The notes beneath the pieces are model-generated. The model saw nothing but the letters and a program-made list of their open reading frames with translations, ran no database searches and was not told the origin of the DNA. Made by a program: the position numbers and the translations under genes. This document shows, piece after piece, positions 1-64,000 of a stretch of 64,000 nt of DNA; position 1 is the stretch's first letter, and every line of letters starts with the position of its first letter. This stretch comes from Antitrichia curtipendula (Eukaryota > Streptophyta > Bryopsida > Hypnales > Leucodontaceae), in assembly GCA_951230915.1 (NCBI GenBank), contig OX579637.1, positions 27,590,001-27,654,000 on the forward strand. The letters are read 5' to 3'.

Positions 1-1763
1 ACTTCCTAAATTCCCTATTCCACTCCCTTGATGGTGCAGTGGAATCCCATTTTATCGTCATTGGAATCTTCAATTTGTAGCTTCATGAGCATTAAAGTTC
101 GTTATATAACTATGGAGTATTTTATACAGACAGTACAAACAATAATCTTAGAATTTCCCCCGTGGAGGTGCTCTGTTGAGACATTCACAACAAATTTATG
201 CCACATCTCCAAAACTACTTCAATTAAGGAAATATAAGGTAACATGGACTTTCTCCTAATATAGAAGAAACTAGTGTGCCCATGTGTCGTTGTCATAGCC
301 AAAAGGAAGTAAAATTAATTTCCTAAATTTTTTATTGATACAGAAACTTTGAAATTCAATAACTTTCATAATTTTCCGTTAATAGAATGATAATGTTCCG
401 TTTGTTTCAACAAACTCAATAAAGCTAGCTACGTTAAGTTTTGGATCAAATATACTGAAAGGGTCTGACAAAGTATGAGTAATGGCAACTATGCAGGTGG
501 AAAGACTTCAGTCTCCTGTATCAGCCAGAATTTTTAGGAACCTTCACAACATTGCAAATGGTATAATGTAAGTTCTGATATACTATTCCGTTCAAATGGC
601 AAGAAACTGGGGAGAGAATAATATTTCATACACTGTGTAGGTAAGATACTCTGCGCATGTTAAGTATTTGGATTTTCTGAATGACACGTGTCTGACAGAA
701 TATGAGAAGACTTTGAATTTTGATGCACTCACACAAACTTTGGCTAGGTTGGAGATCCGGCCCAATGACATTGGGAATTTTAATTCCATCCGCGATTACT
801 TTATGAAGGTACACGACTTGTTTAGTTACTTCATAATAGATGCTTTTTCCTAAATAAACCCACATCGTGATACAAAAACCCTAAACCCAAGCGGTTTAGG
901 TGGAATGAAACCCTCCCAGTTTTTACAACTGAATGTTTAAAAAAAATCATACTTTGGAATCCTAGACTGCAAATTCTACTAATTGTCTTTTAATTTTAAT
1001 TTATATAAATTAAATATGACCACGTGGATGCAGTCAAACAGCAATTTTAACCCGTAAAGGACCAAGTAGATTTTCTGTGAAAATCCACTGAAAACTGCCA
1101 CTACTGCTGCATTTATAGAAAATTTCAACGAAATTTTTTTCCTAGTATTACCATTGGATTTTGTTCTATACTTGAAGAAGAACAACTAGTAAAAATTTCA
1201 TAACATTTGACCATACGGTTTGAAAGATATGAGCATTTGAGTTGAAACCCCTTTGTTTCTCACTGTGCCAAAAGCTTCACCTGCCTTTGACCATTGATTG
1301 TTGTAAATTTTTTACTATGGTGCTGAATTTTTTTAAATCTCAAATTGTAAATCTTGTTAGGAATTTCTCCAAAAAAATTTCAAGGAAAAATAAGACATGG
1401 ATCACATTCAAAAAAATGTTGCAATTATGCAACAATGTCCAAAACTTTACAATGGCTCACAAGACTTCTTGAGAAATAATTTCACCACATTATTTTGGAA
1501 CTCAAAAATCCAAACAATGGATTCAAAGTATGTCTTCATAATAAATAAAAAAATTGAAAAATAATAAAAAATCTAGTTCCTATGAAATTTAGAAGCACTA
1601 TGTGAAGAAAGAGTAGAATATGGTTTTGGGCATGACATGAAAAATGGGTTAGAAGTGTTCCCGATATGCTCCCATTATGCTCCCGGTATATTCTAATCAT
1701 TGGGAACTTTCAGTGAGGAAGAACTTAGTACACTGGGAACCAAGCTTAGCTTCAACTGGATTA
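1..1763. other. AT-rich stretch without a supported gene
   Basis: No convincing gene. A short open stretch at 668-853 (+) reads like protein around residues LDFLNDTCLTEYEKTLNF and ends near a GTACAC that could be a splice donor. I found no family for it, and it may be an exon remnant or chance. The segment 1141-1235 is a copy of a dispersed non-coding repeat listed separately. The rest shows poly-A/T runs and no recognisable signals. Confidence 0.5.
1141..1235 (+). repeat. dispersed non-coding repeat, copy 1
   Basis: The order of words here (TTGTTCTATACTTG, then AAAAATTTCATAACATTTGA, then GAAAGATATGAGCATTTGA) recurs with changes at about 33694-33790, 39262-39365 and 44565-44665, and in reverse complement near 40140-40180. 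No coding potential is apparent. It could be a fragment of an old transposon; no ends were identified. Confidence 0.5.
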
Positions 1764-1980
1764 CACTAAAGATGGTATTTAGTGTTACCTACACTAATTG
1801 AAATAAAAAAGATATAGTTTTTTACTCTTGATGAGTATTTTTATTCATGAGAACAATATCAATATTCATTAAAAATGAGGATCTCTGTAAACATAGTTGG
1901 TAAAAATATTCCTCTAGAGTAAAACGTTGTAGCATATTTACATCAATTAGAGTAGGTAACACTAAATACCATCATTAGTG
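1764..1980. mobile_element. 217-bp MITE with long terminal inverted repeats
   Basis: The left end from 1764 (CACTAAAGATGGTATTTAGT, continuing to about 1803) is repeated in inverse at 1942-1980 (reverse complement begins CACTAATGATGGTATTTAGT). The arms of about 40 bp match nearly throughout. A TA dinucleotide lies at both borders (1762-1763, 1981-1982), which fits a Tc1/mariner-type duplication. The interior is AT-rich without coding capacity. The family is not recognised. A CACTA-type parse was considered, but the 3-bp flanks (TTA and TAG) do not match. Confidence 0.75.
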
Positions 1981-2792
1981 TAGTGTGCCCTGTAACGTTG
2001 CCACAGGCAAATTGTAAGTAAAAATAATTATTTAATTTTTTTAAACCAAAAATAAATAAAAAATGCACAACTGTTCCACCATAGGTCCAAACGCCATGAA
2101 ACAAAGCCCATGCATCCCTTCTCGCTGAGGGCTTTCCAATGGTACCAAGCACGCAACTGGGGGATGCACATTCCTCCAGATCTCACCGTACCAAAAACAA
2201 AAAAATACATCATTCAACTTGAATAGAATGATTGGAGAGGAGATGGGCAACTTCAATGTACTGCAAGCTTGCCATCATCCCTACCACATGAAGTTAAATT
2301 TTTTCATAAACACAAATTAAGCGTCCCAATCCATTCTCATCACACATGAATCAAACAAATACATAATAACTACAAAGGTAAATAAATAATTCAAGTGAAC
2401 AAAATCTTCCAGAATTCGTGTTTATTATTTTCAAAATGTTCTAGACATTCCTTGAAGACATAGGAATTCTAAACAAGTCTATTAACAAGTAGTACGTATT
2501 TGATTGATTTGACATTTTACCATACAAACTAAAATAGAGTTACAAAAAATAAAAATAATGTAGGGCAGAGAATATAAAATGGGATAAGATGGAAATAAGG
2601 GGAGATGGAAATAAATATCCAACATAGAAACTAAAAATACTAGCTTGTTGAGAAGCTAAAGAAATAAATTACCCTTCAAATTAGGAAAGTTTACACAATG
2701 GAAACAAAAACCATTGGATAAGAAATTGGTACACTATAATATTTTCAAAGTTGGTAAATTCCTAAATTATTTTATTAGAAACTACTATTTCT

Positions 2793-3373
2793 TTATCTAA
2801 TATTATCATATAGTTTATGTTTATCTCTACTCAATAGTTTCTTTTTGTTCCGTACAAGGAATTTCACATCTTTTTCAGCACCGTGCTGTTTTATCAAACT
2901 TTGAGCTCTATCTTCCCAAAAAATTGGTATTTGGGCAGATATGCCAAAATGGGTAAATCCATCTACCATTCTTGATTGTGAAGTGCCGTGGAAGTCAATT
3001 TTTCCTTGCCAAATTATTTCAACAATGCCATCACACGTCCAAAGTTGACACAAATTTTGTAATGCAGAAGAACAAAATGCCCTCCATTACAATAAAATCC
3101 AATCATCACTTATTTGTGCTAATCTCCCATTTTGTTCTATTGTAGGTGCCCAAATCTCAAACACATAAGAATTGTGGTCTTAATCCCAATGGATGGTATT
3201 GTAGAAATCATCGACTCAAATACTGTATAAATGAGAGAACTTGTGAATCCTACAGAGTGTTCTTGAAGATTCATAAACTCTATTTGGCCCTGTAATGGAA
3301 TGCTACTTTGTAATCCCTCATCTATAGTTTTCTTGTACATGCATGGTCTTAGTTTCATAAACCAGTCCTTCAT
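2793..3373 (-). pseudogene. unrecognised decayed protein-coding remnant
   Basis: On the minus strand a protein-like frame can be followed from about 3206 down to 2793. It reads through two TAA codons and contains motifs such as FEIWAPTIEQNGRLAQISDD, FCSSALQNLCQLWTCDGIVE and TQSR-like basic residues before a lysine-rich end (RNKKKL). Upstream, 3137-3373 is open in another frame, so at least one frameshift is needed. The segment up to about 3560 may also belong to it, with words such as EMFALEWRGG and LVYETKTMHV. The composition looks like real protein rather than chance, but I recognise no domain. Degraded transposon-encoded protein is the likeliest class. Function unknown. Confidence 0.4.
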
Positions 3374-5460
3374 TCATATTAAAACTCTGCAATCCGTTTG
3401 ACCAACTCCACTTGGTCTTCTTCCCGTTCATCTATAGTGATTTCAGAGTTTTAAATACTCCCATGACATAGTGACCCATGGTGTATCCTCTATTTATGCC
3501 ACCTCTCCACTCTAATGCAAACATTTTTTCATTCACTTGGTCCTAGGTTTTTCTTATGTACCCTAAGCCTCCCTTCCTCAATTTTGTTGGAGATGTTGTC
3601 AAGTTTTCAAAGTCTTCATAATTAATATTCTTCAAAAGTTAGATTTGATGTCTTCGAATTTTGTGAATGAAATCACTAGCACTATGTCTTTTGTGTTCTT
3701 ATTTTGGATGGCTACTTTATTTTTGTGTAGCATTAGATAATCACAAGGAATCTCATCCATCACCATTCCATCTGAAGCAATATCTTATAAACTATGAGTT
3801 TGTGAAATTATAACACATTCATTATCTTCATGTGGACCTATTTTTTCAAACGTTCATTCATTTGTAATCATGGCAGGGACGGCGCCATCATGTGAGAGCC
3901 TTGAGCATCAACTCCTGCTCAACCTGTCTCCCTCCCGATGGCAGCTCCCTCTCCCGATGTGCACTCTCTCCGCAAGCTCCATTGTACAACGGTGACTTCC
4001 CGATGTGCTCTCTCTCTCCGCGAGCTCTGATTGTGCAGTAACTTTCCTTTTTTCTCTCCACCCTCCTCTTCCGCCGTGCGTATCTATTGTAGGTCCTTCC
4101 TCCTCTTCCGCCACGCGTTGTACCGTATCTCCTCCCTCCTCTTCCGCCACCTCTTCTTCTTCTTTCTATCTCGATCAAGACTGTCTACATTGCGCGGAGG
4201 AGTACGCTGATTTGCAACAGGTCTGGAGCAGCGTCTAGTCACCACCAACGTTCCGGGCATCAACTTGCCACCAACGAGGAAGCAGAAGGAGCAGGGACTG
4301 AAGTCCACTGTCACGAACGTTGGGACACCGATTTGCGCCGCAAAGCAGGTGCGGCTGCCGTGGTCACCACACTGTTGTAGTAAGTTCGAGTGTGTGAGAG
4401 CTAGTGAGAAAATCTGGAGAGGGTGAAGTTCACTCTAGTTTCCTGGACAGTGACTGTGTTTCTTCTTGAATTTCCGGTGTGTTTCGTCTTGGCTTGCTTG
4501 GCTCTTAGCGAGGGTGCGGCAGCTCTGTTAGCGCCAAAGATGCCACATGGAAGACTAAGCTAGTTTGCTACAAGTCTCCTTTTGTAATGGAGGTTTAGGT
4601 TCCTCTTGGTTTTGTCAATCATGGTTGTTTGTTTTTTCAAATAATAATAATGCAGCTTCATTTGCCTTTAGTTGACTCTTTCTCCCAAACGCATCACCAT
4701 TTGAAAGGATCATGACTGTCATGAGAATAGTAGGCCGTGTTCAAAGTGAACTTGATTACAGTTTTAGTCCATTACTTTGTTGTAAGTTTCCTGTAGTTCA
4801 ATTATGTGTTCATTTGTTTTAAGTTTAGGGTTGCAAGAGTATGTATGCGGAAGTCGTAGTTTACGCATCTGGAGACTTCCAGGAGGTGTCTTGTAGTTAG
4901 ATAGTTAGATAGTCATTGTTTGAAATTTACTTGGATGCAATGTCTGTTTACCTTTGCATGCAAGCAATGTTTGAATTTGTATTATCTTTGTCAGTGCTTT
5001 GGTTTTTGTCAATGCTTAATTTGAAACAGTATGCACAATCATTCAAGAAAATATGAGACATATTTTGAATACAACCATATGGTCATTGTACATTAAACTT
5101 TACACTGCTGGTTGTATACAAGTATTCAAAGCGAGTACTCAATCAGTAAGAAAGATCATGGGAACACGGCAAGGCAAGGAAACAACACCAGTGTGGGATA
5201 ATTCGTAAGCAATTCCACCCTAAACCCTACTACCGTAGAAATTAACCCTATTACCCCCAAAACTTGTCCTATGACTGCGGACCTCAAAGCCTCCAGATGC
5301 ACTTTTGTAGTTAGATTTCTACAATAATCTCATACAAAGTGATCCATAGGATTGTCTAAAAATATCGAGCAGCAGGCAAGATCCACAATAACCCACATAA
5401 AAGTAGAAGGTCGGAGGCAAATTTATTTGATAGATAGGAATATAATGCAATCTTCATGAT
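3374..5460. other. intergenic; CT-rich block 3880-4200, otherwise nothing seen
   Basis: The part 3880-4200 is rich in CCTCTTCCGCC-type words, repeated at about 4065, 4103 and 4138. Both strands are open there because of this skew: a serine-rich frame on plus and an arginine/glycine-rich frame on minus. I treat these as composition artefacts. It could be a pyrimidine-rich leader or CpG-rich promoter. No other coding or RNA signal was found in 4240-5460. Confidence 0.45.
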
Positions 5461-5461
5461 T

Positions 5462-5970
5462 CAAGCATGTTCACAATGAATCATCTGGAGTGCTCCAGAT
5501 AAATGAAGATGTTATCTCATCTGGAGTGATCCAGATGAGAGTTAGTAAATTTGAAAGCACTGAGCAAGTTCCACCTTCAAGCCTGGAAACAATGAGTCAT
5601 CTGGAGTGCTCCAGATAATTGAAGATAATATGTTAGCTGGAGTGATCTAGATGTGAGTCACATAATTTGAAAGCACTGAGCGAGTTCCACCTTCAAGCAT
5701 GGACACAATGAGTCATCTAGAGTGCTTTAGATAATTGAAGATAATACCTCAGTTGGAGTGATCCAGATAAGAGTCTGAGAATTTGAAAGCACTGAGCAAG
5801 TTCCGCCTTAACGCACCTAAAATAACAAAGTTAGATGCACATTTATTGGTTGGATACAATTACCGCGCAGACATGAGGCCTCATACACGGTCTCAATTAG
5901 TCATCAGGAATGATCCAAATGATTCAAGATCTTATTTCATTTGGACTGATCCAGATGAGAGTCTGAGTGA
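5462..5970 (+). repeat. 116-bp tandem repeat built on CTGGAGTGMTCCAG palindromes
   Basis: Three copies start at 5462, 5578 and 5694 with a constant 116-bp step. A diverged fourth covers about 5890-5970, and further single motifs lie at about 6071 and 6203. Each unit holds two quasi-palindromes, CATCTGGAGTGCTCCAGAT and then CTGGAGTGATCCAGATG, about 38 bp apart, plus a constant part reading GAAAGCACTGAGCAAGTTCC. The array lies just upstream of ParB-like gene copy A, whose introns carry the same palindrome. Confidence 0.8.
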
Positions 5971-6281
5971 GTTTCCTGTGAACTTTTGTAGCATTGCAGA
6001 GTGGGGTGCACATTTACTCGACGACTAAGAATAACGTTGAATCTCACATGCATTAGGCACTGTCCAACGATCAGTCATCTGGAGTGTTCCAAATGTAAAA
6101 ATAGGTCACCGCAGGTGGAGTGGTTCATAACCTAGTCGTAGAATTCTGAGTCGATTGGAATTAGCGATCGATTAGCGATGCATAAAGCATGCTCGCAGTC
6201 AGTCATCTGGAGTGCTCCAGCTCACTGAAGAGGCTAGGTGTAGTTGATAGTCACCAACACATCTAACTAGCTTTTGGTTGA

Positions 6282-7110
6282 ATGCAGTGATGAGTTTCTT
6301 CAAGATGGACCTGAGGACGCGTGCCCAGTTAAACTTAGACCCTTTTGTGACGGATGGGTTCATCAATTTCATTACAATGGGAAATTGCATCCAGCGGTGG
6401 TCTATCGTTGCTTAAGCAAAGTCAGTAAATGAGGGATCCAGTGGAAGAAGGATGAAGATGGACGCGTGCGAATTACTCCAAAACTCATGAGTGGTATGAA
6501 GGTGCACCGCGACGTCGGCCTTGACATTCCAGAAATGCAGGGTCTTGATAACGACACTGCGCTCCTAGTCATTGAGGAGAAAGTGCCCGGAACGGATAGT
6601 ACAAGAATCTACAGCCTCATCCTCAATTACAGCTCGATGGAGTTGAGTCACTGCGAATCACTGGTGGAACAAACGTTACTGGATCCCAAAGGTGGCATCC
6701 CGAAGTGGACGCCGAAGGAAATGCAAGTTACTTGGAGCCTAATTGAGGAGGCTCGCCAAGACAGCAACCAAAGCAAGGCATCCCAAGCAATCGTACCAAT
6801 CGCAGCTGCAACACCGTCGCCAAAGAAAAACGGAAAGAAACGGAGGTCCGTGACCGGAGCACCAGGAGACAAGACGGTTGCAGAAGATGCTTCCAGTAAG
6901 CTGACCATTTCCGTTTGCGTTGCAATGAAAGAGGTTGAGATAAAGAAGCTCAACTCCAAGTAGTTGAAAGTGATGAAGGCATTGTACAAAGCTCACTTTG
7001 ACTGCATGTACAAGTGGAAGAAACAACTATTTGTCGACATCGGTGGTGATGTCCTGCGGGTGCACTTTGACTATCTTCACAGGGCCCCTGAAAGAAGGCT
7101 AGTGTACAGA
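6282..7110 (+). pseudogene. N-terminal part of ParB/methylase-like gene copy A (interrupted)
   Basis: After a possible acceptor (GAATGCAG, ending near 6281) a frame runs DEFLQDGPEDACPVKLRPFC and onward, through a TGA at 6429 and a TAG at 6961, to about 7110. The middle holds VTLEE/LLVIEEKVPGTDSTRIYS-like strand-rich sequence, then a proline/lysine-rich linker (ATPSPKKNGKKRRS, a possible nuclear localisation signal) and a charged helix (VAMKEVEIKKLN). No ParB motif follows directly; it appears 3.8 kb downstream at about 11090. Copy B has a comparable spacing of only about 1 kb from its start to that motif, so I infer that the intervening segment was inserted. The biochemical role of this part is unknown. 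Confidence 0.45.
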
Positions 7111-8867
7111 GTGTGAACTCCCAAATTGTCACTTGGGACTCGTAGAAATATTTTTTTGGAAATTTGCAATTTAATGTTAAGAAAAATATACAAAAAGCCA
7201 TATAAAGAGTGTAGAACCAAAATAGGGTTGTAACATATCCATTATAGTATTTGGTCTAGATTTGTATTTAGACTTAGAATCCCACCAAACCGGGCCCTAA
7301 AATAGGTAAAAAGAATGAAACAATTAGATTTGTAGGGTTCAAGTCACATAGGCCCAAAAGGGCTAAATCCCACCATGAAGGTGGCAATTCATGGCTAAGT
7401 CGATCCGAGGGATCCACAACGAGGCCACTAGGTCGGGTCCTAGAGTTAGGTTTAGAAATTCCTCAAACCCCGATTGTTAGCATGCAAGAGCCACGGACGC
7501 AAGACCAGGCCCGTGGAGGAATCTACAGCCCAAGGATGGTGTCTTAGGGTAAATCCCATGCCAGGAGTCCAACGACAAAATCGATTCGCCAAGATTCCTC
7601 TATCTACAAAAGATTCCCGCACCATCGATAAACTCAAGGAAATGGCCAATTCATCTCCACTGACCAATTATGCTAGGTACGGAAACGCACCTGCACATCT
7701 TTCATGTGACCCCATGAGAGGTCCTGTGAAAAATCCCGTCACCTTCCGACTTGCAGAAGAACCTTTTGCGGGTAGTCAACCCTAGTAACTTCCAACGGGA
7801 ATTTCATGGAAATTACCCAGGTTGCCATAAAATCTCACTAAAAATTAGACTAGCTTGTTTTATGTTAATAATGCACTCCGTGAAGTTTCGCAACATTCCG
7901 ATAGCAGCAAGTACCCGAACCGGCGAGATTCCTCGAGAATTAATCACGTGGCGAGGTCCCCGACGCGTTGATCGGCATCCCGGGACCATACGATGGCAAA
8001 ATGAAGTCAACCAAGAGTCTTTTCCGACTCCCTCACACCTACCGGAGATCCTAAGCTATTTACATTTCTCAAAATAGGAAACCCCCAAGATCTAGGATTT
8101 TACCACGGTTTAGTTTTAAAGCTAAATTAACCTACAATGTTTTTTGTCCTCGGTACGGGGGGTAGAGGGTCTTGGACTAAAAACGGGGATCTGGAGCCAA
8201 TGGCGCAATCCGTTTGACGATTGGAGTAAAACTCCAAAAGTTAGGAGGTTGGTCCAGCGTAGATAGGTAAAAGTAGTTTTTTAGGGATTAGGATGAAAAT
8301 CTTTGAAGATGAGGATGAAAATCCAAGTTGATAAGGTTACTTTAGAGCTCTTGAGGGGGAGGTGGGGCCTTGGAAACCTATTTAAGGTCCCCATTTTTCT
8401 CTCAAGAACACCCCCAATTCTTGTTTGGGTCTGTGGATCCAATTTATGTTGGGATTTTTGGCGTTTTAGCCAAGAAACCTCTACGGTGTTTTTGGAGCAC
8501 TTTTGGCTCCTTTTGTCGTTATATTTCAAGCTTTGAATGTCCTTGGGGGTCCTTCTACCTTGTCTTGTACACACTTTGTGTGTGTTTGTGTATACTCTTG
8601 TTGTTATTCGAAAGTCTTTCTATCTTTGGTCTAACCTTGTATCCTTGTTGTGAGTTGAACGGGTCTCTCCTATACTTGTGTGACTTTGTATGCCTTGTAC
8701 TAATCCTAAAGTCACCCCCCACCATACCTTGGCGAAACCGCTTTGGGGAGCCTTTAGTATATGATATTTTACCCGTGATCATTGACCTTGTGTACATGTG
8801 TGCCCCCATAGTGAGTCCTAACCAGAGTTGTCTTTTCCGTTGTTGGTTGAGAGTGGGCCCCACCCCC

Positions 8868-9060
8868 CGGGGAGCGGCGAAGCTTTGAACCTGTAACCAG
8901 TCCCTGTCCTAAAGTACGTGTTAAAAACAAGCCTTAGACGGCGGAGCTTTGAACGCAGGGGTATCGTAAGTCCTAAAGTTGGTGTTAAAACCAATTCTAC
9001 GGCGAAGCTTTGAACTCTTATGTACGTTCGTTCCAAAGTCTAGAGTCCGAGACATTCTCG
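8868..9060 (+). repeat. about 63-bp tandem repeat, three degenerate copies
   Basis: The word CGGCGAAGCTTTGAAC (or CGGCGGAGCTTTGAAC) occurs at about 8875, 8939 and 9000. Between copies there is CCTAAAGT followed by GTGTTAAAA. The unit is GC-richer than its surroundings. No function is apparent. Confidence 0.65.
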
Positions 9061-9239
9061 GAAAAGTCCAAGGTTTAGCGTCCGAGATTAAGTCTAAGTT
9101 TAAGAGTCATCCCACCCCTTGTGAGCCGGCATCCGTAAAACAAGAAACTACACCAAAAATCGGAGAGAGTTTACCAAAAATCCAATTTAGAATTGCTTGG
9201 GTGGGTTCCCTTAAGGAACCCAAAAAAAACAGATTCAGT

Positions 9240-9560
9240 TGCTAGGGGGTCGGGACAGGTTGCTAGGGGTCCAGCAATCGCTGGGGAGTCGGGGTGAGTC
9301 GTTGGGGAGTTAGAAAGCAGTCGCTGGGGTCTGGCAGGTCGCAAGGGAGTCGGGAGCAGTCACTAGGGAGTCGGGAAGGTCGCTAGGGGTTCCAACAGGT
9401 CGTAAGGGGAGTCGGGAAGGTCGCTGGGGGTTCCAGCAGGTCGCAAGGGGAGTCGGGGTGAGTCGCTGGGGAGTCGGGACAATCGCTGGGGGGTCTGGGC
9501 AGGTCGCAAGGGAGGTCTGGGCAAGTCGCTGGGGGTCGGGAGCAGTCGCTAGGGATCTGG
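9240..9560 (+). repeat. G-rich minisatellite (about 20-bp unit)
   Basis: Many variants of GTCGCTGGGGAGTCGGGA and GTCGCAAGGGGAGTCGGGA follow each other, interleaved with GGGTTCCAGCAG. The run is strongly G-rich on the plus strand with clusters of GGG/GGGG, so quadruplex formation is possible. It lies inside the suspected insertion. Confidence 0.75.
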
Positions 9561-10302
9561 GCAGCGTTGGTCCAGGGAGTCCAGGGCTTGGGTGAAGACT
9601 TGGGAGAGAAAAGAAAGTTGGAATTAGTGGGGATTAGGGGGAAGTTAAGGGGTTGAAATCAAGGAGAAAAAAGAAAGGAGAATAGGGGAAAGGAGAAAGA
9701 AAGGATAAGTCGCACTTCCATACCTGCATCAAACAACTCTCAACTCTCACCACAAACACAATGGAGGGAGGTTAGTGAGTCATAGAATTAAATAAAAGAA
9801 GGGGGAGAGAGACGATAAATAGTGCCCTAGGCTTAGCTAAATAGGTGTTAGAAAGGAAATCTCAAGTATTTGTAGTGACCATTAGGAGGTAGGATTAGGA
9901 TGACACGAAGACAAGGTTGTGTAAGAGGTTAGGAGGGATATTAAAATTTCTTGGGGTTTGAATCTATAGTTGTAAGACACCCCATGAAAGCTTAGGTAGA
10001 ATAGTGTTAGTGTAGAAAGAGAGAAAGGGAAAGAAAAGGAGAAGGAAAAAAGGAGGAAGGGAAAGAAAGAGGTTAGATCACACGGGATCCACAATTTTTA
10101 TAACATAAGCGGTAAACTTGGGGAAAAATTCCCACGACCCAAAGACCACCATGGAGTATGGAAATGGGCGTGCGGATGCGGACGAGCGCATTTCCGACAC
10201 CAGTAGTGACAAGGTAAGTCCTTGAATCAAAACTTGGTGCTTCTCTTTATTAGCATTGATTTTTCCCTTAATTAGCCGTTCAAGTGAATAGTGACTTAGG
10301 AT

Positions 10303-10470
10303 AAGTCAGGAGTAAAAATCTAGAGTTAAATATTAGGAGTAAAAATTTGGAGTTACATTTAGGAGTAAAAATTTGGAGTTACATTTAGGAGTAAAAATTT
10401 GGAGTTAAATATTAGGAGTAAAAATTTGGAGTTAAATTTAGGAGTAAAAATCTAGAGTTATATTTAAAAG
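10303..10470 (+). repeat. 26-29-bp tandem repeat, about six copies
   Basis: The unit TTAGGAGTAAAAATTTGGAG followed by TTAMATT is repeated about six times with small length changes. It lies in what may be the first intron after the donor near 10213. Confidence 0.8.
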
Positions 10471-10789
10471 TTAGGAATTAGAGGAAAAGATTAAACTTAG
10501 GGTTAGCCGTAGGGTTGAAACTTCCGAGAGAAGTGTCAAACTTCCAAAAATAGTCTTCAACACTCATAGAAGGAACGTAAAGGTTCCCCCCTCACATAGT
10601 TAGGGACGTTAGAAATGACGCCAATTACCTAGCCAACCCTATACATAGGATAGACAGTTAGGGAGTTAGGAATTACCAATCACCTTTGCTCATCACAGTC
10701 AGCTTATTAGTTACCCATGCAATTCTAGTAGTATTCGCTGCCATCCACGACACTCAGAAAACGTTAGCACAAAAAGATCCATTGTTTGG

Positions 10790-13611
10790 AAGGCACAGTG
10801 GACCGCGCTCACAACACCCCCCTATATTTAAAAGGTGGATAAAGGCATAGAACCTGGTCGGTGTTTGCCCGATTACCGAGGGTGGGTAATCTTGCGCCCT
10901 CAGTTTTGGCATTGAGGATACCCAATTACTTGGTATGATGAACAGGGCTCGCCTGAAAACTGACTTTAACGTTGACTGGAGAGTCATTACAGTGCTTCCT
11001 ATAAAAATCGGGCCATACGGCGCAGAAGGGAGGGCAACGTATTTTGATACCTGTCCAAAGCTGGAATCCATCACAAAACAAACCTACTACTTTATTATTG
11101 GGGGACAACACACAGTGGAGGCCTACAAGAAACTTGTCGATAACGGAGAAATTCCTGAATCTGATGTTCATGAAGCCTCTTGCTTTAAAATCATCCCAAT
11201 CTTTGCGCCGCAAAGCAAATTCTCAAATGTGATGCACCTCGCCCGAGCTCTAAACCAGAACGTTGCTGGTGAATAGAAGGAGCAATCATTTCTCACGCAG
11301 CTACTTACCGCGAGAATCAAATGGAGGGAGATGGGAAGTCCACAACCAGCGTATGGCGGCCGACCACACACTCCTGCGTATAATGTACGTTTTTTCTTCT
11401 CTATATTTTTTCTCTATCATAAAATATTGTTAGAAATAGATATCACGTTACAACCATATAGATTACTCCTGATGGTCGAGTCTGTGAGTCCGTGATGGTT
11501 TCAAATGTCAATCCATCGTTGCTTTCAGCTGGAGTGATCTAGATGGTATTCATTGCTTCTGCTCGTGGCATTATAGTCTTCGGGATTATAGTTTCTAAAC
11601 AGGTCATCTGGTTCACTCCAGCTGCTAGTTTTGGTTTTCTCTAATGTCGAACAATAACATAGATGTAAAACTAAATCTGTATCATTATGCATTCAGGAGT
11701 TTGTTCCACTGATCTCATTTATTTTCACCTCCGTCAAAGGGACCGACACAAGTGAAACAAAAATCCCGTTGTTGTTTCTGGAGGATGACGCTGACGTAGA
11801 GAAGTGGATAAAGATTGAGAGGGAGTATGTGCAATACATTCTTCCGGGCAATGAGGACAAATTACCCGATCCAGCAAAGAAAAGGCGGAACCGCCTAACA
11901 CTATTTGATTTTAAGACTCTATACGGGTTGCGGGTGGAGGATATCAACTTCCTTGCGGATCGGGTGCACAATAAGGAGATAACTGTGAAAAGCTCGAAGG
12001 CCAAGCAAAAAGGCGGTGGCCCGACACTGGAGACCCTACCGGAAGTTGGCGCTAGAGAACAATGCATCCAAGCCATGAAGAATGAGATGATGCTTCATTA
12101 TCGGCAGTACCATCTTCCCAGCAAGAAGCCGGTTTACATTCCATACCCCGATTCTGAGTTCAAAGACTTTGCTACTGAGATGAAGTTTGGACGTCCCGAA
12201 TTACAGCTTTGGGTGGACAGAGCCATGGCAATGGATGCAGGGAAGATTTGGCTTGAAGATCGGGCGAAGGGCTTAAACAAGACGTCCAACCCCGCAGACT
12301 GTCCAAAATTTGTGCATGACATGTGGGATGCATTCATCACAGCGAAAGCCCAAGTTGCGGTGGCAGAGGCAATGGAGAAAGGATTTGCAAAGAAGTACCT
12401 ATCAAAAATCATGGACGATAATATGTAGAACATCAGTGGCATTCTAATGCAACAGGATGTTGTAGCATGGCGTGGTGAAGGGATGAGACACTTGTACATC
12501 TGGTATTTGTTTGAAGCCACGGCTACGGGACCACGGGCAAAGTTTTTGGAGGACCGAAATCTGCGACAAGTTTTTGATGCTCTGGAAAGCGTGGAGAAGA
12601 AGGACACCTCTGTTCGATCACCAGCGATTCTTATGACGGATGCTTAAGGATTCCATGAAGTAGTGGCTCATTTGTACAAACGGAAGTTGGAGATCGCGCA
12701 CAAAATTTGGGACTGGCACGTGGTTCACTACATTGCTGGACGTGATCACGGCTTTTCAAAAATTGCCACTGGAAGCGAATTCGTGATGTTTGTGATTTTT
12801 TGCTTTGAATACAATGAATCGGAAAGCGCACAGAGCCGCTTCAACTACTACTTCCCCTCTCAACAAGTATACAGTTCTATATACAATTTTGAGGCAATCC
12901 CGGCTGACGTAAACAATTCATGGAGGCGTCGTGGTGTGCACTATTTGAGCGCAAATTCTGCACTTGTATTATTCGAAGGGTTAATACAAGATTACATGGT
13001 GCTTGTTAACGTGAACGGGGGACCAGAGATCACTCATCTGGGAATCGTAAGACCAAACGATGGAAATTGGTTGTTATTGTTGTTTTATGTTGTAGTCTTA
13101 GTCATCTTGTATTCTTAGTTATCTTCTCAATTAACTGGCAATCGTTGTACTGTACCAGTGGGGAAGGGTGAAGGTATTGGAAGTATTTAATTCTGCGGAG
13201 GCGGAGAAAGCTGGGATAATTACTGCCAGACAAATGCAGGAGCAATTTGCAGTCAACGTTCGGCAAGAACAACCGCCCGATATTGAGGAACTCTCAGACA
13301 ATGATACGGAAACTCCAGAGAACACCAGGGAACAATACTTTGAAAAGAACGATGATGAGCCTCCAAAGTGCAAGTCACCCGAGGTGAGTGTTGCATGACC
13401 TTCATGCATCTGAATTGCTCCAGTTGTTCGTTTAGAGAGTGTTTGTGGACCTAGTCTCATATTCAAGACATTGTTATTGCAGGTGTCCTCTCCTCCACCA
13501 TCATTGCTGCCTAAAAAGTTGAAGGATCCATCCTCTAAGAAAACTGCCAAAAATCCACTTTCCGCAGTCACGACAGAGGAAACAAGCAAGCAGAAGAAGA
13601 GGAAATTCTGA
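10790..13611 (+). pseudogene. ParB/DNA-methylase-like gene, copy A (main part)
   Basis: Exons by splice signals: about 10790-11384, 11697-13046, 13159-13383 and 13483-13611, all joined in phase 0. The first carries YYFIIGGQHTVEAYKKL, which fits the ParB-superfamily pattern (hydrophobic strand, GxH, then Ala). A long helical middle follows. A strand-glycine motif (VLVNVNGGPEITHLGI) lies just before the second intron, at the same place as FAGSKFTCAAM in copy B, where class N4/N6 DNA methylases have motif I. The last exons are acidic and then lysine-rich (KKLKDPSSKK, KQKKRKF), possibly nuclear. In-frame stops: TAG 10848, TAA 10887, TAG 11274, TAG 12426, TAA 12645. No DPPY-like catalytic motif was seen, so activity is doubtful even for the ancestor. 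ParB and methylase assignments rest on short motifs. Confidence 0.5.
11527..11623. repeat. inverted pair of CTGGAG palindromes inside intron 1 of copy A
   Basis: Intron 1 (11385-11696) contains CAGCTGGAGTGATCTAGATG at 11526-11545 and CATCTGGTTCACTCCAGCTG at 11604-11623, which match each other in inverse orientation. A further member (CATCTGAATTGCTCCAG) lies in the third intron near 13403, and CATCTGGGGCGCTCCAGATG lies at 13776-13795 downstream. Confidence 0.75.
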
Positions 13612-13751
13612 AGCCTTGGCTTGATGGTCTTTTAAAGTCCAACGAAGCTGTGCAGGTTTATGTCAAAGCCAACCCACTTTCCAGGTGCCAACAGCCGGTG
13701 GATCCAATGGGTAGTGTAGGGTTCCAGGTTCTGAAGGGTGTAAAGTATTAA
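13602..13751 (+). pseudogene. HAD phosphatase-like C-terminal fragment (piece 1)
   Basis: In a frame overlapping the end of copy A, 49 codons read EILKPWLDGLLKSNEAVQVY and onward to a TAA at 13749. The word LKPWLDGLLKSNEAV resembles LKPWLQNLFQSGETV near the end of the HAD-like gene at 22350-23005. This suggests that only the tail of a HAD gene survives here. It could instead be the true end of copy A after a frameshift. Confidence 0.35.
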
Positions 13752-14314
13752 GACTGTGCAATGTTAGGCTGCGATCATCTGGGGCGCTCCAGATGATCTC
13801 TTTTCAGGGTTTTTTTAATCCCAAGACACAGTATTGTCATAGATAGGACTAGGTGCAGACTCTCTGACATTTTGTATCAATCTATAACTGTTGTAAATGT
13901 CTTTCTTTAAAAACTACCTTACAACTATTTTATATATTAGGATGACGGCGATAATGTTGTGTTTGTGTCATTTTTAAAATTTAATTGGCAACTCAAATGC
14001 AAGTTCCTCAGTTACATGGGTGGAATTTGGAATATTAGACAAGAGCAATGATGAATGTCAACATGTAATATTTCAAATTACAGATTTTGTCAGAAATTTT
14101 AACAACATTGCACACTATCGTCAGAATTTGGGTTAGGACAATAAGGAAAATGTACTGGTAGTGTGCTCTCTTTGGTGAACATTGAATGTGTGAATTTTAT
14201 GCTTTGTAATGGACCCTTCTAATCAGTGGTATTTGGTAATCTACACCAGGAGCACTCTTGTTGAATATTGGTCGTCCGTTCACAATTGACCATGTGTTGT
14301 TACGTGGGTCTTTG
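13752..14314. other. spacer with one palindrome, no gene seen
   Basis: Apart from the palindrome at 13776-13795, I see AT-rich sequence with no supported coding frame. It ends in GTGGGTCTTTGCAG, a plausible splice acceptor for the HAD-like piece that follows. Confidence 0.5.
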
Positions 14315-14660
14315 CAGAGAGTGGTGATTCTGGTATTGACAGGTGTTTTGCACTGAGGCTGCTGTCGTGGAAATTCAACAAAACAAATAGATTGAGGCCT
14401 TTCAGGATTTAGTTGGTTTTATGTTGTCGAAGACTTCCGTTAGTATCTGGTCGAACATGACCACTTCTAAATTGGAGGAGTTCCTTCCACGGATACTTCC
14501 AAGGAATTTTATTGCGATGTTATTTCTTATTAAAGGTTGTGACTTACCAGGCAGTTTAGACAAGTACCCCAATAGAGGCAACTTCTTCTCTTTAGTAAAA
14601 TGGCATTGCGCAACTTGCTTAGAAATCACACCCTTGTATTCTTTGATGTGGATCCCCTAA
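14315..14660 (+). pseudogene. HAD/FCP1-like phosphatase remnant (piece 2)
   Basis: Directly after the acceptor the frame reads RVVILVLTGVL, the position of HAD motif I, but with Val where the nucleophilic Asp should be. After frameshifts, VSIWSNMTTSKLEEFLP (from about 14430) fits motif II of FCP1/NIF-type phosphatases (hydrophobic strand, then WS or WT). A third part reads LVFFDVDPLTQKVSIIPPIV in yet another frame near 14632-14690. The same three parts, in the same order, occur at 24454-24888. The copy cannot encode a whole domain. Enzymatic loss is likely both from decay and from the missing Asp. Confidence 0.5.
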
Positions 14661-14854
14661 CCCAGAAGGTTTCTATAATACCTCCAATTGTACATATTAG
14701 GGACACCCAACCAGCAGATTTGAAATAGAATACCTTAAGAATTGCAAACAATGCTTTATTTGTATTCAGTTCCTATTTTTTTATACATCTAAATGAAAAA
14801 AATGGTGGTTCCACCTTCTTTCTTTATGATACAACTATCAGTGTGTGTGATGTT

Positions 14855-15279
14855 GAGGGGAGGACATTAGAACGTCTCTAGACGTCCAATTCCCATTCCC
14901 AAGTTTAGTGTTAGAATTGTCAAATGAATATGTAATGTAGAGGGGAGGACATCAGAACGTCTCCAGATGTCCAATTCCCATTTTCAAGTTCAGTGTTAGA
15001 ATTGTCAAATGAATATGTAATGTAGAGGGGAGGACATCAGAATGTCTCTAGACGTCCAATTCCCGTTCCCAAGTTCAGTGTTAGAATTGTCAAATGAATA
15101 TGTAATGTAGAGGGGAGGACACTAGAACGTCTCCAGACATCCTATTCTCATTCCCAGGTTCAGTGTTGGAGTTGTCAAATGAATGTGTAATGTAGAGGGG
15201 AGGACATCAGAACGTCTCAAGACGTCCAATTCTTAAATTCAGAGTTAGAAATGTCAATTACTAATGCTATGGGTTGACA
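14855..15279 (+). repeat. 85-bp tandem repeat, five copies, with GACGTC-type palindromes
   Basis: GAGGGGAGGAC begins at 14855, 14940, 15025, 15110 and 15195: exactly 85 bp each time. Every unit contains GAACGTCTCCAGACGTCC (variants with AGACG or AAGACG) and ends TCAAATGAATATGTAATGTA. A degenerate sixth copy runs to about 15320 with ATCAGATGATCTCTAAATCT. Confidence 0.9.
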
Positions 15280-15592
15280 ATCATCAGATGATCTCTAAAT
15301 CTCCAATTCCCAACTTCAGTGTTGGAATTCCTCCATTTTATGATGAATGTGGAGGACTTAGCCAATCACGTGGAGATGGAAGAATGTAAACTCTCATTGC
15401 TTACACCAAATTGAGGACCTCCTGTACAAACATCACGATAGTTCCAGATAATTTTGCTAACTATATGCAAGTAACCATTGTCTACATGTTTCATTGCCCA
15501 AATATGAAATATTTTCCTTTGTACTGGCACTGGCACTACGCTCTGACCTCACCCAATATAGATAGTAATCAGCTGGAGTGATTTTCCAAAAC

Positions 15593-15637
15593 AGTCCAGA
15601 ATTCCTCCCAAAGTCCAAATATAGTTAAATGCGGCAT
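15593..15637 (+). promoter_or_regulatory. conserved leader upstream of copy B (also at 25464)
   Basis: The segment with CCCAAAGTCCAAATATAGTT and AAATGCGGCAT closely matches CCCAAAGTCCAAAAGTAGTT with AAATAGGGCAT at 25464-25510. Both lie after a HAD-like remnant and a palindrome-rich spacer. Position suggests a promoter or transcript start for a downstream gene, but no functional evidence is visible. Confidence 0.4.
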
Positions 15638-16937
15638 ATACCCTTCAGGAACATCATATGCTTTGCCGTGAAATACAAGGAAATCGAACCATACTTCCCA
15701 ATATCTTACAACAAAGAAATCAAGGAAGTTGTCCATGACCTGGAGACAATAATCAAAATTCACTGTAAGACTGCACAAACAGGAATACCTGAGGATGATC
15801 AATATCACTTCACCCTGGTCCTAGACTCCTCGAAAGTAGAATTCAACGTCTCTCATTTCATAAGGTCCCTAGAACCAACAAACTACAGAACCGAGATACC
15901 GGAACTGGAGAAGAAAGTTGATCTAGGCTTTTTCAAGATGACAAGTGGGAGGATTGTGACTGGGAAGAGCTTGTGCGCGAAACTGCGGATTCTCTTTGTC
16001 GACTTTGTTGTTCTGAAGGCCACACTCCAAGCAAAGCAAAAGGACATGACTCCACGGTCGGTCTCCACCGAGAGTCTGAGCACGGTGGAAGGACAAGGGT
16101 CAGTGGGAATTCCAGGAATGCAGCAGACTTGCGGTACAAGAAGAAGCAAGCAAGCGAGTGTAGCTCTTTCTGGCCGAAAGAAAAGCAACCTGGCATCACT
16201 GTTAGAAATCGTCCCATTCGACAAGGAAGCAAGCGCATTTGCAGTTGGGGAGCAAAGCTTTGTCTCTGCGGTTATTGATGTATCGGTGGCGTATGACTCT
16301 AAGCGGAAACATGATTATGACGCTTCCACGGCTGCTTGCAAGGGGTACTGGAAAAACTGCACAGTCGCATACGTCTTTGACAAGGAAGAAAAGAAACCAA
16401 TATCTATTGACCAACTCAGTGAGGCACCTGCACACCTTAACATTCGAAGCCATGAGCAAAGATTGGCCGAGGACGTCATGACGTTTCTATAGGAGATGCC
16501 TGACAAGTCCACGAAACAAACACTATGTGTCATGCCCGTGGATCAGACAGAAAAACCAACACCTGAATAGTGGGCACTCTTGAAGGACAAGAAGTTCTAC
16601 ATAATTAACGATCAGCACAGTGTAACGGCAAGCAAGCTGATGGTGGCAAAGGAACTGGACAAAGAGATTGGGAAGCACTTTCGGCAGTGGGAGTATTATG
16701 TGGTCTGGTCATCGGATGGTGAAAAGCTCCGAGCCATCTCCGCGTACTACAACCGAGTGAATCACTTCATTGCCATGAAGTCGTTGTGGTCAATTAATAT
16801 TCTCGGAGCAAGGAAAGTATGGGAAATCATGGGCAGACCCAGAAATCCCAAAGAAGCCGCACCGGTTGGAAAGAAGTTCAACGCCAGGCAGAACGCGGAC
16901 AACAAAGTCAACAAGACAATGTTCAAGGTATGTAGAT

Positions 16938-17023
16938 CAGATCGGCTCGACCTGAAACGCACCACTTATAGAATCTGTACTGAGCACATGTCGGACAGCT
17001 GCAAATATGGTCGACTCGACTTG
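16938..17023. repeat. copy-B palindrome motif in intron 1
   Basis: Intron 1 of copy B (16928-17067) holds CAGATCGGCTCGACCTG at 16938-16954 and the related ATGGTCGACTCGACTTG at 17007-17023. The first is the exact reverse complement of 18513-18529 in intron 2. Confidence 0.8.
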
Positions 17024-18470
17024 AATCATGCTTATTGACAAGTCTGTGATGCTTCTCCCTTGTGCAGGAATTCTCCTTGGCAATGTACAAGCGCTTTGCC
17101 ATGCTTGATGTCGTTAAGGCCCAGAAGGCAGCGAAAGGCAAAGACGTGGAGGAAAAGCTCAAGATTGTAAACGAGCTCAAGATTATTACCGCTCTGGATG
17201 AAGTCTTCAGTCTCTAGAGCGAAGTGATTTTGAGCGCAACGCATGGGGAGCTCATGGACCCAGACACCCGCATGAAGCTCAACGTGAAACCAAGTTAGAA
17301 GCCAAAGAACGGAAACCTGACACACGAATTCTTCAAGTGGCTTGGCAATCTCTTGTTGTATGACTTGACAAAGCTGGCCAAGCACATCCTGCATCAGGAG
17401 CCAGGAAGGAAGAACAAAAAGTATCCGAAGGTGACAATAAAACTCATCACGAGGGTGCTCAAGAGCTGCTACACATGCAAGGAGTGGGTCGAGCGCCGGA
17501 AGCGCAAATACCTTGTGAAGCGTGCATTGCACCTCGTGGACCCGACACTGAGACTAATGAACTCTATAGACAAGTTGAACGTGGAGAAGTGGAGTCAGTT
17601 CAAGAAAAGTCGAAACTACACGAGCGCCACGATGAGCGTCCTTCTCAAGCAAACTGGAGACGATTACTAGGCAGAAGCCAAGCAGCCGAGAATGAAGAAC
17701 AACTCTGTGGAGGAAATGTCACCGTACGCGGCCCAATTCTTCAAGGTGTTTCTTGAGCGTAGAAATAACTTCGTGCCGCCGATGTCTGTCTTTCACTACC
17801 GACCGTATGACATAAATAAGAAGAGCACCAGAATTGGCCGAAGGGGTCAATGACTGCCGACCACTTGAAGAACATGGCGTTCGGTGTATGGGACATGAGG
17901 TATACACCTTTCGTCCTGAACAAGGAGAAGTGCACGCCTTCCAATCTGTTCTTCACAGCTGCGTTGAAATCGTTCCAGGAGAAAGGTCAACCGCACCTTG
18001 AGGACATTCAGAATTGGCTTCTGATAGCTTCAGATCTAACTGAGCACACGCAGCTTCTTCACTACATTGAGTCAAATGATGTGCAAAAGGAATACAAGAT
18101 GACTTTCTCGGATTACATGCCATCTAGTCAAGAGAAGATGGGCGACTACTCCGTCACCAACAAGAAGGCGGTCGAGAAAATTTATCTGATGTTTCTGCAG
18201 AGCCCGAGCAACAGAAACTTTGTCGACCTGAGGGCATCGTATGACGCTCCTAATACGGATACATACACAAAGCCGCGGCTATACAATGAACTCGGATTCA
18301 GAATCAAAAACACAGAGCTGCGGATGGAGTTCTATATCCGTATTTTGAGAAAGTTTTGCATACCCGGGGTGAACGTTCTGTCCCTCTTTGCTGGCTCCAA
18401 ATTCACATGTGCTGCAATGGTAAGTGTAACGATCATTCTTGTACATCAGGCACATAGTCTATTCGTCAAT

Positions 18471-18529
18471 CAGGTCGAGACAACCTTATGTATACTTCTT
18501 CTGATTGTTGTTCAGGTCGAGCCGATCTG
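18471..18529. repeat. copy-B palindrome motif in intron 2
   Basis: Intron 2 (18420-18544) contains CAGGTCGAGA at 18471-18480 and CAGGTCGAGCCGATCTG at 18513-18529. Related words occur in spacers at about 19659, 20998 and 21063. None was seen inside exons. Confidence 0.8.
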
Positions 18530-19811
18530 TATTGTGCTCGTGAGCAAGTGACTGATTTCCTGACTCTCCAACAAATGAGCGGACTCACTGTGTTTGCAGT
18601 GGGTGATTTGGATGAATCCAACGACTGGACAACAATTGTGAGTGCGGCCATGATTTTTGACAAGAGTGAATTTCTACCTTCCGGCTATTTTGTTGATGAG
18701 TCCTCATTGGTCAGGGACACCGTCATCGTCGAAGAGGAAGGGGAAGGCGGTGGCAGAAGTCAGTTGGACACCTGCCAGACAGTTGTAGCCTGCAGCAAAA
18801 GAGAATATAGACATCTCATCAGACAGTGAGCACAAGCTGAACGACAATGTCGACGACGAGGACGTACCGACTAAGTAGACGACACCAACAGTTTTCATTT
18901 CACAAAGCATCCAGGGATCGTCGGCTTCATCGGGTCAGCTCGTAGGTCCGCAACCGTTGCCCTCGCCCTCGCCTATAGCGTGCGAGAAGAAGAGGCAGAG
19001 GAAGAATGAAGAGGACGACATCAGAGAGGCGGAGATTCAACAACTCAGGAGGGACAGGATCAATGACCGCAGGTCAAATATGGAAATGTTTGCAGAGAAT
19101 GCGAGGCAAATGGAGGAGTTGCGGAAGATGATCTTGGGGCAACAACAGCAGTCTGCATGCCAATTTCAGACCATCATGCATCATGTGGGTGCAATCCAAC
19201 CTCTGGCGTCTTTGCAGCCGGCGGGTCAGCAGCTGCTCCTCTAGGGTCCAACAGGAGGATCCAATAACAGTGGATCCTCAAGTTTATTGGTGGAGCCTGG
19301 AGTACCCACCATGTTTGCACCCCCCCCTTTTGTTGCTGCAACTCCAACTAGAGAATCTGTGGTTCCACCCCCACCTCCTCCTGCATTTGCTTGTCCTAAA
19401 ACACCAGCACCACCTGTAGAAGTGGCGGACCCATTGGATGTATGTGACGAGGTTGTTGGTTTCCAGCCTACAAGTATTATTATTTTTGATGTCGTCGCGG
19501 TCCAGGAACAGAACACTGCCAATGTAGATGAAAAGAGTGCTCCAGTGGTCAATCTAGATCCACTTGCAAGTTAATTTGCAAATATCGCTCGATGTCATTT
19601 GTATAGTGTTAGCTCGTCTCAAGCTGATTTGTAGCATAGTTTGTATATGGATGTAGATCTTCAGGTCGAAAGACAATCATTTTTTGGCAGAAGACTTACA
19701 GTGGACATAACCACTGAGTTTTCATTTTGAAAATCAATTTTGTACTTACTTCATTTTGATATGATGAAATATACCAATGTCTCACGGATTTCTTTCTTGA
19801 CAATTCCTGAA

Positions 19812-20002
19812 CTGCAAAGGCACTTGTCTTGATTCCACCAACGTCTCTAGAGCGTATTCCTGTTGCGGATAATCCACATACAAGCGCTGCCGCCGTGGAC
19901 AATCGTGGACCTCTAGGTGCTGACACCTCTATTCCGGACGTGGAGCTCTTGGAAATTCCATTGGTGGAACCCGCTCAACAACCGAATTCTCCAAAGGAAC
20001 AG
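19812..20002 (+). pseudogene. possible exon upstream of HAD-like piece 3
   Basis: An open frame reads IPPTSLERIPVADNPHTSAA, continues through ELLEIPLVEPAQQPNSPKEQ, and ends at CAG|GTAATT. It is low-complexity, proline- and serine-rich, like the stretch before the HAD domain at 21350. I take it as a disordered N-terminal exon of the following HAD-like gene. Evidence is limited to openness and the donor. Confidence 0.3.
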
Positions 20003-20172
20003 GTAATTCTGCATTCTTGTCGGTTTCATTTTCAGGGGCTTGGTGACTTTATTTTATTTTTTTATTTGGACAGTACGCCGTCCTCTTTAGTTCTTCCTTG
20101 ATGTCCAGATTGTGTCGAAATGTGTCAGTGCAGCGTAGTAACTGGCTGCACATTTGTACGTTTGATAGCAGA

Positions 20173-20966
20173 GACCGGATCCTCCATGTCCTCGAGGAAA
20201 GTCAAAGGAGGTAGACCTTCCATTGACGTCCAGGGTGTCGGAGAAGAGGCTCAACGTTGTCCTGAACCTAAATGGAATTTTGTGTGTCTGTGAAGATGCG
20301 AAGTCCAAGGGCTCGTGCTTTCATGCCCGTGATGCGACGCAGCCGCACTCGGCAACCATTCCAACGTTAGTGGGACCAAAGGTAGTCTGGGTCCGCCCAA
20401 ATTGCGCTGAGTTCCTCCGTGAGTTAGGACGCATAGCATTCGTTTTCGTTTGGAGCTCCATGAAGAAGTCCACCACAGAAGAGGTTTGCTTGTACCTATT
20501 TGAGGGTCAGGAGTATCCCATGTTCGTTCTCGGATAGGACTCGTGCACGAAACTAAAGTACAAAGATGATTTCGGGTGCATCGGGAATTTTAGTGAATCG
20601 GGCACAAGTAAGGATCTCTTCCTCAAAAACATGAGTACCTTGTTCAAAGGATTCCGAGGGAAATTCAACCATGAAAATACCATTGCAGTTGATGACAGCC
20701 TAGTGAAGCACGTGATGAACAAGACCAAGAATGTCATTCTCCTGGACTCTTGGAATTACAAGGGAAATGGTGCAAAGGACACGTTTCTGCTCGACGTCTT
20801 GTTGCCGTGGTTCAAGCCTCTGACAAACGCTCGAGACATAGGGCTGAAGTCATTCCGGGAGACTAACAAAGAAAAGATTGGGAGGAGGATGCTCTGCGAC
20901 GAACGAAGTCGTCGCACGTACAACAACATTTTGAATGTAGTGCGAGTTTCAGAGAGTTTACGATAG
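20173..20966 (+). pseudogene. HAD/FCP1-like phosphatase (piece 3)
   Basis: The frame enters as PDPPCPRGKSKEVDLP, then VVLNLNGILC (motif I, with Asn for both Asp of DxDG), then RPNCAEFLRELGRIAFVFVW followed by SS (motif II region). After one TAG at 20535 come ENTIAVDDSLVKHVM and NVILLDSW (motif IV-like: hydrophobic strand plus acidic residues). The end is LLPWFKPLTNARDIG and a basic helix. This order fits the FCP1/NIF branch of the HAD superfamily, which dephosphorylates proteins such as the RNA polymerase II tail. Loss of the nucleophile argues against catalysis. Length, about 250 codons, is near that of a single NIF domain. Confidence 0.6.
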
Positions 20967-21349
20967 GATAGTGCTCTGTATGTATCGATAGTGTAGTTCA
21001 GGTTGGCCCGATCTATTAGGCACATAATTAAAGAGATGTACATTCCTGTGCGCTTTAGCTCGCATCGACCTGATAGTTGAGTCAATATCTCACGTAATAA
21101 CTCATGTACTCATAATGCTTTGTATGCACATTTTCTCGTAAAATAAAATATTCTCATATGGTTTTTGAATATGACTTCTTGTTTTGGTTTCAAGTCTTGT
21201 TCATCTTACTTGTTAAGCGGTCTGCTGATTCGCCTAGGATATTTGAGGTTGCACTCGTTTATGGGATTTGCTCTGTTGATCTCAAATGATAATGTTTCTT
21301 ACTGTTTGTTGTTCTCAAAATTTGCATTTCTCTCCGTCTCCGTTCTTAG

Positions 21350-21953
21350 TTGCCAGCCTCACTTGTACGGCGTCGGCCGATTCCATCCTAGACTATGGCC
21401 AAACCGCAATTCTGAGCACGGGGAACTTCCTTTGCTCGGCGGCAACAGCAAATTCCACGATGGATTATTCCGCTAGACCTCTTGAGGATGGTGTGGTAGA
21501 CAGTCCTCCGAGTAGAACTCCTCATCTGCCTAAATCATGCTCCCCTTCTCCATTAAAGTCTAGAGGTGTTTTCACTTCGCAGATGTCATTGTCGGCCTCC
21601 GACAGAGCACCATAGAGGAAATTGTACGGAAATGCCATGTCACCAGTATTAGGTTGTCACCAGTGTTAGAAGTGCCACGTGAATTGTGCAAAGAGAAGGT
21701 TGCTGTCAATTTTGACTTGCCTTCATTTCCTCGGCCACGACCTCTTTCCCTGGGAGTAAGAAAGACCAAAACGCACAGCGGAGTGGCGAGCAAGAATTGC
21801 GTTTCTCCGTTTTTTGACCGGTGGGATCAAAAGTTCTTAGAACTACAGAGGCAACAAGCACAACGGGAGTACAAGCAAGCTAGTAATGGATATAGTCGTG
21901 GGCCAGAGATTAGGAAGGCCATGGAGAAGCTCAAGAATAAGTCGCACATATAG
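21350..21953 (+). pseudogene. disordered exon, probably N-terminal part of the next HAD-like gene
   Basis: After a CGTTCTTAG acceptor, a serine/proline-rich frame (DSPPSRTPHLPKSCSPSPLK) runs to a TAG at 21613. A second frame from about 21600 reads on through FDLPSFPRPRPLSLGVRKTK and WDQKFLELQRQQAQREYKQA to a TAG at 21951. The last part is a charged helix. No domain is recognised. It may be a separate small gene. The HAD domain at 22350 starts after another acceptor, which is why I link them. Confidence 0.35.
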
Positions 21954-22349
21954 GGGATGTTCATATTGTAGAGTCATAGTCTAGAGGTACACAAGCTATC
22001 TGCACATATTACATACATTGCCATGCTGCAGTGAATCACACTCGTTGTAATTACCAACACTGTGAAAAAAATTTACGAGATGTTTACATCGGATAATATC
22101 ACATGTTTGTACAAAACAATCAAGTGTAATTGGGAAGACACAATTGTTTGAATTTTGTGTCCCCTTTTTAATACTATATAGGTGGCCATGTACTTGTTAA
22201 TGGTATTAGTACGCTGATACTACTATATTTTGATGCAATGTATTCCAATTACTTCGTCTCAATTCCTCCCAATTCAGTGGAATCCTCTCAATTTAATGAA
22301 TATAACGTTTTAATTGATTCTAACTACATGGTTCCCTTGTCTTTTGCAG

Positions 22350-23005
22350 AGCTTGGAATGCCTTCCTTGCCTGTGGTGAAGTCATCAGGAGAGGTAGTTT
22401 TCAGACGGTACTCTGTGGTCCTTGACCTCAATGGGCTTCTTCTTCATAGATCTTTTGATGATCTTAATCGACGCAAGAGTGTACCCCGTCCGGGTGTTGT
22501 AGCGTTCCTTGACTAGTTGCGTAGACATGCAGACGTTGCGTTCTAGAGTAACGCTTCGAGCCGGAATGTGAGTTCTCTATTGGATACCCTGCTGCAACCC
22601 ACCTCATTTAAAGCAGCAGACGTCGTTGTTTTCTTGCAGGAAGAATGCACGGAGTTGTCCTTTAAAGACCACTGCAATCCGTATAAGCCCTACTTTCTGA
22701 AGGATCTGACCACCTTTGCCAGTATCGCGGAATTGGATTCCTTAGACAATGTTCTTCTAATTGATGACAATCCGATTAAGAACCTCCTAAATGATCCATG
22801 CACCACTGTTCACCCGAAAACATGGGCCGGTGATACAAGGGACTACTTCTTGGAGGGGAAGTTGAAGCCATGGCTTCAAAATCTGTTTCAGTCAGGCGAG
22901 ACTGTCGTCTTCTACGTCTTAAACCATCTACTTCTGGGTGGTCAGAGGTCAGAGAATAAGTTTTCTAAGCTGGCAAAGAGTGTTCTGGGTGGATTTCCTA
23001 AATAG
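22350..23005 (+). pseudogene. HAD/FCP1-like phosphatase (piece 4, best preserved)
   Basis: After CTTTTGCAG the frame is continuous to TAG at 23003 except for two TAG codons (22514, 22544). It shows VVLDLNGLLLHR (motif I with Asp nucleophile and Asn second position), RPGVVAFLD and then VAF*SNASS (motif II; the stop stands where relatives in this window have Trp, as in VSIWSNM). The remainder holds FKDHCNPYKPYFLKDL (lysine region), NVLLIDDNPIKNLL (motif IV) and LKPWLQNLFQSGETV. Domain order and length fit an FCP1/NIF-type HAD phosphatase. Two nonsense changes inactivate it, but the rest is intact, so its loss looks recent compared with its neighbours. Confidence 0.7.
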
Positions 23006-23035
23006 GACTATTTTTTCATACTTGGTAGGCATTAT

Positions 23036-25275
23036 CAGGAGGTCTCACGATGATATCTAGAACTTGTATATAAGAAAAGATAGTGGGTCTCACGATTTTT
23101 GTAGAACATATTGTAATCATAGTAAACGTAACTTCTGTAAATGACTTCGACGCTTATGTTTATAATAGACAAATTGGGTGACCTTGTAAATGTACTAGTA
23201 ATTTTCATAATAATGCAATCATCGTGATATCTCACGATGCTTTCAGCAACTTTAGTGTTGTTGTAGTCGAATACCAAACTATTCTTGTTTTCTCTTTAAA
23301 GTACTCTATGTTCCGTCCCTTCTGTGAAATACAGTTTTCTAATGACTATGATCGATATGATAGGAATTTCTAGCAAATTCGTTAATGTGGTTGTTCATTT
23401 CTTAGTATGGCCTTCTGTTTTCCATGATCCTGTAATATGTAAATGATAATCCTTTAGGCAAACTCAGTTCGTTAAATTTGCGTAGTTTTAGGATTTCTCC
23501 GAAGAGATGTAGATGTCTGATTTGTCTCACAAATGCTCTCCGTTTATAAGTCCTTCACTATGTTTTTGACAGATACTTCAGTTACAATCTCGCGATTAGA
23601 TTACCCCTCTACCTCATTTGAAAAAATTTAAATTGTCTTTGAATGTGGTAAGTGGGGGCCCTTAACCCTCCCGCTCATGACTCTTCATCAGGAGATCTCA
23701 CGTTACATGATTCCTCATACATGTCATATCTTTATTCTCAATGCCTATAGTATCATTGTACTGTTTCTCATTTCTTTCGCTTAGAATTTGTTCTTACAAT
23801 TTATTTTTCTTTCTAATTCATTCGTTCTTCAGTAGTATGGACACCAATTCAATTCTCTTCTACATAAACTCTTTGGATGTTATTTTGTAATAAGCTCGTC
23901 CATTACTTCATCTAGAGATCTCCGGATGGTCAAAAATTCTGCTTTTCGAGTATGGGAGTATTATTCTTTTATAGTTTGCATCACGGGATTTCACGATACG
24001 AATCTTCATGTTTTACCTCGGTCCGGATTTTATTTCTCTATTTTTACCACCACATGTGGAGGTAGTGCTTCTTGTTTGTAGTTCATTTTAGTTTATGAGT
24101 GATCTACATTCTCCATAAGCAGTTTACTTAGAATGGAAGCCCTATTCTTTTCGATCATCTCAGAATTACTTTAAACAGATGGGAACTAAATTACCCAAGT
24201 CTCACATTTTTTCCCAAAGCTTCTGGGGGTTTTCGGAAGTACAAATTCTTTTCTGCGTTCTTCTTTATAGTTTTATTAGTAAATTGGAATGCTTGATTAG
24301 TGCAGTTCATGGAACATTGATCCCTTGTTCGGGTATGCTAGAAACGGTTTCATAGGATATATTCCATCAGGAGATCTCTCGATAATTAAGGTCATGTTTC
24401 CTTTCATTATAGGTATTGTGTCCTTGACTGTAGGTGGGTGTTGTTCTCTGCAGGCGGTGGTGATCTTGGTACTCACGGGTGCTCTCTGCAGTGACGGTGC
24501 TCCTTTGGATCTCCAAATTAATGTCAAGACATTATCACGCTTCGAGGCATTCATTAGTCTTCTGTTGACAACGACTTCTGTTTTCCTCTGGTCTAATATG
24601 CATTGGTTGTCATTGAAAGAGATTCTTGCATGTTTTCTTCCACAAAAACTTATTTTGAGGTTATGGCGGATAATTTGTGGATGTGATTTACATTGCAAGT
24701 CGCAATTGCATCATCCTCATCGTCAACATGTATTGAAGACCCTCGTTAGTGATCCTCATGCCAGGGAGGTACTTAAGAATCGAACAGTTCATTTCTTTGA
24801 TATAGATCCTATAAACATGCAGATGCATTTAATCCCCTCGATCGTACATGTTAGAGATGACCCCAATAACTTGTACATTAGATTCTGAAATGCAAGCTAT
24901 TTTCATATTCATTTCAAAGGCGCACGCCTAAGTATGCTTTGGTGTATCTTTATGAATGAATTGTGGTGATTTCACCTTACTTTACTATACAAATGTCTCT
25001 ATTTTGCAAAATCTCTCTATTTGCATGCATTGAACATGTCATCCTATATGTCTGTTTAATGCTATGGGAATTTCATTTGGAGATCTCTTGATCTCCAATT
25101 CTCAATTTTAGTGATGGATTTCAAACCTCCATTTTGTTGTGGATCTCAATGAATCTAACCAAATAAACATGTAGACATGTTAGCATTTGAATTCACATTA
25201 CTTACACATGGTCTGCAATTTTCAGAAGTAAATTTGTGGACAAATATTCCTCTACATCAGGAAATCTCTAGATGA
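23036..25275. repeat. dispersed GGAGATCTCACGAT-type motifs
   Basis: Variants occur at 23037 (GGAGGTCTCACGATGATATC), 23083, 23221-23238 (ATCGTGATATCTCACGAT, arms ATCGTGA/TCACGAT), 23691 (GGAGATCTCACG), 23909 (CATCTAGAGATCTCCGGATG), 24366 (CATCAGGAGATCTCTCGAT), 25076 (GGAGATCTCTTGATCTCC) and 25257. They are confined to spacers and the segment before the HAD-like piece at 24454. AT-rich spacer without genes lies between them (23006-24324). Confidence 0.65.
24454..24888 (+). pseudogene. HAD/FCP1-like phosphatase remnant (piece 5)
   Basis: Following GTTCTCTGCAG the frame is open for 144 codons to a stop at 24886. It has VVILVLTGALC at motif I (Asp replaced by Val), SVFLWSNMHWLSLKEIL at motif II, and VHFFDIDPINMQMHLIPSIV near the end. 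The order equals the piece at 14315. It is uninterrupted but short of a full domain, and it lacks the nucleophile. It may be a divergent non-catalytic branch or a truncated gene that starts upstream (an open run in the same frame begins at 24325). Confidence 0.5.
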
Positions 25276-25463
25276 TGGATTTGTTTCAATGAGTAAAACA
25301 GCAAAAAACAAAATATAAACGCTTACAATGCTAAAGCACGTTCTGTCATATGGCTTTCAATATTCATATGTGCTCTATTACCTATTATCCTAGCTACTTT
25401 CAGCATCATGATGGTGTTTTTTTCCATAATGTAGGTTGTAATCATCATGTAATATTTTCTAAA

Positions 25464-25510
25464 AAGTCCGAAATTGGGCCCAAAGTCCAAAAGTAGTTAA
25501 ATAGGGCATT
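25464..25510 (+). promoter_or_regulatory. conserved leader, second copy
   Basis: Matches 15593-15637 (see there). On the plus strand an open frame starts at 25559 (MDNILMEVTVYEVPHML), but the minus strand there also has a protein-like frame belonging to copy C. Which strand is real just here is unresolved. Confidence 0.35.
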
Positions 25511-25604
25511 CAAGACTTTTGGATAGTCTTTGGTTCACTCGGTTGTTCTTCCAACAAAATGGACAACATACTCATGGAAGTCACTGTCTATGAAGTGCCT
25601 CACA

Positions 25605-27340
25605 TGCTTGAAGAACTCTCTTTCAACAAGAAATTCTTTGGATTAAAGGATTTTCCATCCCTGGATTGTTTTTCGGTACAAGGATCAATCAAGGCCCTCT
25701 ACTTGTGGAGATTGTTGAATTCCTTCCATAACTTGTACATTGCATTGGACAAAGTCATGATCCTAATTTCATTTTTGATGATTGACACCAACTTTACCTT
25801 CACAACCTCTCCTGTCGGGTTGATGCTTTGAAGCCTCGTCATGATATCGTCAACAAATTTCTACAAGGATCATGATTTACAAACGTTAGTCTTATAAAAT
25901 CAATTTGAATAGATCATATGATAGTATCCTCGACTTGAGAATAAACATAGAAACTGAAAATGAATTTCATCTCTAGTAAAATTTGATGATTCAATTACAA
26001 ATGTACGCTGTTAATCTCGTCCAAAACCAAGAAGTTATCTACGACTCGAGGATACTAGCTGAGTACTTACTGCATATGCCATGTTGTCATCCACTACACC
26101 ATTTTTTTGAATGGATGCTTTGTTCTTGCATCCACTTCAACGCTTGTGCGTCTGCCATACAATCTGGCACTACAAAATCTGGTTACTCCAAGTAAGTTGG
26201 CTATGCACAAGGTAATTTGTTGCATTGTACCACTTAGAAATTGTTGTAAGCTTGGCTGCGTCCAAGCTCCATACAATTGTTGCATCCCAAGTTTGGAGTT
26301 CCACCTTTTGTTCCTCACAACAACCTCCAAATTGCAGTGTCTTGGCTGCATTGATGCTAAGCTAGTTGTTGATAATGTAGAATTTGACAGCTTTTATTTC
26401 TTTCCACTTTTCACAATGTTTTTACAAGAATAAACTATTCTCAACCACTCATGTCGAGTAAATCAATTGGCATTGCTTGATTTCAAACATGTTTTTTAAC
26501 TCCTGTACCATGTTTTGGACAATCTTGGGCTCCAACTTGCGGATGATGTATTTTGCCCACATTGGTTTATGGACACTAGAAAGGTGAGGTTGTTAAACAT
26601 GAAGTAGTCTTTGTGCTTCTCTTTGAAGTCTTTCTGGTACACTGCTACCACTTCAAATTCTTGAATTGGCTACAAGTCACCTCTCTACCCTATCTGAATA
26701 CTAGTCAGAGCAGATCTAGAACTTCCAACTGTTGTTAGTCGGCTTTCTGTTGTAGGCTTCTGGTGCTTCTTGGCAGGTTCAATGCCTCCAGAGTCATTAG
26801 CCCTCTTTTTTTGAGGTTGCACATGCACTTGCCCTTGACCACTACTCTAGCTACCTCCACCACTCTAGATCTTGCGCAGCCTCCTGACATTGAGATGGAG
26901 CCATCAACAGACTCTTGCCATTGTTGGGGTCTACCTTGACCACAATGAGTTTTGTTTTCTGCATGCTTTTGCAACCTACAAAAGATGGTGTGGATTCTCC
27001 TCGTCATTGTTGCCGCATTTTTCTTCAACCATGGACTGTAGGTGAGGTTGAAGTTGTTTGCTATCTCGTCCAAATCCAAAATTTGAAGCAAGGCCACGAG
27101 TTCTTCAAAATCAAACACGCCTTTGCCGTCATCTTTGTGAATTACAATGGGGTGCGTGTGTAGAGTTTTCTGTCCATTGTTGTCAAGTGCTTCTAGTGTG
27201 ACTACTATGGACTGACCCTGGTGGTGTTCCATGAGAGCTACTTTCTCATTGAGGTTCAAATTCAAAAATCCTTTACAGTCTCTTATTCCATAGCGCAAAT
27301 ACACGCAGTTCTTGGCCCAGTTTATATCGAATGTCCACAA
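25605..27340 (-). pseudogene. ParB/methylase-like gene, copy C (5' part only)
   Basis: On the minus strand 27340-26735 is open (VTLEALDNNGQKTLHTHPIV, then KGVFDFEELVALLQILDL). Further on, 26400-26340 reads AVKFYIINN*LSINAAK, matching KFYIINDQHSVTASK of copy B, with TAG at 26362-26364 exactly where copies A and B have Gln. IVWSLDAAKLTTISKWYNAT then matches VVWSSDGEKLRAISAYYN. A phase-matched donor (GTAAGTACTC at 26070-26061) and acceptor (ending at 25861) define an intron of 210 bp at the position seen in A and B. The next exon reads FVDDIMTRLQSINPTGEVVK. Other stops are TAG, TGA and TAA codons. The methylase-like part is missing, so this copy is truncated and inverted relative to A and B. Confidence 0.55.
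25924..26056. repeat. inverted motif pair in the intron of copy C
   Basis: Plus-strand TATCCTCGACTTGAGAATA (25926-25944) and GACTCGAGGATAC (26043-26055) lie in the copy C intron and are inverted relatives of each other. They resemble the palindrome TATCCTTGAGTCAAGGATA that forms the repeat at 52617-52932. Confidence 0.6.
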
Positions 27341-29651
27341 CTAGACAATGGACGAGAACTACCAGAGTTTATTATATACATCTTCCATGTCATCAAAAAA
27401 TGGCTCTTCTTCCACCCACTTTGTGAGTGGTTCTATGAATGGCTTCTATAAATTTAAACATAAATTTAAGTTAATTGTAGGATTTAATAGTTGCATGTTG
27501 ATTGTAGGATTTAATAAATTTAATAAATTGTAGGATTTAATAAATTTATGTTTAAATCAAGCATAAGCACTTTTATATTTTTTATTATATACCTTGTCTT
27601 CTACTGAGGGTGACAAACTTGTTTATTCTGACACATACTTTTAGTTTGAGTTTATCTTTGATTCAAAAAAAAGTTTCTAGTTCATTGATTTTTGTTTATT
27701 TTGAAATTGGATTGAAGATAGCATTTTCTTTTTTTTATAGCTTTGCTATTTTTATTGTTTGAGGGTCCTATCACTTGAATTCTTTGTGAATACTTTCTAT
27801 TGATTGTATGTTGTTACTTGCTTTGTTATATTCAAGTTGAAGATAATGATCCTCTATCCAAAGATAAGTGAGCCAGTACAAGCCAAGTATAGTGCTTCTT
27901 TAATTTGTTTTCTTACAAAAGCGGATTTACATTTTCTGCTTTATTATAGTTTTAAACATTTGTTGACATCTTTTTTGCAATTTTCTTTTTTTTAAGGATT
28001 TGTGAAGTTATCTGTCGAATTGTTTTGGGACTAGAATGTTTTTCTTCAGCTTGAGGACAATTGCGATTCAATTTTTCTACATTATAACAATGCTCCAATA
28101 AAATCTGCACCCAACATGTACTTTCAAAATCAGAATAGAAGTTTGATTTCCAACTTCTGCTTCTTAATAGAGGCCAAAAAGCACAAATATAAATAAAATC
28201 AAAGAATCAAAAACACTAGTCTAGCAAAGAGCCTTAGCAAAGAGCCACAATCCAGCCAAGAAATAGAATACACAAAGCACAATCTTCAAATTCCAACACC
28301 AAAATGCACAGAGGAGCAAAATCCAATAACACTATCACAAGAAGTAGAGCAGCAAGTTCAAATAAAATTTGTAACACTACCTGCCAAATTGTTACCTCAC
28401 AATTGAAGTGCAGCCACTTGATCTGCAAGCCACTGAATCTGAAAGCGTCTAATCGATGTGCAAGGGCGCAGCGTCCTCCAACATTGAAATTAGTCCACAT
28501 TACTCCAATTCTTCAAATGTAACCTAAACTCCAGCATACAACCAGAGTAGTTGACACTGAGAAAAAGAAACCCTTGTTGTGACTCCAAGGAGAATATCCT
28601 AGTCGCCAGGTATAAAAGAAAAAATTAAACCTAAACAAGTCGTCTATCACCACCCACAAAACATTACATTTCCAAGAATGACAAGATCACGAGAATAAAT
28701 CACCAAATTCGTAGCGACAGCAAAGCAACAACAGAGTGGAGAAACAAAAACAACAAAACTAAATCCTAACTCAAGCTACAAATTTGCAATCTAAATTTGA
28801 CCCTCCCATATCTAGCCCGTGCCTCCACCTTCTATCTGACCCAACCGTCCCATACTTGATCCCACCCTCTTCTACCCAACTTTTTCATATCCTTCAATAC
28901 CCGACTTTTCTACCCATCTAATAATATGGTTTTAAAAATAGGTTGCACTTTAATCCTTCAATGAAGGGCTCATAAATGTAGAAATCTTATGTTTTGTCAC
29001 TATGTAAATTGGAAGTGAAACTATTGTACATGGCCTTTTTTTTCTTACAAAATTAGGAGGATGATTAGTTGCACTTTTGTCCTATAAAGACATATTCTTT
29101 GTCATTCAAATCTACAAAATGCCACATGGTCTTCTATGGTTGAAGTAGCTCTTGTAATTAGTCACCAAAAACATGCAACTGTTGAAATGGAAATGATACG
29201 GAAAAGGTAAAAATAATTTAGAAAAGACTTGCAAATTTGAAGTTTTGAGTTATTTTCATGACTAAATCAACACTTTTTGCGCATTTTCTTTTATTCAAAA
29301 ATGAACTTTTGAATAATACACTTGACTACTACTTCATTTTTGTGAATTTCCTACATCCTTCAAATACTTCATGAAATTGCAACATACTGTCAATTTAGTT
29401 GTTAGTAATCACGTTGTTTCCCTCTTTGTCCTTTCCTACCAATTGACAAAAAAGATGCCATGACAAAATAAATGAAAAAATTGAGGTGAATCTATAATGC
29501 AAGTAAAATGATAACATAATATAAACTTCTTTCATGACAATTTATAGTCTAAGCAGTGGATCCAAAATTCGTAATCCTAAAAGAATTATATTAATTTTAT
29601 ATAACACAAAACATCTGATCTAAAAAATAAGTTATTTACCTCAAATCTAGG
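27341..29651. other. AT-rich spacer; one hairpin, no gene seen
   Basis: A perfect 17-bp inverted repeat (ATTTAAACATAAATTTA at 27452-27468, its complement at 27541-27557) encloses repeats of TTGTAGGATTTAATA. The part 28230-28500 is open on both strands, but neither reads like a known protein. No RNA gene was recognised. Confidence 0.45.
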
Positions 29652-29689
29652 GAACAAAGTAGGGTTGTCTATCCGGACGTGATGTGGGC

Positions 29690-30006
29690 TTTTCACGTCC
29701 GGATGTCATGATGCGTCTATCCTGACAAGTCAGGATCCATCGCCAATGCTGACGGGACCGTCCACAGTACAGATGACGTCTGTCCATTTGTACGACGGCG
29801 TCTGGACGATTAGTCCGTCATTTGGACGGTCAGTTCGTTGCTGGACGGCAATCGTCTCCTGGACGGCCAGGCCGTTGCTGGACGGCGACCGTCTTCTGGA
29901 CGGCTAGGCCGGCGCTGGACGGACATTCCGTCACATCAGGCCGTCACTTTGTCCACCTTTTTTTTAGGGTTTAGGGTTTAGGGATGGCTTTAGGGAGTAT
30001 ATTAAG
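29690..30006 (+). promoter_or_regulatory. GACGG/CCGTC repeat block and TATA box before the transposase gene
   Basis: From about 29690 to 29950 words such as TGGACGGCGACCGTC and GGACGGTCAGTTCGTTGC recur in both orientations. Three TTTAGGG units (29963-29983) follow, then AGTATATTAAG at 29996-30006. The transposase ATG is 218 bp further on. Subterminal repeats of hAT elements commonly bind transposase; here the same block type also heads the two internal genes. Confidence 0.6.
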
Positions 30007-30223
30007 GACTTCCGCCTATTCCAAATTATTTTTCCTTGCTGATTTTGCCTCTCATGACTTGGTTGGAGTACAAACATTGCTCTAGAGCAAAGTCCAAAAA
30101 CAGTGTGTTGTGTTGGCACTTGTTGTGAGGGCAACAAGTGTTGTTTCCACATCACATTTCAAACAAAATACTAATCTTCTTGTTTTCTTTGCAGGAGTAG
30201 GTAGAAGAGAGCCGATAAGAGCA

Positions 30224-33200
30224 ATGGCAGGAGGAAGGTCACATTGGGAACCTTGGTATACACTACGACCAGATGGAAAAGTTTCATGCAAGTTTTGCAA
30301 AACTTTGCTAAGTTATTGAAAAGATCGGTTGCTTTTTTCATTTGGAGTACAGACGAAATGACAACCTCCTTGGAGTAAGAGCGTGCAATGAAGCTAGTGC
30401 GGCGATGAAGTTAATGTTTTTTAATTGTAGAGGACATATATCTGCGGTCGCTTCGAACGGAAATGTAGGCGAGGTGGAAGTGACATCACCATCAATGACA
30501 CAACCAAGTGGAGTACGTGGTGAGCGAGAGCATGATGCCTCAATTTCAGCAAATGATGGAGGAGAAAACACTGGAGGCCAAAGCTCGCAAGTACAATCAT
30601 CGGAGGCGCCCAACCCTAGTTTGACCCACAATCGAGCAATGAAGCAATTATCTGTACAAGAAGGAATGAACACATCAAACAAGCAAGTACTAGACAAGAA
30701 GTGGGCTAAGTTTTTCTATGAAGCCAATATACCATTCAATGTAGTGAGGCATCCTGCTTTTTTGGATGCAGTGAAATCAATATCGGAATTGAGAGTTGGC
30801 TACAAACCTCCAGTATACCATGCACTTCATACAAAGCTCTTAAAATCCACAAAAGACGAAGTGGCTGGAATGGTAGCAAAGAAGACAAGGGCACCAATCC
30901 ACAAGTATGGCGTGACAATATGCTCTGATGGATGGGACAATGTCATACATCGACCATTGATGAATGTTATGTTGGCATGTATAAGTGGAGAGGTATTTCT
31001 TGGATCAATAGATACAACAGGCGAATGCAAAGATGTTACTTACGTGGCTAATTGCTTGGGTGATTACATTGACGAGGTAGGGGCAGAGAATGTAGTACAA
31101 CTTTGTATAAACAATGCAGTGAACATGTTGGCCGTCGGCGCTTTGTTACTTTGTAGATTTCCACACATATATTTTCAAGGTTGTTCAGCACATGCACTTG
31201 ATCTATTACTTGTAGATTGGAGAAAGCAGGATTGGGTAACAAGTATGGTCAAGAAGGCAAAGTCAATTGTAAAATACATTCGCACGCATCACATGCCACT
31301 TGTAATTTTCGGCGACATTCTCCTAATCACGTTTTGAAAAATCCTGCTCAGACACGCTTTGCGACCACGTTCCTCATGATTGAGCGTTTGGTGGAGGTGA
31401 AGGAAGCGGTAGAATCAACAATCCACGATGTGCAATGGAATGAGTACACAAGGAAATTGACATCAAATCAAAAGCAAGAAAAGGCTAACAATGTGCGACG
31501 ATATGTGCAAAATGATGAATTTTGGAGGAGATGTTTGAACTTTGTGGACATAGTGGAGCCCGTATTGGTTGCTCTTTGGGAGTTTGATGGCAAGCACCCG
31601 TGCATGGACAAGGCATGGCTTGTGATGAAAAAGGTGGAAAAACATGTTTTATCTTTGGAGGACCCACCATTTTCATTGGAACGACGGTATGCAATTCCCG
31701 CCATCAATGATTTCTACAAGCGTTGGGACATGTTTAGGACAGATCTGCATTATGCAAGGGCTCTACTGAATCCCTTTTTACTTGACAAAGTCATGCTAAT
31801 GGATGATGATGAACCAAGAGAAGCCATATTGAGAATATTGCGCAAATTGGCAATTGGAGATCAAGCATTTGCTTATGCTTTGTCTGAGTACCAAGCATTT
31901 TGAGATTGTCGAGGCATTTTTGGTGGACTTCCTGATGTAAACACCTTAAATTTAGAGCCTCACGAATGGTGGAACCTTCTCGGAGCCGGTGCTCGTACAC
32001 TTGCACCAATTGCCAAAAAGATCCTCGTACAAGTGTGTTCTGCATCGTCGTGTGAATGCTATTGGAGCATGTATTCATTTGTCCACAACAAATCCCGCGA
32101 CAGATTGACATCAAAGCATGTTGAGGAATTGATTTACATTTATACTTATCCCAAGACTCTTTGAGAGAGGGCTGCAGCAAATCCGACAAGGTGGTACACC
32201 GAGAACATGATGTCAGAAGATTCCATGACAGATGAGTCTGATGGGCTAGACCGTGGTTTGGTTCTCTCTGACCTCAATGATGATGATTCAAATGATAGTT
32301 CCAGTGATAAAAATCATTCACCGTTTAATAGATTTGGTGGGACGAGAGGAGTGCGTCCTCTAATTGATGCATCCGTATTTGACTTTCAAGAAGGGGATAA
32401 TAACAACAATGACCACGAGGGACATGAAAGAAGTCCACCACAAATGCCACAAATGTGGAATGTTGGGCCAAGTGGGGGAAATACAAATGAGGACGTTGTG
32501 GCACCGAGACCACTAAGTCCAGACCCTATGGATGTACAAGTTGATGCCACTACAGAAAGACATGGTACCAGCGCTCAAAGAAGACGTGAACAAGACGTAG
32601 TAGTACCACAGTCTTTGCCTATGGAAAGCCCTCGTGGAGAAGGACCCCCTCATAGTGGAGAATTAGATATGCCCTCTCCAAATCGAGCCTCGGTTGCACT
32701 ACAACATCAAATGCCAATATTGGATAATCCACAAATCCAAAGTTCATCAAGGCCGTCTAGTTCTGAAGTTCGTCCCCACGAACCAACTTCATCGATAGGT
32801 ACACAATTGGCTAGCATCGGCCGGACTTTGAATGTGTCCGAGCGTACAACTCCATACCAAACTTCATTGTGCCGGCCTACACGTTCCAATACTCAATCTA
32901 AGCGTCCATGACAAGAAGGTACTATCAGTGAACGTGTGAGTAGGAAAATACGTAGAAGGCTGAAGAGAGAAGAAGCAGCAATCCAACCATTTTCAAGAAA
33001 AGTTATGCTAGGAGGGCCCAATATAGATGGTGTTATGGACGCAATGGGCCAACGACCTCTTTGGACATTGTCTTCTATAGTTCGTCCATAGCAAAACTGC
33101 AATTCAAATGCGTCCAGTGAAAGTCGTAGTGCAACATCCAATGATGATGGTGAATCCATCGATGGTACTATAGGTGAAGATGGTGAGGTTCTAGGAGATA

Positions 33201-33316
33201 GTGATTATAGGGTGCCTCGACAAGGTCCACTTACTGGAGTTGGTGGTAATCAACCAACTACAGAAGAAGCAAATGCAAACATTTATGTGCGCAATCTTAA
33301 GCATAGAAGATGTTGA
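30224..33316 (+). pseudogene. hAT transposase (DUF659-like and hAT dimerisation domain)
   Basis: From the ATG at 30224 (MAGGRSHWEPWYTLRPDG) a BED-type finger starts with CKFC. A frameshift near 30310 moves to the frame of 30342-31337. That frame carries PFNVVRHPAF, ICSDGWDNVIHRPLMNVML, VGAENVVQLCINNAVN and FQGCSAHALDLLL, the DUF659-like catalytic core with the Asp of SDGW. Another frameshift (about 31300-31335) leads into NPAQTRFATTFLMIERLVEV. The dimerisation domain ends in CECYWSMYSFVHNKSRDR. In-frame stops are TGA at 31901, 32162 and 32909, and TAG at 33089. A long acidic, serine-rich tail continues to TGA at 33314. The protein would cut and join the element's ends in the nucleus; this copy cannot make it. 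The long tail is unusual for hAT. Confidence 0.8.
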
Positions 33317-34827
33317 GAGTTTTTTAAAAGACAATAGTGTCTTCATGTTTCCAAATGCAATGGTTTTTCACTTTCTCCGGTTTTGAGGCTCAATACCTTG
33401 CATATAAATATGTTATATTCAGCATTAATAAATATTTATTTTGTTCCTTTCATTCTTGTGAAGGATACGATATTACAATTAGGGAATTTCTACCCTTCAA
33501 TGTGTATATAAGACATACCTTCCGGAATGGCAATTGGACATCTTTGGAATTATTGTGTTTTGATTCCATCTTGAAACTACTAACTCCTACATTTCCAACT
33601 CCCGAGGTCATTACACTATCCACAAAACACTCAAAACTATTATTTTTGTTGCATTTCCCTCAAAATATTAAAAAAAATGTTTTTTCAAAATCTAACCGTA
33701 AGATCATGTACTTCACTTGATTTTTATTGCGTGGTAAAAATTTCATGAAGTTTGACCATGTAGATTGAAAGATATTAGCATTCGAAGATGGAACAAAAGG
33801 TTTTTTGAATGCTGTCTTTGCAATTTCAGATTAACTTTGGCCGTGATTTGTGGAAATTTTTGGCACTATTGATTTTGAATTGAAATTTTTTTATATTCAA
33901 GAATCGAGTTGAAAATATAGAAAAAAAATTTGAAGAAAAACATACTTCATTCTCATTCTTTAAAAAATTGGTAAGTAGAAGTGTAGAATTGTCAATTGTA
34001 GAGGTAGGCATGAGATTGAGTAGAGCCTTTAATTGTTAATAATTTAACTATAGAATTAAGAAGTGCCAATTCTAACTAAAGTAACAGGTGTAATGTTATA
34101 ATAAATAATCTACACCTCATGACGGTATTTTCTTACGAAAATAGTGAAAGATGAGTTAAAAAAGACTTCAAAGTGTCACTGAAGTACAAATTCAATATTC
34201 CATAACTACCGTCAAACTAAAACTCTTCATCACTTTCATGTCATTAATCCCCTAAAGGACCAAACTACGTATTTTGGCAACATAGCGATTTTGGAGAGCT
34301 TACTACAAATGGAGTTTTTAATTTTTTTGCTTTGAAATTTTTACACAACATGTGCCCAAGAAGTAGCTTCAAGGTCCAATAATTTTCATAGCTTCTAACT
34401 ACACAGTTTAAAAGTTATGGTATGATATGTTGTTTTCTTTGCTTGGCGAGCAGCTCGGGCAGAAAAAGAAACTTCTTCAAAAATCACTTTGAAGTCACTT
34501 TGAAATCACTTTTGAAAAATTTAAATTTAAAGTGACTTCAAATATTTGAAGTCACTTCAAAGTGACTTCAAAGTGTCACAAAAAAAGTAGCACAAAATCA
34601 TTCATTTAAATAAAAATTGAAAGGAACGAAATAAAATTACACTCACTTGTTTAGATAATAAACGTTTCATATAAGCCAAATTAGTACAAAATAGATTGAG
34701 GCCACAAAGCATGCTACATTGCTACGGATGTCCTCAAGCCTATACCATAATAATCGCATGTGCTAAATAAACACTAATTTGGCAACTATAATACTATATT
34801 GTAATATACTATTATCTAATCTTCATT
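33317..34827. repeat. non-coding spacer with dispersed repeat copy and AAGTCACTT arrays
   Basis: A copy of the dispersed repeat (words TTTGACCATGTAGATTGAAA and GATATTAGCATTC) lies at 33694-33790. At 34485-34585 AAGTCACTT and AAGTGACTT alternate several times and can fold back on each other, for instance AAGTGACTTCAAATATTTGA followed by AGTCACTT. No gene is supported; the open stretch at 33337-33720 does not read like protein. Confidence 0.5.
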
Positions 34828-36466
34828 TCATGCGTGTTGGTCTTCAAGTTCTTTTTCTTTACGTGACTCGCGGTAGCAATCCACGGGTGGTGTCCAAAAT
34901 GTTGGAGCACCACTTAGTCGTTTTACGGCATATGTCACCAAGCGTCGTTGTAGTGGCTCCACCTTGCACAAATCACCCAGTGTTGCTTGAAACGTACCAA
35001 ATGACGTCTGATCAGGAATCATCTCTTCATTTCCACGATCTTTTTTCCACACTTTCATAGCCAATTTTCCTATGGAGTATCCGTCCGTGTGTATACTAAC
35101 ACACGGTGGCTTCACCATGGGATTTGGAGATGATGAAGTTCCGGTCTGTCTAGTCAAGTACATCAACTCTAGAGCCACCCGCCAACGTTTTGCTTGGGTG
35201 GCTTGCAACTTCCTTGAACAATTGAATTGGTAAAGAGAAGGTTTTTTTTTGTTGATGCGGCTACCGATTCCCCAATCACATAGACCAATCCACACGATTC
35301 TTCCATCATCATTTGGAAAGTGGAGCATAATGTTCTCCGATGTGATGTTATTGTGCAATACAGAGCACTGCTGCACTGCATCCACAATGCAAATCATCGT
35401 CCACGCAAGTTCGGTGCGCTTGCGTCTATATGCCATGAGTCATTTGGCTTCTTGCATTGTTTGAGGAGTTGCATGGTAAGCCAACTCCCCAATTTTATCT
35501 AGATCTCGATTCTTCTCATCAAGTGTAAACATAGCGTCGAGAGTACCTCCATTCCACCATTGAGAATAACATTCCATGGTCATGTCATTTATAGCAAAGA
35601 ATTTAATGACCCTTGGATGATGGCATGGACAAACTAATGCCTCAATAGACAACTTCTTCCTTGACTTCTTCAATTGATCAACGTGCAAGGCTGACTTCCC
35701 AGCTAATTCCCTCTTCTCGAGAATGTGTTTTAAATTTTGAAGACAAACCTTGCACATCCTTCCATTCCCCCCTTGTTTGGTATGGCCGGACAAAGGAACC
35801 ACCACCACTCCTCTTTCAAGGAAAACCACTCTTCCTGCAGCCACTTGGCCAAACACCAAGTTCTGACTTCATTGAAACCACGGAGCAGAACGGACATTGT
35901 GTGAAGATAGTGGTCGCATTGCGTCATGCCACCAATACACCTTCTTGTGCAACAAATTCAATGCTTGTTGCTTGGGCGCTACACTCCTTTGAAAGCATTT
36001 TATTTTTTCCGCAACTTGGGCAAGGTTGAAGACACATGTTTGCACTTGTGCATCTAACCAACAAGTGAATTCTTCCTTTGTGCGGTCTTCTAGCCACTCA
36101 TTCCCGCTCATTGTTGTCCAAAACATGTGGTTCAACTTGGCTTTAACGCCTTGTGCTCCACGTGATACGTATATTGTGTTCAATTCTGCAATCGAATACT
36201 ACTCCAAAAAATCCAATGCCACTTCATACAATTTGCACGTTGCAACCTTGCTTGTCCACTTCTCCGGATTTGCGGCTTTGTGCTTCTTCCGTTGTTTTTT
36301 CTTTCCCTTCAACAACTCCCCAACAACCACAACATTGCCTCCTTTTGCCAACTACAGCCTTTGAAACGCAATCTGTTGATTCCGGAGATGGTTCGGAATT
36401 CAATGCCTTTCCAACCCCTATAAACCATGCATCAACCTTCCTCTTTGAGAAATCACGACCAGCCAT
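34828..36466 (-). pseudogene. protein-kinase-like cargo gene (probable pseudokinase)
   Basis: Minus strand, ATG at 36466 (MAGRDFSKRKVDAWFIG). A lysine-rich leader, one frameshift near 36230 and a TAG near 36196 precede a long frame with TGA at 35869 and 35437. N-lobe features: GGNGRMCKV (glycine-rich), HPRVIKFFAI and YSQWWNGGTLDAMF (hinge side). C-lobe: VLHNNITSENIML at the HRDxxxxN site, so the catalytic Asp is Asn, and LCDWGIGSR at the DFG site (DWG). SIHTDGYSIGKLAMKVWKK fits the region after the activation loop. About 545 codons in all. The family is a Ser/Thr-kinase-like fold; lack of the HRD Asp suggests no phosphotransfer even before decay. It faces the transposase gene across a shared element and has its own GACGG block upstream. 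Host-derived capture is an inference. Confidence 0.6.
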
Positions 36467-36663
36467 TGAGACAAAAACAAATAATCAAAATGGGTCAAGG
36501 AATTAGGATTTCGGGTTCTACAATGTGAAAAATCGCCCCCCTTATTCCTAAAATCAGCCTCTAATCAAGCACCCGCACTCCCAAGCAAGGACTGAAACCA
36601 ATCCAGGACAAGAAAGCGCCGTCAAAGCAGGAGAGACTGGTTAAGAAAGTTAATCAAAATTAC

Positions 36664-37160
36664 ACTATATATCCATTTCAAAGGACGAGGAAGCCGTCGT
36701 GGAGCATCCAGGGCCATTGAGGGGACAAGCAGGCCGTCCAAATGACGGACAGGCCGTTGTGAGGTGTCCAGGGCCGTCGAGGGGACAAACATTGCGTCCA
36801 GGGGACGGACAAGCCATCGAGCGGCATCCAGGGCCGTTGAGGGGACGAACAGGCCATCGTGAGGCGTTCAGGGTCGTCGAGAGGACAGACAATGCTTTCA
36901 GAGGACGGACAGGCCGTCATGGGGCGTCCAGGGCCATTGAGGGGATGGACATTGCGTCCAAGGGACGGACAGGCCGTCCAGCGGCGTCCAGGGCCGTCAA
37001 GGGGACGGACATTGCGTCCAGGGGACGGACAATGCGTCCAGGGGACGGACAATGCGTCTAAGGGATGGACAGGCCGTCATAGGGCGTCCAAGATCGTTGA
37101 GAGGACGAACATTGCGTCTAGGGGACAGACAGGCCGTCGAGCGAACGAGAAGGCCGTCAA
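36664..37160 (-). promoter_or_regulatory. GACGG minisatellite and TATA box before the kinase-like gene
   Basis: Some fifteen variants of GGGACGGACAGGCCGTC and GGCGTCCAGGGCCGT follow each other at 36690-37160, with steps near 30 bp. On the minus strand the next signal is GGATATATAGT (complement of 36664-36674), and the ATG lies 198 bp beyond. Open frames on both strands here (Arg/Gly-rich or Pro/Cys-rich) are products of the repeat and not genes. Confidence 0.65.
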
Positions 37161-40100
37161 GCTTGCCATCCAAAATAGTGGAGGAAGCCCCTATTTTGAA
37201 TTAAGGTAAACCAGCCTATTCCCGCCAGCTTCCTATTTCCGACATCTTACTTTTGGCCCTACTACCACCCTGAAACTCATCTAAGTCCATCTATTTTTCT
37301 GACAAAATCAGTTCATTAATTTCAGCTTGGATAACGTGTCTACCATTGATTGGTAAATATCCAAGTACTCATAGATACAATCTATGGCGATAATAGGTTG
37401 TTGATCTGACTTTTATAAATTAATTCATGGGCGGATTTGTAATTTCAGGGCAGTCAACTTCAACAATTCATAGAAATTTCAATTTTCATCAGAAATTTCA
37501 ATTTTCATCAGAAAATTATAATTCCACTTGGGTTTGATTTGTGAAACATGCTTACACCTTTGAAAAATAGGTGACCCCATTGAAGTTGACTCCAACATAG
37601 TCTGATCGCCAATGAGGGTGGTAATAGGCTTGTCTACCTTAATGCTGAATCCTTATTCATAGGATTATTCATTTATCTCGTTTGCCCTTCTCGGACTTGT
37701 CAGGTCTGGGAAGGGATTTGAATTTTGCAATACTACATTAATCTACGGTGGCGGGAATTTTTGGAGTGCTAATTCAATTTTCATGTTTGTTTCAATTATT
37801 GCACAAATAAATACCAATTATTATTTGCACCCTTAAAATTAAAAAGATAATGGAGAATGCATGGTTTGGTCAATTGGTCGCCCTTTATTATGCATCCTTA
37901 AAATAAATAAATAAATTTATGGAATGCATGATTTAATTTCAATTTGTTCTAACACCCTTGAAATCAAAAAAGAAATTGTGGAGTGCATGATTTTATTTCA
38001 ATTTGTTCTAACACCCTTGAAATCAAAAAAGAAATTGTGGAGTGCATGATTTTATTTCAATTTGTTCTATTACCTTTCAAGACCAAAAAAGAAATTGTGG
38101 AGTACATGGTTTGGTGGCCCTTTGTTAAATATGGAATCCCTTCATTGTTATTTTCCTTTTTCTTAATTCAATCCTCTCTTATTTGCTTAAGTTACATACT
38201 TACATAAACTTCCCCGAGATCAAATTGTGAATAGTCACAAAATTGCAACAAAAAGGAGGGTTTAGGGTTTAGGATTTAGCGTTAACTTCAAAACTTAAGT
38301 TGGAGTGGAAGCTAGAGTAGAAGACCTTCATTTTTTTAGTTGGGATCAAAAGTGCAAAACTCGGTTGAAATGTAGACTTTGAATTAAAAAATTTGTAGGT
38401 TGAGGCATTAAATTCAAAGTTTTAAAAAACATATTGAAGACCAAAAAAATTTCATAACAATATGTCAATATCTTTAAAACATTCTTTGATATAGGTAGGT
38501 TTAAAATTTAGCAAAACACTAAATTGTTAGGTGCTCTTACATGAAAGGATGGAATTGAAATACAATAATTCCAAAAGTGAAATTGATCTACAAGAAATTT
38601 GATAATTCATCAGCATTCAAATTTGAGCCCTAGTGCCCTACAAATACTTTTAGGGGTTAAGAGATGCTTTGATTGCCAGAACACATACATTATCCACAAC
38701 TTTCTCATTATGGGTGCAAACAGAATGAAACAAATGTTCACATGTACCTAAAAATATAATATTCTAAGACCAAAATTAAGAAGTTTTGAATTTAATTTTT
38801 TGTGATATTTTCCTATGTTTCTCCCTTTATTTACGTGCAACTGAATAGAATTCCATTTGAATGTTATTTTACAAAGGGCCACCAAACCATGCACACCACA
38901 ATTTTTTTTTGATTTTGAAGGGTGTTAGAACAAATTGAAATAAAATCATGCACTCCACAATTTCTTTTTTGATTCCAAGGGTGTTAGAACAAATTGTTCA
39001 AATAAAGTCATGTACGTCACAATTTCTTTTTTGATTCCAAGGTTGCACATTAAAGGGCCACCAAACCATGCACTCCATAATTTTTTTTTTGATTTTATGG
39101 GTGCAATGTAGTCTTCCCCAAAATGAATCAAGGAAAACTATAAAATATTACCTTTTCTTTTTATGTTTTTTTCTCAAAATGGTACATTGAGTATATTAAC
39201 TCTACATTTTTGTGATTTATATGTTTTTTTGGATACCTTACAAATTATAATGCAACATTTCTAATAGAGTAATGGTAGGATCTTGTACAAGAGTAGTGTA
39301 AGAATTTGTAGACGAAATTTCACAAACATTGACTATGTAGATTGCAAAATATTTGCATTTAATCTCAAAAGTTCCATTGTCCCTACGGAGGCCAAAATGG
39401 GCTTTGGGCAGGCTCTTACGGTCTCAATATTTATCATAACTTACTGCCTTTCTTGTGAAGATAGAAAAAACACTAGCTTTCAATAAATACGATTTTTATT
39501 TCAATCGGAGCCTAGGAGCAAAAGTTATGGCACAAAAAGCCCATTTTTTAGTTTAACGGGCAAAAAAAAACCTTCAAAAAAACTAGAAGTAAAAAATTCT
39601 CCAGATTTGTTTTGTATAGAATATACTTTTATGTAAATGGGAAGCTTTGATTCATGACATTTGGGTTTGTTATGTGAAAGTTACGGACAATCTTATTTTT
39701 TGGGCAATTAGAGCATCTTCTTGAAAAAATAACTTGTTGGATTCATTTTTGACCTCAATTGTCACGATTTTTCCAAAAAAGAAGTTTTACAAGGTTAAGA
39801 TCTCTTGCTAGAAGTCTAGAACAATCCCACCGTTGAAATTAGTGTATTTCAATTCCATCTTAGACAAATTAACAATTTAGATTTTCCTTAAATCTTGAAC
39901 CTAGTTCTACTTAATAATTTTTCAATGAGTGAAATCTAAGTGTGTTTTTTTGGAATTTTTTTTCTTAGACCTTCAACTCAATTCTTTATTATTTAAAATT
40001 AGGATTATTAGTAGAGCAATAATTCTAAGTTATGAAGGTTCAAAGTCCAAAAATGTAGTTGAGCAAGGTGCAGAAAAACTTGTTTCCTCCACCCTAAATG

Positions 40101-40267
40101 CAAATATCTTACAATCTACGCGGTCTTCCACAAATTCTTATACTAGGCTAGTACAAGATCCTACGGTTAGATATGCAAAAAAAAAAATTCTTCAACTTTT
40201 TGTTGTTTGCTATAAAAATGGCCATTTAGAGTGTTTTTTCATGGAAAATAGGCCTTGGGACTTTAGG
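37161..40267. repeat. AT-rich spacer with inverted 60-bp arrays
   Basis: At about 37920-38115 three to four units of 59-60 bp repeat GTGGAGTGCATGATTTTATT and TCAATTTGTTCTAACACCCT. The same unit returns in inverse orientation at about 38875-39100, together with AAAGGGCCACCAAACCATGC, the complement of a word near 37865 and 38105. The two arrays could form a long hairpin with about 750 bp between. A copy of the dispersed repeat lies at 39262-39365 and a reversed one near 40140-40180. No gene is supported. Confidence 0.6.
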
Positions 40268-40652
40268 GTTAATTGGTACCTGGACAGTCATCCCGTCCAG
40301 AGCTAATCCAAGCCATTCGGGGGGACGGACTGTCCATCGAAGTCGACAAGTAGACCCTGAACCGCTAATCCTAGCCTTCAAGCGGACGAGCAAGTCGTCG
40401 ACAGGCAAAAACGCGTCCATCCAACATCCGTCCAAGTTGCGAACGTAGGTATGATGACTTGCCGAACCTTTTGACGGTGCCTCGATCATGTTGACGGCTC
40501 CCCGAAGCTGCAGCGAACCTCAGTCGACAGTTCGACCGTTGATCGTCGGGCCGTCCTACGCACTGGACGGTCTGGATTTGGGCTCTTTATTGTGATTTGA
40601 CGTGAATTACCACCCCCCACCCCTAATTGGGTTGGTAATTAGGGGATATAAG
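40268..40652 (+). promoter_or_regulatory. GACGG/CCGTC block and TATA box before the RING-like gene
   Basis: CCCGTCCAGAG, GGGGGACGGACTGTCC, GCGGACGAGC and CCGTCCTACGCACTGGACGG lie in 40290-40572. GGGGATATAAG at 40642-40652 is a TATA box. The start codon at 40859 is about 210 bp downstream. Layout and spacing equal those before the transposase and kinase-like genes. Confidence 0.65.
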
Positions 40653-41335
40653 TGCTGTTTTGGCAGGCTGTCGACCTTGCTTCTTCTTTTGAGTCGCGCT
40701 ATCCTAGCTTGAGAAAGCTTTGCATTGCAATTCGAGAAGAAGTGTTATACATTTGGCATTTGTTTTGCTACATTTCAGTTGCCTTCACGCAACAAAAGGC
40801 AAAGCAATTTGTCATTGTATTCGCATACAAAACGTGTGGCATTGTGCAAGTATCAAGAATGGATGCAAAGGGTGGAACAAGTTCAGGACATGGAGGTGAA
40901 CCCCCAAGTAAAAAAAAGAAGGGGAATAAGGCAACCTTGGATTGGGGCACGTTCAATGCCCCCCAGATTATGGCAAATCCTGGGTGGATGCAGGTGGATG
41001 ATCCATGGACGAGAGTGACATGTCGGATATATGTAGATTGGGCCCACATCAACCGCCATTGGCCACAGAAATGGTACAAGGTGCACGTGAAATCTGGCGT
41101 GGTAAATTTTGACCAATGCCAACATCTGGCCTTCAAGAAGCGGTTGATTGAAGTGGCATTGGCAATTTGGGGTCAAAGATCAAAAAAAGATGGGACTCTT
41201 TCATTGTGCCAAATGGCATATGCGGAGGTTATTCTTGAGAAGGATGTAGATTGGACAACCTTCTTGTCCAAGAAACGGAATGGTCAATTGCCATATAGAC
41301 CTCGTCACATTCCATCAAATCCTCAAGTGTCATTA

Positions 41336-42498
41336 CACTACTAGAAAAACAGTGCTGAAATTAACAAAACATCAACAAATTTTTGTTGATTTGGGTACTG
41401 CATCGTCCATTTTAACAATTTTTTGTTGATTTTTGTAAAAACTGCCCAAATCAACAAATTTTTTTGTTAATTTGGGTACTGCATTTTCAAATTAACAAAA
41501 ACTCAACACTTTTTTGTTAATTTTGACTAAAAAAATTCTCAAGTAAATTTTTTTATTTGAAAAAATGTGTAAACTATCATAGTTAGTATTCTATAAATAG
41601 TTTATTTATGGAAAAAATAAATAAATCATTCCCAATTTGGTAATTCTTAAAGTCAGCAGACTTCAAAGACCATTTAGGCATAGGAAAACAACTTTTTTCT
41701 AAAAGCTTTGAACTAAGAAAAGTTGCTACATACAAGTATCTTTGATCTCCAAAAATCCGTTTGCAATTCTAAGTCTCCAATCAAAAGTTATGACTAAATT
41801 TCAGAGAGGAGTTCCATTGAATTTTTTTTGACATTATGAAAGACCCTCTCTGAAATTTAGTCATAACTTTTGATTGGAGGCTTAAAATTGCAAACGGATT
41901 TTTGGAGATGAAAGATAATTGTATGTAGCAACTTTTATTAGTTCAAATTTTTTAGAAAAAAGTTATTTTTCTATGCCTAAATGGCCTTTGAAGTCTGCTG
42001 TCTTTAACAAAAAAATGAAAAAAAAAATACTTTAACTAGGTAAAACAAAAAAAAACTCACACATACATGCATGTGTGTGTGGTGCAATGGTTTGAACCTT
42101 GCACCCCAAGAGTGAGGTGCAAGGTTCAAACCTTGCCGGCAACACTAAATGGGGTGCCACGTAGGCAACTGCCACGTGGCCCCCCATTTGGAAGTTGCCA
42201 CGTGGCATTGTCACGTCATGCGTTGCCCGCGTGGCATCTGCCACGTCACGCGCTGCCTGCGTGGCAGTGCCACGTGGCAACTTTTCAGTGGTCGTTTTTT
42301 TGGAAAAAAAATTTGAAAAAAAAAAAAAAAAAAAAAAATTTGAAAAAAAAATTTAGTGCCCAAATTAACAAAAGACTAACAAAAAAATCAACAGTTTTCT
42401 GTTAAAAAGTACCCAAATTAACACGTCCAAATCAACAAAAAAATCAACACTTCTGTGTTGATTTTTGTTGATTTGGGCACTGTTTTTTTCTACTAGTG
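41336..42498. mobile_element. non-autonomous CACTA element (1163 bp)
   Basis: Ends CACTACTAGAAAAACAGTGC (41336-41355) and, reversed, CACTAGTAGAAAAAAACAGT (from 42498); flanked by TTA on both sides (41333-41335, 42499-42501), the 3-bp duplication typical of CACTA. Subterminal AACAAAAAATCAACA repeats occur in both halves. No transposase is encoded. Inside are a long hairpin (41649-42006), a 17-bp inverted repeat (42089-42105 / 42116-42132), and three GCCACGTGGC palindromes (42171, 42197, 42269). Confidence 0.9.
41649..42006. repeat. long hairpin inside the CACTA element
   Basis: The arm 41649-41809 (starting AAAGTCAGCAGACTTCAAAG) is repeated in inverse at 41845-42006 (ending CTTTGAAGTCTGCTGTCTTT), with a loop of about 35 bp. 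Arms of about 160 bp match almost throughout. A transcript across it would form a double-stranded RNA of small-RNA precursor size. Confidence 0.85.
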
Positions 42499-44218
42499 TT
42501 AGATGATTTACAGTATGTGCACGAGAACATGGAAGAAGGAGCTTAGCAACCAAGGATGGAAGTGATGGAGGTAGAGGTTGAGATGGGCACCACCGCAGAT
42601 CTTGACCAACATGATCCAATTGGTGGAATAGAAGGTGTTGGTGAGGAAGTGGTTCGCTTGTGCCAATTAGTCCAAACACTGCAAGCAAAAAAAAAAAAGC
42701 AATACAACAACATGCTGCAGAGTTGGAAGGTCAAAGAGCAAGGATTCAGGCCCTCATGGATGAGAATGTAAGACTCGTCGCACATGAAGCTGACCTTGTA
42801 GCGCGTGAAAGGCGGTTGAGCACAGAAATTCCACCACTCGATGTGGTAGTGGAACGTGCTACGTATGGTGCAGATGAAGACAGGCCAAGCCCGAGCAATA
42901 CGAATGTGTTTACGATGCAGCCTCGAGCAATTTTTTCAAGTGTAGAGGGTGGCACATTGGATGTTATGCGTGCACGCGCTGAGCGAACTGAAGCAGAGGT
43001 TGGAAGTACAAAAGCCAGCATTGAAGAATTAACAAACTCCATGCACGCTTTGGAACTTCGTGCCAACAAAGCTGAGCAAGATGTGGTGGTTCTTACTGCA
43101 GCTCAAACAAACATGGAGAGGACCATGACCAAATTAATTGCTTGGAATATGGTCCAAAATCCTCAGAAGGAACAGACGCTGCTTTTATTGTGCAACTACA
43201 AGTTGGCATGTAGCTTAGCACTGAATGAAGCCCAACAAATGCAACGTGAAGTGAAGAGAATGGCTGCAGAATTCAATGATGGAGGTGAATGTTATTTTGG
43301 CTTGACCTCGAGGCCTCGGGTGCAGGAAATGTTCACTAATGATCTACCTCAGCTAAACGAAAGTTCAAGCATTGATTGGAACCATTCTCCAGCCTTGGAA
43401 TTCTAATATAATACTGAGCGCTAATGGTACGCGGATTTACTTCGTGATGGCACTAAGCCACTAGTATGGCCTGCCGTTCCCGATTTTGTAAAAGATGGAA
43501 CCACATGTATTATATGCCAAGAACCATTTGGCCCCGAAGGTGGATGGAATCTTGGTACGTGCGGACATTTATACCACCCCGTGTGTCTCATTCCCCACAT
43601 GGTCACCAGAAAGAGATGGGCGCAATGCAAGGCTCCATTTCATCCACGACTCTACAAAATGTTTGGCCTCCAAGACCACATGCCTGTACATTACGAGCAT
43701 AACGAAGAAAATTGACCGGGCCTCGCTAATATACGGCACATTGGGGGAAAGACATGACATGGCTTTGGAAGTGGGGACACGACAATGGACACCTCCCCGC
43801 ACAAACGGTCGCGGCCATACATTGGGAGAATGACGCCCACGTGACAGAGGTAATCAAGAGGGTGTTTGGAGGAGGTGATCCAGGGAATCGAATCTACTTT
43901 ACTCAAATGGCCGGTGGACATTGGGACATAGAACGCTCCATTTTTGTGCATGCACCGCATCCAGAGGGCATATTGTTTAACTCTCATGGCACGCCTGTCG
44001 GATTTGAGGGTGAATTGAGTTTTGACGACCAAATGAGTTACATTGAAGACAATACCTTCCTTGAGGCTGCACTCTTGGATGAAATTTATTCCCACCTATA
44101 CAATAGACACGACGATGCCGCACTTCAACTTTTGAGGATTTTGCAATCGAGAGAAGAGTTGCAGAGATTTTTGAGAAATAGCATAGCACGAGGCATTGTA
44201 ATCGAAGGAGTAGAATAG

Positions 44219-47097
44219 ATAGTTTTGGGTGAGATAGTGTACGACTAGATAGATGTATAGAATTAAATACCGGAAGTCATATAAAGCAGACATATGTAAA
44301 GGTTTACCAACCTTTGTTGGATTTATAAAACATTTACCTTTGTAATTTTCTCTCCACCTTGTGTATTCTTGCTTTGCCTTTCTCTATTAGCAATTTTGTA
44401 ATAGTGTAGAAAAAGCTTGTAGACATAGATGGTAGATAAGATAGTCTTCTATTTAATTTTTGGCTAACCCCTACAATCCCACGGCCATTTTTTTTCCTAA
44501 ACCACCCTAAACCACCACTTTTGCTACGTTCACCTATGAAATAAATTATTTAAATATTTTTTAGAATCTAACCGTCAAATCTTGTTCTACACTTGTCTTA
44601 GATCACGTGATACAAAATTTGTGATTTTTGACCATATAGATAGAAAGTTATTAGCATTCAAAGTGAAAGAAGCAAATTTATTTCAAGAAGTTGCTATGAT
44701 TGCCCCTAAAACAAAAAACTCCATAACTTTCACATTACTAATCCAAATGGAATGAATAAAAGCCTCCCGTTTAGAAGAAAATGTAGTCTACACGAAAAAA
44801 AATAATAAAATTTTTATTTCAATTCTTGATGGATTTTTTTTGCTGCCCAGAGTCCCCGGATAGCTCGGTGCTCTGGTCTCCTCTATTTTGAGGTTATTGT
44901 GGCATAACTTTTGCTCCTAGGCACTGATTGTAATAAAAATTGTAATCCAAGGAAGCTCATAAGTTTATCCATCTTATGAGAAAGTTTCAAAAAGTTTCAG
45001 TAAAAATTGAGATCATAGGAGCCTACCCGAAATGGCAAAATCCATTTTGTCCCATGTGGAGACAATGAGAGTATGGGACTTTAGGGGTTAAGAAATAAGA
45101 ATGATGGAAATTCCTTACCAAAGCAATAAACCAAAACAATTAATTTTGTTGCTTAATCTTTGATGAAATCCTATTTAAATCTTTAGAATTAAAAAAAAAA
45201 AAAAATCAAGTTTTGTTCTCTTAGTTTTTTTAGTTAGACTTTTGATTGACTACTCCCTCATATTTATTTTTAAATTCAATTTTTACAAATCAAATATTTT
45301 CCTCAATTGGCAATGAAATAATCAAAGTTTAATATCTTTCAATTGCTAACTCGATAAGGTCACACTACTTGAAATTTTTGGCAAATCAATTGAAGTAAGT
45401 GACTTTGTGATCCTATACGGCTATACTTAGATTCTAATTTTTTCTTTTCTTTTCATTTGTGGATGAATGCAACAAAAATGGCAACTTGGAGTAGTTTTGA
45501 GGCAATAATTAACCTAGGGCCCTCATGGATTAATATTTTTGAATTTCTTGCCGTACAGTGTAAATTGTAAAATGAATTTAGTAATTTCTCTAATTAGAAA
45601 TTCAATAACAAACTTTAATCCCTAAATGCTTAAGGCCTGTTTTGAGCTTCTTGGAATTTTTTCTAAATGATCTAAAATGTCCACGTTTTGATAAAATGTA
45701 TTAGTTTTTTTTAAAATTATAATCGTACAAATTCAAACTAGACATATTAGAAATCTCATATGAAAAGAAAACACAACAATATCACTTATGGAGTGAAAGA
45801 TTATAATGCTTGACCATGAGGATGTTAAAACTACCAAAATGATGTTCGTGAAGTCTTCCAATCCTCTTTTCACAAGTCAAATCTATCAAGTTGGTACCCG
45901 CAAAAATTTGAGTTTAAAGGGCCTAACATGTATAGCCCCAATCAATTTATGCCTTCATGACTTCTTAAAATCTATACTATTATTTTTTTAAATAAATTTT
46001 GAATGTGATTTTTTATCCAAAATCTAGTGTATGTGAGGCTCATTTCCAAGAGCTCTCAATACTACACGAAGTGAAGATTGCAATGGATACTTTTGCACAA
46101 AATCTTAAATAGAAAAATCACTATCATTTATTTTAAAATTTTAAAATCCATCCTTTTGATGCTAAAACTAGACTTCAAGAAGAACTTTTCAAGAATATAT
46201 ATACTACTAAAAATAGCAATTAGGTTAGGTTTTATTTAACCCCTAAAGGTCCATGCATCCAAAAAATGGATGCGCCTTGGTCAACCTTGATTGTAACTTT
46301 CAAAATAATTATTTTTAGAATTCGATTTCAACTGAGGAAATGAAGCTTGATATGTGTTTTTCCTAATCCATTTTAAAATTTTGATAAATGTCAAAAATTG
46401 AAATTGTTATTGCAATTGAAAGCTCTACGTGTTAAAATCCAAATAACACAATACGGCATGTTTTTCATTCATATTTTATATTCTTAAAATTGATTTGAAA
46501 AAATTATAAAATTATATTCTTCATTATATCCTTCATTTTTGGTAAAAATTATAGATAATTTTCATATATTATATAATTGATATAATTTTATTTCCACCTT
46601 GAGCTTCAAATAATGCAATAATTTGATTTCTTCATCAAAATTATTGAAAAAATATAGCATGAATAGAAAATTTATTTTTTCACTAGAAAAAAATATCAAA
46701 ATTTTACACATAGATTATATAAAAGGATAAATTTGGTTTGATAGTCAAATTTGACATCAAGATCTTTGTTGTGGCTATTTTGGATGTAAAAAATAAAATA
46801 ACCGATTGAAAATTTTACACATTAATTTTCATTGTTGCTTGTAATTCTCGAGATTAAATAATTTGGATTGTTTTTGTTATTTTTACTCACTTATGTTCAA
46901 ATTTTGCAAGAAAAATGATAACAATTACAATTTTTCATGAAACAAATTGAAATTTCCCGTGGTGATATAAAATTAAGAGCTTCAAGTAAAAAAATTAGAA
47001 GATTATTGTTTGAACACAATTTACAAGGCTAAATTTAACTCAAACACAAAGTTTGACCACTTCTCAATGAATTTGGTCCTTTAAGGGTTAACTTCAA
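44219..47097. other. AT-rich spacer, no gene
   Basis: A dispersed repeat copy lies at 44565-44665, with related words (CATAACTTTTGCTCCTAGGC) at 44912, matching the reverse of the stretch near 39510. The rest is AT-rich without supported coding or RNA signals. Confidence 0.55.
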
Positions 47098-47334
47098 CGC
47101 CCGTTCAGTTCGCCCGTCCAGATGTCCGTCGACGGAGGCCCTCCCGTCCAGCCAAATTGTCCATTGCGCCCATCAACTAAGAATGTCCATCGCGTCCGTC
47201 CATCCATTTCTAAAGTTACTCATCCTCTATCGAGGGTTCTCGGCTTGATTTCATCCTGACGGACACCGGGGATGAATCCTGACGTCCGTCCAGACATCCG
47301 GACGTTCGGACGTGACGTGACGTGGACAACCTTG
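47098..47334 (-). repeat. right subterminal region of the hAT element
   Basis: CGCCCGTCCAG, GTCCGTCGACGGAGG, CCCGTCCAGCC, CGTCCGTCCATCC and GACGTCCGTCCAGACATCCG are packed in 47098-47310, ending in GACGTGACGTGGACAACCTTG. They mirror the GC-rich left end and point inward. Confidence 0.75.
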
Positions 47335-47342
47335 GAACAAAG

Positions 47343-50008
47343 TATGAATACAAGTTATTATTTTGACGTGAAAGAAATAATTATAATAATTAATTCTTTA
47401 CTTTACTTTACTGAGAGATTGGAAATAATTAAAACCTATATATTTCTACATTGAAAGATAGATTTACAAAATGGAAATTTATTTTTTCCACCAAATACCA
47501 ACAATGCAAATATGCAACTTGCATCCATTTCCAAAATTATGTTAGACATTCCATTTGGGTAAACTATAGGAAAGTTACGCATACATCTAGGAAATTTAAA
47601 AGAAAATTATGCATACTTTTAGGGATGCTTCAAATTTGTACAACAATTGGATTTATACAATAGTTTCACATTTGTAACACCCCTAAGTATGAAATTTAGA
47701 AATTGTACATTCTATTTCTTTCAAACACTTATGTAGAAATTCAATGGCTTTTATGAATTGGCATAGGATAATTAAAAAAAGCGATGGCTTTTTTTTTTAT
47801 TCCAAATTATTTGTCTCAGTAATTGCACGTGCTTAAAATACTTAATGATTCCACAAGGTTTAGGCATTAAGGACTTATTGGACCGTTTTATGAGATACAC
47901 TTACTTGCCATTTTTTGTTTTATGAATTTGATTCTTCAAAGAACAATCATTCTTTGCAATCATAATTTATTTAAGATTGTTTATGTACAAGAGAAAGAAA
48001 TCAAATTCAGAATCAAATTCAAATAAATGATGTTATGGGTCATTATAGTAGAAATCTATATTGAAGTCTTTTTAATCAATACATGCTATTTTCATGTATT
48101 TCTCAAATGTACTTTGAAATATAAATTCACATTTTGTTGTACTTTAGAAAATCGAAGCCATAGAAGTCAAACAATCTCTACCCAAATGGATTTTAAAAAA
48201 TGAACAACAATTTCCACACATTTCAAATACTTAGAAGTTGTGAAAATATTGTAGTTATGCATTTTTTTTAATACAATTTCAAAGGAAATTAAAAAATAAA
48301 GATATTACTTTATTATTCATGAATTTAGCCAAAATAATAGAGGTCAAAAAGTGTACACAAAAATGTATTAATAGTATCAAATGCATGCATGTAATTTTTT
48401 TAAAGTAAAATAATTTATCCAAAGTAAAATTTATCCAAAGTATGAAAACAAAACCATTATTTTGTTGTAATTTCATGAAGTCAAAAAAGTGAAAAGATTT
48501 TAAAAGCCTTAAATAGATTTGAGTTATTCAAGCTAACTATTCCCTTTGACCTGATTTGTCTTGTGAGGGGATCAATTTTTTACATTTCACATTTAAATCA
48601 TGCGTCCAAACATGATATGTGCCATACATTCAAATGCATGGCATTGTCAATTACAAGCACAAGTGGCCCAAAATTAAAATTGCCCATGGATTTCAAGTCT
48701 TTTTATTTTTTTCAACTTCAACTTTCTAAAAAATTAATACCATTTTAAGCATTCTTGTAATTACTATGATTGTTTTATGTTTTGTTTTTTAAAATCATAC
48801 AAATTCCAATTAATTTTGATATTTTTTATTATAAAAAAATTATATAAAGTTTTAAAAATATGTTATTACATGCTAAAAGTATCAAAGTTCTGAAATCTAT
48901 ATTTGAATGTAGAAGTATAATGAAGTTTGACCAAGCCTAGACATGAAATGTCCTTCAAGAGGTAAGTAGTTCTACTAGTATTCATAAAAATTTGAAGATG
49001 AACTAAATCATGACTATTAGACATTTAAATATAGATTGCAAAAATTCTAAGAAATATACTTGAGGAATCTATAATTTCAATAAAATTTAGTTTTTCTTTA
49101 ATTTAAAAATAATTGTCAATGAAATTGAGTTTTATTCTAAGATTAGAACTTATATTATTGACCCAAATTTAATTTGATCTTGAATTTCTAATCTCTACAA
49201 CATTTAAAATTTTTGCATATTTTATTGGGCTTAATTTGCACGTCAATTGTCAAGCATTGGTGCTGTGCATGTAAAAAAAAAAAAATTGGTTCATAGATTT
49301 TTATACATTGATGGTGTTCATCAATGGAAATAGTAGTGGAAAAAATTGAATTTGGGCCAAATTGGAAGTTTTTACGATATTTGGAACTTATATATATTTG
49401 TTTTGGCTTGCTCTAAACCTCAAACGTCAAGCATTGGTGACATGGGTGGTTTAAAAAAGAAAAGAAGTGGTCATGGTTTTAAAAGTATAGTATTCTCAAA
49501 TGTAAAGAGAATTGCATAAAATATAATTTGGTCATAAACTTGAAGTTTCCACTGCATGTGCATTTGAATTTGATTTTGCCATGCTGTCTTTGAAATGGAA
49601 AAATTTGTTTAGACCCTTAGGTCAATACATTGTTATTATCATCAATTATGATAGTCTATAGCATTTTCATTTTGAATTATGTTTGTCAAGTTCTAAAGTG
49701 AAAATAAATGATGCATAATGATATATAATCACTACTTTCAATAGTCAAATGCCAATATTCACCTCGTTGTTTATGTGCACAATGTTCAAGAGCTTGAATG
49801 AATAAATAGGTCATTAGTATTTTGCAGCTAAGGAAATAATTACAGCACCATCAAATGCTCATTGTTACTTGGTTCCGCATTTGTAAGAGTGTTCATAACA
49901 TAATAGAAGTCGATAATGCTTTTCAGATGATCTTATTGTTGTTGATTTATTTTTCCTTTCACTCAAGGGCTAATGCAATCTAACTTCTATAATAGCTTTA
50001 GTAAAATG
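47343..50008. other. AT-rich spacer with members of a diverged repeat
   Basis: No gene seen. From about 48560 a diverged repeat begins (see 48590-51780). Short open stretches such as 48563-48748 belong to that repeat. Confidence 0.5.
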
Positions 50009-51780
50009 TACTCCCTCCGTCCCAAAATGTTCTTCCTGTTGGCCTTCATTTTTTGTCCCAAAATGATCTTCCTGTTGTACTTTGTGAGCTGCAAATTGGT
50101 CAAATTTAACTTTTGGTTGTTCTCTAGGACTAACAAAACAATTCCAAGCGATAGTTCCCCCTCCATCTATGCAATCACTAATCAAAAGACAAATATGATG
50201 GTTGAAGGGGTCAATCAACACTTTTTGTTTTTATTTTTTGCATCTCTTTGAATATTATCTAATTGAAGGAGATGAAGATTTGGGGAGGCAAAAATATAGG
50301 TCCACATATGGTCTTTGACTTATACTAACTACCCACAAAATGATGACCTCACACTCTATAATTAAATAACCATTGGTGCTCCTTGAAAATACCCAAAAAA
50401 TTTCACTTTTCAATAATCCAAAACTACACTTTAAAAAGGGCTTCAAAACTCAAAGTTTCAAGGGCAATAGGAGTGCACCAAACTCCATATGTAGTGCAAA
50501 ACAGGCTTTAAAAATGTTATTTTTAGTCTTAATCCGGAACATTTAGTCTAACAGGAAGATCATTTTGGGACGAAGGGAGTAATTGACTTCTATCTTGGTG
50601 TCCATTTCAAATAATCTTTTGAATTATTGGTCATAGTGTTGTCTAAATTTATTTTTCTTTGCCTTCAACAATTTATCTTTGAAAGGAGGGGACTTAAGTT
50701 ATCAAATTCATTAGTTTGTCTTTTTTTAAGAAATATGGCCTTCATTGCAAATGCTGAAGGGTTATAATACAATGCTACTAGGCAAAATAAATAAATGTTA
50801 CAAATGTTATACCATATTGTAGAGAATGATGTATTATAGAGGATGTGTGCTTAGCGTATTGCTACGCGCTAATTTAGCACTTTTATATGAAAGTGGTCAA
50901 TTAAATTTTAGGCAAATGAGAAGACGAGTCCATGTTGCAGTCAATTGCCACTATGGAGCTCACAAATATGTGAGTTAATGATTGTATTAACAGTGTTAGG
51001 ATGTACTAGGGTGCTTGTCTTTGAAATTTACAGCACCATGCATTAAACACCATCATAGAAAACAAATATCATAAATGCTTTACAATGAATTTGCGAAGCA
51101 ATTTTAAAACAAACAGATAGAACTAAAAATGTAAATATTGAACTCCAAATTTTTATTCTTGAATATTGGAGTCCAATTTTTTTTTCCCTTACTTTGTTCA
51201 TTTGAAAGATTATACTATTTTGATTTTAATATAAATTGTAAACTACATTCTTTCCATGTTGTGTCTATTATTTGAGTCCATTCTAACTTTTACAAACATG
51301 TGATTAATTTTGTATGCTGACAAAAAACCATAGTGGTCAAGTATTGTATTCAATGCAAATGGCATTCAAACAAAAGTTACAAAACTAAATTAGTATAGGA
51401 CAAACAAATGGAAATGTAAAAGTTATTTTATACATATTTTTTTTAGAAAAAGAATGAACTTATGACACCATTAAATAATAAATCAATTTTTAAAATGACC
51501 TATTTTTTATTGGCTTCATTTGCATGTCAGTTTTCAAGCATTGGTGATGTGGCTCTTTAAAGAAAATGGCCCATCAATGGGTTTATATGCATGGCATTGT
51601 AAATTAGAAACACAAGTGACTCAAAATTATTTTGCCCATGAATTTCAAGTCTCCACCATATTTGCAACAAGATCGTATATGTAGAGGCTTGTTTTGCATG
51701 TGAACTGTCAAGCATTAGAGACATATCTTTAAAAGCAAAATAGCATTTGTAATTGAATGCATGGCATGGTACAACCCTGA
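48590..51780 (+). repeat. diverged repeat family, four to five copies
   Basis: Two linked words recur: GTCAATTGTCAAGCATTGGT (49238, 49422 as CAAACGTCAAGCATTGGTGA, 51527, 51698) and GCATGGCATTGT with ACACAAGTGGCCCAAAATTA and CCATGGATTTCAAGTCT (48640-48705, 51590-51645). Spacing is irregular. Probably fragments of one old element; no ends found. Confidence 0.5.
50011..50579. mobile_element. Stowaway-like MITE (Tc1/mariner)
   Basis: The left end CTCCCTCCGTCCCAAAATG (50011) is repeated inversely at the right end (CATTTTGGGACGAAGGGAG, ending 50579), with one mismatch. TA flanks both sides (50009-50010 and 50580-50581). CTCCCTCCGTCCC is the classic Stowaway terminus. The arms extend inward through AGGAAGA/TCTTCCT. 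At 569 bp it carries no transposase. Confidence 0.88.
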
Positions 51781-52616
51781 ATCCTAAACTCTAAATGTTG
51801 AATCTCCAAACTCCATAGGGTACCTACAAAAAGTTGGATGGTGGATAGCTGGAGAACGGCCAAATTTGGGAATTTTCAAAATCTATAGAATTTTTCAAAA
51901 GAATTCCACATTCTCCGAAGAAAAGTTGCTGCCAAATTTTCCATTCACTATAATTTCCCCTATTTACAGCTAATACTTAGCCTCAGTGGAATTCTAAATT
52001 CCATGTCACTTTTCTAAAATGTGCTCCATACGCTTTGAACTTATTATTATACGGGATAATGGAAAATCAGCTGCCCCTAAAGGCATGACATACTTCTCCC
52101 CTAAGCTTTCCTAGAATTTTTGAAAATTTTAAATCTTCTCGCTCATTTTATTTTGCCACCATCAATTGTTTGCCTCTTGCGTGCATTGTCTCTCATTTCT
52201 ACTTTCCCTGTCCCTCGTTTTTCAATCTTTTGCGGCCTAAGTGCAAACATTGTGACGCCATTGCCTTTGAAATTCACTTATTGTTTTGTTTCCTTGTTCA
52301 CAAAGTGAGTACTTTCTATACGGTTCAATTTTTCTTGCCTTCTTGTTTATACAATCTTTATTAGCTTCTCTTTCCTATTGTTCAATTTTATTGTTCTTAA
52401 TGACTACGAGTTTTGTGCCCTTACTCCAAAGTTCTTATACATAGACATGTGCATGCAATGTCATATGTTCTTTTTTTAAAAGAGATTTTTTTCAGTATTT
52501 CTCATCCATATGATAAACTTGAAATGTTTACAACTATATATCTTGAAGAAAAGAAGTACCGATTTTTACGTTGTAAATACCGGAATTGCTAAATATTTTG
52601 GGGACATCTAGCTCCA
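50582..52616. other. AT-rich spacer, no gene
   Basis: Contains two members of the diverged repeat (to 51780). The open stretch at 52120-52364 reads as hydrophobic low-complexity sequence in two frames and is not supported as a gene. Confidence 0.5.
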
Positions 52617-52932
52617 TATTATCCTTGAGCCAAAGATAAAATAGGTAGAACAAGGTACAAATTATCCTTGAGTCAAGGATAAAAGAGAAAACAAGTTATT
52701 TGTTATCCTTAAATCTAGGATAAAGTATAGAGACGAGCTCCAGTTTATCCTCAAGTCAAGGATAAAGTAGGCAAAACAAGGTACAAATTATCCTCAAGCC
52801 AAGGATAAAATAGAAAACAAGTTCTTTATTATCCTCAAATCTAAGATAAAGTATAGAGACAAGCTCTAGTTTATCCTTGAGTCAAGGATAAAGTAGGCGT
52901 GCAATTGATTTGAATTAACCCTCGAGCCAAAG
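52617..52932 (+). repeat. 126-bp tandem repeat of TTATCC palindromes
   Basis: CAAGGTACAAATTATCC occurs at 52651 and 52777, a 126-bp step. Each unit holds three to four palindromes; the perfect form TATCCTTGAGTCAAGGATA occurs inside 52662-52682 and 52871-52891, and a variant with CTCAAG lies at 52745-52765. Single relatives continue to about 53790 (53032, 53156, 53358, 53474, 53733). Confidence 0.85.
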
Positions 52933-53956
52933 ATAATTTTTGTATATACATTAAAAATGTATAAATTTGTCTTTAGAAATCATTTACTTTCATAAATCAT
53001 AAAATCTTATATCCTATGTGTATGCACTTATCTTTGTCTCAAAGATAAATTTTTTTTAGTAGAAGAAATCTTAAAGATACTGAATGCATTATCCTTAATA
53101 ATCAATATTTGTCTTTTTCATGAGTAATTGTTATCTAACTTAGAACTCATCATTGACTCAAAGATAATGTAACATAGGTCTGTTGAGTGCCCTTTATAGA
53201 AGAATTTCAAACAGTCTTTGAGAGCAATTGTTTTTCAATTATCCATCTAATTTTGTATGTTTAAGCTAAAGAGTGTATGACAGTTCTCCAAGTTGAAAAA
53301 TAATACAGTCAACAATAATAAACATTTCTCGCTTAATGTTATGTATTGTCTTAATTTATCTTTGACTCGAGGATAAACTATACCTCCATAATTAAGTGTG
53401 TTTTGTTCTTCAGGTAATCTAAAGTGCATTGATTCTTTGATTTTCTCTCTTTGTATCTTTGTCTCGTTCTATATTTATCTTTAAGTCAAAGATATGTACC
53501 TAGTGTATACAATCATCGAGCATCAAAACACTCTATAATAAATCTATTATACAATCACATTCTCTTCAATTTGAAGATAAATAAAAATGCTTAAAAGAGC
53601 TAGTTTCATTAAAAAATTAAATTTCATGTATATTCATTTTCTGCTCCAATGTCTTCAATGGGATAAGTATTTACAATATTTTTAATGTAGTTTAAGTGAA
53701 TGAATGATGTTTTCGTGTAGTTATTTCAAATCTTATCCTTGTCTCAACAATAATTTAGCCTTCAATTATTCAAACTTATCAATTTAGTCTTATGGACTCC
53801 AGAATATGTTATTCTCTCAAACTAAAATTATGTATTTGTATTGGCAAGATGGATATTTCTATTTCAAATAAGTTTACAACTCTAGTGCCAACTTTGCCGC
53901 CTGGAGTCGCTAACTACAAGGGAATACCTTGAACTTCTTGGTAAAGCAAGAGCATC

Positions 53957-56679
53957 ATGTTAAAAAATGAAGTAGGGGTGGATGTTGCGAGAGGAATTTG
54001 CCACAACGTTGATACAGATCTTGTCATCGACATAGATGGTGAGTTGCTCAGTGACAATCGAGTTGCAATTCATATTGCGAAGCCCTTGTACAAGGAAGAA
54101 GTTCCTTTTGAGTGGATGTGGTCAATGCACTTTTGGCCCATTTCGTTTGTCTACTTGATCACATCTAGTTTGTATGATCACAAACAAATGTATCTTTTCA
54201 GAGCAGCAGTCAATAGGTCCAAGCGGCGTGTTCGAACTGGGGTTTGTTCTCATGAAAGTTTGTGGGAGAAGAAGGAGCCTAGTAGCCTCCCCCTAAAAAA
54301 ATCCTATTCACCCTGCAATCAATTGCTGAAGTGTCCAGTAAAGAGTGTTGCGTCCAAAAATATGTACAACCATTTTCGTGGGGGCAAATTCAGGCCATTT
54401 GGTCTATAATGTATGTCAATGGTGGAGTTTACACTCAAAAGTCACATTTGCTTGACATGCACGGTCAAACCCATTATGATGAAAATGGGAGGGAAATGAT
54501 CACCTTGACGAAGCAAGAAGTTTGTCCATTGGCTTGGTGCCTTATCTATGGAATATCAAAAGCTACCTATTACAAATACAAGGAGAAAGCCAAGAACAAG
54601 GACAAACCAAAGCATCACGGAAACCTTGGGATGAAGAAGCCTAGAACACACTCTGCAAGCAACAAACGCTCTTTGATTATTGGTGGACAATGAAGTAGAT
54701 GCTATACCGTACAAAACGAGGACTTTGGAGTCTGGGGAGAATGTGCCTTCCATGGTTCTACCCTCTAGATTTCATTGGAAGGACAAGTTGACGAAGATCA
54801 ATACTGTGTATTTGGCATTGGAATTGCAAAGTATTTCAGCTAGCGGATTGAGCAGCATCCAGTGTCATCGTTCTAGAGTATGCTCCAAAGGCTAGATGTG
54901 ACAATTTTATAGGTTGTAGATATTGCGATAGGTATAAACAACTCATGAGTGCTTACATTCTTGGTTTGCTAGATCAACAAATTTGGGCCAACATACTGAA
55001 GGTGCATCTCGATGGTCAAAAGATACATATAAGACCTCTATTATGCAAATTGTGGAATGTCTGAGATGAATCCTGAGAAGGTTCTTACAATAGTCCATGA
55101 TAAGATGGATCAAGTCAATAAGACAGCTTCTTCCCATTTCTCTCACAAGAGCAAGGAGAACAATTCTTTTATGAAGATGCCCGTAGCTGTTACAACATGA
55201 TTGCTCATAGTCATGGAGACATGCAATATACGCATTACGGCTTGGATATCTTTCCTACGAACTCCAACCATACCGTTGGATCCATCGGAAAGTTGTTGTG
55301 AGATCTAGAGTTGCAAGCCAAACATTTATTCCGACAACTATTTGAAGCAAGTGGGTGTTCTGAATTAATAGAGGCTTTGTTATTAGGCTCAAAGATATGT
55401 ACGAATTTGCTTGGGTCTATTCTTGAAGACTTAGTGGAAGCAAAATCTCTTCCTCCAACATTGACTTTGTAGCTTGACAATGCTTTTAGCGATAACAGAA
55501 ATCAATGGAATTTTGCGTTTTGCTTTCTCCTTGTCTAAAGAGTCTTTTTCAAGAGGTTTACATCAATTTCCTCATTGTAGGACACGCCCACAAAGACATT
55601 GATATTGTGTTTGGTTGTTGGAGTACAAAACTGAAGACAAATGACATTTTTATGCTTTCGAGGTTGATGAAGTCCTTCATGGATTGCAAAACGCAGCCTG
55701 TGATTCTTCATCTCATCAAGGAGGTTCCTAATTTCAAGCTTTTTTGTGGAGGGGTACTTGCATACAAGCAATGATTATCTACAAGGCCATTCTCAAACGC
55801 AGTAATTCAAATTTTACAAGGATTCTAATGGTTGGTTGTTGATGCAATATAAAATCCTCTGCACCGATGTTGATTGGTTGCCAAAGGAAGGTGGGGGAAT
55901 TTGCTTGTGGAAGGAGACAAATGAAAGGGGTCCTAAAGTATCAAGGGTATAACTTATACCTTTGGCACCACAATAGATGTAGTGCTTTGATGAGGTTTGC
56001 AAGGGTTTAGACAGGTACATTGCATTGTGAAGGGCAATGGCTAATTAAGACTTATTCGGAGAGTTCCGGAGGAAGAATGAGTTAGTGCAAAAATAATAGG
56101 AAGGTGTGAGAAGCGCTTTCAACATACTTTTTATAGCGTGTGAGACATTACAAGATGGATTTTTGCCACATTCTTAAGTTGCCGAGGAAGTGGAAGACCA
56201 ATACCAAGACAACAGTCAAATGCACAAGGAATTTGCTGAAAATGCACCTTTTGTTGGTCGTAGGCGTGATCATCCATTTCCTTCTTTCCGTGTTGGCCGT
56301 AATGTGTATGCGGGTTACTTTGTTGTGGAGCATCCTACAGATGGTGACCTTTGTCCAATTTGGCTTATTCGTGCACTTATGAATCCGAATCCGAATCTGG
56401 GGCATGCTAATTTCATTTAGTTGCAATATTGGATGCCTACATCTTTTCAATACAATAACGTGGACACATAGGCAGATTGGAACACAAAACAAGGAAATTT
56501 TTGGTACAAAGACAAGGCTTTCTTCTCGAGTTGGACACATACAAACTGCTTGGAAGGCACATGTGAGAGTAGACACTTCTGATCCAAGAATCAAAATTCC
56601 TAAACCACAAATTGCTATTATGAAGGCATTTGTAGATGCTTATGTGTCTAGTAAAAACAACAATGCATCTATTGAGTAA
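53957..56679 (+). pseudogene. DUF7869-like multicopy gene, decayed
   Basis: A shredded reading frame runs the full length. 53957-54409 is open (a glycine-aspartate stretch, then basic). After a frameshift, CCVQKYVQPFSWGQIQAIW, CPLAWCLIYGISKATYYKYK and PKHHGNLGMKKPRTHSAS fit the N-terminal part of the family. IAHSHGDMQYTHYGLDIFP, LDNAFSDNRNQWNFAFCF and NFLIVGHAHKDIDIVFGCWS (55545-55625) fit the DUF7869 core with its GHxHxDID motif. FVGRRRDHPFPSFRVGRNVY and a C-terminal lysine-rich end follow. Many stops and at least five frameshifts. Members are common in non-seed plants and some animals, and are probably transposon-encoded; the function is not known to me. It lies just downstream of the TTATCC repeats. 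Confidence 0.65.
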
Positions 56680-59600
56680 AAGTAGATAGTTTGTAGGCAT
56701 AGGAAGTGATTAGAAGCTTTAAGATTTTTTAGGATATTTTTTATATTTAAAGAAAAAATAAGAAAAAAATATTTATTAGTTGTAGTAGTTGGAAATTTAA
56801 TTTTAAATATGTCTAAAGAAAAAAAAGGAATAAAAATGGTATGGAAAAAAAAATAGATTTAGTTAACAAATTATCTTAGTTCATATATTGATGTGAATTT
56901 TCTGTTTTTTCAGAATTGAATGTTTTGGATGGTGTGCAATAAAATGTATTTTAACTTCAATTTTATGTATATCATTTTGTAGCTTCTTAATTGTTTTTCC
57001 AATCTGCAACACATTTGATTTTTAACTCCATGGACATTAACGTATTGTATAATGAGTCTTTTTTTATAAACTGTAGTATCTAGGTGTATGCCAAAGTGTC
57101 TGCTTCAATCTTTACGTTAAGTATTTATTATCCCATGGCCTAATTCCGAAGCATAAAACCATCCTTCTATTGTCCCTTACTCCAAAATTGGCAAGCAATT
57201 TCTTGTACATGCATAAATGAATCATTTTCTTGGCATGTTACTGTCTGAGTTTATTAAATTGTATCAATTTAATGAACTCTTTTGCATGCTAATTTAGGAT
57301 CACAAATAAAATGAGAATCCAAATTATCTTGTTTTAATGAATATAGCCTTTTTTTAATTTTAGGGTTGTTTTGTTTGGACCACTATGCTATAAAAAGGGC
57401 TTATTGTGTTGGAAATTTTTCTATCAATCACCAATTGAAACAAGAATTGTATTCCACATTGCTAATGAAGTATATTCTTTTATATGATGTACAAAAACTT
57501 TCTAGAAATCAGAACAAATACTGCAATAAATACTACAATAAATACTGCAATAAATAGTGCAAAAAATGAATATAATCCATGTACATGAAATCCAAATACT
57601 ATTGTACCTTCATTAAATTTACTTTTAGTACAATACATATAATTATTGTCTATCTTATAGACAAGATGAAATCCATGTTCTTAATGTACATAGATAATAA
57701 ACCATACATCTATAAATCATATGCAATCATGTGCATTACTTCAAAAATAGAATACATGATAAATAATGCACATCAAATGATTTTTAGTCATTTGACATGG
57801 CATGATCACTTGGAAGATGAACATCATTGAGGGAACTTAGTGAAATCGGGGAATGGTAGTAGGATGAGCATGTTTGAGGTAAAATAAAGGTCCATATTCT
57901 CAGCCACAATGGAATACAACATAATTGACTCCATATCTTTTAATGTATGCAATAGATGGGAAGGCTGATCTAACAAAACTATTGTGAGATATTAATAGAG
58001 CATTGAAACATGAATATAAAACCTTTGGAGGTTTGTACAGATTATGAAAATATCTATAGTTGTCCTTTAAAATCAAGAAATCTCTTTATGTTCATGATGT
58101 TGATATAGTCAATGATTATTATGTTCTTTGGTTCAATTTTGACAATTGGATAGCCTACAACAATATACGCGTTGCATATAGGAAGGTGGTGCAGAACCTC
58201 TAAATTAAAAAATGCATCAGATTTCATCATTTTAGGTCTACAAAAAAATAGATAAAAGTAGTCAAAAATAGGATATCATTTCATATAATATCTATTACTA
58301 AAAGTGCTGATAAAGGAAAAAATAAGACATTGCAGAAGGCCCGTTTTACTCTAGCAGACCATGTACATATAACAAAATTGAGTAACATATTTTTGTCCTT
58401 AATTTTGTTTCCTAAAATGTACATCCAATCAGATTCTAACATGGCAACTTGTATAATCACATGGCACATGATTGTTTCTAGTATTTCATTTTTTTCCAAA
58501 ACTAAATTTGGCCTTAGTTGAACTAGCCAACATCAAACGGTTCTTTGGATAGTCCAAATTTCCTATAAGGCCATATTTTGTATACAATGAAGAGTTAGTT
58601 CAATATGGATTAATTTAAAGTTGATTTACCATTTATTTAATACAATGACATGCTTCAACTCTTATCACAAAAGTTCACTAAACTTTAAAATTAATCATTA
58701 TTGCCTACAACCACAAAGAAGGCAATTAGTCTTGCAACAATAATATAAGCACGTACTTACAATAGTTTTCATTCTTCCAAATAAATATCATTTTTTTGCT
58801 AATAAAAGATTCAAGACCTGAGTACTCATAAATATTTTAGCACATGGGATAATTCCAAAACGACAGCTTCTACAGATTAGAAGTATGTATTGCTAATGAA
58901 CAAAATCAAATTCAAATTTAAGGGATAATATAATTGATTTTATGCCATAGCCCTAGAATTATGATATATTTTAGAGATGATGCGTTTAAAAATTCACCAA
59001 TTGATTATTCTCTAATTCAATTTAGAATTTAGAGTTTCATAAATATTGCCTACCAATTACTACATAGGTAGTAGTTATTCCTGAAAAACTAGAGAAGTAT
59101 TTGTTAAATCCATAATCAAATATTATGCAACATTGAAAAAAAATGATTAATATTAAAGTCTATAGAAATGTAAGACCTAGAATGTTCACATTTCACATTA
59201 AAAGTTTGCATTCATAATAACAATTATGTACATCCTAATTAAATAATGATGTAGTTGTACATCAAATACAATTGTGTAAAAAATCAACAAAAAAATTGTA
59301 TGATTTGGTACAATCTCCTCATAAAGGACATGATTACATGTTAGGAAGTTCAGCACAAGTGGAAGTGCTTTGAATTAAAAAAATTAACTCATCTTGATTA
59401 CAAATACAGATTGTTAAATTTGTTTAGCAATATTTATGTGCACTTATATCCCTTCATTTTGAGCTTTACAAATAAATTATTCTCTTATTGTTTAACCTGT
59501 ACAATTTCATAGCCTTTTTCTTGTCAAAAGCACTGAACACGGCCATTTGTTTGACAAGGTGCAAAACACTTAAAGTTTTTATTTTGGTGGCATATCTAAT

Positions 59601-60458
59601 CATAGGATGTAAATGAAGGTAAAGGCAAGACTACCAACACCTTCTCCATTTTTTTCCTTGGATTAGCCAAACACAAACAAGCACCTACAAATAAACAGGG
59701 GTGGAGGTGGGACTACAACCACTTTCTCTATTTTTTTCCTTGCAATAGCCAAGAACTAACAAGCACCCACATTCTCTTGCACCTTGATTGAGTTCTATTG
59801 CATGATGATTTCTAGTATTGAACCTTCTTTACTACAACTTTTTGCACTCTGTATTTGAATGAACAATATATTATGTTTCAGGATTTTGTTGAGAAAAGAG
59901 AAAAAAAAAATTGGAAAAAGAAAATTGAAGTTTATGATTTTCCTAAAAAAGAAACCATAGAATTATATATCCTAAAATTGAAAATCCATTAACCTTCTTA
60001 TGTGAAACATGGAAATTGAGTATTGTAAATTTTGAATTCTAAGACCGTGAAATCTAAAGCTAAGATTGTGAACCCTGAAAACCTAAGACTATGAACCTTG
60101 TAATCTAAACTCGTCAACAATAATCTCTATTTCCATGGAGCCCCAAAAACCTAAAACCAATGAAGTCTAAATCCTACCAATGATAATTTTAGAAATATGA
60201 ACTCAGTGAACACTAAATCCAAACACCATGGACCCTAGTTCCTTGAACTTGAAACCATGCACCTATAATCCTAGAATGCAGGAAAAATAAAATATTATTT
60301 AAGAAAAAAATTAATGAGGATTTGAAGAAGGTAAATTAAGAATAAAAAAAATTGCCAATCTGACTTGTTCTAATCAATCAAAAATGAATTCTTTCTTTTT
60401 TCTTTTTAAATTTTTTTTTTAATATTTAAAAAATAATAATTTACATGCTGTAAGTGCA
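56680..60458. other. AT-rich spacer, small repeats only
   Basis: At 57515-57562 AATACTGCAATAAAT is repeated three times. At 59625-59790 an 82-bp segment with CTTCTCCATTTTTTTCCTTG and TAGCCAA, then AACAAGCACC, is present twice. At 60044-60260 GTGAACCCT/CTAAAACC-like words recur loosely. I see no gene or RNA. Confidence 0.5.
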
Positions 60459-60582
60459 CTATTGTATGTAGAAAAACATCCCTTTTGACACTTGATGTTT
60501 TCCTACTATTAAAGCATCGAGTATGGATTGAGGAACCAATTGAGCATTAGAGAAAAGAGAGTGTTTAAGAGCTTGAACTGCT

Positions 60583-61388
60583 TTGCTTGGAGCATCATTG
60601 ATTGTTAGAAATGTGTACAACAATATCATCCTTGAATGCAATGAATTTGAACATGTCAGTCAAGATTTGGATTGCAAATTTTCTACCTATAAATCAAGAG
60701 CTCCACGCCCTCCCTTTATGTCCATTAGGGATGCATGGATTTTGAAAATGCGGTCTACTTTGTAGTAAATGACTACACGTACCTTCTCCCCTTGTTGATT
60801 GCGGCACAACATTCAAAATTGCATCTAATATTGCAAATGAAAGAACGCACGCCTATTTCAAAATGGAAGCCAATAATTGACAGCTGAAGAATTCCAACCC
60901 ACATTAGTCATAACCTAGGAGCATCATGAAGCTTGCTCTTTCATGCACTTCAATATGTTGAGGAGGCTCATAAGTTTGGCATTTGTGTTTTCTATTATTT
61001 CCAAGCTTTCTAAGCTGAGGCAAAAAAAAACTCCCATTGACCAATTTGTTGCAAAGTATGATATCGTCACCCCCAACTTTTCCGCATTTGACAATTGTCA
61101 CATTTCTTCACTTGTAATGACATCCCTGCACTATTCTATATTTTGGCATGTGTAGATAGAGAAGGAAATACAGTTCGAAAGAACCAGTTGCTACACACAC
61201 TGGTCTCATGCTCTGCAAAGACAATGTTTGAGAGCAGGATTTACCTTGAGAAGGAGAACAATACAAAGGTTTGGGTGCCACTGAATGTAAAAACCGTATA
61301 CATGGTTGATGACGATGATGCCAGATATGCCTCGTATGTGAATAGAATATGGATATGTATTTGTAAACATAGTGGAAGAGCATCATGA
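60583..61388 (+). pseudogene. unrecognised coding remnants
   Basis: Short protein-like frames follow each other: 60583-60765 (APRPPFMSIRDAWILKMR), 60943-61155 (SIISKLSKLRQKKTPIDQFV) and 61095-61388 (VWVPLNVKTVYMVDDDDARY and VNRIWICICKH). The last has strand-rich composition with an acidic turn. No family was recognised and the pieces may be unrelated. Confidence 0.25.
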
Positions 61389-62755
61389 GATGCATGGTGG
61401 CATTCCAATGCCAATGTATCATTAGATCCCATAATAATTGTATCAAGGGATTGCACACTTGAGGGGTGCACTTAGTTCTACTACAACAAACCACATGCAA
61501 ACTAGTTGTTTTCTAATAAACTATAATTTCAACCTAAAATTTTGAGCATTGTTTAATAATGACTATAGATTTCTATTGCCAAAATTTCCAACTCAAATAA
61601 AATATGAAATGATTTCTAGAAGAGGTTGAAAATGAACTAAAATGGCATGTTTTCTAACTCAAATAAATATAGAGAATACATTTAGATGACCATTGAATCA
61701 ATATTCAACTCAAAATGAGCTTTCAATAGATAGTTAATTGTAGGAATTTTTTGTTCATTTTTTACACAATTTTTTCTTATATAATATAGGGGTGTAAAAG
61801 TTATTTTTCAGTTCTACAATGTATCTTTTTACTTCAAAATTTTGTAACTAATTATTATTAATAAATAAAAATATTAGTAATTCAAATAATAAACTTTCAA
61901 AGTAAAAAAGTCTATTCATATTATTTTTATTTTTATTTATTTAAAATTCAAAAAGTATATAGGAGGTCCAAAGTTTAGTTTGTACATGGTTTCTAATGGA
62001 TACTCTAAGTGAATTCTCTGAGATTGCACAATATTTTCTTTTGGAGAACCTCCAATATGTATATTGGGAAATTCTATGGTCATTATATTTGAAGTTATTG
62101 TTATAGACGTTTGATGGAACTCATTACAACTTAATTAAGAGATCCCACGACAAATGTAGTGGGGCATACAAGTATATCTAAATTGAGAGATCCTAGGATC
62201 GACGAATTGAAAGAACCATCTTTACTTGTCTTTGGGGATCTTGCAATATACGCATCCGGGGATCCCATAATACATGTATCCGGTGATCTCCTCCCACATG
62301 TATGCGGAGAGATTACAATTGTAATGAGGTAGAGATCATGTTCATATAATAGTCTCTACGCAAGTCATTGATATATGCGCAAAACAACATTTGTGCATTC
62401 AAGAAGTATCGTAGGATCTCCTAATGCAAAAAATGTTGACAATTGATTTGAATATTATTATATGCATGTATTTATTTCTTCTTCCCAAATGTATTTAGAA
62501 ATCTCCAAATACAAGATAATCATGTTCATAATTGGAATACCCTTTGTAGGCCACGCGTTGCAGCTGCTTAGCATTTTGTAGGTTTTGTTAGTGTGAATAA
62601 ATGTTGTCTCCTTTGTAGGCCACAACATGGGTGTTTTTGTGACAACTTGCCAATCCTGGTCTAAAATGCATAATATACATAGGATTCAGAGGTCTATCCG
62701 AATGCTACAATTACTGATTCATGAATAAAATAACCACTAATAATGGATTCATTTT
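61389..62755. repeat. AT-rich spacer with GATC-centred motifs at 62100-62520
   Basis: AGAGATCCCACGAC (62139), GAGAGATCCTAGGATCGACG (62185), GGGGATCTTGC, CATCCGGGGATCCCATAAT (62252), ATCCGGTGATCTCCTCCC (62279), GGATCTCCTAATGC (62413) and AATCTCCAAATAC recur within 400 bp. They look like relatives of the GGAGATCTC motifs at 23036-25275. No gene seen. Confidence 0.5.
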
Positions 62756-63043
62756 TTGAGTCCATTGCTAATGCAATTATCCCATTTGTTGGAGGAACAC
62801 AAGCAGAAGGTGAATCACAATAGTCTAGTAATGTATGTGAGTTGTTTTCCTTTGGTAATTGAATTAAGTTGCTTGTTCTTGGATTTGGAGAGGTTGGAGA
62901 AGGGATTGTTAAGGTGGTTTGTTTCTAAAGCCAGTGGCTTGGTTTGGTACGACCTCAATCTATTAGACCAAAATTTTAGATTTTATTTTGCTTTCCTTGT
63001 CACAAGGGTGTTAGAACTCTTGAAGATGTTCAAGAGCGGGTAG
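62756..63043 (+). pseudogene. possible coding remnant
   Basis: An open frame of 95 codons has an amphipathic, leucine-rich composition (LEKGLLRWFVSKASGLVWYD). No family recognised. It may be an upstream part of the fragment at 63335. Openness is the only support. Confidence 0.2.
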
Positions 63044-63334
63044 TGCTATGCAGAGCCACTAATTTTGTAATAACATCTAAAGATCTTTCAATGGCCCCAT
63101 GTTTGTATTTTTGTTAGGGAGCTTGGTTTGGACTTGATGTGCACTAGAGAGATTCAAAAGGTTTGTTTCTTTTGTTGTGTCAAATACTATACTGGAGGCT
63201 AGATGATCATTATAGGATAAAACACTTGGTGAAGAGTCCATTGGCATCATATTCCTCAATATTCTTGTAGGTAAGAAAGATGACATAATAAGTCACGTTC
63301 CCTAGTCACTATTTGAGTGCTAATTTCCTACTAG

Positions 63335-64000
63335 ATGTTCGTTGAAGTAGATAGTGGATCATTTTTCTACCATTCTGAGATGGACGACCCTCTAGCTTAC
63401 CTTGGTGGTAGAATGAAAGCACCTTATCAATTTGTCTTTTGTAAACCCAATGTTGAGCTGAAGGGCTCTCTATATGACCACAAGACTAGAAATGAGGAAA
63501 TTTGGATGGTCAATTGTGTGAAATGTTGCAGGCGTGTATATTTCCAGCATTCTAACCAATTCTATTAGTTGTTGGTTAGATAGAAGTACTACTTGAAGTC
63601 CTTCAAGGACCATCGCAAGTATTGGATCTTAATGAGTGGACAACTTGAAAAATTGGAGAGGGAGAGTAACTGAAAATTTGTCTTACTACAAGGTGCTGAA
63701 GTTTGTGCCATGGTCTGATATATAATTTATGATATATTCAAGTTGACATACCATAGAGATCATTGAGATAAATAATGTGGGCATGATTTTGGCAACACAC
63801 GGAAACAAATGAATCAAACACCTAAGGATTCCAATTGTTCAGTTTACTAGAACTGTGAAAGCCATCATAGACAAGAAAGTTGATCAAGTGCTCCACCAAA
63901 TGCGCAACATCATAAACAGGAGGGTTGATACTTTAAAATTCTTCCTTGCATAAAGAAATTGGAAATAAATTCAAGCAAATGCCAATAAGGTATTTCCCCT
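63335..64000 (+). pseudogene. unrecognised coding fragment running off the window
   Basis: The frame reads VEVDSGSFFYHSEMDDPLAY, LGGRMKAPYQFVFCKPNVEL and KGSLYDHKTRNEEIWMVNCV, with a C-x2-C near VNCVKCCRRVY, up to TAG at 63566. After stops, a helical frame, RTVKAIIDKKVDQVLHQMRN followed by RRVDTLKFFLA, is seen near 63850-63950. It reads like real protein, but I do not recognise it. Multicopy transposon-type protein is the likely class, given the surroundings. The 3' end lies outside the window. Confidence 0.35.

Follow-up and report, generated by a model that had tools for sequence, protein, structure and literature searches.

The window analysed here, a 64,000-nucleotide stretch of the moss Antitrichia curtipendula genome (contig OX579637.1, positions 27,590,001 to 27,654,000), carries members of a large and repeated family of mobile-looking elements whose encoded protein has a ParB fold, shown for the B clan, and each family branch that we examined has its own palindrome, located in introns and spacers and hardly ever in exons. 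This arrangement suggests elements that each label their own DNA for the protein they themselves encode. Taking the explanation as a whole, we consider it probable that the palindromes are the predicted target sites of the protein that the same family encodes.

The ParB N-domain (ParB/Srx) fold was confirmed for the B clan, and the A clan is tied to the B clan by profile comparison (96%, E 3e-9); the fold model of the A clan failed (pLDDT 33). The pieces scanned against Pfam, among them partial A and B proteins of 835 and 953 aa, gave no ParB match, a scan that remote relatives can escape; since no curated ParB profile matches, the protein is called ParB-like. The same scan of the two partial proteins revealed neither DUF1985 nor DUF287 nor a methyltransferase domain. 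No PDB sequence matched the protein, no relatives were found in viral contigs, and its DNA-binding part (HTH) was not identified. In alignments, the position of GxRR, the signature of bacterial ParB and its motif of CTP binding, reads GQHS or GQHT.

The ParB-like gene of the A clan (gene A) has its first coding exon at 5158..5204 (+ strand, beginning MGTRQGKETTPVWDN), read from the sequence and joined in frame to exon 2 over a GT-AG intron; its exon limits were drawn by hand, like those of two relatives, L129 and L130. Intron 1 (5205..6287) contains nine sites of the A motif (CATCTGGATCACTCCAGATG) at 5482, 5518, 5598, 5634, 5750, 5902, 5938, 6076 and 6204, mostly within a 116-bp tandem array. 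Exon 2 is interrupted by a 3.8-kb insert foreign to the element (7107..10907), which separates part one (6288..7106; 89% amino-acid identity to the L041 copy) from part two (10908..11384), where the ParB-like domain (IIGGQHTVEAYKKL) and one in-frame TAG are found. In intron 2 (11385..11697), the inverted pair of A-motif sites that the first-pass annotation had described is present at 11526-11545 and 11605-11624, each with 2 mismatches to CATCTGGATCACTCCAGATG, together with a decayed site at 11455 (4 mismatches). Exon 3 (11698..13383) is decayed, with stops and a frame change, and intron 3 (13384..13483) holds a single degenerate site at 13407; a site had indeed been noticed near 13403, but it is weak, with 4 mismatches. 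Another A-type palindrome (13776..13795) lies past the last gene A exon visible in the window. The site at 13776 and the nine at 5482-6223 had been overlooked in the first reading.

Further downstream, element A has a second ORF (fA; 14316..14700, +), which is decayed. Judged by eye, fA resembles an ORF at 24440-24888 that belongs to no Pfam family (best E 0.18, chance level). Next come sites of a second type (CATCAGAACGTCTCYAGACGTC) arranged in an 85-bp tandem array (14846..15232, +) and then the right end of the element (TAGTTAAATGCGGCAT; 15622..15637, +), which is common to many genome copies and recurs as a type at 25494-25509. Allowing ≤3 mismatches, the window contains no inverted partner of the right-end sequence, and the three matches that this sequence has there are a number that 31 of 100 shuffles reach. 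Toward the other side, a decayed, frameshifted remnant of a Tet-like 2OG-Fe(II) oxygenase (2793..3180, − strand; weak, under the Pfam cutoff) is inside element A, within DNA common to A copies. Element A extends past the left edge of the window, and the one end mapped is its right end; no transposase, including the MULE transposase, was found among the scanned ORFs.

The ParB-like exon of gene B is 5'-truncated (15584..16927, +), and its fold is taken from its homologue. The intron behind it (16928..17067) contains B-motif sites at 16938-16954 and 17007-17023, and the following intron (18420..18599) contains two more at 18471-18487 and 18513-18529; these four sites of the first-pass annotation were all recovered. 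The B module continues with an NIF/FCP-like phosphatase ORF (20240..20966, +; PF03031, E 9.7e-14; one in-frame TAG), past which we located an additional B-motif site at 20999-21015 (3 mismatches) with an inverted partial site at 21057-21073. The B-clan ParB-like gene is usually adjoined by an FCP/NIF-like phosphatase, as judged from synteny. A second such ORF (22390..23005, +; PF03031, E 9.2e-15) precedes a spacer (23033..25275) with four CATCAGGAGATCTCTCGATGA-type sites (≤3 mismatches) at 23033, 23908, 24365 and 25255. Copy C, on the − strand, has a ParB-like exon piece (26104..26412; 36% identity to gene B, 103 aa) and, in a putative intron assigned by eye, the previously noted inverted site pair at 25922-25944 and 26035-26057, with arms that are 78% complementary; copy C is the least tested of the copies, its search pattern being derived from that same site pair.

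Within the window, the A motif has 13 matches with ≤3 mismatches, representing 12 places because 13776 scored on both strands, compared with 0.00 in 100 shuffles. The B motif, whose candidate site for the B-type ParB-like protein is TCAGGTCGASTCGACCTGA, has five matches against 0.09 expected. The earlier statement that the motifs avoid exons agrees with these counts, in that 11 A-motif sites are intronic and none exonic (≤3 mismatches) and none of the five B-motif matches is exonic. Across the genome, where at least 150 ParB-like genes were listed for each type, the B motif is not evenly spread, the distribution named beforehand as speaking against a family-specific motif: 87 of the 97 listed places are <8 kb from a B gene, while random placement gave a mean of 1.1 and a maximum of 6 in 500 draws. 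This test used 97 of 311 matches, with three listed 2-mismatch matches and the unlisted ones excluded, the first 62 of at least 150 B-like genes and the first 49 listed NIF places. Of these 97, the 13 that lie at −4.4 to −7.3 kb are unexplained, as are the 10 more distant ones. Neither a B site nor a convincing gene was present in the 4.6 kb upstream of one B copy (L131). A chance origin of the palindromes was rejected given their fixed dyad lengths and the window counts far above shuffles and expectation.

The motifs had also been described as uniform throughout a copy, spacers included. This holds for copy B and for introns 1 and 2 of gene A, but not for the A 3' spacer, where the 85-bp array is of the other type. 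Other A-clan copies likewise combine two site types: CATCAGGAGATCTCCGGATG is found at +5.7 kb in the 53-55% copies, and relatives of these copies have CATCGTGGGATCCC sites upstream; the comparison covered 50 sites out of 436 for one set and 50 out of 527 for the other. With two site types in the A clan, one protein does not account for all sites.

The dyad geometry is constant in each clan, with an even length of 20 bp for A and odd lengths of 17-19 bp for B, as measured on hand-picked representatives, of which L039 and L070 come from neighbouring subfamilies with the same motif type. A further ParB-like subfamily has a CATCGTGGGATCCCACGATG-type palindrome, and that of the L129/L130 subfamily is of the TCAGCTCGASTCGAGCTGA type. 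When half-site types, labelled by hand and including a one-member class (L085), were placed on the protein tree, they required the minimum possible number of changes; the GTGG label is not one clade and takes 2 changes. Near-copies favour the clustering of half-site types. Sites that share an intron are more similar to each other than to those of other subfamilies, with p 0.0002 under a frame-based site definition; this was devised after a looser one, which used the palindrome score alone (>=7 of 10) and included chance palindromes, had given no within-copy excess (p 0.21). Otherwise, introns of different subfamilies share only 6-12 nt words. Introns were sought at 120 loci, of which L035, L067, L069 and L098 yielded none and were dropped. 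In the B clan, the sites are better conserved than their introns in three of four subfamilies, while in the young A subfamily they are not (0.953 vs 0.968, p 0.85). Two relatives in another record have the same layout with a palindrome of their own.

These observations bear differently on the other explanations. The palindromes might be small insertions or tandem-repeat debris, inherited without function, and the tandem origin of the arrays, the common descent of introns in related copies and the A subfamily without a conservation excess are in keeping with this; we nevertheless find it very improbable, because B-clan sites are conserved above their introns, a half-site is common within an intron while introns of different subfamilies are otherwise so dissimilar, and the other record repeats the layout. 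MITE insertions were considered separately as a source of the sites and rejected, as many copies have sites at the same offset. RNA hairpins that aid or regulate splicing of the element transcript, raised in the first-pass annotation, fit more poorly and receive very little credence from us: the transcript could fold at inverted pairs and the majority of the sites found are intronic, but dyad length is fixed per clan, one intron holds nine sites, others are located downstream of the last exon or within 3' spacers, and the sites share sequence beyond what pairing alone would demand. Sites captured by the element for a host enhancer or repressor factor would agree with a position in 5' introns like that of intronic enhancers, but would give no reason for lineage-specific half-sites that track the element's own protein in one genome, and we hold this to be quite unlikely.

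Somewhat less unlikely, though still improbable, is that the ParB-like protein or a transposase binds the sites for mobility or maintenance (a transposition complex, pairing, segregation or tethering) and not for anti-silencing. ParB proteins are described as loading at palindromic parS sites and spreading (PMC10653881), the family is highly repeated, and the second-type array is only 0.4-0.8 kb away from element A's right end, like subterminal repeats. The intron-type sites, however, are distributed along the gene body, with none from 13.8 kb to the right end at 15637, and the mapped end is a single one. Self-recognition sites that change together with the ParB-like protein, also proposed beforehand, appear to be the best supported option, given the B-clan fold, the fit to the tree and the same layout elsewhere.

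Under self-recognition, a dimer of the element's own protein would bind the palindromes in the 5' intron (an array in A), the intron after the ParB exon, later introns and spacers, noncoding parts where candidate sites could change without damage to the coding sequence. Each lineage would then have moved to a new half-site while retaining the dyad geometry. Less certainly, the protein loaded on its own element may keep it transcribed or unsilenced, as in VANC/VANDAL. A more elaborate version is possible but doubtful, in which a bacterial-type ParB clamp turned to self-marking in a eukaryotic transposon loads at lineage-specific parS-like intron palindromes, spreads and keeps the element unsilenced, the partner phosphatase acts on the transcription machinery, and the A clan originally had a Tet-like oxygenase that removed methylcytosine. 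In this version, rapid change of palindrome and protein would divide the family into many lineages that are blind to one another inside a single genome.

In Arabidopsis, VANC proteins of VANDAL elements act in sequence-specific anti-silencing (Hosaka 2017, PMC5735166; Sasaki 2023, PMC10398659). As in the available parts of these reports, the short motifs here are family-specific, noncoding (in introns and other such parts) and absent from exons tested, they form tandem-repeat arrays, the motifs of related families differ along with the protein, and the protein, here a predicted site-binder, is encoded by the element. The proteins differ, in that VANC is DUF1985/DUF287 with a 9-bp YAGTATTAY motif (PMC5735166), whereas here the fold is ParB and the palindromes span 17-20 bp. 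The N-domain fold is shared with bacterial ParB, Noc and KorB on parS-like sites, as are candidate palindromes close to the gene of the protein; GQHS/GQHT in place of GxRR, intron-bearing genes and a eukaryotic genome are not. VirB, which belongs to the ParB family, counteracts silencing on a bacterial plasmid, and does so from a parS-like palindrome. It is similar in kinship, in its sites and in the activity proposed here, but it is bacterial, counters H-NS and is a single regulator for which the available text describes no lineage-specific site sets (PMC10653881). The Ectocarpus Sola1 transposon has an accessory gene with a ParB-like and a DNA methyltransferase domain, proposed to bind its own element, and so is another eukaryotic transposon encoding a ParB-like domain; it differs in the methyltransferase domain, and the accessible part of the report gives no target motif (PMC12477816).

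Full-text literature searches, judged by titles and the starts of abstracts, brought up the Ectocarpus case but no report of a moss or plant transposon whose ParB-like protein is paired with palindromes in its own element. To our knowledge, VANC is the one protein family known for sequence-specific anti-silencing by transposons. If our explanation is true, the ParB-like proteins would be a second such family with an unrelated fold, implying that this solution arises repeatedly. The many protein/site pairs in one genome would provide a natural series of matched proteins and palindromes for reading and testing changes in specificity.

Several copies of a repeated multigene element lie in decayed form in the window (C5:27590001-27654000; 400-Mb genome, 303 contigs). 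One of them, element A, extends from the left window edge, with other copies matching from window base 1, to 15637, where a sharp right boundary is common to many copies. Gene A, the ParB-like gene of this element, opens with a short exon 1 (5158-5204), followed by a 1.08-kb 5' intron (intron 1, 5205-6287), an exon 2 interrupted by a 3.8-kb insert, and introns 2 and 3 at 11385-11697 and 13384-13483, these limits being set by hand. The insert (7107-10907) starts with TGTGAACTCCC and contains short tandem arrays at 9236-9564 and 10308-10466. Compared with the copy at C7:1855303, window copy A lacks ~1.6 kb near 13604 (offsets from the ParB match, 4,285 versus 2,668 nt). Copy B, whose 5' end is cut off, runs from 15584 to about 19575 and is followed on its 3' side by a NIF/FCP-like phosphatase ORF (20240-20966; PF03031, E 9.7e-14), and copy C lies on the minus strand. 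Several in-frame stops in gene A, copy B and the phosphatase ORF are TAG, and at least one other is TAA as judged by eye; the TAG stops could stem from cytosine decay in the CHG context. ORFs at about 30200-32900 resemble a hAT-type transposase by eye.

With up to 3 mismatches, the A motif matched 13 times in the window, at 12 places, versus 0.00 in shuffles. Eleven of these places are intronic in gene A, nine of them in intron 1 and the other two in intron 2, and its exons have none (1,495 nt of intron and 3,156 nt of exon; binomial p 4e-6), consistent with the intron preference reported in the first-pass annotation; the remaining place lies beyond the last exon. Most of the nine intron 1 sites are contained in a 116-bp tandem array that had escaped that annotation. 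The sites it reported for copy B were also recovered, with five B-motif matches in the window against 0.09 expected. Its copy A sites were recovered as the intron 2 pair, while the site near 13403 is weak, intron 3 having a 4-mismatch site only, and its claim that motifs are uniform within a copy and its spacers fails at the 3' spacer of element A, where sites of another type form an 85-bp array. Its other observations stand.

Translated genome searches with the A and B proteins each returned at least 150 matches (513 and 647 first-look candidates, respectively). Open frames of several hundred codons are found in many listed copies, and four A-subfamily loci (L041, L054, L059 and L063) have no stops across both exon parts examined. 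For 116 of 120 loci the limits of the intron 3' of the ParB exon could be set, and palindromes were counted in 12 A-clan and 11 B-clan representatives with dinucleotide shuffles as the control. Even 20-bp palindromes with 8 or more of 10 pairs number 16 in the A-clan introns (3,965 nt; shuffle mean 1.69, maximum 7 in 200 shuffles) and 3 in 9,458 nt of exon. The B-clan introns (1,790 nt) contain 7 odd 17-mers with at least 7 of 8 pairs (shuffle mean 0.72, maximum 4) and none of these even 20-bp palindromes, and the exons contain 4 odd 17-mers in 8,864 nt. Among the five dyad lengths tried, even lengths (18, 20) were enriched in the A clan only and odd lengths (15, 17, 19) in the B clan only, indicating that the clans use dyads of different, fixed parity. 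We summarize the observed site types as CATCTGGATCACTCCAGATG, CATCCGGAGATCTCCGGATG, CATCGGGATATATCCCGATG, CAGCGGGAGTGGTCCCGCTG and CATCGTGGGATCCCACGATG for the A clan and CAGGTCGnnnCGACCTG, TAGGTCGRGTCGACCTA, CAGCGCGACTCGAGCTG and TAGCGCGAGGCGCGCTA for the B clan.

Across the genome, the B motif has 311 matches with up to 2 mismatches, versus 7 for the reversed control. When 97 listed matches with at most 1 mismatch were compared with 62 listed B-subfamily ParB copies, 87 were within 8 kb of a copy (random mean 1.1, maximum 6, 500 draws), so the even genome-wide spread that would have spoken against the first-pass annotation was not seen. Seventy-four are no more than 2 kb away, most of them at offsets that recur near -1780, -1670, -1440, +358 and +1934, which correspond to the 5' region and two introns known from the window copy; another 13, between -4.4 and -7.3 kb, and 10 more distant ones are unexplained. 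Direct reading of four B copies (L011, L014, L015 and L021) placed the -1440 site, together with one or two others, before a GCAG acceptor-like end that opens a coding exon. B-motif places at C6:34201240, C9:25225962 and C10:23844517 lie at similar offsets, about 42-45 kb upstream of the nearest listed B gene, which may point to a very large composite element or to segmental copies. Contig C5 (37.2 of 400.2 Mb, 9% of the genome) carries 37 of the first 62 listed B-subfamily places and may be a low-recombination chromosome, for example a sex chromosome.

The genome contains 436 and 527 sites of the two A-clan palindromes, versus 0 in controls, and 29 and 14 of 50 listed sites each are within 20 kb of one of the 150 A-clan copies listed (random means 0.7, maxima 5 and 4); the low figure of 14 may reflect A-clan copies beyond the best 150 listed. 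Downstream of the ParB exon, at ~5.7 kb, copies of the 53-55% group have CATCAGGAGATCTCCGGATG-like sites, and the group also includes copies with CATCGTGGGATCCC sites upstream. A-clan elements therefore have two site systems, which a single protein does not explain.

The possibility that site and protein change together, raised in the first pass, gains support from two comparisons. When mapped onto a tree of 20 A-clan proteins, the label for the half-site changes 4 times for 5 classes, which is the minimum (shuffled labels, mean 12), although near-copies inflate this test; three half-site classes form single, supported clades, and GTGG is broken by one long row (L079). More telling is the sharing within one intron, where the mean inner half-site distance is 1.91 versus 3.02 between subfamilies (permutation p 0.0002; 23 sites, 8 copies) and the compared introns have only 6-12 nt words in common outside the sites. 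The outcome is sensitive to what counts as a site, since the first within-intron test, in which sites were defined more loosely, gave p 0.21. Three of four B-clan subfamilies show higher conservation in the sites than in the remaining intron (0.943 vs 0.782, p 0.020; 0.968 vs 0.888, p 0.003; 0.966 vs 0.819, p 0.046; the fourth, 0.953 vs 0.920, p 0.21), and the young A subfamily shows no such difference (0.953 vs 0.968, p 0.85).

Relatives with 33-34% identity to the query were found on two contigs, CADCWO010000269.1 (L129) and 243.1 (L130), that are deposited as part of a cyanobacterial MAG. Their genes are split, intron-bearing and transposon-like; eukaryotic contamination of the bin is probable, and the lineage most likely belongs to another organism. 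The palindrome TCAGCTCGASTCGAGCTGA occurs in both contigs. In L129 the 2,224 non-coding nt contain 8 sites and the 3,988 exon nt none; in L130 the 1,697 non-coding nt contain 7 and the 4,764 exon nt none. A motif-blind scan recovered these sites and two further palindromes, an exonic one in L129 and a non-coding one in L130. The L130 half-site TCAGCTCGA is one base apart from TCAGGTCGA of window copy B, and a phosphatase-like ORF was seen by eye downstream in L130. With this layout and a palindrome of its own, the arrangement is therefore present in a further lineage.

Published accounts describe ParB proteins as spreading from the palindromic parS sites at which they load (PMC10653881), and VANC of Arabidopsis binds short motifs in the introns, intergenic and terminal non-coding regions of its own transposons, reversing silencing, its targets being fast-changing tandem repeats (PMC5735166). 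The element anatomy fits a VANC-like way of working on a ParB fold, a fold that the B-clan protein has, and we propose this for these elements. The palindromes, their positions, their lineage specificity, the B-clan fold and the occurrence of a further lineage are established by the analysis. The ParB-like protein presumably binds its element's palindromes, and it might in this way counteract silencing of the element. We consider it probable that the palindromes are target sites of the element's own ParB-like protein. That they serve transposition or maintenance rather than anti-silencing appears unlikely; the nearness of the second site type to the right end of element A makes this alternative very slightly more probable and the protein-target reading very slightly less so. 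Despite the similarity in the proposed way of working, the element's protein is set apart from VANC, as the partial proteins scanned show neither DUF1985 nor DUF287. The nearest published relative found is an Ectocarpus transposon accessory gene combining ParB-like and methyltransferase parts, as described in one passage (PMC12477816); judged by title and the start of the abstract, literature searches turned up no closer account of ParB with moss, plant or algal transposons.

Element A also contains a frameshifted remnant (about 2793-3180, minus strand), two frames of which weakly match adjoining parts of PF20515, a Tet-like 2OG-Fe(II) oxygenase, at profile positions 168-191 and 188-211 (E 0.028 and 0.0018). 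A homologous piece in another locus, L132, matches with E 5e-4, all PF20515 matches being below the Pfam cutoff. This remnant may be a hint in favor of the anti-silencing step. An intact PF20515-type gene, if present in the family, would link these elements to cytosine demethylation.
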